A stretch of 45,103 nucleotides of DNA from an uncultured Bacteriovoracaceae bacterium (lineage in GTDB: Bacteria > Bdellovibrionota > Bacteriovoracia > Bacteriovoracales > Bacteriovoracaceae): assembly GCA_938034385.1 (NCBI GenBank), contig CALHLC010000002.1:1-45103 (forward strand), in the 5' to 3' direction. How positions within the stretch are numbered: the stretch's first letter is position 1; every line of letters starts with the position of its first letter. The translations under genes and the position numbers were made by a program. Below are positions 1 through 45,103 of this stretch, one piece after another. A model generated the notes under the pieces. It saw nothing but the letters and a program-made list of their open reading frames with translations. It did no database searches and was not told where the DNA came from.

Positions 1-133
1 ACTGTGGTAAGTCTAAGCTTGATACGGAGAAAATTCTAAATATTGTTAACAAGAAAATGTGGAAGAAAAAATAATTTTGGTGCCTCGGGGGGGACTTGAA
101 CCCCCAAGAACCGAAGTTCGGCGGATTTTGAAT
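1..133. repeat. Direct repeat, left copy (integrase 3' end plus tRNA-Leu 3' part)
   Basis: Bases 1-133 are identical to 28626-28758. Identity ends sharply after the anticodon-loop sequence at 133/28758. The unit contains the last integrase codons (to 74) and the 3' part of tRNA-Leu in minus orientation (78-133). Because the integrase coding end is included, this is more than a simple attL repeat: another integrase-carrying end lies to the left. Confidence 0.95.
3..74 (+). CDS. Tyrosine integrase, C-terminal end only (partial, second copy)
   Basis: Twenty-three codons plus TAA, reading CGKSKLDTEK at the start, are identical to the end of the complete integrase at 27362-28699. The window opens at the second base of the catalytic tyrosine codon, so the rest of this copy, if present, lies outside. 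It would belong to a second element in tandem, or it reflects circular-form sequence joined at a contig end. Confidence 0.85.
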   Translation, partial: CGKSKLDTEKILNIVNKKMWKKK

Positions 134-451
134 AAGACGCGTCTACAAAAAAAATAAAAAAATATGTAACAAAAATTTGCTCTTAAGATGTTAAAATTAT
201 TAACATTTGAAGGATCATTCATCTTTGTAAGTCACCGAAACAAAAGCTTTCTTAAACCTTAAAGCTACCTTCGCAAACACTTGAAAATACGTTTAAGTTA
301 CTAACCCTTTGTTACCCATTTGTTACCACTTTTTTTAGAGAATCTTGTTACCATTGGCCTTTGGTAACAAGAAGTCTAAGTTAAGTGAAGTAGGGAAGGT
401 GTATTCAAAATTAGATGATCCTTATGAATTTATTTTTCAAAAGGATATAAA
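134..451. other. ICE left end, non-coding, with integrase arm-type repeats
   Basis: This stretch holds no convincing gene. It is A+T-rich, and right after the tRNA piece it carries GACGCGTCTAC (137-147), resembling the D-arm part of tRNA-Leu. Copies of TTGTTACC[A/C] lie at 309-317, 320-328 and 345-353, with inverted copies at 166-171 (partial) and 362-370. Direct and inverted nonamers near an element end are typical of arm sites bound by tyrosine integrases or excisionases. The binding role is inferred. Confidence 0.55.
344..371. repeat. Perfect 10-bp inverted repeat of the TTGTTACCA motif
   Basis: CTTGTTACCA at 344-353 and TGGTAACAAG at 362-371 are perfect inverted copies around an 8-bp spacer, about 80 bp before the serine recombinase start. 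They may be paired integrase arm sites, an operator for the recombinase gene, or both. Confidence 0.6.
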
Positions 452-1354
452 ATGGATCAAATTATTGAAGAAAAGAAGAGGTATCACGCCTCATACTTAA
501 GAGTCTCTACTAATATGCAATTTTCAGGCATGGAATCTCAGATGAGATCAATAGAGAGATATTATAAAGAAAACGATATTACGAATTATAAAATTTTTAA
601 AGATACTGCGATCTCTGGAGCCAAAGACTCCAGGCCAGCGTTAGATAAGATGATGGAAGAAATTAGAAGTGGAAATATTATTCAAGTGACTACTTTTTCT
701 TTTTCAAGAATTTCAAGATCATGTTCACATCTATTGAGATGTCTTGAAACAATGAGATCAAATAAATGTTCACTTGTAAGTCTTTCAGAAAAAATTGATA
801 CAAACACGGCGATCGGGCAAGCTTTAGTTGCAGTCGTCGGGGCCTTGAGTCAACTAGAACGAGATTTAATAAAAGAAAGAGTTTTAGCAGGGCTTGCAAG
901 AGTTAGAGCCGAAGGAAGAGTGCTTGGCAGAAAGAAGACTAGACCAAGTGTTTTAATTAGACAATTATTTATTAAAGGAATTTCTAGTCGTGAGTCGGCG
1001 AGAATTGCAAACACTTCGACAGGAAGTATTTCAAAAGAGATCTTAGAAATGAAATTAGAAATGGCGAAGGCACAAGGAATACCAAAGACTCAAGCTAACA
1101 GAATTTCAATTGATCGATTAAGAGAATATTTTCTTGATGATCCTTTTAAACATCAGAGGAAAGAAAAAGAGGAGAAAAAAGAAGAGATTCCCAAAAAAGA
1201 AGATGTTAATCAAATAATCACTCATCCTGAGTTAAAAGATGAATTGCCTCCGCTACCACCAGTAATTGATGAAAGATCTCCAAGACATTCAGCGAGAACT
1301 AGTGAAATTGTAACTAGGGGAGGAGATACGACCTCTGTTGAAATTATTAAATAA
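452..1354 (+). CDS. Serine recombinase (resolvase/invertase family)
   Basis: A 300-residue site-specific recombinase. The N-terminal catalytic domain shows YLRVSTNMQ with the nucleophile Ser19 and Arg17, then SGAKDSRPALDKM and a linker-helix region GALSQLERDLIKERVLAGL around residues 128-146. A resolvase-type helix-turn-helix follows (GRKKTRPSVLIRQLFIKGIS...SRESARIANTSTGSIS). In the usual DRLSRS stretch the Asp is replaced (FSFSRISRS). A charged Lys/Glu- and Pro-rich tail after residue 225 is longer than in minimal resolvases and may bind partners. Being the first gene of the ICE, it could resolve multimers or tandem copies, or invert a segment; which one is not shown. Confidence 0.88.
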   Translation: MDQIIEEKKRYHASYLRVSTNMQFSGMESQMRSIERYYKENDITNYKIFKDTAISGAKDSRPALDKMMEEIRSGNIIQVTTFSFSRISRSCSHLLRCLETMRSNKCSLVSLSEKIDTNTAIGQALVAVVGALSQLERDLIKERVLAGLARVRAEGRVLGRKKTRPSVLIRQLFIKGISSRESARIANTSTGSISKEILEMKLEMAKAQGIPKTQANRISIDRLREYFLDDPFKHQRKEKEEKKEEIPKKEDVNQIITHPELKDELPPLPPVIDERSPRHSARTSEIVTRGGDTTSVEIIK

Positions 1355-1365
1355 TTTCTAATATT

Positions 1366-1394
1366 AAAGACGTCTGGTAATCAGGCGTCTTTTT
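1366..1394 (+). terminator. Rho-independent terminator after the serine recombinase
   Basis: AAAGACG (1366-1372) pairs with CGTCTTT (1386-1392), with flanking T bases, 12 bp after the recombinase stop codon. Confidence 0.75.
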
Positions 1395-1639
1395 CCTCAT
1401 GAAGCTCTAGTGGCTTCAAAAAAATTTATCTAAATTCAGCTGTTTCTTGAACAGGTGATTTTTGAACTTAGTTCTCAAGCACTATCGATAAATGATTAGA
1501 AAAGTTAAGAATTAAATAAACCTTGAGATTATAGATTTCGCTTCAGAGTTACCCCCAGTTCGAAGAATGAGTGAATCTGAAGATTATTATGTCTCTTAAA
1601 TCTACAAGAAAACGTTCAAAGATTAAAAACAAATAAAAT

Positions 1640-1661
1640 GCCCGGAATGAACCGGGCTTTT
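1640..1661. terminator. Bidirectional-looking terminator, GCCCGG/CCGGGC
   Basis: GCCCGG (1640-1645) and CCGGGC (1652-1657) flank a 6-base loop, with TTTTAT on the plus side and a T-rich run on the minus side. It lies 40 bp past the end of the minus-strand gene 1700-2482 and probably ends it. The 345-bp gap 1355-1699 otherwise shows only A+T-rich DNA. Confidence 0.7.
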
Positions 1662-1699
1662 ATAAAACTAATTTTTTAGAATTAAGTGGTTTTTGATCA

Positions 1700-2482
1700 T
1701 TACTCAAACGCTTCTAGTAAATCGCTATTTGGTATATCTGCTAAAGTCCAACGGTAAGAGGTCTGATTACTGCAGTAAAATCCTTCAAGGTTTGAAGCAT
1801 GAATTAACTCTGTAATAACTTGGTCTTTCCCCATAATAATCCCATAAGATGATTCGTTAACCCACCTTAGAGAAAGTGATTTATCTAAGGTTGTTGTTAC
1901 CATTTCACAAGCTTCATCAATAGAAATAACGTGCTTATCATCTTTAGTTGCATCGATAATATGTATAATATCCCAGTACGAATATACTTCCTTTATTCCT
2001 TGTTCTTTTAAATACTTAATAAATTGGGTATCAATAAAGTCATCACGCTCAAGAGGAGGTATCAATTTTGGCATTTTGGCTAGAGCCTTATCAAACTTAG
2101 CATGAACTGATGCATAAGTTTTACCTTCCCCTGAGTTATAAAAATCTAAATAATTAGCAAGCGACAAATAAGAGTCTATCCCTGAAACTTCCATGAAACT
2201 TTTCCAGCTATAGGCTATCGTATTGTTTAATATGTTTTCTTTTCTTGCCCAGGTATCATATCCAGGTTTCGAGAAATCAAATAGATGTTCTTTCCCTGCT
2301 TTTATTGCTCTAAATGGATTTAAGAAGATAAAATAAGACTCAAAAAGTGGGTCACACTTTTTAATAATAAGCTCTATCTTACTATCTTTAACAACCTTAT
2401 TTTCACTATTTGAAGCTTTGGGAGTAGGAATCACAATACTTTCACTCAGCGGTGACATACCATAACTTTTTTCAATCATCAT
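1700..2482 (-). CDS. Unrecognised soluble protein, 260 aa
   Basis: No family recognised. There is no signal peptide or membrane segment, so it is probably cytoplasmic. The first 35 residues are Ser/Pro-rich and look disordered. The middle part (about 45-130) is rich in aromatic residues and the C-terminal third is acidic, with SYRWTLADIPNSDLLEAFE near the end. The start could be either of the two adjacent Met codons. It is transcribed opposite to the serine recombinase, is followed by its own terminator, and stands alone as likely accessory cargo of the element. Confidence 0.6.
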   Translation of the reverse strand: MMIEKSYGMSPLSESIVIPTPKASNSENKVVKDSKIELIIKKCDPLFESYFIFLNPFRAIKAGKEHLFDFSKPGYDTWARKENILNNTIAYSWKSFMEVSGIDSYLSLANYLDFYNSGEGKTYASVHAKFDKALAKMPKLIPPLERDDFIDTQFIKYLKEQGIKEVYSYWDIIHIIDATKDDKHVISIDEACEMVTTTLDKSLSLRWVNESSYGIIMGKDQVITELIHASNLEGFYCSNQTSYRWTLADIPNSDLLEAFE

Positions 2483-2666
2483 GTGGATTAGAATATGAAA
2501 TTTGCTACTAATAATAAAGGACTCGAACGTTTAATAAGGTTGTCCATAAAATAAATAATTCTAGGCCTCTTCTATAGTCAGAATCCTGCGCATTCGCACA
2601 AATAGCTGAAATCACGTTCAATTCACTTGAGCAAAGAGATTGAAGTCAAAAAGCGGCTCCCAGACA

Positions 2667-3107
2667 TTAGTTTAATAATTCGAGATCATCACAAAAAGAA
2701 AATCTAAAAAATACAAAATAAACTATTAAAACGGGTAAAGTTAAATACAGGTACATTAGAGAACTCTGAAGATTATAGCAAGCGATAAAATTGAAATTAA
2801 AAACCCCACTCATCAAAAGCAAGCACACACTATATGCTCGATTCAGCAAATCTTCGTTGTTTATATTACGTTGCCGTTTCTCCATATTCTTTCGTGTGTA
2901 TTGAGCAAGTCTTAACCTATATTTACGTGCGAGTATTGCAAGAATAAAAACACTAAAACTTAATATTAATGAAAAAAACACTACACTATCTGATGTTACG
3001 TTATGATTAAACTTAAAGCCAAATTTTGCACCTAAGATAATTAACAACACCAACGGATGAATTGAAAAAAAAATAAAGGTGAAATTCATTTTTTTAGAAT
3101 TATTCAT
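2667..3107 (-). CDS. Small integral membrane protein, unknown function
   Basis: A 146-residue protein with four hydrophobic segments, near residues 8-27, 39-60, 90-110 and 115-135. A basic stretch (RKYRLRLAQYTRKNMEKRQR) after segment 2 suggests a cytoplasmic loop. No family is recognised and no catalytic motif is apparent. It lies 184 bp upstream of the 260-aa gene on the same strand, with no obvious promoter or terminator between. Possible roles such as entry exclusion or immunity are only guesses. Confidence 0.55.
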   Translation of the reverse strand: MNNSKKMNFTFIFFSIHPLVLLIILGAKFGFKFNHNVTSDSVVFFSLILSFSVFILAILARKYRLRLAQYTRKNMEKRQRNINNEDLLNRAYSVCLLLMSGVFNFNFIACYNLQSSLMYLYLTLPVLIVYFVFFRFSFCDDLELLN

Positions 3108-3204
3108 ATGAAAATATTATATAAAAAATCTAAATATAATTCAAGGAAGTGACTTGATTAAGTGACCTCAAAACACTTGGTTCTATAGTACTTAAAAATA
3201 TCTG

Positions 3205-3232
3205 AACTCGGGACATAGCTCCCGAGTTTTTT
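3205..3232 (+). terminator. Strong terminator without an annotated upstream gene
   Basis: AACTCGGGA (3205-3213) and TCCCGAGTT (3220-3228) form a perfect 9-bp stem followed by a T run (3227-3232). It is oriented to stop plus-strand transcription, but no plus-strand gene lies between 1354 and this point. It may end an unannotated small RNA or simply insulate the region. Confidence 0.7.
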
Positions 3233-3270
3233 AATGTCCGAAATTCCCCCTGCTTTCATGACACCTGATT

Positions 3271-3340
3271 TTTTAACACCCTAATAGGGGGGAAAATCTC
3301 ATTTTTTCTGGAAAAATTTTTCGATATTTTTTCGAAGTTT
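3271..3340. promoter_or_regulatory. Possible control element: T-run / ACCCT-AGGG hairpin / GAAAAT / T-run
   Basis: ACCCTaatAGGG (3278-3290) is set between T-runs and followed by GAAAAT and TTTTTTCT. The same order of parts recurs at 6511-6550 before the signalling operon. Immediately downstream, GGAAAAA and TTTTTCC form a further loose inverted repeat. The function is unknown. Confidence 0.35.
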
Positions 3341-3390
3341 TTCCTAAAAAAATTTGCCTTAAATAGCCTGTTCAAAAATTAGGGGTTCAA

Positions 3391-3416
3391 TGCTCGGCCT
3401 TCTCGGGCACTTTTTT
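3391..3416 (+). terminator. Terminator-like hairpin with T-run
   Basis: TGCTCG (3391-3396) pairs with CGGGCA (3404-3409, one G-T pair), followed by C and six T bases (3411-3416). It is another plus-strand terminator in the 535-bp gap 3108-3642, which has no convincing gene. Confidence 0.55.
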
Positions 3417-3562
3417 GCTATTCTAATCGAAGGCCAAAAGATAATGATCAAGCTTAAATCTTAATCGGTCCTAAACTTAATCTGGGGAGAAGTTAGATAT
3501 GCTTTTCAGGAAATCAATGATCACCTTACTTAAGGGTTGTTGAATTTATCTCTGAAACAACG

Positions 3563-3590
3563 AGAAACGCTAGGAAATCCTAGCGTTTCT
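3563..3590. repeat. Perfect 13-bp inverted repeat
   Basis: AGAAACGCTAGGA (3563-3575) and TCCTAGCGTTTCT (3578-3590) are separated by two bases. It lies 50 bp past the 3' end of the minus-strand protease gene and may terminate or protect its transcript. There is no long T-run on either side. Confidence 0.75.
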
Positions 3591-3642
3591 GATTGATATA
3601 TTTAATAAAGAATCAAGAATTTTCTGTTCATCTTTAAAAAAA

Positions 3643-4992
3643 TTATTCTTCAATTATCAACGACTGTGAATTAACGTCAACATATTTTGATTCATTATAT
3701 GTTGTTTGAATTGGTTCATCTTTTTCTTTATCTAGATATCCCAAGTCAAGCAAGTGATTTACTAGCCTAGCTTTTGGAACTAGAAAATGACCAGCATCAC
3801 ACTGGAAAAAGGGATTATGTATATCTATAAGAGCTTTATTGATATCAGAAGTGATCTTTACTTTTTTTACAGCTTTATCTAATAGTTTTTTGTTTTTATA
3901 CTCATTTTTTATAAATGGTGTAATGTCTTGCTTTAGTTCAGCAAAACACTCATTAATGCATTCTGCTCTATCTGTTGAATCGGCATAATGAATCGGGTTG
4001 CATTTAGCAAGCTTCGTACGAGCATTAATGCTGCTTTTATAAGCAGGGTTATGACTACAAGTATCTTGAATACTATGAAGTAAGTCTGCAAGTATATGAG
4101 ATTCAGAGTTGAAGTTAAATCCACTATCGTGACTTCTTGGAATTGAGCGATAAAAAGATCTATTTAATTCACAATAATTCTTTCCCCAACTATCTCTTAT
4201 AATATAGTTGTTATCAACAGAGCCAACAATTATCGAGACATGATGGCTACTATCATTTAGAGAATATTCATTAAATATTGCTTTAGAAAAATTAAATATC
4301 TCTCTAGAGTAACTAAAATAAAGTGGTTTTTCTCTTGAGACTAGTACTTTATCAATTTTTTCAATTATTTTTTTTTGGTCAATCTCCTTTAGTCCTACTG
4401 GAGAATGTACTTTGTAAATATAGTTTAAAGAATAGTCTTTTAAGAATCTTTTCATCTCTTTTCTGGAAATTTCTGAATAGTCATTTCTCAAAGAACTTGC
4501 AAAAGATTCTCTGCACTCTGAGTCTATATTGCAAAGTTCAGGATACAGAGCATTAAAGGCACTCTGAGCTTTTGAGTTATCTTTGTCATTATGAATGAAT
4601 TCTAAGTCGAATGAACTAAGTATATTATCAACGCTATTAGTTATATCAAATTCCTCGTCACTGAAGACTCCAAATTCCTTAATAGAATTAAAGACTTCGT
4701 GAGATTCACCACCATTAAGACCTAAAAATTTTGAGACATCTCCAGTTTCCAAGAATGCTGAATTACTTGATTTATTAAAAACATTAAGGAGTGCAACTGA
4801 ATAAGGAGAGATTGTTTCTTTTTCCCCTGATTTCAGAAGCTCATAATTAATGAGATCTGTAATTCCGTGTGAATAACAAGTTCCTTCAAATTGTTTCCTA
4901 ATATCAGGGAAATAATTTCTGAGATCGACAGAGTTTTGAGAAAATACACTACAGGAGAAAGAAAGACTTAAAATCACAATTATTAACTTCAT
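3643..4992 (-). CDS. Secreted papain-like (C1-type) cysteine protease
   Basis: A 449-residue exported protein with a signal peptide (residues 1-18). The catalytic core resembles papain peptidases: Gln34 and Cys39 in QFEGTCYSHG match the oxyanion glutamine and nucleophile, His250/His251 in SSHHVSIIVG supply the catalytic His, and IRDSWGKNY (Asp267) sits where the family usually has Asn in NSWG. A pair-rich Cys pattern (C154, C160, C274 and later residues) suggests disulfides. A C-terminal extension of about 170 residues follows the core. It is probably an extracytoplasmic protease carried as cargo, possibly against hosts, prey or envelope proteins. The Asn-to-Asp change leaves activity uncertain. 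Confidence 0.78.
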   Translation of the reverse strand: MKLIIVILSLSFSCSVFSQNSVDLRNYFPDIRKQFEGTCYSHGITDLINYELLKSGEKETISPYSVALLNVFNKSSNSAFLETGDVSKFLGLNGGESHEVFNSIKEFGVFSDEEFDITNSVDNILSSFDLEFIHNDKDNSKAQSAFNALYPELCNIDSECRESFASSLRNDYSEISRKEMKRFLKDYSLNYIYKVHSPVGLKEIDQKKIIEKIDKVLVSREKPLYFSYSREIFNFSKAIFNEYSLNDSSHHVSIIVGSVDNNYIIRDSWGKNYCELNRSFYRSIPRSHDSGFNFNSESHILADLLHSIQDTCSHNPAYKSSINARTKLAKCNPIHYADSTDRAECINECFAELKQDITPFIKNEYKNKKLLDKAVKKVKITSDINKALIDIHNPFFQCDAGHFLVPKARLVNHLLDLGYLDKEKDEPIQTTYNESKYVDVNSQSLIIEE

Positions 4993-5121
4993 CCTTGTAT
5001 TCTAAACCATTGCCGATCCCTGATTGATTTTTAATGTATATATTTCAAAAAGTGACTAAATTTTAAACTTGTAAAAATAATAGGTAAATTTAAAGGAATA
5101 ATTTATGAAAGCCTGATTTAT

Positions 5122-5200
5122 CCATAATTAGGGCCTTTAAGGTTCAAGGTCGAAATTAAACGGGTTTGGGGCTAAAGTTCAGGATTCTCCCCAATTATGG
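5122..5200. repeat. 12-bp imperfect inverted repeat enclosing a possible structured leader
   Basis: CCATAATTAGGG (5122-5133) and CCCCAATTATGG (5189-5200) are complementary with one mismatch and enclose 55 bases, just upstream of the small lipoprotein gene. It could form a structured 5' leader or an operator pair. Confidence 0.4.
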
Positions 5201-5267
5201 GCTAGAGAGTCACGCATCAATTATTTAATTAATGTTCAATTTAGAAAGTTCATTATACTCTTGCGAA

Positions 5268-5756
5268 ATGAGAAAGATAATCAGTCTGAGTACCGTTTTC
5301 CTTCTAATGAATTGTGCCGGAGGATATGCCCCAAAAACTGGATACACACCTCAGAGTTCAATTAAATTGACCTCTACGTGCACTAACGTGAATATCTTAA
5401 AGTTTAGAAATGAACTAGATAAATCCTTGCTCAAACTAGGCTTCTCAAAGAATCAAATTTACTTTGAGACTGTTTCAAAATCTTATTTCTATATATATAA
5501 CTTTCCTGAAAAATATAATCATGGTAATTTTTGGAAAAAATATGAAAATAATCGTATTTTAGGAACAGAATTGAACAAAGAGAATTGTAGAATAACTTTT
5601 TCGGATATTGGGCAATGCGACCTTCCTCATACAATAGGGAGTAGTAATTGTCGGAAAGAATATGGAGAAATTGCTCAAAAAGCTTTATCAGAAGTCATGA
5701 GTTTATACAGAGAAATTTTTAAGAGTGAGGTTTCGTTTGAAAAAACTTACAGATAG
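5268..5756 (+). CDS. Small lipoprotein, unknown function
   Basis: Starting at 5268 the protein opens MRKIISLSTVFLLMNCAGG: a basic end, a hydrophobic stretch and a lipobox (LMNC). This favours that start over the in-frame ATG at 5232, which would bury the signal. The mature part, about 145 residues, is rich in Tyr, Lys and Asn and has several Cys (CTN, NCRITF, QCDL, NCRKE). No family is recognised. Its 3' end overlaps the next gene by 32 bp, so the two are probably made together and act in the envelope. Confidence 0.6.
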   Translation: MRKIISLSTVFLLMNCAGGYAPKTGYTPQSSIKLTSTCTNVNILKFRNELDKSLLKLGFSKNQIYFETVSKSYFYIYNFPEKYNHGNFWKKYENNRILGTELNKENCRITFSDIGQCDLPHTIGSSNCRKEYGEIAQKALSEVMSLYREIFKSEVSFEKTYR

Positions 5757-6372
5757 CTTACTTGTGCTTTTTTTACTAATGTATTGCAGTCTAAGCTACA
5801 GTGCTTCTAAATCTCACATATTTAAATTCAACTTAGAGAGTGAAACTAAGATAACTGTTGATATGGTTCAGTATATTGTTAAAGAGTTAAATAAAGACAA
5901 AGCTAATTACCTCGCTCAATATAAAAAGTATTCATACCCAGACAAGAATATTAAAGTAAATTATTACTGTGATTCGTTAAAAGCTTCCAATCTTACTAAA
6001 GAGCATAAAGACGAGTTTAACTTTAAGCGATCTCAGAAGTATATGAACTTGCACAATATCCCTGGAGGAACAAAGAGAGTTTTTTTTTGGCATAAACCTT
6101 TATTAAGTTATAAAGAAGTAACTCAAAAAGTTCCCAGCTTAATTGATTCTAGAATACACCTTCCTCCCATGCTTAATACTCAGTGTCGATTTGATCTAAA
6201 CTTTAATGCTTCAGCAAACTCTTTAGAGGTTAAATTCGAACATTGGAATGTTGGATGGGGAGAAGCAGACAAAAGATTTCTTTCGAGAAAGAAAAAGTTA
6301 AGTGAAAAAATAGTTAAATTGTTAGAAAAAAAGTATTTCTCACAATTCAAGTTAACAGAACATATTGAGTAA
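5725..6372 (+). CDS. Exported protein, unknown function
   Basis: A 215-residue protein with a GTG start. It has a signal peptide (hydrophobic core SLLVLFLLMYCSLSYSAS, likely cut after SYSA), then a basic soluble domain with a conserved-looking HWNVGWGEADKRF stretch near residues 173-185. No known family. The gene begins inside the preceding lipoprotein gene (32-bp overlap), which implies translational coupling, and ends at a terminator. The pair may be an envelope cargo module. Confidence 0.6.
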   Translation: MRFRLKKLTDSLLVLFLLMYCSLSYSASKSHIFKFNLESETKITVDMVQYIVKELNKDKANYLAQYKKYSYPDKNIKVNYYCDSLKASNLTKEHKDEFNFKRSQKYMNLHNIPGGTKRVFFWHKPLLSYKEVTQKVPSLIDSRIHLPPMLNTQCRFDLNFNASANSLEVKFEHWNVGWGEADKRFLSRKKKLSEKIVKLLEKKYFSQFKLTEHIE

Positions 6373-6417
6373 TGAAGATCATAAAACACTTAATTCTAAA
6401 GAATTTATAAATTATTA

Positions 6418-6445
6418 GGGCCGTAGTAAAAAATGCGGCCTTTTT
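6418..6445 (+). terminator. Terminator after the exported-protein pair
   Basis: GGCCG (6419-6423) and CGGCC (6436-6440) are followed by TTTTT (6441-6445), 47 bp past the stop codon. Confidence 0.75.
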
Positions 6446-6480
6446 AATGACCTAAAATACCTCTGTTAATTAATTACCTC

Positions 6481-6550
6481 TCATGTGTTCACATGATTTC
6501 AGACAAATTTTTTTACCCTCATATAAAGGGTGAAAATGCAGTTTTTTTCT
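6481..6550 (+). promoter_or_regulatory. Putative control region of the signalling operon
   Basis: Two palindromes lie in the 344-bp gene-free gap 6373-6716. TCATGTG/CACATGA (6481-6496, 2-bp spacer) looks like a dimer operator. ACCCT/AGGGT (6515-6519, 6527-6531) is framed by T-runs and GAAAAT, as at 3271-3310. The remaining 170 bp before the 6717 start are A+T-rich, with no clear -35/-10 pair or riboswitch seen. Confidence 0.4.
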
Positions 6551-6716
6551 ATGACATTCTCAAACATTTCCAATTATCAATAACTTTGCCCGTGAATATA
6601 TTACAAAATGCATAGCAATAAAATTTTGTGATTTTTTAAACCTGTCCTAGAGTCAACATCTAAATTAAAACAAAGGAAAAAATTGAAAAGTTTAAATTTT
6701 TCAAAGGTTACAAATT

Positions 6717-8219
6717 ATGAAATTACTCTTAATAATATTCTTAGGACTATCATCTTGCTTAGATAGAGAAGACGTTGCTTTAATTCCCTACAAAAAGTCT
6801 GTTCCCTCTCTACCTTTAACATTTGATCCTGCCAGTATGAACGATACTTCATCTCTACTTGTGTCCGAGATGATTTATGATGGTCTTCTTAGATTCGATG
6901 GAGCAAAGGTATTGCCCGCAATAGCTAAGGATTGGAAAGTATCTAATGATAATTTATCGATTACATTTTTCTTAAAAGATGGAGCTAAGTTTCATAATGA
7001 TCAATCCATTACTGCTGATGATGTTATCACGTCTCTTGCTCGTTATTTGTCGCCAGAAAGTAAAGTCTATAATCACTTTGATTCAATTTTAGGTGCTGAA
7101 GATTACAGATCTCAAAAATCTAAAGAAGTTAGAGGGATTATAAAAGTTGATTCGACTACAATCCAGATAAAACTTAAAAATACTGACCCTAAAATACTAA
7201 TGAGTCTAGCTGGAGCAACTGCGAAGATCTTTCCTGCGAATCATTTGAGGAAAAAAGATTTCTTCAAAAATCCAATAGGATCAGGTGCCTACAAAATCAA
7301 AGACATTAAGGATAAGACTATAATTCTATCAAGATTTGCTAACTATCATTCGATTAAGCCAAAGCATGAAGAATTTCATTTAATCGAGCATGACTCAATA
7401 GAGAAGATTCAAAAATCATTGGCAAAAAAAGAAGTAATCGATTATTCAGGACAAGTCTTAACTGGAAAAGAGTCATTTGATTCTAGGTTTACCAAGAAAA
7501 CAATGACCTCTCCTGAAACATGGATCATTGGTCTAAATTCTTCTATACCACCATTTAATTCTAAAAAGTTCAGAAAAGTATTTAAGAACTTGTTTGATTC
7601 TAAAGATTTTAGAGAGAAGTTTCATAAAACTTCTATTGAAGCTAAAAGCTATATCCCACCACATTTATTAGAAACAGACATAAATATGTCGCCAAATAAA
7701 AACTTAAGCATTCCTGAACATCAAACGTTTGATTTATATATCCCACAAGAACTAGCAGAGTCTAAGAAAATAGAAGTTTATCTTCAAACTATATTATCAA
7801 CACTTGGATTCAAGGTAAGAGTAAAAGCGATAAAATGGCATGACTTAATGAAGCATTATGATCAAAGATCAGCATCAGCACTTTTATATTCAATGAATAT
7901 AGATTATCCAGATGCTTACTTCATGTTTCAGAGCTTTTTAATTGGTGATAAAGATAATTTCTTTCAAGCTAAGAATGAAAAGCTTCATCAATTAATCTTG
8001 GACTCTAAGAACACTAGAGATCATGGAAATAAAGTCTTGAAACACAAAAAAATTGCTCAAATAATTGAGGATGAAGCTTACACAGTTAATCTTCTACATC
8101 CAAGGCATACTTACTTTGTTCATAAGTGTATTAAGAATTTTAAAACTCCTTTCATGGGAATTGTTCATGCTGATTTTAAAAGTCCATACATAAAAAGAGG
8201 TTGTCATGAAAACTCTTAA
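6717..8219 (+). CDS. Peptide/solute-binding lipoprotein (SBP family 5, DppA/OppA-like)
   Basis: A 500-residue extracytoplasmic binding protein. The lipobox LSSC (Cys14) anchors it to a membrane. The family-5 layout is clear: LTFDPASMND, LVSEMIYDGLLRFDG, LPAIAKDWKVS, ITFFLKDGAKFHNDQSITADDV and a later lobe with MNIDYPDAYF. Such proteins normally deliver oligopeptides or other small solutes to an ABC importer, but no permease or ATPase gene is here. Instead the gene overlaps a histidine kinase by 14 bp, so a ligand sensor feeding the kinase is more likely than an importer part. The ligand is unknown. Confidence 0.87.
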   Translation: MKLLLIIFLGLSSCLDREDVALIPYKKSVPSLPLTFDPASMNDTSSLLVSEMIYDGLLRFDGAKVLPAIAKDWKVSNDNLSITFFLKDGAKFHNDQSITADDVITSLARYLSPESKVYNHFDSILGAEDYRSQKSKEVRGIIKVDSTTIQIKLKNTDPKILMSLAGATAKIFPANHLRKKDFFKNPIGSGAYKIKDIKDKTIILSRFANYHSIKPKHEEFHLIEHDSIEKIQKSLAKKEVIDYSGQVLTGKESFDSRFTKKTMTSPETWIIGLNSSIPPFNSKKFRKVFKNLFDSKDFREKFHKTSIEAKSYIPPHLLETDINMSPNKNLSIPEHQTFDLYIPQELAESKKIEVYLQTILSTLGFKVRVKAIKWHDLMKHYDQRSASALLYSMNIDYPDAYFMFQSFLIGDKDNFFQAKNEKLHQLILDSKNTRDHGNKVLKHKKIAQIIEDEAYTVNLLHPRHTYFVHKCIKNFKTPFMGIVHADFKSPYIKRGCHENS

Positions 8220-9537
8220 AAAACACATTAACGATGATACATTGATATTTAAATATTTTATTCCAATAATTCTTAGTGTGTTGATTTCAACTCTAGTAAT
8301 TGGAGTGCAGTTATATTTATCAAAAAAATCTCATGAAATGCTACTTCAAGAGAAGTCTTACCAAGTGTCGACATTTGTTAAAAATAATCAATTTCTAGAA
8401 CTTCAGCAGATGATTCAAAACATGAGTGATAATAGTGATCATTTATATACGATTTCAAAAAATGAATTTGTGGTCGCTACAACTGAGAATAATGAACTTC
8501 TTCATACTCACGAGTACTCATCATCAATATTCGAGAAACTAACAAGTTTCTATTTGCCGATTAGTTTGGATATATCTAGCGAAGTCTCAGTTTATAAATT
8601 TATCAATCTTAAAGGGTACCTCGTAAGATCAATGATTGTATTTTTTCTTATTGGATTAGTGTTACTAACTTCTTTTCATTTTTTTTTTAGAAATATTACT
8701 AAAAAAATCTCCTCAAGATTAACTGAGCTTAAGAAGTTAGAAAATGCTCTGGATGATCTAGGAAATAAAGAAACTCAAAAATCAAACTATCAAATAAAAG
8801 AGATTCAGAAAGTCTCTGATAAAATGATCTCTACTTTTAACGAGCTAAAAAAGTCTCAAAACAAAATAAAAATGAACTCATCAAGAGTTAGTGCTTATTC
8901 GATGATCTCAAGCTTTGTTCATGACTTAAATAATCAAATAGTTGTCATCAGAATGCTTTTTGCTAAATTATTCAATTTCTCCGAAGAAATTGAGCGAGAA
9001 AAAATGAAAATAATTAGAGATATTGAAGGACTAACTGATCAAGTCTTTAATCAACTCGATTCATTTAGACAGTCTTACAAAGAGGAGTTGTTTTTAGATG
9101 AGAAAAACCTATCTAAAACTATTACTGATGCTTTGGTTAATATTAAAAGTCTATCAGATAAAGAAAAAAATATTCAACTTGAAGTTGATATTGAAGATCA
9201 AGTTAATTTTGCTCACGATAAAAATGCAGTCATTAGAGTAATTCAAAACCTAGCAAAAAATGCATTTAAGGCCTGTAAAGAAAAAATTAAAATCACTCTT
9301 CAGACTGATGGGCCAATAATTAAGCTTCATATTGAAGATGATGGCGAAGGTATGGATAAAAAAGATTTACTTCAATACTTAAAAGGTAAAAAAATCTCTG
9401 AAAGTAAAGATGAAACTGGCCTTGGTTTATTTTCTTGTAATTATATTATCAGGCTTCTTGGAGGAAGACTATTTTATTCAACCTCATCTTTTGGTGGTGC
9501 AAGATTTTCAATAAATCTTGAGGAGGCAATATGCTAG
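8206..9537 (+). CDS. Membrane sensor histidine kinase
   Basis: A 443-residue kinase. Transmembrane segments at about 17-37 and 144-165 bracket a periplasmic domain of about 105 residues. A HAMP-like linker and coiled coil follow, then the phosphoacceptor box SSFVHDLNNQ (His239), N box NLAKNAFKAC, G1 DDGEGMD and G2 GLGLFSC, giving a complete catalytic domain. The start lies inside the end of the binding-protein gene and the stop overlaps the response-regulator gene by 7 bp. The small periplasmic domain is a plausible docking site for the ligand-bound lipoprotein; this is inferred from gene order. Confidence 0.9.
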   Translation: MKTLKKHINDDTLIFKYFIPIILSVLISTLVIGVQLYLSKKSHEMLLQEKSYQVSTFVKNNQFLELQQMIQNMSDNSDHLYTISKNEFVVATTENNELLHTHEYSSSIFEKLTSFYLPISLDISSEVSVYKFINLKGYLVRSMIVFFLIGLVLLTSFHFFFRNITKKISSRLTELKKLENALDDLGNKETQKSNYQIKEIQKVSDKMISTFNELKKSQNKIKMNSSRVSAYSMISSFVHDLNNQIVVIRMLFAKLFNFSEEIEREKMKIIRDIEGLTDQVFNQLDSFRQSYKEELFLDEKNLSKTITDALVNIKSLSDKEKNIQLEVDIEDQVNFAHDKNAVIRVIQNLAKNAFKACKEKIKITLQTDGPIIKLHIEDDGEGMDKKDLLQYLKGKKISESKDETGLGLFSCNYIIRLLGGRLFYSTSSFGGARFSINLEEAIC

Positions 9538-10871
9538 ATCAAAATATATTATTAGTTGATGATCATGATTTATTTGCCAACCTAATTATTGATGAATTGA
9601 AAAACTTCAATTTCACAAGATCTTCAAGTGTACAATCAGCGATTGATCTTCTTGAATCAAATCATAAAGAAATCAGTGTTGTATTAATCGACTTAGAGTT
9701 TCCGCTTGATAAGCTTCAAGGAATCGATCTTGTAAATATGATGAATGAAAAATATCCAGATATTCCATACATTATTATGAGTGGTTGTACTGATATTAAA
9801 AAAATCGTCTCTGGCATGGAATCAAAGCGAGTTAAGTTTATCATTAAAGGGCAGCCAAAGATGTTTGATGAATTAGAATTAGCGATTTTTAAAGCGATTC
9901 ATATAAAAGAAAAAATTGAGTCCGATAAGCAGCATCAATTTTTAACATATTCAATTAAGATGAAATCAAAAATTGCTAAACTTGATATTATTCTAAAAAA
10001 CACCAAAGCAGCTGATTTAAAAGTTTTGATCACTGGTGAATCTGGTACTGGTAAAGAGTGTATGGCCAGATATATAGCAAAAAGATTGAATAGGCCTTTT
10101 ATAGCAGTAAATATGGGTGGAATGAATTCTAATCTATCTGCTTCAGAATTATTTGGACATGTAAAAGGAGCATTTACTGGAGCAGTTAAAGGCAAAATTG
10201 GAATCTTTGAGAAGTTTAGTGATGGAGTCATATTTCTTGATGAAATAGCTGATTGTCCAATGGATATTCAGATTCAGCTATTTCGAGCGATTCAAGAAAA
10301 AGAAATCACAAAAGTTGGGTGTAATAAAACAATTAAAATAAACCCAATAATTATCAGTGCAACCAATCTAGATCTTGAAGAATTAATCAAAGAAAATAAA
10401 TTCAGAGAAGAGCTTTATCATAGGCTAGCAACTTTTAAGATTAATCTTTTATCGTTAAGAGAGAGGCCAAAAGATATAGAGCTATTTACATTTCACTTTT
10501 TAAATGAATTTAGTAATCAGAATCCAATTGATATTACCCCTGATGCTCTTGAATATTTTAGAAATTATCCATGGAAAGGCAACATCAGAGAACTCAGAAA
10601 CGTAATCTTAAAATTAAGTGCATTAGCTAAAGAGTCGAATTCAGAAATCTCCCTGAAACTTGTAAAGGAAGCTCTTGAAGTAAAAATAAGTCCTAAGATA
10701 AATAAAGAGCTAATTATTAAAACTCTTAATAAATTTGAAGGAAATAAAACTCAAACTTCAAATGCTTTAAATATTCACAGAAATCAACTCTATAGATATT
10801 TGAAGCAGTATCAAATTGATGAGATTATAGAATCTAAAAAAGGTCGACCAGTTAAAAGGATTCTCGCATGA
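9531..10871 (+). CDS. Sigma-54-dependent response regulator (NtrC type)
   Basis: A 446-residue regulator with all three NtrC-type parts. The receiver has the acidic pair (LLVDDHD), phosphorylation site Asp54 (VVLIDLEFP) and a Lys (FIIKGQP). The AAA+ domain has Walker A GESGTGKE, the sigma-54 contact loop GAFTGA (residues 213-218), Walker B GVIFLDEIAD and the arginine-finger region REELYHRLA. A Fis-type HTH (NKTQTSNALNIHRNQLYRYL) lies at the C-terminus. It should take phosphate from the kinase encoded just upstream and activate sigma-54 promoters. Candidate targets in the window are at 12602 and, less securely, 17059. Confidence 0.93.
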   Translation: MLDQNILLVDDHDLFANLIIDELKNFNFTRSSSVQSAIDLLESNHKEISVVLIDLEFPLDKLQGIDLVNMMNEKYPDIPYIIMSGCTDIKKIVSGMESKRVKFIIKGQPKMFDELELAIFKAIHIKEKIESDKQHQFLTYSIKMKSKIAKLDIILKNTKAADLKVLITGESGTGKECMARYIAKRLNRPFIAVNMGGMNSNLSASELFGHVKGAFTGAVKGKIGIFEKFSDGVIFLDEIADCPMDIQIQLFRAIQEKEITKVGCNKTIKINPIIISATNLDLEELIKENKFREELYHRLATFKINLLSLRERPKDIELFTFHFLNEFSNQNPIDITPDALEYFRNYPWKGNIRELRNVILKLSALAKESNSEISLKLVKEALEVKISPKINKELIIKTLNKFEGNKTQTSNALNIHRNQLYRYLKQYQIDEIIESKKGRPVKRILA

Positions 10872-11599
10872 GTAGTAAAGTAATATTTATTCCCGGAGGG
10901 GCTGGGTTAAGCTCAAATGGGTTCAAGTTTCAAAAAGATCTAGATAATGAAAACTTTTCATTCTTTGATCCAATGGGAACAGTTAGCGCTTTAAAAACTG
11001 AACCAACTTATGAGAACTTATTATCTGAGTTAAAAGAATATGTTAACCAATTTGAATCAGTCATTTTAGTTGGACATTCCTTTGGAGCTTTTCAAGCGGC
11101 TGAATTGTCGGATCTAGAAAATGTAAAAGGAGTAATCCTCGTTTCTCCTCCAATACTAGAAGACGTTCTGATCCATCTAGGAGAGAACTTTTCAAGTTAT
11201 CAAAAAAAACCTCAATTAGAAATTACTACTTTTCTTGATAATGATCCAAGTGATGAGCTATATGCAAAGTGGTATAAGGAACATACAGATATTTATTTTA
11301 CTGATCAAACTCATGCAAACTTAGTCTTTGATGATCAGGTATGTGTAAAAAGCTATCAATTAGCTAATTCCAAAATTGTTGGGAAGGATCATCTTTTAAG
11401 GAAACTAAATAAAGTAAATATTAAAACACTCATTATCTCAGGAAGTAAGGATAAGATTGTTCCTGAAAAATTTGCAAAAAAACAATCTGAGTTAACAAAT
11501 TCAGAACTTAAAATAATTAAAAATTGCGGGCATTTCCCGTTTATTGAAAAATCTCATGAGTTTAATTCAATTCTTCATGAATTTTTAAAAGGACTATAA
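10868..11599 (+). CDS. Alpha/beta hydrolase
   Basis: A 243-residue enzyme with the alpha/beta hydrolase fold. It shows an N-terminal strand and oxyanion region FIPGGAGLSSNG, nucleophile elbow GHSFG with Ser71, the acid in SGSKDKIVP and the catalytic His in NCGHFPFIE, so the triad is intact. There is no signal peptide, so it is cytoplasmic. It overlaps the response-regulator gene by 4 bp (ATGA). The substrate is unknown. The linkage to a sensor system suggests it may make, process or degrade a small acyl or ester compound; that is speculation from context. Confidence 0.88.
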   Translation: MSSKVIFIPGGAGLSSNGFKFQKDLDNENFSFFDPMGTVSALKTEPTYENLLSELKEYVNQFESVILVGHSFGAFQAAELSDLENVKGVILVSPPILEDVLIHLGENFSSYQKKPQLEITTFLDNDPSDELYAKWYKEHTDIYFTDQTHANLVFDDQVCVKSYQLANSKIVGKDHLLRKLNKVNIKTLIISGSKDKIVPEKFAKKQSELTNSELKIIKNCGHFPFIEKSHEFNSILHEFLKGL

Positions 11600-11600
11600 A

Positions 11601-11897
11601 ATGAATAAATTATTAAAAATAATCACAGTCTTACTCACCGTTTCTGCGTTTTCTCAAGTATTTAACAATGAAAGATCCGTATCGATAAAAGATTTTAATC
11701 AATTATCAAAATTCTATCTCGATTTATCTAATACCTTTTTAGAATTATCTAAGAAAGCGCAATCACTAGAAGAGAGTGATTTAAATCATTACGAGAAAGA
11801 ACAGCTTTTTAGAAAAGAAATGGATCTAAAAATGGATTCCATAAATAACACAGTTTTAGAGATCGGAAATAACTTTAAAGGCTCTCCAGGAGTTTAA
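11601..11897 (+). CDS. Small exported helical protein
   Basis: A 98-residue protein. Residues 1-18 form a signal peptide (LLKIITVLLTVSAFSQ) and the rest is predicted mostly helical and charged, with heptad-like leucines (YLDLSNTFLELSKKAQSLEES). It could be a short coiled coil in the periplasm. The gene begins 1 bp after the hydrolase stop and its own stop touches the methyltransferase start. No family recognised. Confidence 0.6.
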   Translation: MNKLLKIITVLLTVSAFSQVFNNERSVSIKDFNQLSKFYLDLSNTFLELSKKAQSLEESDLNHYEKEQLFRKEMDLKMDSINNTVLEIGNNFKGSPGV

Positions 11898-12403
11898 TGA
11901 AGAGTAATATCATTGCTTCAAGTATTTTACTTGGAGCATGTTTTTTATCTCTTTATAGATATTTTAGATTTGAAGAAATCTTCTTTTTACTTCTAGCTTT
12001 TAGAGAATTAATTGCGAGTATAAACTTTCTAAGAAGAAAAAATCCAATCGCTGAATCTAAAAATGCATTTATCGCTTATCTCTCATCAGGACTACCATAT
12101 TTATACTTCCCTCCAAGCTCATTAAGCTTTGAGCTTATCTCAAATGTATTATTTATCTCAGGTTTTTTTATCGTAACACTTGCTACCATTGATCTTGGTA
12201 AATCAATTGGTGTTAAAGCAGCAAAACGTGATCGAGTGACAACTGGAATTTATAAATACATCAACCATCCAATGTATCTAGGTTATTCAATTGCTCAATT
12301 TGGAATGGTGCTTTTAAACCCGATCAATATATTCATTTACATCTTATCGTTATTTTTATTTTTCAAAAGATCTTCTGAAGAAAATAGAATTCTTAACTCT
12401 TAA
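11897..12403 (+). CDS. ICMT-like membrane methyltransferase
   Basis: A 168-residue integral membrane protein with about four hydrophobic segments. The diagnostic motif of the isoprenylcysteine carboxyl methyltransferase / phospholipid methyltransferase superfamily is present: TTGIYKYINHPMYLGY, followed by a hydrophobic helix and a short basic tail with SSEENRIL, where these enzymes bind SAM. Bacterial members methylate lipids, prenyl compounds or carboxyl groups; the substrate here is unknown. It is the last gene of the signalling operon and, with the hydrolase, may build or modify a lipophilic signal (inference). Confidence 0.75.
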   Translation: MKSNIIASSILLGACFLSLYRYFRFEEIFFLLLAFRELIASINFLRRKNPIAESKNAFIAYLSSGLPYLYFPPSSLSFELISNVLFISGFFIVTLATIDLGKSIGVKAAKRDRVTTGIYKYINHPMYLGYSIAQFGMVLLNPINIFIYILSLFLFFKRSSEENRILNS

Positions 12404-12421
12404 TTACTATATAAAAAATAC

Positions 12422-12539
12422 TGTGACAGTAAAGTGTGACACTTTTTTGGTGTGTTAACTCTTTAATTTTAAAAGGCTTTCAAAAATAAAGTGTCACAAA
12501 TTAGAAGTGTGACACTTTTGTGACATTTAATCGTGACAA
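12422..12539. promoter_or_regulatory. Array of TGTGACA boxes, including two AAGTGTgACACTT palindromes
   Basis: TGTGACA-type boxes lie at 12422-12428, 12436-12442 (TGTGACA inside a palindrome), 12493-12499 region (inverted, TGTCACA), 12509-12514, 12519-12525 and 12533-12538 (CGTGACA). Two are perfect palindromes centred on G: AAAGTGT-G-ACACTTT (12431-12445) and AAGTGT-G-ACACTT (12505-12517), 74 bp apart. The array sits between the signalling operon and the sigma-like genes. It could be enhancer sites for the sigma-54 regulator, operators for a repressor, or iterons. Confidence 0.65.
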
Positions 12540-12601
12540 TTAACTTCTAGCATCAAGTTTCTAACTCATCGTTTTTATTCATTTTTAATCATCACTCTCT
12601 T

Positions 12602-12617
12602 TGGAGCGAGCTTCGCT
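12602..12617 (+). promoter_or_regulatory. Candidate sigma-54 promoter (GG-N10-GC)
   Basis: TGGAGCGAGCTTCGCT keeps the invariant GG (12603-12604) and GC (12615-12616) with exact 10-bp spacing, plus several other -24/-12 consensus bases. It ends 34 bp before the first sigma-like gene and lies 85-170 bp downstream of the palindromic array, a normal enhancer distance. It also overlaps a 6-bp hairpin (GAGCGA/TCGCTC), so it could instead be a weak terminator. Confidence 0.35.
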
Positions 12618-12650
12618 CTTTATGTTCTTGAACTTTTCAAAAGAGAGAAG

Positions 12651-13121
12651 ATGAAGAACATCAAAGCAGTTTCAAAAACGTGGAATATAACAAGGTTTAG
12701 CAAATACTTTGAAGACCTTGAGAAAAGCTATGACTCCATCATAGAGGACGATTTAGAACGTCTAAGAGAGATTTTATTAAAACCAGATGCATCGAGTTTA
12801 ATTCTTGAAAATGATAGGATGCTTCGGCTTGTAATTCCTATAGTCTTAAAAGAACTTACAAGAAATCAGCAACAAGTGATTGTTGGAACATTTTATCTGA
12901 AAAAATCTTCAAGAAAACTTGCTGAGAAATTCGGTATTAATCACAGATCAATCTTAAAAACAAAAGATCGCGCACTTCTTGCAATCATTAGAATCTTAAT
13001 GAAACCAAGTTTTATTCAAACGATAGAAATTAATGAATTACGAGAAGTTTTCAAGAAATCAAAATCATTAGTCCCAGGAAAATTTATAGACACAATTAAG
13101 AAAACTATTACCTCTCATTAG
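12651..13121 (+). CDS. Sigma-region-4-like HTH protein A
   Basis: A 156-residue protein with a central helix-turn-helix: LTRNQQQVIVGTFYLKKSSR followed by KLAEKFGINHRSILKTKDRAL (residues about 77-117). This matches the pattern of sigma-70 region 4 (-35 recognition), but no region 2 is present. The N-terminal 75 residues are helical and the C-terminal part basic. It is the first of four related short proteins here, which points to regulators of transfer genes rather than full sigma factors. The stop codon lies inside a 57-bp palindrome. Confidence 0.65.
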   Translation: MKNIKAVSKTWNITRFSKYFEDLEKSYDSIIEDDLERLREILLKPDASSLILENDRMLRLVIPIVLKELTRNQQQVIVGTFYLKKSSRKLAEKFGINHRSILKTKDRALLAIIRILMKPSFIQTIEINELREVFKKSKSLVPGKFIDTIKKTITSH

Positions 13122-13175
13122 TGTTTTTTTATTACAAACTGGGACCCGGTCCCAAATATTAATAAAAAAACACTA
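13119..13175. repeat. 57-bp compound palindrome in the leader of the second sigma-like gene
   Basis: The outer arms are perfect 16-mers: TAGTGTTTTTTTATTA (13119-13134) and TAATAAAAAAACACTA (13160-13175). The inner arms TGGGACC/GGTCCCA (13140-13146, 13148-13154) flank a single C, and symmetric 5-base internal loops separate the two stems. It starts at the stop codon of the upstream gene and ends 35 bp before the next start. It may act as a transcription terminator, attenuator, mRNA-processing site or operator. Confidence 0.85.
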
Positions 13176-13209
13176 GTGAAGGCCCCTAAGTTAACAAAAG
13201 GAGAAACAA

Positions 13210-13761
13210 ATGAATAAAAACAACAACTTAGAAAAAAAACCTTGGCTAGATGAGAACGGTTCTATGTATCCAGACTCTGTAATTAGAGAAATTCAAAAGG
13301 ATTGGACGCCAGCGATCTATGATCAATTCCTAAAGGAAACAATCGATGTACCTCTAAGAGAGACAATTTTAGATGATCCGAATCAATTTAATCGACTTGC
13401 TGAAAGAAACCAGTACTCAACATTTTACCCCGAATTTGATGATGGAAGAATCGAAGTACCTGCTAAAGCAAAAGACTATCTTGAAATTGCTATCAACGAA
13501 TTAGATGAAACAGAGAAAAGAGTTATCAATGGAATATTTTATGAAGAACTGACTCAAGTAGAAATAGCTGATGAGTTAGGAATAACCCAATGCACTGTTC
13601 ATTCGATTCTCGAAAGAGCATTGAATAATTTAAGAGAAATCATTCTAGAGTCTGATGGCGAGAAATTAATCAATATTCAAAAAAATGAATTCCAACAAAT
13701 AAAAGAACAAAACTCAGACGAGCTAATTGATGAAATAAATCAAATTTTAGAAGCAATTTAA
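13210..13761 (+). CDS. Sigma-region-4-like HTH protein B
   Basis: A 183-residue acidic protein. Residues about 95-140 hold the best region-4 match of the cluster: LDETEKRVINGIFYEELTQV, then EIADELGITQCTVHSILERALNNLRE. Ahead of it lies a ~95-residue domain with WLDENGSMYPDSVIREIQK and no sigma region 2. It has a good Shine-Dalgarno (AAAGGAG) 7 bp before its ATG, after the 57-bp palindrome. It probably binds -35-like DNA or RNA polymerase as an activator or antagonist; this is inferred from the motif only. Confidence 0.7.
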   Translation: MNKNNNLEKKPWLDENGSMYPDSVIREIQKDWTPAIYDQFLKETIDVPLRETILDDPNQFNRLAERNQYSTFYPEFDDGRIEVPAKAKDYLEIAINELDETEKRVINGIFYEELTQVEIADELGITQCTVHSILERALNNLREIILESDGEKLINIQKNEFQQIKEQNSDELIDEINQILEAI

Positions 13762-13773
13762 CAAAAGGAAAAT

Positions 13774-14061
13774 ATGAAAAAGAAATTTACAAACTTTCAA
13801 GGCCTTAAAGAATTACTTGTTGATATTAATACTTATGGCCCTTATCACAGACATTTTAAAATTATCTCAAAATCAATGGTGCATTTAAATGCTGAGGATA
13901 AAAAAATTATTATTCTTAAATATTTTGCAATGCTGGATACTTCAGAAATGGCCATGATTTTCTGGGTAACTGATAAAACGATGAGAAGAAGAATTAATAA
14001 GGCGATAAAAAACTTATGCTCAGTTTTAATCAAAGTTACGACTGATGAGGTGTACTCATGA
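13774..14061 (+). CDS. Sigma-region-4-like HTH protein C
   Basis: A 95-residue protein made almost wholly of a region-4-like domain: LNAEDKKIIILKYFAMLDTS, then EMAMIFWVTDKTMRRRINKAIKNL. A Phe-Trp pair sits where most family members have small or polar turn residues, so DNA contacts may differ. The gene begins 12 bp after protein B and overlaps the next gene by 4 bp (ATGA). Confidence 0.6.
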   Translation: MKKKFTNFQGLKELLVDINTYGPYHRHFKIISKSMVHLNAEDKKIIILKYFAMLDTSEMAMIFWVTDKTMRRRINKAIKNLCSVLIKVTTDEVYS

Positions 14062-14258
14062 ACACTGAAAAATTTGAATCAAAGTATCCCATTATAAGTT
14101 TATTAAAAAACTTGAAAGCACTCAGGGAGCATTATTATTCATGGGCATCTAGTTTGTCTTTAAGTGTAGTGACCAGAGATGCGAACATACAAAAAATGAT
14201 GACGACCTATGAGAGATACTTATCAAAAACAATAGAACTACTTGAGGGAGAATTATAA
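14058..14258 (+). CDS. Small helical protein, unknown function
   Basis: Sixty-six residues, mostly helical, with NLKALREHYYSWASSLSLSV and a second helix YERYLSKTIELLEGEL. There is no signal peptide or membrane segment. Its start overlaps protein C and its stop overlaps protein D by one base (TAATG). The tight coupling suggests a partner of the HTH proteins beside it. Confidence 0.55.
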   Translation: MNTEKFESKYPIISLLKNLKALREHYYSWASSLSLSVVTRDANIQKMMTTYERYLSKTIELLEGEL

Positions 14259-14599
14259 TGAAAGCTCTAATATTTCCACTGAGTTTAAAGAGAATTAATT
14301 CTCTAAAGAAGAAAAAAGACAAATCTCATTTAACATTAATTGAAGGAGGACAAACAAATTACTCGACAAATCAGAAGCAATTTTTAAAAGAAATACTTTT
14401 TGATCTTGAAATCAATGAGTTCTTAGTTCTGTATTTATTCTATTGGTATAATTTTTCAATAAAGGATCTATCAATATGCCTAGAAATAAGTGAAGAAACA
14501 GTCGAAGGACTCATTAAAAGTGGCGTCTCTGAGCTAAATTGTTCTTTTAAATCCACTTACAAGAATTGGATAAAAAACTTAAAGAAAACATTGAACTAA
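14258..14599 (+). CDS. Sigma-region-4-like HTH protein D
   Basis: A 113-residue protein. After a basic N-terminus, residues about 50-95 again follow the region-4 pattern: LEINEFLVLYLFYWYNFSIK, then DLSICLEISEETVEGLIKSGVSEL. The recognition helix is acidic and lacks the usual Arg residues, so it might bind protein rather than DNA. It is the fourth member of the cluster. Confidence 0.5.
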   Translation: MKALIFPLSLKRINSLKKKKDKSHLTLIEGGQTNYSTNQKQFLKEILFDLEINEFLVLYLFYWYNFSIKDLSICLEISEETVEGLIKSGVSELNCSFKSTYKNWIKNLKKTLN

Positions 14600-14609
14600 A
14601 AGGAAAAAC

Positions 14610-14969
14610 ATGAAGAAACTTATTTTAACATTCTTATTATTTAACATCGCGAATGCTAGCGAATTAAAAACATTTATCTGTAAATTTGATAATCAAAAAA
14701 CACACATGGTCTTATCGAGTTGCTTTGAAACAATCAATGATAGAGCATTTTATGAGGATATGTGCATGACTAAAGCTCATAATTACATGCAAGAAGGAAT
14801 AACGTCAGGTGTCTATAAATTATCAATTAAAAATTTTGATACTTATCAAGAATGTGCAGACAAATTAGATAATACTCTTAATGAACTTAGAAGACTCTAT
14901 TTTATAGAAACGAAAGTTGATAAGAGATGGAGCACAATAAATGGAAAGTCTCATAAAGTTCACTACTAA
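14610..14969 (+). CDS. Small exported Cys-containing protein
   Basis: A 119-residue protein with a signal peptide (residues 1-16, KLILTFLLFNIANAS). The mature part has four Cys (FICKF, SSCFE, DMCMT, QECAD), enough for two disulfides in the periplasm. No family recognised. It ends just before a strong hairpin, and its place between the regulators and the secretion genes suggests a transfer-apparatus accessory role. Confidence 0.55.
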   Translation: MKKLILTFLLFNIANASELKTFICKFDNQKTHMVLSSCFETINDRAFYEDMCMTKAHNYMQEGITSGVYKLSIKNFDTYQECADKLDNTLNELRRLYFIETKVDKRWSTINGKSHKVHY

Positions 14970-14976
14970 CTAAACT

Positions 14977-15003
14977 AGCACCTCCAAGTCTGGAGGTGCT
15001 TTC
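14977..15003 (+). terminator. Perfect 10-bp hairpin between regulator and transfer genes
   Basis: AGCACCTCCA (14977-14986) and TGGAGGTGCT (14991-15000) flank a 4-base loop and are followed by TTTC. It starts 7 bp after the stop codon. The short T-run suggests partial termination or an mRNA end. Confidence 0.7.
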
Positions 15004-15031
15004 AATTAATCAATTTTAAAAAGGAATATCA

Positions 15032-15382
15032 ATGAATAATCTAGTCTCAAACTATGCCTACACGGCAAAAATTTATTGGAAAAAAGCAAAATCAAAAATC
15101 TTGGATCATCTCGCAGGATCAGCAATTTATGACCCCGTTAAGGATCAGTTTCATATTTCAATGAAGATGTTTCCAAAAGGCGTTACTCAAGTATGGAAGC
15201 TAAAAAGAAATGATGAATTTTATGATGTATTCAAAAAAACATTCAACACGACAAATAATACTTACTTTCTTAAAAATATCGGGACTGCAGAAGTTAGCAA
15301 GTCAAAAAATATCACCTTTGATGTAGCTCCATTTAAAAGAAAACTAATAATCGCTAAAAAAACTTTAACCATCTACAAATAG
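15032..15382 (+). CDS. Hypothetical protein, 116 aa
   Basis: No family recognised and no signal peptide. The protein is basic, with a beta-rich look (FHISMKMFPKGVTQVWKLKR, FLKNIGTAEVSKSKNITFDV) typical of a small sandwich domain. It has an AAAAAGGA ribosome site and is followed 9 bp later by the large lipoprotein gene, so the two probably function together. Confidence 0.5.
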   Translation: MNNLVSNYAYTAKIYWKKAKSKILDHLAGSAIYDPVKDQFHISMKMFPKGVTQVWKLKRNDEFYDVFKKTFNTTNNTYFLKNIGTAEVSKSKNITFDVAPFKRKLIIAKKTLTIYK

Positions 15383-15391
15383 GACTTATCT

Positions 15392-17044
15392 ATGAATTAT
15401 TTAAAAAAATTAATCAAAGTAATATTTATTTTCTCTTTTCTATCTTGCTCGTTCTCCAGTGAGAATAAGAACACTAAAACAGATTTATCAAAAATCGACA
15501 GTGATGGAGATCATATTAATGATGCTCTCGAAATCTTAAGAGGAATGAATCGCTTTGTTTCCGACTTACCCAAATTAGATGTCTCACTTGATGACTTTAT
15601 TCTTACGGTGAAAGTGAAGATACCAGAACAAGGATATAAGGATTATGTATTCTACTCAAAGGAGCTAAAAGGTAAGTCAGTACAAAATATTATACTAAAT
15701 AGTTTTTATCAAAAAACAGGTAGAACAAATTTTAGAATTTTCAACTCAAAAGCCATGAATCATAAGGCATTTGGATTTAGCTCAGTTGATGAGATGAGAT
15801 TAAAGAGTTTTCTTTATCCAATTCTCAGAATGAAAGGTGTTGAGTTTAAAATCAAGATGTCCATGCGAATGAAGGCAAGTCTGAACTCAAACTATGATAA
15901 GTATTTAAAGAATTTAAATTTTCAAATTACCAATTTTGATCGATTTTTTGTGCCAAAGTCTCTAACTGCCATTAATTCAAAGGATCTTGAATTTAGGCTC
16001 TCTGGAGATGGAAACAAAAACTTATTAAAGTCTTTATACCAAAAACAATACTTCTCTTTTGAGTTGCTTGATTTTCAAACAGATAAAAGATCTTTAAATG
16101 AGGTCTTGAAAAGCTCAAGTAGAAAAACCAATCAGCTTTATGTCTCTGATCAGAATATTACGAGAAAATATTTCGTTTCTAAAAATATGAAAAATCTATC
16201 AGAAGTTTTAAAAGAAGTACTTGGGAAGACTGCTAAGTTTAATAAAGAAAATGAAGAAATTTTAAGATTAGGAACCAGGGACGCTGAAAAAGAGAATTTT
16301 AAATTTTTAATCTCAGCATTTGGAAAACCTTTTAGAAAAATGAACTCCATTGTCAGGATTGCTGAAGGCAATCAAGATGGAGAACTAAAATATGAGGTAG
16401 TTAAAGATTATATTTCATCAGGCAGTGAAGAACACTTAGTCGATTTAGGAATAATTGATAATAAAATGATGATTAAGATTTTATTAAAACCAATTGAAAT
16501 AGCAGGAAGAAAAGGAGTGATTGCAAAACCTTATCGCTATAGACATAAATATTTTACCTGTCATTTTAACGAGCATAGGCTTCAGAGCTTTAAAGCTGGA
16601 TTTGTTTTAAATTCTAAGAACTTTAATGAGCTTAAATTTATGAGCTTTTTAACCTCTGATGGTGAATTTAGTCTTTTTGATCTTTATAAAAAGAAAAAAC
16701 TAAAAATCACCTTTAAAGATAAAAATGTACTTTTAGAGATTAGTTCTAAACATTTTTTAGAAGATGACTCTACTAATAATTTTAAATTTATAATTAAAGG
16801 TTCCAAGAGTACTTTTTACGAAGGAGTAAAAGTATTAACTGCAAGAGGACAAATTCAGTATTGTGCTCAACTTGTTGGGATGGTTCTTAATCAAGGAAAA
16901 TTATTAACTCCTGACTCAGAGAATGCTGCGTATTTTAAGGGAACTTTAAATTTAAGTAATCAGAGAATGGCAAGGCCATCATATTCATTTAGATCAAGAA
17001 GACTTGGAATTAATGCCAAGATCTATAAATCAATTAATCAATAA
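15392..17044 (+). CDS. Large lipoprotein with a calcium-binding-type DxDGD loop
   Basis: A 550-residue lipoprotein (lipobox FLSC, Cys19). Right after the anchor, DSDGDHINDALEILRG fits the thrombospondin type-3/dockerin-like calcium loop common in outer-membrane and surface proteins. The remaining ~480 residues are beta-rich and basic without a recognised family. The gene lies directly before the VirB2-VirB10 set, so a surface or mating-pair-stabilising role is plausible. The sequence does not prove whether it sits at the inner or outer membrane. Confidence 0.65.
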   Translation: MNYLKKLIKVIFIFSFLSCSFSSENKNTKTDLSKIDSDGDHINDALEILRGMNRFVSDLPKLDVSLDDFILTVKVKIPEQGYKDYVFYSKELKGKSVQNIILNSFYQKTGRTNFRIFNSKAMNHKAFGFSSVDEMRLKSFLYPILRMKGVEFKIKMSMRMKASLNSNYDKYLKNLNFQITNFDRFFVPKSLTAINSKDLEFRLSGDGNKNLLKSLYQKQYFSFELLDFQTDKRSLNEVLKSSSRKTNQLYVSDQNITRKYFVSKNMKNLSEVLKEVLGKTAKFNKENEEILRLGTRDAEKENFKFLISAFGKPFRKMNSIVRIAEGNQDGELKYEVVKDYISSGSEEHLVDLGIIDNKMMIKILLKPIEIAGRKGVIAKPYRYRHKYFTCHFNEHRLQSFKAGFVLNSKNFNELKFMSFLTSDGEFSLFDLYKKKKLKITFKDKNVLLEISSKHFLEDDSTNNFKFIIKGSKSTFYEGVKVLTARGQIQYCAQLVGMVLNQGKLLTPDSENAAYFKGTLNLSNQRMARPSYSFRSRRLGINAKIYKSINQ

Positions 17045-17056
17045 CCATTAAATCTA

Positions 17057-17077
17057 AGTGGCACTTAGGGTGCCACT
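17057..17077 (+). promoter_or_regulatory. 8-bp hairpin that also matches the sigma-54 -24/-12 pattern
   Basis: AGTGGCAC (17057-17064) and GTGCCACT (17070-17077) form a perfect stem. The same bases read TGGCAC-N5-GTGC with GG (17060-61) and GC (17072-73) exactly 10 bp apart, a close sigma-54 match. The pilin start lies only 23 bp after GC, leaving a very short leader. It could be an intercistronic hairpin, a promoter, or both. Confidence 0.4.
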
Positions 17078-17095
17078 ACTTTTCAAAGGATAACT

Positions 17096-17362
17096 ATGAA
17101 TCATTTAAATAAATTCTTATTGGTATTATTTTTACCAATTTTTACTTATGCAAAATCAATAGAATCAATTGCTAGAAGCTTTGGCCGAAAGGCCATGGAA
17201 ATCGGACTTATTATTGCTATTGGAGCAGTGATTGTTCATGGAATTGGCATTTTAGTTGGAAAGCAAGATGCTGGGAAAAAGTTAATTGTTGCTCTGATAG
17301 CCATTGGAATTATTGCCTCTGCCCCAGAAGTTGTTAGATGGATAACTGGGATAGCTCGCTAA
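17096..17362 (+). CDS. virB2: VirB2/TrbC-like pilin subunit
   Basis: An 88-residue protein with the pilin layout: a signal peptide (cut after FTYA, near residue 19), a short amphipathic stretch and two hydrophobic helices (LIIAIGAVIVHGIGILVG and LIVALIAIGIIASAPEVV) joined by a KQDAGKK loop. VirB2/TrbC subunits are extracted from the inner membrane to build the conjugation pilus. Its stop overlaps the VirB3-like start (TAATG), as usual for virB2-virB3 pairs. Confidence 0.85.
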   Translation: MNHLNKFLLVLFLPIFTYAKSIESIARSFGRKAMEIGLIIAIGAVIVHGIGILVGKQDAGKKLIVALIAIGIIASAPEVVRWITGIAR

Positions 17363-17610
17363 TGGAAGTACCAAAGTATCTTAATAAGAAAGTTACTCTT
17401 TATGGATTAGATTTTTTTGATATAGGACTCTTGATTTTTTTATTTATCGGCCAAAGTATTATTCAATTCAAGTTTGGTCTCTATTTTGTATTTTTTATAT
17501 TTTTGTTTATTTCAACAGTCAAAAAGTCGATCAGCTTTAAAGAATTATTTTTGATTTATAAATTCAGAAAAATTAAATACCTAACACTTAAACAAGGAAA
17601 AGAACAATGA
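17362..17610 (+). CDS. virB3: VirB3/TrbD-like inner-membrane protein
   Basis: The ATG at 17362 shares its A with the pilin stop codon and gives 82 residues starting MEVPKYLNKKVTLYG, a better start than the upstream in-frame one at 17338. Two hydrophobic segments (GLLIFLFIGQSIIQF and GLYFVFFIFLFIST) follow. Size, topology and position between VirB2 and VirB4 fit VirB3/TrbD, which helps VirB4 assemble the pilus. Its stop overlaps virB4. Confidence 0.75.
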   Translation: MEVPKYLNKKVTLYGLDFFDIGLLIFLFIGQSIIQFKFGLYFVFFIFLFISTVKKSISFKELFLIYKFRKIKYLTLKQGKEQ

Positions 17611-19463
17611 TATTACCAATTAGTTGGAATACTGAGAGTATTACTCATCAAGGAGTAAGCTCTGTATGTTATAAATTAAAGCTTCCAGATCTAGATGTGA
17701 TCTCTACTGATGAAATAGAAATTTTTCATGAAAATTTAACTCAAGCAATTTCTAGGTTAAAGGGAGATAAGTTTTATAAATTCTATAAATTTAGTAATGA
17801 ACTATACTTGAATACAGATTGTGAGGAAAACTTAAATCTAGGTGTAGAATTAGAAAAGATTGCTCCAGTTGAGTTAATAAATCTATACACCAATGGAGAT
17901 CATGAAGTGTTATTTGAACCGTCTCACTTTTATGATGAAAAAACATATCGAACAATCTTTTCAATGTATACGCTTCCTAATGATGTGTATAACTTGCTTC
18001 TATCAGAGTTTGAGAGTGTTCAAATAAATTTTTATCCAAAAGTGATAAAAAATTCTAGAAGGTTTTTAGATAGAAAAAGAAGACTTCATCATGGAAATTT
18101 ATTTAAAAACATTCAAGACTTCGATTCGAGTCTAGCTTATAAGCAAAACAATGATCTTTTATTAGATGTAAAAAGTGCAAGAAATAATCTTCTTGATTTA
18201 GAAGTATTTATTACCCTTGAGGCAAAAAGTGAAAATGAACTAGCAGATAAGGTAAAAGTTTTTAAGGAAAGAGTAGATCAGCTCGGATTTGAATTTAGAC
18301 GTGAAGTTAGGCTTTTGCAGTTTTGTTATATTAAAAACATTCCTGGAGTTAGGAGTTATAAGTTTAGAGAGCACCTCACTCCTTGTAATATTGCATCAAA
18401 GTTTTTACCAGTATCTAAAGATCATTTACAGAGTAAAACTGATCAATCGATTGAACTCTTTTCAAGAACTCATCAAGAAGTTTATTTAGATCTATTTAGT
18501 AAAGAGGCAATTAATTATAACTGCCTTATTACGGGAGAGAGTGGTGCTGGTAAATCAATGATCGCTAATAAAATAATCCATCATTATGCGAGTAAAAATG
18601 TGAAAGCAATTATTGTAGATCTAGGGAACTCATTTAAGAGAAATATCGAATATCTTGGAGGGAGTCAATTAAGTACAACCTTTAATCCATTTCAATATAA
18701 CGATCCTGAATATTTGTTAGCGTTTATTAAATCAATCGTAACTGATCTAAGTAAATCCGAATCAGGAGCTATATTTAAAATCCTCAGAGATTCTGAAGTT
18801 ACTATCACCAACCTAGATCAATTACTTGAATTAATTAAAGATGCTAGATTAGGGATAGAAAATTACTTTGAAGAAATTAGAAAGTATTTTTGTACAGAAA
18901 AAATTGAGTTAACAAATTTAACATATGTAGATTTATCTCTATATCCTGATGAAATCAAAGCACCTCTTTTGGTCTTTTTAATTCGGCAATTTAAGTCGAT
19001 GAGTGGAGAGAGAATATTTTTATTTGATGAATGTTGGAGTTTTCTAAAATCTAATGGGGAGTTTATAGCTGAAACTTTTAGAACATTAAGAAAGCTTAAC
19101 GGGTCAGCAATAGCTATTTCTCAAAATCTTGATGACTTTTTATCAACTGATCTAGGAAGAGTTGTATTCGCTAATACATATTATAAGTTTTTATTTAAAC
19201 AAGATCTTTTTAATGATTCATCTTTATCAATGCTTTCCAGAGAAAAGCTTAAAACTGTTTATTCAAGAAAAGATCAATATTCTGAATTTATCACTCTCAT
19301 TGAAAATAGGCCTAAAGTTTGTCGGTATATTGCTAGTTCGCTAGAAAATGTACTCTTCAATACTACTGCTAGTTTTTCAATACAGGTTGAGAATTATCTT
19401 AAAAACCATAGAGGAGTAGAACCTAAAGAACTCTATCTCTCTATGGCGAAGATTTTTGAATAA
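17607..19463 (+). CDS. virB4: VirB4/TrbE-type conjugation ATPase
   Basis: A 618-residue ATPase. The N-terminal ~290 residues form the membrane-associating domain and the C-terminal half is the P-loop ATPase: Walker A GESGAGKS (about 309-316), Walker B IFLFDECW (about 470-477), and a conserved FRTLRKLNGSAIAISQNLDD block carrying the sensor Gln. VirB4 proteins power pilus assembly and substrate transfer. It is shorter than most VirB4 proteins (about 790-880 residues), with a compact N-terminal domain. No virB11 partner is present in the element. Confidence 0.92.
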   Translation: MILPISWNTESITHQGVSSVCYKLKLPDLDVISTDEIEIFHENLTQAISRLKGDKFYKFYKFSNELYLNTDCEENLNLGVELEKIAPVELINLYTNGDHEVLFEPSHFYDEKTYRTIFSMYTLPNDVYNLLLSEFESVQINFYPKVIKNSRRFLDRKRRLHHGNLFKNIQDFDSSLAYKQNNDLLLDVKSARNNLLDLEVFITLEAKSENELADKVKVFKERVDQLGFEFRREVRLLQFCYIKNIPGVRSYKFREHLTPCNIASKFLPVSKDHLQSKTDQSIELFSRTHQEVYLDLFSKEAINYNCLITGESGAGKSMIANKIIHHYASKNVKAIIVDLGNSFKRNIEYLGGSQLSTTFNPFQYNDPEYLLAFIKSIVTDLSKSESGAIFKILRDSEVTITNLDQLLELIKDARLGIENYFEEIRKYFCTEKIELTNLTYVDLSLYPDEIKAPLLVFLIRQFKSMSGERIFLFDECWSFLKSNGEFIAETFRTLRKLNGSAIAISQNLDDFLSTDLGRVVFANTYYKFLFKQDLFNDSSLSMLSREKLKTVYSRKDQYSEFITLIENRPKVCRYIASSLENVLFNTTASFSIQVENYLKNHRGVEPKELYLSMAKIFE

Positions 19464-19494
19464 TTTTCTCTAAATCACCTAATTAAATTAAGTT

Positions 19495-19516
19495 CTTGAG
19501 GCCTTTAGTCCTTAAG
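19495..19516 (+). terminator. Intercistronic hairpin after virB4
   Basis: CTTGAGG (19495-19501) pairs with CCTTAAG (19510-19516, one G-T pair) and is followed by an A+T-rich run. The next gene has its own ribosome site (AAAAAGGA). It may give partial termination or an mRNA processing point. Confidence 0.45.
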
Positions 19517-19537
19517 TTAAATTAAAAAAGGATTACT

Positions 19538-20182
19538 ATGAAAATGTTAATATTTTTTCTTCTATTCTCTATTAATTCATCTGCATCAATGTTTGGTGAA
19601 GAAAATATTGTTCTAGGACAAATTCTAACTACAACAATTACTCAACTTAATGAGTTAGAAAAATTGGTCTCAAATGCTGAAAAATATACCTCAAAAATTC
19701 AAGAATATAACGAGCTTATAGAAGATCAGTATTTAAAAGCAATGAGAGTAAAATACTTAGCTCTTGAGTTAACAGCTAAAAAAGAAATCAAGAACCTTGA
19801 AGATGTAAATAATCAAATTAGAGATCTTCAGAATTCAATGAATAATATTAAAAACCTTCTAAAAGAATATGATCAAATCATTATTGATAGTGATAAGGAA
19901 GAATTAAGAATATCCATTAATAAGAAGTTAATTAAATCAAAAAAACTCATCGCTAAGAAGCAAGTAAGAAGATCAGTAAATGTAAAGGATCTAAAAACGG
20001 CCAGTCGTTTAACAGCTCAAAATACAGCAATGATCCTTGAAACAGGACTTGATCAGGAAAAGACTCTAAGAGAGCTTCTAGTAGAGCAAAAGAAGTCAAA
20101 CAAGCTAAAAGCACAAGAACTTAAGTCAAAGAAAGAAAATTATCTTGCTAAAAAGAAACTCTACTCTGGAGACGAACTATGA
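19538..20182 (+). CDS. VirB5/TrbJ-like exported coiled-coil protein
   Basis: A 214-residue protein with a signal peptide (residues 1-17) followed by SMFGEENIVLGQILTTTITQ, close to the opening of TrbJ/VirB5 proteins. The rest is almost all long charged helices (LNELEKLVSNAEKYTSKIQE, then NIKNLLKEYDQIII). VirB5 forms the pilus tip and TrbJ acts in mating-pair formation. The position between VirB4 and VirB6 is the canonical one. It overlaps the next gene by 4 bp. Confidence 0.7.
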   Translation: MKMLIFFLLFSINSSASMFGEENIVLGQILTTTITQLNELEKLVSNAEKYTSKIQEYNELIEDQYLKAMRVKYLALELTAKKEIKNLEDVNNQIRDLQNSMNNIKNLLKEYDQIIIDSDKEELRISINKKLIKSKKLIAKKQVRRSVNVKDLKTASRLTAQNTAMILETGLDQEKTLRELLVEQKKSNKLKAQELKSKKENYLAKKKLYSGDEL

Positions 20183-21492
20183 TGAAATCAATCCTCCTTG
20201 TTACTGATCCATCTCTTCAGGCACTTTACGAGCAATATTTGAAAATTTCATATTATTTTATCTTGCCCTGTTTTTTAGTAACAATGATTGTTAAGTATTT
20301 TACAGATTCTGATTTTATAGATGTTCTTAAAAAATTATTAATCATTTTATTAGTATTTGGATTTTATAAGAAGTTTCATGTGAGTTTTATTGAAGTTTCT
20401 CTTGATACTTCTGAGAGGATTCTGAAGCAAGTAAGTTCTAAGAATATATTTTTGAAGTTTCATCAAAAGCTAGGTGGTCAAACTACTAAGAAAAATAAAG
20501 ATAAGGGCCTATTTGATCGATTTAAAATGCCTAGTTTTAATGATCTACTTGCAACCTTATTTTTTCTATTAATGAAAATAATGAGCTTTCTTGTTAGGAT
20601 TATCTATTCACTTGTCTATCATTTAAGTTATCTATTTGCTCCAGTTGTCTCCTTGATTTACTTAATAGGATTAAATAAATCTGGGGTTGAATCTCTCATT
20701 AGATCTACTCTTTGGTGTATGGTGATGCCTTTTGTAATTATCTCTTTATTGGCCATTATTGGAAATACCTTTGATTTAGCAAATATGAATAATCAAGTAC
20801 CAGAAATAGAGAAAATATTATGGTTATTCTCAATTTCACTTTTAATGCTTCTAACTCCATTAATTAGTTTAAATATCGTAAAAGGAGTCGAAATAGCCCA
20901 CTACGGATCGGAGATGGGAAAACTCACTTATTCAGGTGTGTTAAATGCAATGAGTGTTATGCCAGTAACAGCGAAAGTGTTTTCAAATTCAATAACAGGC
21001 AATTCAAATGGAAATGTTAATACTAATTCAAAGTTTCAAGAAGGGATGAGAAAAAATGAATTGAAAAATAATCTGCCACAAAATAGAAAAGAGAATTCAA
21101 GTTACTCAATAAACAACTTAAACAAACAACAAAGCAAGAATAGTTTAAAAACGAATCAGATTGTATCGAGTAATCAAAACAATAACACCTTAACTGATCA
21201 GGCAATAACTCAGAACAAGGTAGAAAAGATGAATAAAGACCAAAATATTTCTTTGAATAAAAACGATAGCAAAAAACTTATAAGCAGCAATCAAAAAGAA
21301 TCAGTACCTGGCCCTCAAACGATTTCAAGACCTGAGAAGATAACTGAAGTTAAAAAAGAAACAATTCAAAACAAAGAGAACAAGTTTCAAAAGACAGATT
21401 TTAAATCAAGAAGCATGATGGAGAAAACAGACATTAGAAGTATCAAAAGAACAAATCTAAACAAGAAACGAAGCTTAAAGGAGAAAAAATGA
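20179..21492 (+). CDS. VirB6/TrbL-like polytopic membrane protein
   Basis: A 437-residue protein. Five to seven hydrophobic helices fill residues 20-270 (for example YYFILPCFLVTMIVKYF, LLATLFFLLMKIMSFLVRII, LLMLLTPLISLNIVKG), as expected for the VirB6/TrbL inner-membrane channel part. From about 280 onward the chain becomes a hydrophilic Asn/Lys/Gln/Ser-rich tail of ~155 residues with little predicted structure, a feature of TrbL-type proteins. Coupled by overlaps on both sides. Confidence 0.8.
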   Translation: MMKSILLVTDPSLQALYEQYLKISYYFILPCFLVTMIVKYFTDSDFIDVLKKLLIILLVFGFYKKFHVSFIEVSLDTSERILKQVSSKNIFLKFHQKLGGQTTKKNKDKGLFDRFKMPSFNDLLATLFFLLMKIMSFLVRIIYSLVYHLSYLFAPVVSLIYLIGLNKSGVESLIRSTLWCMVMPFVIISLLAIIGNTFDLANMNNQVPEIEKILWLFSISLLMLLTPLISLNIVKGVEIAHYGSEMGKLTYSGVLNAMSVMPVTAKVFSNSITGNSNGNVNTNSKFQEGMRKNELKNNLPQNRKENSSYSINNLNKQQSKNSLKTNQIVSSNQNNNTLTDQAITQNKVEKMNKDQNISLNKNDSKKLISSNQKESVPGPQTISRPEKITEVKKETIQNKENKFQKTDFKSRSMMEKTDIRSIKRTNLNKKRSLKEKK

Positions 21493-21965
21493 CTCATGTT
21501 GAAAATTCAAAAACAAGCGAAGTGTATAACACTGAAATATATCAAATTAAGAGGATGCTAAAAATTTGTGGAATACTATTTTTAATCCTCTCAATGTTAA
21601 CAGGAATCAATCTCTATACTAGAAGAAATCTAATTCTTGGAATTAGTGCTCCCATTAGAGAAATCAACCAACAAGACATTTGTGAGGCAGGATTAATAGA
21701 TGTGGCGAGAAAAGATTTAAACTCCCCGTATTTTACTAAGAAGCTATTAGAGTCGATTAAAGAGCAAGACTTCAAGCTAGATAAGTTCTTATTAACCTCT
21801 CTAAGTTTTAAGGACAACATCTGTAATATGTTTCTTAAATCAAATAATGAATTAATGTTCTTTCGAGTAGAGCTTATCCCAGATGAGGGAATACTGCCTT
21901 TTAAATTAAATCTAGTGAAGCAAATTCACTATAAGGAGATTGATGAATATTTATATATTAACTAA
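21489..21965 (+). CDS. VirB8-like bitopic inner-membrane protein
   Basis: A 158-residue protein with a short cytoplasmic N-terminus, one membrane helix (ICGILFLILSMLTGINLY, about 30-47) and a periplasmic domain of ~110 residues. Size, topology and position between VirB6 and VirB9 match VirB8/TraE-type core components, although sequence similarity is not obvious by eye and the periplasmic domain is shorter than usual. It could also be a TrbF-like protein. Confidence 0.55.
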   Translation: MTHVENSKTSEVYNTEIYQIKRMLKICGILFLILSMLTGINLYTRRNLILGISAPIREINQQDICEAGLIDVARKDLNSPYFTKKLLESIKEQDFKLDKFLLTSLSFKDNICNMFLKSNNELMFFRVELIPDEGILPFKLNLVKQIHYKEIDEYLYIN

Positions 21966-22407
21966 TCATATTATGAGCTTATTTGTGAGTACTTCGATGC
22001 TGACAACACTAAGCTTTGACTCAGAGGTTCTAAGTTATATTTACGGAGGAAGTACGAGAGAAATAAGACTAGATCTAACTCCTAATAAAAAGACTCTAAT
22101 CCTAAAACCTCTAAAAAGCATTAAGTCTACAAACCTATTAATTGTTACGAAGAATAGAGAGTATTACTTTAAGGTTATTAATAATGAGAATACTCATTCA
22201 TTCTTAAAAATTAAACATGGGATGATTAATAATACGTTTAAAGAATATAAGAGATTTTCTGATTTCACTCTTCTTGAGGGAAATACCTCTTATATGGTCT
22301 TAACAAAAAAGTCAGACTTAAAAATTGGTGATGTGCTAATAAATAAGAAGGGATACCTCTCAAAAGGTATTCCTCTGATTTACAAAAACAAAAGAATTCT
22401 TCACTAG
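21943..22407 (+). CDS. VirB9/TrbG-like protein, N-terminal domain only
   Basis: The ATG at 21943, 4 bp after AAGGAG, gives 154 residues. After a signal-like hydrophobic start come LTTLSFDSEVLSYIYGGST, NKKTLILKP and STNLLIVTKNREYYFKVI, the typical VirB9/TrbG N-terminal domain pattern. The C-terminal domain, which binds VirB7 in the outer-membrane core, is absent or strongly altered: full VirB9 proteins run to about 250-300 residues. Overlaps the VirB8-like gene by 23 bp. Confidence 0.72.
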   Translation: MNIYILTNHIMSLFVSTSMLTTLSFDSEVLSYIYGGSTREIRLDLTPNKKTLILKPLKSIKSTNLLIVTKNREYYFKVINNENTHSFLKIKHGMINNTFKEYKRFSDFTLLEGNTSYMVLTKKSDLKIGDVLINKKGYLSKGIPLIYKNKRILH

Positions 22408-22435
22408 AAAAACTAACATTTTTGGAGGTAACAAA

Positions 22436-23137
22436 ATGAAATATCTTTCATTAATAATACTGCCTTGTCTTTTATTCACTCAAGATTCTGGATTATTACT
22501 TAGAAAAAAAGAAGTTAAAGCGATAAAAAAGAAGAGAGTTAAAAGACGACCTAGAATCATTATCAAAAAAACTGATGATGGACTCATAAAAAAAATCAAT
22601 CAGTCTAACAAAGAACTTTTAGAGCTATTAAAATCAAAAGAAACTCCTTATCAATACTATTCAGGAAGTAGTGCAAAGTCTGGTGATCTTGTAAAAGTAA
22701 AGCTTCTAAATCCCATTGATACATCTGATCCAGAATCCTTTGCTGTCTTTGAAGTTTTTGATCAACAATCAATTCCTTCTAAGGCAAGAGTCAATTGTAA
22801 TGCAACTTCATCAGATAAAAAAATTTATTTTAATTGCTCAAATTATCAATACTTTAATGATGTGAAAAAAATTAATGCCACCGTAATGAGTCTAGATGGC
22901 TCCCTAGGAATAAAAGTACACGATAATACAAATCTTTTTAATAAAGCAATAGATGTCGTTAGCTCGATTGGAAGCAGCATTTTAAATGTTGCCAATATAA
23001 GAGTTAATCAAAAACAAGTTCTAAGTAATGATGAATCCAAAGAAGTGATTGGAAGTAATCTTAAAAATCTAAAATTAAATGGGAAAACACTAAAAGCTGG
23101 AGGTATTTACTACCTCTATTTAAAGGAGATTAAATGA
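22436..23137 (+). CDS. VirB10/TrbI-like channel protein, compact
   Basis: A 233-residue protein with an N-terminal signal peptide or anchor (LSLIILPCLLFTQDSG), a very basic stretch (KKKRVKRRPRIIIKK) and a beta-rich domain, GDLVKVKLLNPIDTSDPES... through VFEVFDQQSIPSKARVNCNA and KINATVMSLDGSLGIKV, reminiscent of the VirB10/TrbI C-terminal barrel. It lacks the long Pro-rich periplasmic spacer of classical VirB10. Position after VirB9 supports the call. Overlaps the lipoprotein gene by 4 bp. Confidence 0.62.
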   Translation: MKYLSLIILPCLLFTQDSGLLLRKKEVKAIKKKRVKRRPRIIIKKTDDGLIKKINQSNKELLELLKSKETPYQYYSGSSAKSGDLVKVKLLNPIDTSDPESFAVFEVFDQQSIPSKARVNCNATSSDKKIYFNCSNYQYFNDVKKINATVMSLDGSLGIKVHDNTNLFNKAIDVVSSIGSSILNVANIRVNQKQVLSNDESKEVIGSNLKNLKLNGKTLKAGGIYYLYLKEIK

Positions 23138-23625
23138 AATACATACTAATATTTTTAATCTTATCATGTTCTAGTTTGAAAAAAACCATGCTCACTACTG
23201 CTTCAAGTGGAGCAGTAATTGGAGGAGCAGGCGGAAGAATATTCTCACCAAATGATGAGGATAAAAATAAAAACACATTCTTATGGGGAGGAATTAGTGC
23301 TCTTCTTGGAGCAGGGATTGGGTATTTAATTCATAAAGACCCAAATAAAGAAAAAAGAGAAAAAGAATTATTACTTCTAAAAGAGAAGAATAAAGAACTT
23401 CCTCTTTTTGAATTCTCAGAAGAGCTAAAACATATAAAGCCAAAGGTGAACTTTGCACCTATAAAGAAGTATCAAGTCCCTCTAAAGAAGCTTCCAAGAG
23501 CACTTAAAGGAAAAGTTAAAAAGCAATACATCATTGAATATCAAACCAAGGAGCAGACTATTCAGCATGGGAATAGAACTATTCATATCGCTCCTTTTAA
23601 AGCATGGGAGAATATCTATGAGTAA
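23134..23625 (+). CDS. Glycine-zipper lipoprotein (VirB7-like position)
   Basis: A 163-residue lipoprotein (lipobox LILSC, Cys12). A glycine-zipper segment SSGAVIGGAGGRIF and a second Gly-rich helix GGISALLGAGIGYLI resemble OmpA-associated lipoproteins that insert in membranes. A basic, Pro-spaced C-terminal part follows (PLKKLPRALKGKVKKQYI). Next to VirB9- and VirB10-like genes it may serve as the VirB7/TraV outer-membrane anchor, though it is larger than VirB7. Overlaps the coupling-protein gene by 8 bp. Confidence 0.65.
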   Translation: MKYILIFLILSCSSLKKTMLTTASSGAVIGGAGGRIFSPNDEDKNKNTFLWGGISALLGAGIGYLIHKDPNKEKREKELLLLKEKNKELPLFEFSEELKHIKPKVNFAPIKKYQVPLKKLPRALKGKVKKQYIIEYQTKEQTIQHGNRTIHIAPFKAWENIYE

Positions 23626-25129
23626 GAAAAAACAAGACTCAGGCTGGAGACCTGAAGAAGAAATCGCTGAATATATCATGCTTATGGGAAAAGAGGTTTT
23701 CTCACTAATAAGCTTTATCGCTGAGCCTCTTCTTGGATCAATTTCAAATAAGTTAAGTCTGAAGTTTCCATCACTTCAAAGATTCATTGAACCTAAGTAT
23801 AAGCCTATTACAAGAAAAGATACTGGATATAAACATGTACCATTTTATATTCCAGGAATTGGAATCTCTCAATACGGAGAAGTAAACTGGAGTGAAGTTG
23901 ATACAAGCCATCATACTTTAGTTGTTGGTGCTAGTGGTTGTGGCAAGACGAATCTTCTTGAGCTTTTATATGCTAGAAAAATGAAAGAAGAGAACTCGGT
24001 TGTTGTCTTTGATCCAAAAAACTCAAGAGAGCATTTAGAAACGTTTATTAAGGCAGCTAAGTGTTATAGAAAAAAAACATACATCGTTAGTCCTCTAATA
24101 AAAGAGTATTCAAGATTTAATCCATTTATCTCAAGTGATGTTACTCAAGTCTGTGAGCAAGTCTTAACAAGTATGGATAAAACAGAAAATGAGTTCTACA
24201 AAGCAGTTGAGAAGTCTTATCTTTTGCAGTCACTTGAAGACATTCTTGAAGAAGAGAAAAAAGCAGAGAAAGATAAGTTAATTCTTAGTTTCAAGACAAT
24301 TACAGAAAGATATTTGCAAAACTCAGATAAAGAAAAAAATGTGATGGGTCTTGCGACTAAGCTTGAGAACTTCGCAAAGTCTGAGATATCAAAGTTTTTT
24401 GAAGCATCAGATAAAGCTCTTAATTTTAATAAAATAAGAGAAGAAGGAGCAGCAATATACTTTGGTTTTCCAACACTTGATCACTCTGAAGTTGCCGTAA
24501 CAATGTATAAGATGCTTATCGTATCCTTGATGCATTATTGTGGGAAGGTTAATCAATATGATCCAGCTTTGAAGAGATCATTAAAACCGATGAGTGTCTT
24601 TATAGATGAGGCAAACTCACTATTATTTAGTCAATTCTATGAATTGGTATCGAAGGCAAGAAGTTCAAAAGTTGAACTTACAACAGTTGTTCAGTCTTTA
24701 TCAGATTTTGATTTAATTAATCCACATATTGGAAGACAGGTAAGAGAAAATTCAAAATTGCATTTTTACATGAGGCAAACTGAAGAATCATCTACGAATA
24801 TAATTGTCGGAAACCTCTCAACTCAGTTGACTACAAAAATCACAAGACAGATGGATAATAATTCTCCAACGGAGTTATCCTCTGTTCGAGATGTTCATGA
24901 GTTTAACCTACATCCAAATGTATTAAAGCATTTAAAGATGGGGCAAACAATTATGAGAACTGCTGGAGAGAGGAAATTGCATGCTCTTCATCTAAAGAAA
25001 CAAGAATGGATAGAAACTACAGATGGATTTACATTTGTTAGCTACGATCCATACAAGAAAGCATCAGATGAGGTTAAAGAAGTAAGAGAAAATGAACCAC
25101 TAGGAGAAGAATATGCATTATCAGAGTAA
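23618..25129 (+). CDS. virD4: VirD4/TraD-type coupling protein (T4CP)
   Basis: Starts at ATG 23618 (MSKKKQDSGW), inside the end of the lipoprotein gene; the longer frame from 23534 lies over that gene. This gives 503 residues. Walker A VVGASGCGKT lies near 101-110 and Walker B SVFIDEANSLL near 325-335, followed by ARSSKVELTTVVQSLSDFD typical of TraG/VirD4/TrwB ATPases that hand relaxosome DNA to the channel. The N-terminus has at most a weak hydrophobic stretch rather than two clear membrane helices, so it may depend on partners to reach the membrane. Confidence 0.88.
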   Translation: MSKKKQDSGWRPEEEIAEYIMLMGKEVFSLISFIAEPLLGSISNKLSLKFPSLQRFIEPKYKPITRKDTGYKHVPFYIPGIGISQYGEVNWSEVDTSHHTLVVGASGCGKTNLLELLYARKMKEENSVVVFDPKNSREHLETFIKAAKCYRKKTYIVSPLIKEYSRFNPFISSDVTQVCEQVLTSMDKTENEFYKAVEKSYLLQSLEDILEEEKKAEKDKLILSFKTITERYLQNSDKEKNVMGLATKLENFAKSEISKFFEASDKALNFNKIREEGAAIYFGFPTLDHSEVAVTMYKMLIVSLMHYCGKVNQYDPALKRSLKPMSVFIDEANSLLFSQFYELVSKARSSKVELTTVVQSLSDFDLINPHIGRQVRENSKLHFYMRQTEESSTNIIVGNLSTQLTTKITRQMDNNSPTELSSVRDVHEFNLHPNVLKHLKMGQTIMRTAGERKLHALHLKKQEWIETTDGFTFVSYDPYKKASDEVKEVRENEPLGEEYALSE

Positions 25130-25883
25130 AATAGATTCAGGGTTTTATTATCCTTTTCTAAAGTTTAAGCTTTTAAGTGTGAGAATGTATAAGCGATATA
25201 CAAAAACTCATTATGTCGAAAGAACTCTAAGAAAAATCTTTTTCAAGGCAGTTAAAGAAGGATATCTAAGTGTTTATTCTCCGGGACATATGTTGCCACA
25301 TATTTATTATCCTACAAAGAAGCTTGTAAGAAGACTAGAACTAAAACCTAAATCAATGTATATAAATGAAAATGAATTGATGCATGATTCAATAGTTTCT
25401 CATCTGGCATTAGCTATCTCTCTTAATTCAAAGTGTGAAGAATTAATTATGGAGCACGAGTTTAAAAGTTCTAAGACTGGTGATGGAAGAGAAAAACTAC
25501 CCGATTTTTATACTAAAATAAACGAGAATGGTGAGCTCTTTGATGATTATTATGAAATTGAGTTAACAGCAAAAAATAAAGATCGAGTTGTATCTAAATT
25601 AGATAGTTATGCTAAAAATTCAGCATGCAAACGAATAATTTATATTTTTACTAATCTTAGAATAATGAGAAAGTACTTAGAATATTTTAAAGAAGTAGTT
25701 GAGCTGGAAAACAAGAGTAAATTCTATTTTTTGCATATTAAAAACCCTGCTATTGATAAATATTATATCGATTCAATGAAGTATATTGTCTTTCAGGAGA
25801 AAGAGAATTTTGAAAAAGTGAAAAGTTTATTTATATCTTTGTACAATCCAATAGTTCCAGCGAAAGGCCTAAAGGAGGCCTGA
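25113..25883 (+). CDS. Replication-relaxation-type protein with PD-(D/E)XK-like motif; relaxase candidate
   Basis: A 256-residue protein overlapping the coupling-protein gene by 17 bp. The C-terminal half carries a nuclease-like pattern: HDSIVSHLALAI, MEHEF, LPDFYTKI, then YYEIELTAKNKDRVVSKLDSY and a hydrophobic strand CKRIIYIFTN. This agrees with the replication-relaxation family and the PD-(D/E)XK fold (Asp in LPDF, Glu-X-Glu and Lys in EIELTAK). The N-terminal part looks winged-helix-like. It sits between the coupling protein and the palindromic oriT candidate, exactly where a relaxase is expected. No HUH relaxase is visible, so a nicking or oriT-recognition role is inferred. Confidence 0.6.
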   Translation: MHYQSKIDSGFYYPFLKFKLLSVRMYKRYTKTHYVERTLRKIFFKAVKEGYLSVYSPGHMLPHIYYPTKKLVRRLELKPKSMYINENELMHDSIVSHLALAISLNSKCEELIMEHEFKSSKTGDGREKLPDFYTKINENGELFDDYYEIELTAKNKDRVVSKLDSYAKNSACKRIIYIFTNLRIMRKYLEYFKEVVELENKSKFYFLHIKNPAIDKYYIDSMKYIVFQEKENFEKVKSLFISLYNPIVPAKGLKEA

Positions 25884-25920
25884 CATATACCTAGAGAGTT
25901 CCTACCAAGGGCCTGACGTT

Positions 25921-26077
25921 CCACCCCCCTGAACTCAGGCGCATAAGTATTCAAATTTATTTACTTTTTCCTGGCCCTCCCAAACCCTCCCTCTTTCACG
26001 TTGTTACATAGGAAGGGTTTTGAAGTTCCATTAAAAAAGTAAATGTTGAAATTATGCGCCTGAGTTCAGGGGGATGG
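25921..26077. repeat. Nested inverted repeat, best oriT candidate
   Basis: The outer arms at 25925-25946 and 26052-26073 are perfect 22-bp inverted copies (sequence around CTGAACTCAGGCGCATAA), extended to 26 bp at 25921-25924/26074-26077 with one mismatch. Inside, ATTTACTTTTT (25959-25969) pairs with AAAAAGTAAAT (26034-26044), and AAACCCT (25982-25988) with AGGGTTT (26014-26020). All three nest, so one strand can fold along nearly its whole 157 bp. It lies in the gene-free gap after the coupling and relaxase-candidate genes. Extruded hairpins of this kind are usual at transfer or replication origins. Confidence 0.7.
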
Positions 26078-26202
26078 AAGAAGAAGATATAAGAGAAGGG
26101 AAAGAATGAGAGAAGAGAAAGGAGAAAAAGTGAAAGTAAGAAGTAAAAAAGAAAAATAAGGAGAAAGAAAAAATGGAGATAGAAAATAAGAAAAAGAAAA
26201 TA
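26068..26202 (+). other. Cytosine-free, purine-rich tract
   Basis: The plus strand has no C for 135 bases and only 11 T, so it is almost entirely G and A. It starts inside the right arm of the nested inverted repeat and runs into the first codons of the next gene. Such strand asymmetry could mark an unwinding or loading site beside oriT, or form triplex or RNA-DNA hybrid structures. Confidence 0.75.
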
Positions 26203-26490
26203 CAATCAAGATATATGATTGATTTTGGTGATGATAAAATATTTAGTAAGAAGTTATATCTATTATTAGAATCACTAAATAGGAAAAAATACGGATCAGT
26301 TTTAACAATAAAGAATCTAGTAAGAGATATTGTAGAAAATCTGAATGAGAAGCAAAAAAAGAGAATAATTGAAAGCTCATATTCAGATATGGATAAAGTA
26401 AGTATTGAGTTAGAAGAATACAACAAATCAAATAACCAAAATCTAAGTCTTGGAAAATACTTAGTAAAAAAGCTCAAGATTAAGAATTAA
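26173..26490 (+). CDS. Small basic protein next to the oriT candidate
   Basis: A 105-residue very basic, helical protein: MEIENKKKKIQSRYMIDFGD, then KKLYLLLESLNRKKYGSVLT, and a Lys-rich end. No family is recognised. The start has GGAG 10 bp upstream within the purine tract. Position right beside the nested repeat and high charge suggest a DNA-binding relaxosome accessory protein, as in many conjugative systems; this is inferred. Confidence 0.55.
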   Translation: MEIENKKKKIQSRYMIDFGDDKIFSKKLYLLLESLNRKKYGSVLTIKNLVRDIVENLNEKQKKRIIESSYSDMDKVSIELEEYNKSNNQNLSLGKYLVKKLKIKN

Positions 26491-26681
26491 AAGATCAAAA
26501 GTGGTTCCACAATCAAAGATCTTAAAACACTGACGATAAAAACTAAATTACGTTAACCCTCAGATTCAAATGCTTGATCTATGAGAGTAAATACTATCCT
26601 TTCTTTTAGACTGAAAACTAACTGCCCTTGAAGTCAAATTGATAGATGCATTTGAATATTAACAGATAAGGAATAAATGAT

Positions 26682-27023
26682 ATGAATTCACAAACAAAGA
26701 ATATTAATAAAATTGAAAAAAAGAACCTAGAAACTCTATTAGGTAGAGTTGGAACTAAACCCGATCTTAAGTATGTAAAAGGTGAAAAACTGGCAATCTG
26801 TAAATTTAGATTCGCAGTCGATAATGGCAAAAAAAATGACCCAGATTGGATAAATGTCGTAGCGTTTTCTGATCTAGCGGAGATGATCGAATCTGAGGTT
26901 AAAATTGGAGATCAGCTCTTTTTGAGAGGGAAAACTCTAGAGAGAACATGGATTGATTCTGAAGGTACTGAGAAGCTCTCAAGAGAGTTCAGAGTCAATG
27001 TCGTTGCACCGGTTTTAAAATAA
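26682..27023 (+). CDS. ssb: Single-stranded DNA-binding protein
   Basis: A 113-residue OB-fold protein. GRVGTKPDLKYVKGEKLAIC, then KFRFAVDNGKKNDPDWINVV, AFSDLAEMIESEVKIGDQLF and LRGKTLERTWIDSEG follow the SSB pattern through the whole domain. The acidic C-terminal tail of chromosomal SSB (DDDIPF type) is missing and the protein ends RVNVVAPVLK, as in many element-borne copies. It probably protects transferred single strands. The 191-bp gap before it holds a small hairpin (GTGG/CCAC near 26505) and no clear gene. Confidence 0.88.
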   Translation: MNSQTKNINKIEKKNLETLLGRVGTKPDLKYVKGEKLAICKFRFAVDNGKKNDPDWINVVAFSDLAEMIESEVKIGDQLFLRGKTLERTWIDSEGTEKLSREFRVNVVAPVLK

Positions 27024-27062
27024 TCAACAATTTTAGTCTGTATTAAAACAAAAGGATCTAGT

Positions 27063-27374
27063 ATGATAACAAATAATAAATTATCTCTTATTAGAGATAA
27101 GAAAGATGAATGTAATAATTCATCAGAGCTCTTTGAAAATCGAATAACGGAGTTAGTAGCATTAAATCATCATGTGTTTAATGAAAGAGAAGCTGCTTTC
27201 TATTGCCGATGTAGTGTAGATAGTATTCGCTATCATGCATTGAGGTCTAGGAAGCTAATGTTTTGTGACTTTACTAAAGATGGATTGATTTTTCTTAAAT
27301 CAGATCTTGATTCTTTTCTAGAAAAAACTAGAAGAGTTCCAAGCTCTAAGGAGAAAAAATTATGTATGAATTAG
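27063..27374 (+). CDS. Small HTH protein, likely excisionase (recombination directionality factor)
   Basis: A 103-residue protein. The central part reads FNEREAAFYCRCSVDSIRYH followed by SRKLMFCDFTKDGLIFLKSDLDSFLE, the winged-helix form of MerR/excisionase-type (HTH_17) domains. The gene overlaps the integrase by 13 bp on the same strand, the usual place for xis. It would steer the integrase toward excision and might bind the TTGTTACCA repeats. Confidence 0.72.
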   Translation: MITNNKLSLIRDKKDECNNSSELFENRITELVALNHHVFNEREAAFYCRCSVDSIRYHALRSRKLMFCDFTKDGLIFLKSDLDSFLEKTRRVPSSKEKKLCMN

Positions 27375-28699
27375 TAAAGTTAGATGTATCTATGGAATAT
27401 TTTCCCAAAGTGTATATTTTTAAGAAAAGAGATAAATGGCATTGGAAGTTTCAACTTCCCAATGGGCATTGGTTTTATTCTAAAGCTGCAGGGGAGAATG
27501 AAAGAGAAGTAAAAGAAAATGCTAGAATAAAGGAGAGAGATCTTTCTAAAGGACTTTTTCTTCAAAAAGAATTAAGTAAGCTACAGGCAACTTCACATCA
27601 AGCCTATAGTCTGCTAGATGGAATTGAAGATTATATAGAAAGTCTTATTTTAGAAAATGCTGCTCCCAAATATTATAAAGACTCTTTAAAAGAACTTAAA
27701 ACTATCGCAAAACAATTTAGAAATAATTATAAAATTGAAATGATTCATGAAATTAAAGATCAAGATGCAAGAAAGTATCGTAAAGATCTTTTGATAAGAG
27801 TGAAGAAAGATGAAATGAAAAGAGTTTCTGCTTTTAAGAAGCTGAATTTAATTAAGAGATTATTTAAGTGGTTAAAAAAGAATAAGAAAATTCTCATTGA
27901 TCCTTGGGCAGAAGTTGATCGAATTACGGTATCTAAAGATGAGAAAGTAAGACGAGTTGCTCCTCCCAAGGAAATTATCCCTAAATTGATGAATGCAGAT
28001 TATAAGCATCGATTTGGTTTTCCAATTAAAGAGTTTGCATATGGTTTGTATAGAACTGGCGCAAGAAAAGAGGAACTGCTTTATTTAGAAGTTCAAGATG
28101 TTGATTGGGAGACAGGACTTTGGAAGATTCATAAAAAAAGATGCCCAACGAAAGATGGAATGACGTGGTTTCCAAAGTATGGAAAAAATCGAGTGACAAT
28201 AATTCCCAAAGATTTATTAAAACTTCTAAAACCCTTAGTCGATAGAGCAATGAATAATAGAGTCGTAGGGTATACGAAAGATGAAAAGGGTAATGAAAAA
28301 ATAGTAGAGGCCAAATTCATCTTTACTATGCGAGATCGGAGTCAATCTTTACTTGATGGAGCTACAGTGTATCGAAGAATTGATAATATTAGAGGAGCTT
28401 GGGGAGGATTATTTATAGCTGCGGGAATTGCTGAGCCAAAACTTTCTTCAAATGATAGTACGAAAAGATATCTTGATGGAACGAAGAAGCGATCTGATTA
28501 TAAAGTACCTTATACTCGTCACGATATGAGAAGAGGTTTTAATGTGTCAGCACTTGAAGCAGGAATGAGTCTTGATGATAGGGCTTTATTGTTAGGCCAT
28601 GCGAAAGAAGTTAATGAGAGTCATTACTGTGGTAAGTCTAAGCTTGATACGGAGAAAATTCTAAATATTGTTAACAAGAAAATGTGGAAGAAAAAATAA
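27362..28699 (+). CDS. int: Tyrosine integrase of the ICE
   Basis: A 445-residue tyrosine recombinase. After an N-terminal arm-binding part and a SAM-like core-binding domain (about 65-165), the catalytic domain shows box I YRTGARKEELLYLEV, box II HDMRRGF with LLGHAKEVNESHY, and nucleophile Tyr422. The reading frame stops 3 bp before the tRNA-Leu 3' end, typical for an element that integrates at this tRNA. Start ATG 27362 lies inside the HTH gene; the preceding GGAGAAAAAAT supports it. Its last 23 codons are duplicated at the window start. Confidence 0.93.
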   Translation: MYELVKLDVSMEYFPKVYIFKKRDKWHWKFQLPNGHWFYSKAAGENEREVKENARIKERDLSKGLFLQKELSKLQATSHQAYSLLDGIEDYIESLILENAAPKYYKDSLKELKTIAKQFRNNYKIEMIHEIKDQDARKYRKDLLIRVKKDEMKRVSAFKKLNLIKRLFKWLKKNKKILIDPWAEVDRITVSKDEKVRRVAPPKEIIPKLMNADYKHRFGFPIKEFAYGLYRTGARKEELLYLEVQDVDWETGLWKIHKKRCPTKDGMTWFPKYGKNRVTIIPKDLLKLLKPLVDRAMNNRVVGYTKDEKGNEKIVEAKFIFTMRDRSQSLLDGATVYRRIDNIRGAWGGLFIAAGIAEPKLSSNDSTKRYLDGTKKRSDYKVPYTRHDMRRGFNVSALEAGMSLDDRALLLGHAKEVNESHYCGKSKLDTEKILNIVNKKMWKKK

Positions 28700-28758
28700 T
28701 TTTGGTGCCTCGGGGGGGACTTGAACCCCCAAGAACCGAAGTTCGGCGGATTTTGAAT
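28626..28758. repeat. Direct repeat, right copy (attR core)
   Basis: Identical to bases 1-133: integrase end, then tRNA-Leu bases from the CCA end to the anticodon loop. The point where identity stops (28758) is inside the anticodon stem-loop, a standard crossover place for tyrosine integrases. Confidence 0.95.
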
Positions 28759-28789
28759 CCGCTGTGTCTACCAATTCCACCACCAAGGC
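28703..28789 (-). tRNA. tRNA-Leu(CAA), intact, attachment site
   Basis: Minus strand, 87 bases. The acceptor arms GCCTTGG and CCGAGGC pair, the anticodon stem GCGGA/TCCGC carries loop TTCAAAA with anticodon CAA, a class II variable arm CCGAACTTCGG is present, GGTTCAAGTCC forms the T-arm, and CCA is encoded. The 3' part belongs to the element's att sequence and the 5' part to the flank. Confidence 0.95.
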
Positions 28790-28920
28790 TTGTTGCTATA
28801 TTGTTACCAAGTTTAAATTCGATTACAACTTAAAATTTCAAAAAAGCGCTCTAAGCGCTTAAAATTATTGAGAAAAACATCAAAAAGAGCTTATCTTTTG
28901 TTACCAATTTTTTAATAGAC
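28790..28920. other. Spacer between intact and broken tRNA-Leu with element-like motifs
   Basis: TTGTTACCA occurs at 28801-28809 and 28898-28906, the same nonamer that clusters at the ICE left end. TTTTGTTACC...TTTTTT...AGACGCG at 28897-28923 resembles the reverse complement of the left end (136-171). A hairpin AGCGCT/AGCGCT lies near 28844-28859. The spacer looks like a scar of a related element rather than native chromosome. Confidence 0.5.
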
Positions 28921-28967
28921 GCGGATTTTTTTGAATCCGCTGCGTCTACCAATTCCGCCACCAAGGC
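28921..28967 (-). pseudogene. Broken tRNA-Leu(CAA), 5' half only
   Basis: Minus strand: the tRNA-Leu 5' half runs from the acceptor strand through the anticodon stem and then departs from tRNA sequence. It differs from the intact gene at two D-arm positions (GGCGG, GACGC) and has three extra A bases in the anticodon loop. Variable arm, T-arm and 3' acceptor are missing. The leftover bases fold as TAGAC/GTCTA plus GCGGATT/AATCCGC. Confidence 0.85.
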
Positions 28968-29010
28968 ATATTTCTATTCCAACTATTTTGTCTTAGCTTA
29001 TAGTACTTGG

Positions 29011-29988
29011 TCAAGCTTCTAATTCGAGATCCTGCTCGTCTAAATAAAGCTTTAATTCATCTAAGGCCTTAGAGACATCGTATTTGAGAATGATATTTTT
29101 AAATCCTTTTTGGAATTTATCATTAGATAAAAGACAAGGGTATTTTAGATAATCAAGAAGATAGCCTGGAACACCTAGTTTTTTATTAACAAGTGAGTTA
29201 ATACGAGACAATGCAAAGACCGGTAATGAATAAGCATGAGGGTTAACCTGTAAGACTGCATCTTTTATAGAAACATATCCTGGAGGAGTTACATTATATA
29301 AACCAGGTTGAACCTTTAAGGACTCAACTAAGACACTGGCCATATCTTCTTCGTGAATAAATTGAACTGTCGGATTATAATCCATAGGGAAAAAGCTAAG
29401 TGGGTGAGTGAGATAATTTGTGATCCCATTTCTTAGATTTTTTCCAATAATATTAGTGGGCCTTAAAATAATACAATCCAGTTTTTCCTTATTCTCATGC
29501 ATCCAGGCCTCACACCTTTGGTCCATCTCAACAACATCTCTTAGTTCTGGGAATTTTAAACTTCCTCTTAATGGAAAGCGCTCTTCTAGAAAAATAGGAT
29601 TATCATTTAAAGCTCCATAAACATGAAAAGAACTTAAGATAATCATTTTTTGAACATTGTTTTGCAAGGCGAGATCTAGAATCGTTTGTGTTCCTTGAAC
29701 ACTTAAGTTTAATCTTTTTTGTAAAAGGTTATTAGATATAGAACTATGAGTAACCCTTGATAAGTATAAAACATAATCAAAAGTATTTTCTCTGAAAAGA
29801 TTTTCAAAATCTCCTCTTTTGTATTCTAATAATTTATAGTTATATCTAGATGACTTTACAGGTGTTTCTAAAATTCTTGTATCGATTCCAGTTATTTTTA
29901 AACGAGGGTATTTCTTTAATAATTTTTTAATCGTTAAGTTTGCCAATCCACCTTTGGCCCCAATAATAAGTAAGTGCTTTTGGCTCAT
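29011..29988 (-). CDS. NAD-dependent epimerase/dehydratase-like protein (extended SDR)
   Basis: The ATG at 29988 overlaps the stop of the acyltransferase gene (ATGA), so it is preferred to 30003; this gives 325 residues. Rossmann motif LLIIGAKGGLANLTIKK is at the N-terminus, then YVLYLSRVTHSS, MIILSSFHVYG with the Tyr of the SDR site, and ILRPTNIIG. The Lys of YxxxK is not evident, so catalysis is uncertain. With the acyltransferase upstream it probably acts in lipid or surface-glycan metabolism. Confidence 0.78.
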   Translation of the reverse strand: MSQKHLLIIGAKGGLANLTIKKLLKKYPRLKITGIDTRILETPVKSSRYNYKLLEYKRGDFENLFRENTFDYVLYLSRVTHSSISNNLLQKRLNLSVQGTQTILDLALQNNVQKMIILSSFHVYGALNDNPIFLEERFPLRGSLKFPELRDVVEMDQRCEAWMHENKEKLDCIILRPTNIIGKNLRNGITNYLTHPLSFFPMDYNPTVQFIHEEDMASVLVESLKVQPGLYNVTPPGYVSIKDAVLQVNPHAYSLPVFALSRINSLVNKKLGVPGYLLDYLKYPCLLSNDKFQKGFKNIILKYDVSKALDELKLYLDEQDLELEA

Positions 29989-30887
29989 AGTTTTATATCC
30001 CACTTGCTTAAATCAAAGTTTTCCCATCCATCAAACATTTTTCTTTTCTTCGGAAGTTCTTTTTTTATTTTGTTGTGGATTTTTAATTTTACTTTTTGGA
30101 CCTCTTCATAGATTTCTGATTTTGGAGCATTGGGACTTAACCCTTTTTTAGGTTTAATAGGTTTCCCAATATAGATATCAACAGGTGATGGCATAGGAAT
30201 TAATCCTAAGATCCCAGCAAGAGGAAAAAGTGGTGTAATAGGAAAAGATGGTAAATTAAAAAGACTGGCAAGTTCCTTACTGTGATAAACATAAGGATAG
30301 AACTCTTCAGCTCCAATAACTGTAATAGGCAAGATTTCAACATTTTTCTCAAGAGCGAGCCTGTAAAAACCATGTGTGAAAGATTGTAATTTATAAAAGT
30401 CCTCAGTTGACTTCGTGATTCCTTTAATACCTTCAGGAAAAGCAAGAATTGAATGTCCATGCTCTAAAAGATAGCGACAATTTTTTCTATCACCTAAAAT
30501 TGTTCCAGACTGAGTAGCAGCTTTTGCTAAGAAAGGAACTTTAAATAAAAACCTTTCTCCCATGGCCCTAAGTAGTAAAGGAGATTTTTGTTCCATAATA
30601 AAGGCTGCTATAATTAGTGCTCCATCTATTGGTAATTGTCCTGAGTGATTAGAAACAGCGATAAAGTTTTTTTTCTTTGGAATGTTTTCTAATCCATGAA
30701 CTCTGACTCGAAAGTATTTTTCAAATATAGGATAGAAGATATTTAAAGCGCTCTGGAGAGTATCAATTTTTAGTCCCCAAGGGTCATGCTCTTTCTCATG
30801 CTTGATCCTTAGCTTATCTGTCTGCACAGAGACCTTATCTTTCACCTCAGCGAGGTAATTTTCAATTAATTCAGAGACAGATGCCAT
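29985..30887 (-). CDS. Lysophospholipid acyltransferase family (PlsC-like)
   Basis: A 300-residue acyltransferase. Acceptor motif NHSGQLPIDGALI holds the catalytic His and Asp in the variant spacing seen in the HSGxLPxD subgroup. Later blocks are GTILGDRKNC, ILAFPEGIKG (substrate-binding Glu-Gly) and ILPITVIGAEEFYP. The N-terminus lacks a strong signal and membrane association is likely peripheral. It should acylate a glycerophospholipid or similar lipid. It is the first gene of a two-gene operon with the epimerase-like protein. Confidence 0.85.
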   Translation of the reverse strand: MASVSELIENYLAEVKDKVSVQTDKLRIKHEKEHDPWGLKIDTLQSALNIFYPIFEKYFRVRVHGLENIPKKKNFIAVSNHSGQLPIDGALIIAAFIMEQKSPLLLRAMGERFLFKVPFLAKAATQSGTILGDRKNCRYLLEHGHSILAFPEGIKGITKSTEDFYKLQSFTHGFYRLALEKNVEILPITVIGAEEFYPYVYHSKELASLFNLPSFPITPLFPLAGILGLIPMPSPVDIYIGKPIKPKKGLSPNAPKSEIYEEVQKVKLKIHNKIKKELPKKRKMFDGWENFDLSKWDIKL

Positions 30888-30952
30888 TTACTTATTATAT
30901 AATCTAGAGTGCTCAGCTCAAAAGATCGGTAAAAGATTCAAAGGGGATAGTT

Positions 30953-31231
30953 GTGAAAGATAAAATGAAAGAACTTGCTAAGAAAGTCTCTGAAGGAGCT
31001 AGTTCTGTAGTGGGTATTGGCAAAGACCTCTTAGAAACGACTAAACTTGAGCAAAACCTTTCGAACTCCTATAAGGCCTTAGGTCAGAAATTATATGAGA
31101 AACATATCTATTCTGGGCCATTTTTTGATGATCATGAGTTGCTTATGGAGATTAGAAAAATCGAGCAAACTCTTGAATTATTAGAGGCCTGTAAAGGTCA
31201 AATGGATGAGAAGAAGAAATCACTGTTTTAG
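30953..31231 (+). CDS. Small helical protein, unknown
   Basis: Ninety-two residues with a GTG start preceded by AAGGGGAT. It is helical and charged throughout (KDKMKELAKKVSEGASSVVG, then EIRKIEQTLELLEACKGQMD). No family recognised. Its last codons overlap the 3' end of the oppositely oriented engB by 12 bp. Confidence 0.55.
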   Translation: MKDKMKELAKKVSEGASSVVGIGKDLLETTKLEQNLSNSYKALGQKLYEKHIYSGPFFDDHELLMEIRKIEQTLELLEACKGQMDEKKKSLF

Positions 31232-31834
31232 TAAATAGCTAATAAAGGCATCTTCTAATTGTTTAAGGTCTTGTTTTTTATCAGCACTGATAGCAAAGCT
31301 TGTCGTGATTGAACCTTTTAAAATATTTTTAAATTTTGCTCTATCACTTTGTTTTTTTAGTTTATCTATTTTATTAAAAATTTGCCAATGATCAGCATCA
31401 AACTTATGAAAAAATTCATGGAACATTTTATCATTTTCTAAAAATGGATGTTGAGCATCCATGAGATGTAGAAATAAACATTTGGTATGAAAGACTTCAA
31501 AAAAATCAGCGATTAGATAATCCCATCTTTTTCTTTCTTGCTTAGATACTCGAGCATGCCCAAAACCTGGAAGATCAAAAGCGGTAAATTGTCTTTCTAC
31601 TCCGTCTCTATCTGCGACTGTAAAAGAGAAAACTTGAACGTCTCGAGTCTTTCCTGGAGTCTTAGAAGTTCTAGCTAATCCGTTTCTAAAAAATGCATTA
31701 ATGAAAGTTGATTTTCCAACATTCGATCGGCCACAAAGCACAACACCAAAATCAGTCTTATGAAAGTATTCTTCCATTTGCTCGATAGTGGCAATAGTTG
31801 TGATATGAATGGATTTTTCTCTTAAAATTTTCAT
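31220..31834 (-). CDS. engB: Ribosome-biogenesis GTPase EngB (YihA/YsxC)
   Basis: A 204-residue TRAFAC GTPase. G1 GRSNVGKST, G2 region KTPGKTRDVQ, G3 DLPGFGHARV, G4 NKIDKL and G5 TSFAISADKKQ are all in place. EngB assists late assembly of the 50S subunit and is usually essential. Normal length and complete motifs indicate a functional gene. Confidence 0.95.
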   Translation of the reverse strand: MKILREKSIHITTIATIEQMEEYFHKTDFGVVLCGRSNVGKSTFINAFFRNGLARTSKTPGKTRDVQVFSFTVADRDGVERQFTAFDLPGFGHARVSKQERKRWDYLIADFFEVFHTKCLFLHLMDAQHPFLENDKMFHEFFHKFDADHWQIFNKIDKLKKQSDRAKFKNILKGSITTSFAISADKKQDLKQLEDAFISYLLKQ

Positions 31835-31906
31835 TTATGAAAAACCTTCCTTTAAGGGCCTGGATCTTAGTTTTTATAACATTAAACTCTTAAAAGGAGA
31901 ATAGAT

Positions 31907-32938
31907 ATGGAAACTGAAAAATATGTAATTTCTACAGATGATTTTGTTGAGATTTACCCCTTATATGGGAAGAAATCGAAGCGTCAGCTCAAGTTCTGTG
32001 AATATATGATTAACCTTAATCAATCATTAGATCATAGCAGATCAATGAATCTGGAAGGGCTAAGTAAAGTCAGTTTGAACTTCCGGCTTGTGCTTGATTC
32101 AACAGGCTTTCGACTTATAGGGGTTCAAGATTTTTTTATTAATGGAACCTATTGTAAGGATGCTCTCATTCAAGATGGAGATAGAGTAGAGATAGATCAA
32201 AATGTTCTCATCTTTAGATCTAAAAAATCCAATTCATTGATAGAGAACAAAAGCTATGCTGATATTCCATTATCGATTTTGTTAATAGGTGAAACCGGAA
32301 CGGGTAAAACGAGGCTTGCAAGAAAGATTCATGATGACTCAGGAAGAAAGGGAGCATTTGTTCATGTTAGTCTTGCCTCATTTTCAGAATCTTTAATTGA
32401 ATCAGAGATATTCGGTCACAAAAAAGGAGCTTTTACGGGAGCCGTAAGTGATAAGCTGGGGGCCATTAAACAATCTAAAGGCGGAACACTTTTTTTAGAT
32501 GAAATTGACTCTATTGATAAAAATATTCAAACAAAGCTTCTACTTTTTTTAGATACTTATAAATTTAGAGCAGTAGGTAGTGATCATGAAAGCAAGGTCG
32601 ATACAAAGTTAATCTTTGCTAGTTCAAGACCATTACAGACACTCTTGGCTGATGAATCTTTTAGAAAGGACTTCTATTATCGTATAGATGGGAGTTATAA
32701 GGTTCGACTAGATCCTTTAAGGGAAGATCAAGAGAAGGTTTATGAAATTTGCTCTCAGTTTGAAAAAGAGAGGTTTGTTTCAATTGATAGAAGGCTGATT
32801 AGTTTTTATCAAAATTATCAATGGCCTGGAAATATCAGGCAACTCCTTCATCATTTAGAAAAAAAATACTTATTTAATAAAAAACGACTTACTTTTGATC
32901 ATCTTGATCAAAGTTTAGAAAATGCTCTTACCGGATAA
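31907..32938 (+). CDS. FHA-like domain fused to a sigma-54 activator domain, no DNA-binding domain
   Basis: A 343-residue protein. Residues about 20-105 look like a degenerate FHA domain (FFINGTYCKDALIQDGDRVE). From 120 onward is an AAA+ sigma-54 activator: Walker A GETGTGKT, contact loop GAFTGA, Walker B GTLFLDEIDS, and FYYRIDGSYKVRLDPLRED. The protein ends after WPGNIRQLLHHLEKKYLF with no C-terminal Fis-type HTH. It may activate from solution or through a partner, in response to a phosphothreonine ligand. Confidence 0.85.
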   Translation: METEKYVISTDDFVEIYPLYGKKSKRQLKFCEYMINLNQSLDHSRSMNLEGLSKVSLNFRLVLDSTGFRLIGVQDFFINGTYCKDALIQDGDRVEIDQNVLIFRSKKSNSLIENKSYADIPLSILLIGETGTGKTRLARKIHDDSGRKGAFVHVSLASFSESLIESEIFGHKKGAFTGAVSDKLGAIKQSKGGTLFLDEIDSIDKNIQTKLLLFLDTYKFRAVGSDHESKVDTKLIFASSRPLQTLLADESFRKDFYYRIDGSYKVRLDPLREDQEKVYEICSQFEKERFVSIDRRLISFYQNYQWPGNIRQLLHHLEKKYLFNKKRLTFDHLDQSLENALTG

Positions 32939-33596
32939 ACTTTGCTATCAGTATTCTATTGATTTTAGATTTTCTTGGTAAGAACTTATTAATTGAAGCT
33001 AATACTTTTTTCTCAATAGTATTTTTTTCTTTAGTTGAAACAAATTGAGAGCTAACAGTTATAGGACTTTGGTTTGAGAGATAGGTTGAAATAACTCGAA
33101 GGTTTTTCTTATATTCTGTAATCGATTTTTGAGAACTTGCTAGAACTCTATAGCTAATTGCAATTTGTTTGGACTTACCCAGAGATTTATCAAATAGCTT
33201 TATAGTTAAATCATTATTTTTCAGTGAATAGTCTTTTCTTCTTATAGCTAGTGAAGCAATCTTACGACTTGGCTTTTTTCGTACTTTTGGCTTCTTAATA
33301 GATACGGATTTTTTTGTCTCAATTTCAGGTTTTTTGATCTCAACCTTTTCAACTTTCTGAGTAATTTCAGCTTCTATAACAGGGGTTGAGATTATAATCA
33401 CTTCTGGAAAAATTGGAGGGATTTCAACAAATCTTTGATCATGGATATCTTTATTATTGGCCGGTGAAGAAAACTGCTCTTGATAAACAATATTTTTTGC
33501 TGAACGTGAGATATTAAAGAGGCAAAAGGCTGATATTGCAAGGGTTAGCATCCCCAATCTAAATGTCGTTAAGACGTTGTTTTCTTTCTTTTTCAT
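32928..33596 (-). CDS. Hypothetical single-span membrane protein
   Basis: The start at 33596 (MKKKENNVLTTFRLG) puts a membrane helix (GMLTLAISAFCLFNI) at residues about 15-29 with a short basic cytoplasmic end. A Glu/Lys/Pro-rich linker (VEKVEIKKPEIETKKSVSIK, KKPKVRKKP) follows, then a C-terminal domain of ~110 residues. The layout recalls TonB- or FtsN-like envelope-spanning proteins, but no such domain is recognised. It converges on and overlaps the FHA gene end by 11 bp and is divergent from accA. Confidence 0.55.
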   Translation of the reverse strand: MKKKENNVLTTFRLGMLTLAISAFCLFNISRSAKNIVYQEQFSSPANNKDIHDQRFVEIPPIFPEVIIISTPVIEAEITQKVEKVEIKKPEIETKKSVSIKKPKVRKKPSRKIASLAIRRKDYSLKNNDLTIKLFDKSLGKSKQIAISYRVLASSQKSITEYKKNLRVISTYLSNQSPITVSSQFVSTKEKNTIEKKVLASINKFLPRKSKINRILIAKFIR

Positions 33597-33672
33597 ATAT
33601 TTAATTCTACAGTTAAGTAGCAAATGAAACAGATTGGGGTGGGATTTTCCCTCCTTTTTACCGATAATTAAT

Positions 33673-34626
33673 ATGGATTATACACCGGAATTTGAAAAAC
33701 CTATTAATGAACTTGAAGCTCAAGTACAAGAACTTGAATCTAAGGCCAGTGAGTCGATAGATTTATCATCTGAGATCAATAATCTAAAAAAGAAAATTGG
33801 GCAATTAATTGATGACACCTATGCCAAACTTACTCCTTGGGAGCGAGTTCAATTATCCAGGCACCCTAAAAGACCACATTCTATAGATTACATAGCAGAA
33901 ATCTTTACTGAGTTTGAAGAGATTCATGGAGATAGATCTTTTGGAGATGATCAGGCCATCATTACAGGTTTTGGATATATAGGTGATCAAAAGATTGCTT
34001 TAATAGCCATTGAAAAAGGTCGAAAGACTCAAGATAAGATTAAGAGAAACTTTGGGATGCCCCACCCTGAAGGATATAAAAAAGCTTTACGGTTAGCTGA
34101 ACTTGCTTCAAGATTTTCAATTCCTATTTTAACATTAGTAGATACTCCGGGTGCTTATCCAGGGATTGCAGCTGAGGAGAGAGGACAGTCTCACGCTATA
34201 GCAAATTGTATTGAAAGTTTTTTTAGTCTTGAGGTTCCAATTATCTCCGTGATTATTGGTGAAGGCGGCTCAGGAGGTGCTCTCGGGATAGCAGTGGCTG
34301 ATATAGTTTTAATGCAAGAGTATTCTATCTATTCAGTAATCTCTCCTGAATCATGTGCTTCTATTTTATGGTCTGATACTAAGATGGCTGAAGTTGCAGC
34401 AAATTCTTTAAAGCTCCATCCTACAAAGGCTAAAGAGCTAGGAGTGATAGATGGTATTATCAAAGAAACATTAGGTGGTGCTCATAGAGATCCTAAGCAG
34501 TCAGCCGCTTTATTAAAAGAAAAAGTTTTAGAAAGTCTAAAGAAATTAGAAGGTAAATCTAGTACAGATTTATTAGAGTCGAGGTATCAAAAGTTTAGAA
34601 AAATTGGTAATCAATTTATAAACTAA
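33673..34626 (+). CDS. accA: Acetyl-CoA carboxylase carboxyltransferase, alpha subunit
   Basis: Start at 33673 (MDYTPEFEKPINELEAQVQE) matches the usual AccA N-terminus; the longer frame from 33634 uses TTG and adds a foreign-looking leader. This gives 317 residues. The crotonase-type core is clear: PHSIDYIAEIFTEFEEIHGD, GFGYIGDQKIALIAIEKGRK, MPHPEGYKKALRLAELASRF, TLVDTPGAYPGIAAEERGQS and IGEGGSGGALGIAVAD. It catalyses transfer of carboxyl from biotin to acetyl-CoA with AccD, the first step of fatty-acid synthesis. accD is not in the window. Confidence 0.96.
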   Translation: MDYTPEFEKPINELEAQVQELESKASESIDLSSEINNLKKKIGQLIDDTYAKLTPWERVQLSRHPKRPHSIDYIAEIFTEFEEIHGDRSFGDDQAIITGFGYIGDQKIALIAIEKGRKTQDKIKRNFGMPHPEGYKKALRLAELASRFSIPILTLVDTPGAYPGIAAEERGQSHAIANCIESFFSLEVPIISVIIGEGGSGGALGIAVADIVLMQEYSIYSVISPESCASILWSDTKMAEVAANSLKLHPTKAKELGVIDGIIKETLGGAHRDPKQSAALLKEKVLESLKKLEGKSSTDLLESRYQKFRKIGNQFIN

Positions 34627-34641
34627 TTTAAGGAATAAAGC

Positions 34642-35511
34642 ATGTCTATTAACTCTATGACCGGATTCAGTAGGACTGAATTTAGTAATGATCAATTTGA
34701 AATTACTTGTGAGATTAAATCTGTAAATCATAGATTTAAAGATTTTAGATTTCGGATGCATAACTCACTTAATCATCTAGAGTTAGAAATCAGACGAATG
34801 ATAGAAAAAAGCCTCAGTCGTGGGAGTTTTGATATTTCTATTCAAACTAAAAAAGTTTTAAAAAGTGATGAATCAAAAATAGATTTTGAAAAAGTGAAAA
34901 ACTTCGTAACATCTTTTAAAGAAAATATGAACTTTGAGGGCAGCCTCAATCCAACACATTTTTTACGTCCCGAATTTTACAAGGAAACTCTAGAAGAAGA
35001 TAAACAAGTGTTATCAGAATTAGTAAAGTCAGTTTGTAAGGACACAATCTCTGAGCTTAAAAAATCAAGAGGCAGTGAAGGTGAAAAACTAGAATCTATT
35101 TTACTTGCAAATTTAAATATTTACAGAGAAGAAATTGGCAAAGTGAGTGCCTTACGAGTTCATTATAAAGACAACCTTGAAAAGAAACTTTTAGAGCGAC
35201 TAAAAGAAAAAGAATTAGAATCTGAAGTTGATGAGCCAAGGTTTTACAAAGAGATTATCTATTATCTAGAGAAGATGGATGTAGATGAAGAACTTGATAG
35301 AGCAGGGATCCATATCGATAAATTGGAAGCAATTATTAAATCAGATAAAAAAGACTCTAAAGGACGAGAAATAGAATTTGTTCTTCAGGAAATGAATAGA
35401 GAAATCAACACTATTGGATCAAAGTCCAATACAGAAGAAATTTCAAATAGTGTAGTGAAGTCGAAGTTAGCTTTAGAGAAAATGAGGGAGCAGGCCCTAA
35501 ATATTCAATAG
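34642..35511 (+). CDS. yicC: YicC-family endoribonuclease
   Basis: A 289-residue protein. Opening NSMTGFSRTE, followed by CEIKSVNHRFKDFRFRM, LELEIRRMIEKSLSRGSFDI and the C-terminal ISNSVVKSKLALEKMREQALNIQ, fits the YicC family throughout, including the DUF1732 end. Family members are metal-dependent RNases acting on stem-loops. It starts 15 bp after accA with an AAGGAAT ribosome site and is followed by gmk, the same order as in many bacteria. Confidence 0.93.
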   Translation: MSINSMTGFSRTEFSNDQFEITCEIKSVNHRFKDFRFRMHNSLNHLELEIRRMIEKSLSRGSFDISIQTKKVLKSDESKIDFEKVKNFVTSFKENMNFEGSLNPTHFLRPEFYKETLEEDKQVLSELVKSVCKDTISELKKSRGSEGEKLESILLANLNIYREEIGKVSALRVHYKDNLEKKLLERLKEKELESEVDEPRFYKEIIYYLEKMDVDEELDRAGIHIDKLEAIIKSDKKDSKGREIEFVLQEMNREINTIGSKSNTEEISNSVVKSKLALEKMREQALNIQ

Positions 35512-35528
35512 AAGGGAGTTAGGTTTTA

Positions 35529-36101
35529 GTGGAAGAACAACTTTCTAAAATTATTATTATCGTTGCTCCATCTGGAACGGGTAAATCTACTTTACTTGGA
35601 ATGCTTTTTGAGAAACTCCCACAATTAATTTGGTCTGTTTCAACGACGACTAGAGATAAAAGAGTAGGTGAGATATACGGGAAAGATTATTTTTTCTCTG
35701 ATACTTCTACTTTTGAGAGAATGATTAAAAATGATGAGTTCGCTGAATGGGCCCAAGTTCATGGAAATTATTACGGAACTTCTAAGAATTATTTAGATGA
35801 AAACCTAAAAAACAATAGATATGTTGTTTGTGATATTGATGTTCAAGGAGCAGATGCGATTAAAAAGATTTATGGAGATAAGGCCCAGGCTATTTTTATT
35901 GAACCTCCATCTGTAGAAGCTTTAGAAGAGCGTTTAAAAAAGCGGGCGACTGATAGTACTCAAGTAATTCAAACAAGAATTAATAACGCGAGATCAGAGC
36001 TTACAAGAAAAAACGATTATGATTACTTGGTAAAAAACGATGACCTTGAATCTGCCTATAGGGACCTCTATCAAGTCTTTTGTGAGATAATGAATATATG
36101 A
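35529..36101 (+). CDS. gmk: Guanylate kinase
   Basis: A 190-residue enzyme with a GTG start. P-loop APSGTGKST, GMP-binding SVSTTTRDKRVGEIYGKDYF, FAEWAQVHGNYYGTS and DIDVQGADAIKK are intact. It makes GDP from GMP and ATP. The last 4 bp overlap the rel/spoT gene. The usual small rpoZ gene between gmk and spoT is absent here. Confidence 0.95.
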   Translation: MEEQLSKIIIIVAPSGTGKSTLLGMLFEKLPQLIWSVSTTTRDKRVGEIYGKDYFFSDTSTFERMIKNDEFAEWAQVHGNYYGTSKNYLDENLKNNRYVVCDIDVQGADAIKKIYGDKAQAIFIEPPSVEALEERLKKRATDSTQVIQTRINNARSELTRKNDYDYLVKNDDLESAYRDLYQVFCEIMNI

Positions 36102-38287
36102 TTAAAGAGAGAATGGATTTTAGTCACGAACCCGATCTAACCATAGATGATTTAATAGCTAGAGTTCAATTATATTATCCAGATGTAGATGCTAGTTTTA
36201 TTCGTAAGGCCTATGACTTTGCAGCTCATGCTCATAGAGATCAAAAAAGAAGTTCTGGCGAACCTTATATTATTCATCCGCTAAATGTGAGTGGAACTCT
36301 TGCAAAACTAAAAATGGATGTTGAAACAATTATTGCTGGTCTTTTACATGACGTTGTTGAAGATTGTGATGTTACTCCCGAAGAGATCAAAGAAGAGTTT
36401 TCAGAAAACATTGCACTTATTGTTGTAGGGTTAACAAAAATTTCTAAAATGAAGTTTAAGTCAAAGCAAGAATCTCAAGCAGAGAATTTCAGAAAAATGG
36501 TTGTCGCTATGGCCCAAGACCTAAGAGTCATCATGGTTAAACTTGCTGATAGAATGCATAATATGCGTACACTTCAATACGTCTCTCAAGAAAAACAAAG
36601 AAAAGTTGCTGGTGAAACTCTTGATATCTATGTTCCTCTTGCAGGGAGACTTGGTATTAACTCTGTTAAAGGTGAGCTTGAAGATCTATGTTTAAGATTT
36701 AAGCATCCAGAGTTTTATTATAAATTAACTGAAAAAGTTGCGATGAAAAAAAGTGAGCGAGAAACTTATATTCGTGAAACTATTCAAGTTATTAAAAAGA
36801 AACTAGATGAGTATAATGTAGGGTCTCAAGTGTCGGGGCGACCAAAAACTTTTTATTCGATTTATAAAAAGATGACTAAGCAAGATGTTGGCTTTGAACA
36901 AATTCAAGATCTTTTGGCCTTTAGAATTATTGTTGATAATATTAGTGATTGCTATAAAGGTCTTGGTATTATTCATTCATCTTTCAAACCAGTTCCAGGA
37001 CGATTTAAAGACTATATTGCTATTCCAAAAGTAAATAATTATCAAAGTTTACATACAACTGTTTTAGGTCCAAGTGCAGAGCGAGTTGAGATTCAAATTC
37101 GTACAGAAGAAATGCATGAAGTTGCAGAGAAAGGGATTGCCGCTCACTGGAAGTATAAAGAGCGTGGGAGTAATTTTGCTAAATCTAAAAAGCTTGACTG
37201 GGTTCAAGACCTTGTTCAATTAAATAAAGAGACAGAAAGTAATCAAGAGCTAATGGATGTAGTGAAAAACGATATCGATATAGGAGGAGTATTTGTTTTT
37301 ACTCCAGAAGGTGATGTTTTTGAATTACGATATGGTGCGACACCCTTAGACTTTGCTTATGCGGTTCATACTCAAGTAGGAAATAGATGTGTTGGTGCAA
37401 AGGTCAATGGAAAGATCGTACCACTTAAGTTCAGACTAAAATCTGGAGATAGTGTTGAGATCATGACAAGTAAAAACCAAGAGCCGAATAAGGATTGGTT
37501 AAAAATTGTTAAATCTTCTCGGGCCAAAACAAAGATTAGGCAATACTTATCACAAAAAGAGCGAGAAAAAAGTAAGGTTGTTGGGGAGCAAATGCTCGAT
37601 GAGGCATTAAAGGTTTATCAAACTAATATTAAAACTCTTGAGAAGAAGGGAGAGTTTAAGAAAGCTTATGATGAACTTCATGCTAGAAATTTAGAAGAGC
37701 TTTATATACATGTCGCTTCTGGTAGATCAAATATTAGAGAAGTTTTAAAACTCATTCCATCTATTGATTACAAAGAAGATTCCGAAAAAGAGAAAAAAGT
37801 TGAAAGCTTTGTTCAAAAGATACATAAAAGTGCGAAGAGATCTGCTAATAAGAAAAATGCAGTTATTGTTGACGGGAATGAAGATATAGAAGTAAGAATG
37901 GGAAGGTGTTGTAATCCCATCCCTGGAGATGAAGTTGTAGGGTTTATTACTAAAGGTCGTGGAATTACGATTCATAATAGAACATGTGATAAAATTGATG
38001 GTGATGGGGGAGTAAGGCAAATTCCTGTTGAATGGAATAGTGAATATAATTTCAAACACCCTGTTAATATTAAAGTGATTACGGTCGATAAACCTGGTAT
38101 TTTAGCATCTATCTCTGATGCGATTAATAAAATTGGTATTAATATTAGAAGTGCACATGCAAAATCGCTCCCTGATCAAAAAGGAAGTTTTATCTTTGAA
38201 GTGGAAGTAAATGATTATTCAGAGTTTTTAAAAGCAGTGAGTGTCATTGAAGCAAGAGAAGAAGTGATTAGCGTCTCACGTGCTTAA
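36098..38287 (+). CDS. Bifunctional (p)ppGpp synthetase/hydrolase, RelA/SpoT family
   Basis: A 729-residue full-length Rel. The HD hydrolase domain (about 35-190) has YIIHPLNVSGTLAKL, LLHDVVEDC and KLADRMHNMRTLQ, so hydrolysis should work. The synthetase domain (about 240-355) has GRPKTFYSIYKKM, FRIIVDNISDCY and FKDYIAIPKVNNYQSLHTT. The TGS domain starts near VFVFTPEGDVFELRYGATPL (about 398) and the C-terminal ACT domain at HPVNIKVITVDKPGILASIS. As the only such gene seen, it probably sets alarmone levels in starvation. It is coupled to gmk, linking GMP/GDP supply and alarmone synthesis. Confidence 0.94.
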   Translation: MIKERMDFSHEPDLTIDDLIARVQLYYPDVDASFIRKAYDFAAHAHRDQKRSSGEPYIIHPLNVSGTLAKLKMDVETIIAGLLHDVVEDCDVTPEEIKEEFSENIALIVVGLTKISKMKFKSKQESQAENFRKMVVAMAQDLRVIMVKLADRMHNMRTLQYVSQEKQRKVAGETLDIYVPLAGRLGINSVKGELEDLCLRFKHPEFYYKLTEKVAMKKSERETYIRETIQVIKKKLDEYNVGSQVSGRPKTFYSIYKKMTKQDVGFEQIQDLLAFRIIVDNISDCYKGLGIIHSSFKPVPGRFKDYIAIPKVNNYQSLHTTVLGPSAERVEIQIRTEEMHEVAEKGIAAHWKYKERGSNFAKSKKLDWVQDLVQLNKETESNQELMDVVKNDIDIGGVFVFTPEGDVFELRYGATPLDFAYAVHTQVGNRCVGAKVNGKIVPLKFRLKSGDSVEIMTSKNQEPNKDWLKIVKSSRAKTKIRQYLSQKEREKSKVVGEQMLDEALKVYQTNIKTLEKKGEFKKAYDELHARNLEELYIHVASGRSNIREVLKLIPSIDYKEDSEKEKKVESFVQKIHKSAKRSANKKNAVIVDGNEDIEVRMGRCCNPIPGDEVVGFITKGRGITIHNRTCDKIDGDGGVRQIPVEWNSEYNFKHPVNIKVITVDKPGILASISDAINKIGINIRSAHAKSLPDQKGSFIFEVEVNDYSEFLKAVSVIEAREEVISVSRA

Positions 38288-38953
38288 TTATTGATAACCA
38301 TGATAGATCACATTCATGGGATTTATAATCGTTACTAGAACTTTCTCCAGCGTATTTAAACCATTTTTTCTCATTTGCTTAGTTAGATAATGAGTTCCCT
38401 CTCCAAGGATGAGTCCTGCTACTGGAGTTACAATAAGATCTTGAATACTCGGTCGCTCCATCATAGATTCTATTCCATATTCCCAAAGAGTTGATTTATA
38501 TGTTGTGTAGGCAAAAGACTTCCAAGCTGAATAACCTTTTTCTCTCGCATATTGATAGTATAAAGCTCCATTTAGTGGGTGAGCAACATAGTTCATCGCC
38601 CAAGGATCTGTGTCCCAGACGGGAGGTTTGGTCCAAGCTTCTTTGAAATTACCCCAAGCTTGTTCTTTAAAAGATCCTTCTTTCCAATGAGTTGATGACC
38701 TATCAACTTGTAATAACCTTGCAAAGTTTGCAATTGAAAGTCCTGTTAAAAGAAGATCTCTTTGCATGAATTCAGATCTTGTTTCACCGATAGAAGTTTT
38801 TTTCATAAAAAAAGAACGTTGTTCAGTTTCAGCTTCATCGATCTCAAAATAGCTCTTCATAGAGATATTGAGGTCTTTTTCTTTTAAAAAAAGGTCGTCA
38901 TTATTGGTATTTGCAAAAATAGAAGTCGCTATAAAAGCGATTAAAAATTTCAT
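38288..38953 (-). CDS. DUF3943-like exported protein
   Basis: A 221-residue protein with a signal peptide (FLIAFIATSIFANT). The body shows WAMNYVAHPLNGALYYQYAR, SAWKSFAYTTYKSTLWEYGI, ESMMERPSIQDLIVTPVAG and LGEGTHYL, a pattern I associate with DUF3943 membrane or envelope proteins. Function unknown. It ends one base after the rel gene on the opposite strand. Confidence 0.7.
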   Translation of the reverse strand: MKFLIAFIATSIFANTNNDDLFLKEKDLNISMKSYFEIDEAETEQRSFFMKKTSIGETRSEFMQRDLLLTGLSIANFARLLQVDRSSTHWKEGSFKEQAWGNFKEAWTKPPVWDTDPWAMNYVAHPLNGALYYQYAREKGYSAWKSFAYTTYKSTLWEYGIESMMERPSIQDLIVTPVAGLILGEGTHYLTKQMRKNGLNTLEKVLVTIINPMNVIYHGYQ

Positions 38954-38985
38954 TCTATTATATAGATAATAAGAGAAATTCGATA

Positions 38986-39732
38986 TTACAATGTTAGGAT
39001 TTCAACCCCTGTATTAGTTACAAGGATAGTATGCTCAAATTGAGCTGAAAGTGAGTTATCTTGAGTTACAACTGTCCAATCATCGTCTAAGACCTTTGAA
39101 TGTCGTTTACCTAGGTTAATCATAGGCTCTATTGTAAAAGTCATCCCTTCTTTAAGGGTTACTCCTGTACCTTTAGTCCCATAATGAAGAACCTGAGGAT
39201 CTTCATGAAAGTCACGACCTATCCCATGACCACAATATTCTCTAACTACAGAATAGCCATGTCCGTGAGCTATCTCTTGAATACATGCTCCAATATCACC
39301 TAATTTAGCTCCAGGTTTTACAACCTTGATCGCCTCATCCAAGCATTTCTTAGTCACCGTGACTAACTTCTTTGCCTCAGGTGAGACCTCTCCAATAAGG
39401 AAAGTCTTATTCGTATCTCCATGAAACCCATTCAAAATAGTCGTCACATCAATATTTAAAAGATCGCCGTTTTTTAAGATATCCTTCTCACTTGGAATTC
39501 CATGACAGATGACTTCATTTAACGAAGTACAAACTGATTTTGGGAAACCATGGTAATTAAGAGGAGCCGGGATAGCATTATGTTCGATGATGAAATCGTG
39601 ACACAGAGTGTTTATAGTCTCAGTAGACATCCCAATTTCTAATTTAGTCTCAATAAATCTAAGAGTATCGGCAGCTAACTTGCTAGTAGCACGCATTAAT
39701 TCAATTTCTCTTTGTGATTTTATTGTTATCAT
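38986..39732 (-). CDS. map: Methionine aminopeptidase, type I
   Basis: A 248-residue enzyme with the pita-bread metal ligands in order: Asp in NIDVTTILNGFHGDTNKTF (two Asp), His in EYCGHGIGRDFHEDP, Glu in FTIEPMINLG and Glu in AQFEHTILVT. It removes the initiator methionine from new proteins. There is no N-terminal zinc-finger extension. It is divergent from the dehydrogenase gene, with a 34-bp gap holding both start regions. Confidence 0.96.
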   Translation of the reverse strand: MITIKSQREIELMRATSKLAADTLRFIETKLEIGMSTETINTLCHDFIIEHNAIPAPLNYHGFPKSVCTSLNEVICHGIPSEKDILKNGDLLNIDVTTILNGFHGDTNKTFLIGEVSPEAKKLVTVTKKCLDEAIKVVKPGAKLGDIGACIQEIAHGHGYSVVREYCGHGIGRDFHEDPQVLHYGTKGTGVTLKEGMTFTIEPMINLGKRHSKVLDDDWTVVTQDNSLSAQFEHTILVTNTGVEILTL

Positions 39733-39766
39733 AAGTAATGAGTATTTTTAACAAAAGTATGGGCAC

Positions 39767-40690
39767 ATGTCACATAGCATTCTAAGAATTAAAAATTCAG
39801 GCTATTTTGAAGACGATTTTAACAATAGGGAATCGAGTGCTTTAAAAAGTATTGATCGAATAAATGAATACTATCTTGGCGAGACAAACTCTAAGGATAG
39901 ATTAATAGTTTTATCAAATACAGACTTTGATATGAGCTGCCTTGATAATTACCTTTCTCAGATAGACTTAATCGTTCATCCAAACTCTGGATATAATAAT
40001 TTCACGAGTGAGTTTACCAGAGCTGCGAACTTTCCAATTATCATAGGTCATGAGTTAAGAAAGTATGCAGTCACTCAATATATTTTAACTCAATTGTTGA
40101 AGGAATTTTCTTATGAAAATCAAACAAAGTGGGAGAGATTAGATATTGTTAAAGATAAGACCTTATTAAAAGATCAATCTGTTTTGATCATAGGAAAAGG
40201 CCATATTGGTTTAGAATTAGAGTCTCAATTAAAACATCTTGTTCATAGTATAAATTGGTATGATCCTTATAAAGGTCATACTAAATATTCGAACTTATCA
40301 ACTTATGACATCATCATTATGAGCTGTAGTGTAAATAATAAAAATGTAAATATGATTGACCAGGATTTCTTGGAAGAGTGTAAGGAAAACGTAATCATAG
40401 TAAATCCGGCAAGGGGAGCTTTAGTTGATCTTAGTGCAATGATGAAAAAGTGTGAACAAGGAGCTACATATATTGTTGATGTTTATCCCAAAGAACCATT
40501 TGATTTATCAACTCTAGATCATCCTCGCATCAAGACAACATCACATATAGCAGGTTGTTATTCTTTGTTAGCTGAGAATATTATTAAGTTTGAACAAAAA
40601 GTCATTACTGATTTTTTTAAAGACTCTAGGCTTACGAGCTATGAAGATTCAAGCTTAATTAATAAAATTATAGATGGGGAGTTTATCTAA
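39767..40690 (+). CDS. D-2-hydroxyacid dehydrogenase family protein
   Basis: A 307-residue protein. The NAD-binding motif VLIIGKGHIGLELESQLKHL lies near 140-159, and later NVIIVNPARGALVD carries the conserved Arg. The final His region reads KTTSHIAGCY. The N-terminal half is diverged and shorter than in SerA or LdhD. It may oxidise or reduce a small 2-hydroxyacid. The stop shares bases with the ureohydrolase start (TAATG). Confidence 0.78.
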   Translation: MSHSILRIKNSGYFEDDFNNRESSALKSIDRINEYYLGETNSKDRLIVLSNTDFDMSCLDNYLSQIDLIVHPNSGYNNFTSEFTRAANFPIIIGHELRKYAVTQYILTQLLKEFSYENQTKWERLDIVKDKTLLKDQSVLIIGKGHIGLELESQLKHLVHSINWYDPYKGHTKYSNLSTYDIIIMSCSVNNKNVNMIDQDFLEECKENVIIVNPARGALVDLSAMMKKCEQGATYIVDVYPKEPFDLSTLDHPRIKTTSHIAGCYSLLAENIIKFEQKVITDFFKDSRLTSYEDSSLINKIIDGEFI

Positions 40691-41745
40691 TGTTTAATTT
40701 TGAATATTTAACTTTTCCAGGCAACGGAGTTCATACTGTTAAGACCGCCAGAGAGAAAAAAGTTTCTTTAATAGAAAAGCTTTATAATACTAGCGACTTA
40801 TCAAAGGCAACTGATCATTGGAGAAAAAGTTATGATCAATTTGATAATGCTGATATATGCATTTTAGGTGTTCCAAGTGATGCTGGTGCTGGAATTGTTC
40901 GAGGATCAAATTGGGGACCACTAGTTTTGCGCGAGAGAATTGAAAGTGAATATTTTGACCTAGGTGATGTGAAAGTTATCCCTCACTTGATTGATGATAG
41001 ATATTTATCAAAGCAAGCTCTTATTGATCTTCAGAAAAAAAACTATAATGGCTTAGATCTTCCTGTTTCCGCCTTATCTATTTTAAAAGATGTAACTTCG
41101 ACGTTTTTTAAAAAGAACAAATCAAAAAAACTTTTATGCCTTGGCGGAGATCACTCTATTTCAAGACCAATTTGTGAATCATTTTTAAGTGAGCATGAAG
41201 ATGTAGGTATTCTACACTTTGATGCCCATACAGATTTAATGGAAGAGCGACTTGGGATTTCAACTTGCTTTGCCACTTGGGCATTTCATATAGCAAATCT
41301 TCTTGATCATAAAAAGAAATTTATCCAAATTGGTATTCGATCAAGTGCTTACGATAAAACTCATTGGGAATCAAAAATTGGATTGACTCAATATTGGACT
41401 GAAGAAGTAAAAACTCTGGGCCCTGATGAAATTGCAAAGAAATGTATAGAGCAATATAAATCTCTTGGTGTTAAAAAATTATATTTAAGTTTTGATATAG
41501 ATGCTATTGATATGCAATATGCCAGTGCTACTGGAACTCCAGAAAAAGATGGATTAATGCCTTTTGAATGTTTAGTAATTTTAAATCTTATCTCAAAAGA
41601 AATTCCTATTATTGCTGCTGACCTTGTTGAAGTTGCTCCTTTTGTTTTCTATCCAGAAATGAAAGGAAAAGTCATTGAACCTGAAACAACACTGGATTCG
41701 GCTTTATCAATCATTAATTTTCTATTTGATCACTGGAGATCATGA
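40690..41745 (+). CDS. Arginase/agmatinase-family ureohydrolase
   Basis: A 351-residue protein. The manganese-site motifs are complete: LGGDHSIS, HFDAHTDLM and LSFDIDAIDMQYASATGTPE. The N-terminus has ICILGVPSDAGAGIVRGSNWG, also typical. Family members hydrolyse arginine, agmatine, formiminoglutamate or guanidinobutyrate; which one cannot be read off. It is coupled on both sides (TAATG before, ATGA after), and placement beside aat suggests amino-acid or protein-turnover metabolism. Confidence 0.88.
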   Translation: MFNFEYLTFPGNGVHTVKTAREKKVSLIEKLYNTSDLSKATDHWRKSYDQFDNADICILGVPSDAGAGIVRGSNWGPLVLRERIESEYFDLGDVKVIPHLIDDRYLSKQALIDLQKKNYNGLDLPVSALSILKDVTSTFFKKNKSKKLLCLGGDHSISRPICESFLSEHEDVGILHFDAHTDLMEERLGISTCFATWAFHIANLLDHKKKFIQIGIRSSAYDKTHWESKIGLTQYWTEEVKTLGPDEIAKKCIEQYKSLGVKKLYLSFDIDAIDMQYASATGTPEKDGLMPFECLVILNLISKEIPIIAADLVEVAPFVFYPEMKGKVIEPETTLDSALSIINFLFDHWRS

Positions 41746-42377
41746 AAGATTCCAAGATCAACTTTCCTCACCCTGACCTTGCTGATGAATATGGAATTGT
41801 TCATCTTGGTGGTGAGTTAACAATAGATAATCTTCTAACGTCTTATAAAATGGGAATATTCCCATGGCCCTATCAAGAAGACTTTCCAATGGTTTGGTAT
41901 AGTCCAAACCCAAGAGGAGTTTTATTTGTTGAAAACTTTATTGTTAACAAAAGCTTTAAAAAATTCTTAAATTCTACAAACTTTAAAGCAACTTTTAATA
42001 AATCATTTCGAGAAATTGTGAGTAAATGCCAAAAAAACAAAGTTCGAACTGAGAGTAGTTGGATCACAGAAAAACTTATAAATGGTTATGAAAATTTAGC
42101 TCAAGCAGGTCATGCCTATAGCATTGAGGTTTGGGATAACGAAGATTTAGTAGGCGGACTTTATGGCGTCAAAATAAATAATTTCTATTCAGCAGAGTCT
42201 ATGTTTTATGAACAATCCAATGCTTCTAAATACGCTATATACTCCCTTGTAGAGCATCTAAAAGAGCAATCTCTACAATGGGTTGATATACAAATGGTTA
42301 CTCCAATCACAGCACAATTGGGAGGAATTGAAATCGAACGAAATGAATTTCTTCAACTTTTATCCCACTCTATCTAA
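41742..42377 (+). CDS. aat: Leucyl/phenylalanyl-tRNA-protein transferase
   Basis: A 211-residue enzyme. Signature blocks are present: FPHPDLADEYGIVHLGGELT, YKMGIFPWPYQEDFPMVWYS, PNPRGVLF, TESSWITEKLINGYENLAQA, GHAYSIEVW and LVGGLYGVKINNFYSAESMF. Aat adds Leu or Phe to proteins starting with Arg or Lys, marking them for ClpS-ClpAP in the N-end rule. It overlaps the ureohydrolase by 4 bp and ends ~70 bp before tRNA-Leu(UAA). Confidence 0.95.
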   Translation: MKDSKINFPHPDLADEYGIVHLGGELTIDNLLTSYKMGIFPWPYQEDFPMVWYSPNPRGVLFVENFIVNKSFKKFLNSTNFKATFNKSFREIVSKCQKNKVRTESSWITEKLINGYENLAQAGHAYSIEVWDNEDLVGGLYGVKINNFYSAESMFYEQSNASKYAIYSLVEHLKEQSLQWVDIQMVTPITAQLGGIEIERNEFLQLLSHSI

Positions 42378-42449
42378 GAGAATCTATTGACTGAATAAAC
42401 TCCTGCAGGCAAAATCAAAAAACTCGCTACTAATAAATAATTCATACCT

Positions 42450-42537
42450 GCCCGGGTGGTGGAATTGGTAGACACAAGGGATTTAAAATCCCTCGGCTTT
42501 TTTAGCTGTGCCGGTTCAAGTCCGGCCCTGGGCACCA
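42450..42537 (+). tRNA. tRNA-Leu(UAA)
   Basis: Class II tRNA of 88 bases. Acceptor arms GCCCGGG/CCTGGGC pair, anticodon stem AGGGA/TCCCT has loop TTTAAAA (anticodon UAA), there is a long variable arm CGGCTTTTTTAGCTG, the T-arm is CCGGTTCAAGTCCGG, and CCA is encoded. It is probably the supplier of leucine for UUA codons, frequent in this A+T-rich DNA. Confidence 0.95.
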
Positions 42538-42604
42538 TTTAACTTCAGCAAATTTTCAAGCAAAATCAAAAAATCAGGTAAAGTATTAAAATTATGAATA
42601 TACT

Positions 42605-44148
42605 CGCTTAGTAGTCTTACTATTACCCATAAGTTATTTTTTATCATCTGGTTATCTCTTGAATTTCGACCATGTCTTGTAATCTTTGCCAACCTCTCCA
42701 TATTGTAATGATTCCTGGTGGAGCATCATTGGCCCTATTGAGATATCCTCCTAGTTTAGCTAGCATTACTTGTGCTTCTTGAACAGTAGGTACTTCACTG
42801 CAAACTTCTCTTACACGGTTTATTCGTCGATAAAGAGTTTTCCATTCAATCTCTCTAAATGCATAGGTACATGATAAATCGGAGTGCTCCTTTGAAAGAT
42901 AGGTTAACCAAAATAATCTCCAAGCAATAATTGTTTTCAAAGAGATAAAGTTTTTTAGTCTATCTGCAGTTCCAAGTCGACAATCTTCCACTTTGCAAGT
43001 GGTTTTCAATACCTTGAAGTAAGTTTCAATACTCCACCTTTTTTTATAAGCTTGAACAATCTCCCATGCTTTCTTGAAAGTATCAGTCTCTAGGTTTGTT
43101 AGTAAATGCCATGCGACTTTTTCGTTTTCGTTAGGAGGATCCACTTCTTGCATATAGACATGATTAATCTGAATTTCTTCACTTATTTGACCATTTAGTT
43201 TCTTAGGTGCTTTGAGTGTTACCTTTTGAGAGAAGAGCCGAACTTTTGCACTTCGATACTTTGCACTTTCTTTGTAAGACGAACTTGTTTTTCTGAACGT
43301 CACAGACCGATCTTTAACAGGGACTTGAATTTCAATTGTTTCCGAATATGGTTGTTTCGTTTTGATTAAGTCATGCATTTTATCTTTACTAGTAAGTCGT
43401 CTGTTGAATGATGACCTTACTATAAACTTTTCTTCATTATCAATATGAGCCAAATACAAATCATAAATATCTGCTTCTCTGTCACCAATTGTAATAATTG
43501 GAACTGTCTTGCCTATTTTCTCCGAATAATCTTCAAATGCTGAGATCCACTTAAAACTTTCCTTATCTTCAATATCTATAAACTTATTAGAGACTGTTCT
43601 TTTTTTATTTGCAGTTCGATTCCAAATATAATTACTTACAAGACCCAGAGGAACACCCTTAGGACTTAAAGCAAGAGAAGTATGCATAATCATTCCTTGA
43701 GTTTTATGTTTCACTTTAGTTTGGCCCCCGACTGAACCAACACCTTTGGTTTTTTGATGTGTACTAAAATCAACAACGCTAGTATCTTGTATTATGAATA
43801 TGTAAGGATATTCTTGAGCTCGCTTAACGGTCTTATCTATATGAGGTTTTAAGATTTTATCAGGAGTAATTTTATTATTATCAAATAGTCGATAAGATGC
43901 TTTGACTGCACTCCAATCATCGCTAACTTGATTAAGAGGAAGGCCTGGTCCTTTTGAAATATTTGAAGCTAGTTCAATTATTCTTTTGTTTAACCTCTTG
44001 TCGCCAAGAGAAACTTCTTCTAATTCTTTGCAAATCCATTTGTCTTTTAAGTTCATTCTTATACTTTAGAATGCTAAATATATAAGGCCTAGACCATATG
44101 CGCAAAATATAGAAAATAACTTATGGGTAATAGTAAGACCATTAAGCG
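42605..44148. mobile_element. IS4-family (IS50/Tn5-like) insertion sequence
   Basis: One transposase gene is flanked by inverted repeats. GTCTTACTATTACCCATAAG and the next 7 bp (42614-42640) are perfectly inverted at 44113-44139 (27 bp), and CGCTTA-type ends extend the match outward with mismatches to 42605 and 44148. Length is about 1.53 kb. No matching 9-bp target duplication is apparent at the possible ends, so the true tips or the insertion age remain unclear. It sits just downstream of tRNA-Leu(UAA). Confidence 0.85.
42644..44056 (-). CDS. Transposase, IS4/IS50 (Tn5-like) family
   Basis: A 470-residue DDE transposase. The N-terminal DNA-binding domain matches the Tn5 type (WICKELEEVSLGDKRLNKRI, LPLNQVSDDWSAVKASYRLF). 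Catalytic acids are Asp91 (IIQDTSVVDFS), Asp192 (TIGDREADIYD) and Glu344 in the Y(2)R(3)E(6)K signature (Tyr337, Arg340, Glu344, Lys351). No frameshift is seen, so the element could still be active. Confidence 0.94.
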   Translation of the reverse strand: MNLKDKWICKELEEVSLGDKRLNKRIIELASNISKGPGLPLNQVSDDWSAVKASYRLFDNNKITPDKILKPHIDKTVKRAQEYPYIFIIQDTSVVDFSTHQKTKGVGSVGGQTKVKHKTQGMIMHTSLALSPKGVPLGLVSNYIWNRTANKKRTVSNKFIDIEDKESFKWISAFEDYSEKIGKTVPIITIGDREADIYDLYLAHIDNEEKFIVRSSFNRRLTSKDKMHDLIKTKQPYSETIEIQVPVKDRSVTFRKTSSSYKESAKYRSAKVRLFSQKVTLKAPKKLNGQISEEIQINHVYMQEVDPPNENEKVAWHLLTNLETDTFKKAWEIVQAYKKRWSIETYFKVLKTTCKVEDCRLGTADRLKNFISLKTIIAWRLFWLTYLSKEHSDLSCTYAFREIEWKTLYRRINRVREVCSEVPTVQEAQVMLAKLGGYLNRANDAPPGIITIWRGWQRLQDMVEIQEITR

Positions 44149-44194
44149 TGAAGACCGTGTAGACCATCGGTAGACCATGTTTTACAAAATTGTA

Positions 44195-44222
44195 TTGCAA
44201 TGTATATACATTGTGCTATAAT
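44195..44222 (+). promoter_or_regulatory. Promoter with palindromic operator for the toxin-antitoxin operon
   Basis: TTGCAA (44195-44200) and TATAAT (44217-44222) are 16 bp apart. The perfect 16-bp palindrome CAATGTATATACATTG (44198-44213) fills the spacer and would be a natural site for the ribbon-helix-helix antitoxin to repress its own operon. The expected start of transcription falls at about 44229. Confidence 0.65.
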
Positions 44223-44228
44223 CATTTT

Positions 44229-44513
44229 GTGATTAGTTTTGAATGGGATGATGAGAAAAATCAATCTAATTTTGAGAAACATAAAGTTTGGTTTGAAGAA
44301 GCTCAAACTGTGTGGGCCGATGAAAAATCTGCTGAATTTTTTGATGAGACACATAGTGATTCTGAAGATAGATACATAAGGATTGGATTTTCATCTAGAG
44401 AAAGAATTTTGCTAATTATTTTTTGTGAAAGGTCTGATGGTGATGCCGTGAGGATTATTTCAGCAAGAAAAGCAACAAAATTTGAAAGAGGTATTTATGA
44501 AGAAGGAATATGA
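44229..44513 (+). CDS. brnT: BrnT-family toxin
   Basis: With a GTG start at 44229 the protein has 94 residues beginning VISFEWDDEKNQSNFEKHKV, the standard BrnT opening (FEWDxxKNxxNxxKHxV). Further motifs are FEEAQTVWAD, DRYIRIGFSSRERILLIIF and VRIISARKATKFERGIYEE. The longer frame from 44190 would include the promoter itself and is rejected. BrnT is a RelE-fold ribonuclease inhibiting translation. The GTG lies so close to TATAAT that the mRNA may be leaderless. Overlaps brnA by 17 bp. Confidence 0.9.
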   Translation: MISFEWDDEKNQSNFEKHKVWFEEAQTVWADEKSAEFFDETHSDSEDRYIRIGFSSRERILLIIFCERSDGDAVRIISARKATKFERGIYEEGI

Positions 44514-44745
44514 TTTAAAGAACATGAAAAGAAGACCTGGAAAAGTTAAAGTTGATAAATCTGCTGCGAAGGTTCCAATTTCATTAAGACTTGATGGGGG
44601 AGTTCTTTCTTCTTTAAAAGAGATTGCTTATAAAAAAGGTATCCCTTATCAAACATTTATTTCAAGTATCTTGTTTCAGTATGTTAATAAAGAGTTAATT
44701 GAAAAAGATCTTGTAAATATTCTCGAGAAACTTAAGGTTTCGTAA
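44497..44745 (+). CDS. brnA: BrnA-type antitoxin (CopG/ribbon-helix-helix)
   Basis: Start at 44497 (MKKEYDLKNMKRRPGKVK) follows a GAAAGAGG ribosome site; 82 residues. After the MKRR segment usual for BrnA, VPISLRLDGGVLSSLKEIAY, KKGIPYQTFISSILFQYVNK forms the ribbon-helix-helix DNA-binding domain. It should neutralise BrnT and repress the promoter at 44195 through the palindrome. Confidence 0.88.
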   Translation: MKKEYDLKNMKRRPGKVKVDKSAAKVPISLRLDGGVLSSLKEIAYKKGIPYQTFISSILFQYVNKELIEKDLVNILEKLKVS

Positions 44746-44760
44746 ACTAAATTTAAATAT

Positions 44761-45030
44761 TTATTTAATTCTAGTTTTAAATATCTTAATCAACTCTTCG
44801 GTTTTCTCTTTTTCACCTTTACCTGCCTTATAAGCATTTTTAACACAATGATTAATGTGCTTTTCAAGAAGATTTGTTTCAAGAGATCGAATTGCTGAAT
44901 TTACGGCTTTAGTTTGGATAAGAATCTTTGGACAGTATTCTCCTGACTCTATCATCCTTTTAACTCCTTCAAGTTGTCCGATAATTCTATTGATTCTTTT
45001 AATCTGGTCTGAATGACTTGGGTTATCCAT
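44761..45030 (-). CDS. csoR: CsoR-type copper-sensing repressor
   Basis: An 89-residue CsoR/RcnR-family protein (RINRIIGQLEGVKRMIESGE). The metal residues are Cys33, His58 and Cys62, with the same spacing as the copper(I) site Cys36-His61-Cys65 of M. tuberculosis CsoR. The Tyr before the first Cys, a second-shell residue, is also kept (EYCPK). It should derepress copper-handling genes when copper binds. Its ATG overlaps the stop of an upstream membrane-protein gene (ATGGATAA), so the two are one operon. Confidence 0.88.
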   Translation of the reverse strand: MDNPSHSDQIKRINRIIGQLEGVKRMIESGEYCPKILIQTKAVNSAIRSLETNLLEKHINHCVKNAYKAGKGEKEKTEELIKIFKTRIK

Positions 45031-45103
45031 AAATTATCCTTGGTATTATATAGGAAAATGCTAGTCCAGTTATATATGCGACTACTGATATCCAGAAAAT
45101 ATA
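45023..45103 (-). CDS. C-terminal end of a membrane protein (partial), co-transcribed with csoR
   Basis: An open minus-strand frame enters from the window edge and ends at TAA 45023-45025. Its 26 residues are strongly hydrophobic (YIFWISVVAYITGLAFSYII, then PRIIYG). The stop overlaps the csoR start (ATGGATAA), typical of an operon. It is likely a copper-linked membrane protein, but the identity is unknown because only the tail is visible. Confidence 0.5.
   Translation of the reverse strand, partial: YIFWISVVAYITGLAFSYIIPRIIYG

Follow-up and report, generated by a model that had tools for sequence, protein, structure and literature searches.

A putative peptide-pheromone circuit carried by an integrative and conjugative element of an uncultured Bacteriovoracaceae bacterium

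Introduction

A six-gene operon on an integrative and conjugative element (ICE) of an uncultured Bacteriovoracaceae bacterium may constitute a complete peptide-pheromone circuit, a reading to which we assign a probability of about 60% from sequence comparison and structure prediction. The operon occupies positions 6717-12403 of the window, the whole stretch of 45,103 nucleotides that was analyzed. In the proposed circuit, the product of the gene at 11601-11897 would be exported and serve as precursor of the signal, which would correspond to its C-terminal tail (GSPGV in the window, usually xPGI). An ICMT-like enzyme would methyl-esterify the C-terminal carboxylate of this peptide, and a proline-iminopeptidase-like hydrolase would trim or inactivate it. 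On the outer side of the inner membrane, the SBP_bac_5 protein (SBP) would bind the peptide and report to a kinase; the kinase would phosphorylate an NtrC-type regulator, which would act with sigma-54 to switch on the transfer operon. Most relatives would have a positive feedback as well, the regulator activating its own operon. The peptide might act by induction or by repression.

The sequences themselves show which genes make up the set, that it is conserved, that the precursors form a family and that the operon is linked to ICEs; in relatives they also show promoters and operators common to operon and transfer genes. The broader proposal has, in our estimate, slightly less than an even chance: a new pheromone class of ribosomal PG(I/V) peptides, methyl-esterified at the C-terminus by a bacterial ICMT, sensed by SBP and kinase, and governing a sigma-54-dependent conjugation decision in Gram-negative-type ICEs. 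If true, a cell-to-cell signal of a new kind would govern when bacteria share DNA; its confirmation would establish a new chemistry of signaling, give bacterial ICMT-like proteins a role and open a direct way to influence the timing of ICE transfer in this phylum.

The Operon and Its Host Element

The six ORFs, all on the forward strand, are joined by overlaps of 14, 7, 4, and 1 bp and, at one junction, by a gap of 1 bp, which agrees with the six joined genes described in an earlier sequence-only reading. That reading also placed the operon on an ICE, and the surrounding sequence bears this out. The element is 28.6 kb long, bounded by att repeats at tRNA-Leu, and has the integrase, T4SS genes and coupling protein of an ICE. 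A direct repeat of 149 nt (window 1-149 and 28626-28774, 96% identical) comprises the integrase C-terminus and the 3' half of tRNA-Leu. The attR core lies at 28700-28758 in tRNA-Leu(CAA), itself at 28703-28789, and is repeated at about 75-133. The tyrosine integrase gene (27362-28699, forward strand; PF00589) abuts the tRNA-Leu 3' end, and a serine resolvase gene (452-1354, forward strand; PF00239, E 3.3e-36) is situated near the left end. Conjugation genes on the forward strand at 15392-25883 encode TraC/VirB4 (17607), TraE/TrbL-like, CagX-like, TraM-like and VirD4/TraD (23534) proteins; the ORF at 25113-25883, considered as a relaxase, had no Pfam match in a scan over part of the ORFs. The head of the transfer operon (12651-14599, forward strand) carries, as judged from translations, four small sigma-70-region-4-like HTH genes, the first two of which, on which Pfam was run, match PF04545 with E values of 0.0068 and 4.8e-15.

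The window ORFs that surround the operon include no ABC permease or ATPase gene that would assign the binding protein to an ABC importer, as the sequence-only reading had stated, and the gene set conserved in relatives likewise lacks both. Nutrient uptake was rejected as the role of the operon because there is no permease.

Receptor, Kinase, and Regulator

The proposed receptor (6717-8219) belongs to the SBP_bac_5 family (PF00496, E 7.5e-47; 160.6 bits against a Pfam cut-off of 32.4). Its predicted structure (pLDDT 86) has the OppA/DppA fold and matches DppA, DppE, OppA and PrgZ (Foldseek E 1e-34), and PrgZ (4faj) also matches the SBP profile (E 2.7e-31). D396, equivalent to the amine-binding Asp408 of DppA, is invariant, and so is Leu346, at the position where DppA has the carboxylate-binding Arg355. 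Retention of the Asp together with replacement of the Arg by Leu fits a peptide ligand with a blocked C-terminus. The description of this protein as a lipoprotein holds for the window, where a lipobox is present; this lipid anchor is not conserved, and in most relatives a simple signal or anchor segment takes its place.

The histidine kinase (8206-9537) contains a Pfam HATPase_c domain and an invariant H239 in an HDLNN box, and hydropathy predicts two TM segments (18-36 and 143-161) flanking a periplasmic domain of ~105 aa. When genome contigs were scanned with the kinase, all matches were generic kinases. The response regulator (9531-10871) has the domains of an NtrC-type sigma-54 activator (Pfam Response_reg and Sigma54_activat, with a Fis-type HTH), namely a receiver with invariant D54, an AAA+ domain with GAFTGA and the Fis HTH, and RpoN is encoded in the genome.

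The Exported Peptide and the Modifying Enzymes

The ORF at 11601-11897 encodes 98 aa with a hydrophobic leader and the C-terminus GSPGV, and has no Pfam or NCBIfam match. It had been left unlabelled in the sequence-only reading; family alignment and a census of loci identified it as a conserved exported peptide. Such a peptide is encoded between the hydrolase (ABH) and ICMT genes in all 32 loci examined there. Members of the family, 37 to 118 aa in length, begin with a hydrophobic MK leader, continue through a linker that varies, and end in a conserved C-terminus, which across the 32 loci is P-G-I/V with the variants PGA, PT-I/V, PHI, and GGI; there is no conserved cysteine. These features suggest that the operon-encoded peptide ending in PG(I/V) is likely the signal, and the precursor C-terminal sequences make this prediction directly testable with synthetic peptides.

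The alpha/beta hydrolase (10868-11599; Pfam Abhydrolase) has an invariant GHS nucleophile motif and an invariant His222. Proline iminopeptidases are its closest relatives in the PDB (E 7e-22), and its score of 54.4 bits lies below the TIGR01250 cut-off of 167.65 bits for proline iminopeptidases (S33; NCBIfam). The membrane methyltransferase (11897-12403; PF04140) is ICMT/PEMT-like, with solved relatives 4a2n, 5v7p, and 5vg9, and the HPxYxG and R...E motifs of the ICMT family are invariant. Most copies, including that of the window, stop right after R...E and lack the C-terminal segment of distant variants. To our knowledge, the substrates of bacterial ICMT-like proteins are mostly unknown; here the enzyme probably caps the C-terminal carboxylate of the peptide as a methyl ester.

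Distribution among Relatives

Of the 369 genomes of the phylum, 31 carry the gene set, which occurs at 37 loci altogether and usually keeps its gene order; this recurrence is far beyond chance. Co-occurrence with transfer modules, a check proposed with the sequence-only reading, was examined in the 26 loci having enough flanking sequence, and T4SS genes adjoin 22 of them. At most T4SS loci the operon lies directly before the tra operon or divergent from it, and the two T4SS types are intermixed in the operon tree. The opposite distribution, mostly away from mobile elements and together with ABC permeases, was looked for and not found. These data, with the promoter type and repeats that operon and tra have in common in relatives, support the earlier proposal of a sensing circuit linked to ICE transfer. 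Only ~9% of the ICEs found in the phylum carry the operon, so it does not act as a universal switch for transfer.

At strict cut-offs and with no positive control, the SBP subfamily was not detected in 237 genomes of the phylum of locus L031 (labelled Myxococcota), in 299 genomes of that of L034 (labelled Halioglobus) or in viral contigs. The top matches among plasmids searched were only ABC-type SBPs of <30% identity.

Promoters and Operator-Like Repeats

In relatives, the operon is preceded by strong sigma-54 promoters: in 13 of 26 loci a site 47-62 bp before the SBP start scores higher than the 99th percentile of the background, by a hand-written matrix on which all sigma-54 scores here depend. 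Operator-like repeats upstream of the sensing promoter recur upstream of the tra promoter of the same element in 11 ICEs and co-vary between elements; they fall in three motif classes (ATATCGC or ATATTGC; GTAGC; TCTCTCA). Cognate repeat sharing exceeded random pairing (permutation, 1/20,000), a pooled value that is inflated because the 11 elements are partly related. Sharing is modest at any single locus, and L063, L074, and L075 alone are not significant. The comparison was anchored on promoters, since guessed tra starts miss the divergent group.

In the window itself the promoter and operator evidence is weak and is confined to TGTGACA repeats before the transfer operon. A cluster of TGTGACA/TGTCACA at 12422-12525, a candidate operator of the regulator, holds five of the six copies in the 45-kb window, and GTGTCACA occurs there three times against 0.32 expected. 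A weak sigma-54-like site, TGGAGCGAGCTTCGCT, at 12602-12617 on the forward strand scores 11.8 (background 95th percentile 10.6, 99th 13.9) and is uncertain because it overlaps a hairpin. Upstream of the SBP gene in the window, neither a sigma-54 site nor a repeat common with the tra leader was found.

Alternative Explanations

The SBP and kinase could instead detect an outside peptide from prey, host or nutrient and so control transfer, and the PG(I/V) protein would then be accessory or part of the envelope. Receptors of the DppA/OppA type usually bind peptides from the environment, and in Vibrio a chitin-binding protein and ChiS form an SBP-kinase pair for nutrient sensing. We consider such environmental sensing unlikely, as it gives no role to an ever-present precursor with a conserved C-terminus or to two co-transcribed modifying enzymes. 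Those enzymes are central to a different proposal: the signal would be a methylated lipid or ester that the hydrolase and the methyltransferase synthesize or clear, with the small protein as its carrier or helper. ICMT/PEMT enzymes do work on membrane substrates, and Ralstonia Phc joins a methyl-ester signal made by a methyltransferase with a kinase and a regulator; however, the receptor has a peptide-binding fold and keeps the amine-binding Asp, and the conserved set has no fatty-acid or polyketide synthesis gene, making this very unlikely. Of the lipophilic or ester signal put forward in the sequence-only reading, the free-standing lipophilic molecule yields to the operon-encoded PG(I/V) peptide as the likelier signal, and the ester may survive as the ICMT methyl ester.

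The module might also be mere cargo of the ICEs and govern traits of the host, surface polysaccharide for example. Two chromosomal copies (L078 and L098), which lack the regulator and lie beside polysaccharide genes, point in this direction, as does the small fraction of ICEs with the operon. Its position next to tra at most T4SS loci and the operator repeats and promoter type common to both argue against mere carriage, which we likewise regard as very unlikely.

Relation to Known Systems

Literature searches turned up no description of this gene set. Cell-cell signals decide mobile-element transfer in TraR/AHL (Ti plasmids) and RapI-PhrI (ICEBs1) systems; AHL-LuxR or Rap-Phr components are absent here, with no LuxI or LuxR homologue among the six operon proteins. 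We know of peptide signaling this complete on conjugative elements only in Gram-positive bacteria, with other parts. In Enterococcus, the pheromone system of the conjugative element pCF10 (PrgZ/PrgX, cCF10/iCF10) includes an SBP_bac_5 peptide receptor and a small precursor peptide through which transfer is tuned (PMC5552905). The ICE described here likewise carries such a proposed receptor and a small exported precursor. PrgZ, however, passes its peptide to the Opp permease of the host, which imports it to PrgX, whereas the conserved set here has neither a permease nor a PrgX-type cytoplasmic peptide receptor gene, and has instead a membrane kinase, a sigma-54 regulator, a methyltransferase, a hydrolase and another precursor; the machinery is of the Gram-negative type.

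Vibrio LuxPQ-LuxO resembles the proposed signaling path in that a periplasmic binding protein and a membrane kinase feed a sigma-54 NtrC-type regulator, but LuxP binds AI-2, the LuxU phosphorelay intervenes, and the system is off conjugative elements and has no precursor, ICMT or hydrolase. Ralstonia Phc, too, is a circuit that combines a methyltransferase with a kinase and a regulator, although its signal, 3-OH PAME, is a fatty-acid methyl ester, its methyltransferase is unrelated, and it has neither a peptide-binding protein nor a link to ICEs. The yeast ICMT Ste14 methylates the C-terminal carboxylate of the a-factor pheromone, and the present operon would be similar in placing an ICMT-family enzyme in a peptide pheromone circuit, if the methylation that we infer takes place; a-factor carries a farnesyl group on the cysteine of a CaaX motif, whereas the peptides here end in a PG(I/V) tail.

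Operon structure and distribution

The operon comprises genes for an SBP_bac_5 peptide-binding protein (SBP, 6717-8219), a kinase (8206-9537), a sigma-54 regulator (9531-10871), an alpha/beta hydrolase (10868-11599), a 98-aa ORF (11601-11897) and an ICMT/PEMT-like methyltransferase (11897-12403). Neighbors overlap or abut, so that the six tightly joined genes of the sequence-only reading are borne out, and every domain assignment is firm except that of the 98-aa ORF. Kinase and SBP searches of 129 genomes of the same family recovered the same gene neighbors, and an SBP profile search found the module in 31 of 369 genomes of the phylum; the search did not find it in the other three genomes from the window's genus. 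The common order in relatives, with up to 20 kb read around each match, is SBP-kinase-regulator-hydrolase-methyltransferase. The window's copy is the most divergent, its kinase being 19-24% identical to those of other loci. In four distant versions (L141, L144, L145, and L146; SBP E-values 1e-72 to 1e-82) the methyltransferase precedes SBP and kinase, the full order in L144 and L145 being regulator, hydrolase, methyltransferase, SBP, kinase; the L145 module adjoins TraC.

Eleven of the 37 loci lie on contigs too short for judging neighbors. T4SS genes are near 22 of the 26 informative ones, the co-occurrence with transfer modules that the sequence-only reading suggested looking for. The remaining four are L135, L142, L078, and L098, the last two being related chromosomal copies that lack the sigma-54 regulator and lie among polysaccharide synthesis genes. 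Both keep a precursor ending in PGV, and a 102-aa protein, possibly receiver-like, is present. TraC homologs are common (~146 matches to one profile in the phylum, ~95 to another in the family), so roughly 9% of the ICEs found carry it. In a tree of SBP, kinase and regulator, operons of small-TraC ICEs nest within the large-TraC clade, which implies that different transfer systems have exchanged the module. Some copies are broken: the kinase is split by an insertion in L097 and has an in-frame stop in L062, and an insertion carrying a 606-aa ORF interrupts the L136 hydrolase. Cargo flanking the operon in L063, L065, L067, L069, L071, and L075 often includes defense-type or restriction genes (HsdM, TIR-like, SIR2, PDDEXK nuclease and DUF262-like, some of them checked against Pfam).

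Proposed precursor, receptor and modifying enzymes

Alignment of the 98-aa ORF with ORFs at the same position in relatives shows that a hydrophobic start and a final P-G-I or P-G-V are kept, and little else. Where no ORF was listed, a 37-56-aa peptide built on this plan is encoded in the 70-275 nt that separate the hydrolase and methyltransferase genes. Such a precursor is present in 32 of 32 loci examined (37 to 118 aa), ending in PGI (22), PGV (5), PTV (2), or else PTI, PGA, PHI or GGI; L134 has two in tandem (6103-6377), ending in HPGV and HPGA. Three additional out-of-frame ORFs in this census were discarded as artifacts. We infer from this plan a small exported precursor that acts through its C-terminal end.

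The SBP profile matches DppA (1dpe, 1dpp), OppA and the enterococcal pheromone receptor PrgZ, and its AlphaFold model (pLDDT 86) matches DppE, DppA, MppA, OppA and PrgZ. In profile alignment, Asp396 corresponds to DppA Asp408, the contact for the peptide amino group, and Leu346 replaces Arg355, the contact for the peptide carboxylate; both SBP residues are invariant in 17 sequences. The missing Arg would fit a ligand whose C-terminal carboxylate is not free, a methyl ester for example, an argument that is suggestive only, because binders of longer peptides also have other residues here. The methyltransferase profile matches solved ICMTs (4a2n, 5v7p, 5vg9) across the catalytic HPxYxG...R...E region; ICMTs methylate C-terminal carboxylates. 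Proline iminopeptidases are the nearest solved relatives of the hydrolase (E 7e-22), and its nucleophile and histidine are invariant. It scores under the NCBIfam proline-iminopeptidase cut-off, so it may be either a peptidase or an esterase.

Promoters and the proposed circuit

RpoN is encoded in the genome. In 13 of 26 operon upstream regions, an approximate sigma-54 matrix picked out a -24/-12 site that outscores the 99th percentile of a background of 569 other upstream regions; each such site lies 47-62 bp ahead of the SBP start. Similar sites precede the transfer (tra) operon in L063, L065, L067, L074, and L148, and shorter-spaced ones in L133, L136, and L137. Operator-like repeats sit upstream of both sensing and tra promoters in relatives: ATATCGC in L063, L065, and L067, ATATTGC in L077, GTAGC in L074, L075, L132, and L139, and TCTCTCA in L133, L136, and L137. 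Unguided searching for repeated words in the operon's upstream region turned up a second cluster of them in the tra leader of L063, L065, L067, L132, L133, L136, and L137. Cognate operon/tra pairs share 125 words vs 73 ± 13 in random pairings, a result reached in 1 of 20,000 permutations, which is an upper estimate of strength because the pool includes related elements and several loci fall short of significance when taken singly.

The window's operon upstream region has no sigma-54 site and no repeat shared with the tra leader. Before the head of its transfer operon lie a TGTGACA/TGTCACA cluster (12422-12525; five of the six copies in the window) and a weak sigma-54-like site (12602) overlapping a hairpin. 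Control of transfer, as first proposed, is thus backed by shared promoters and repeats in relatives, while for the window's own ICE a connection between regulator and transfer genes is drawn from those relatives.

Most likely, the precursor is exported. Its C-terminal tail would then be released, perhaps methyl-esterified, and detected by the SBP-kinase pair, and the phosphorylated regulator with sigma-54 would switch on tra and, in relatives, also its own operon. Quorum-sensing systems typically show such positive feedback. The module resembles pCF10 in logic (an SBP_bac_5 receptor and a peptide on a conjugative element) and LuxPQ-LuxO in wiring, but the defining parts of each are absent. The peptide could either induce or repress transfer; iCF10, the peptide that pCF10 itself makes, inhibits transfer and signals how dense the donors are (PMC5552905). 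A literature search, covering few subscription journals, yielded no description of such a system, in keeping with the earlier impression of an undescribed composition. Signal-controlled conjugation is a known kind of system, and the class of signal stands a real chance of being new.

The ICE and its ends

The operon was assigned to an ICE from the outset, and this location holds: the ICE has T4SS genes (15392-25883), a tyrosine integrase directly adjoining tRNA-Leu(CAA) (28703-28789), and an end repeat. The 149-nt repeat (96% identity), containing the integrase end and the tRNA 3' half, lies at 28626-28774 and at the contig start (1-149), which places the left end of the ICE near 75-133. Because the contig-start copy includes the integrase end, followed by the tRNA-Leu 3' half and the left end of the element, the contig appears to start in a circular-form or tandem junction, suggesting excision of the ICE, or more than one copy of it. 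At the head of the transfer operon (12651-14599), four small sigma-70-region-4-like HTH proteins are encoded in succession; L062 and L063 have weak related matches at the corresponding position. Just outside the ICE is a second tRNA-Leu 5'-half remnant (28929-28977; 90% identical to 28751-28799), perhaps left by a previous integration there. Also outside, on the minus strand (42644-44056), is a gene that is transposase-like, as judged from its translation only.
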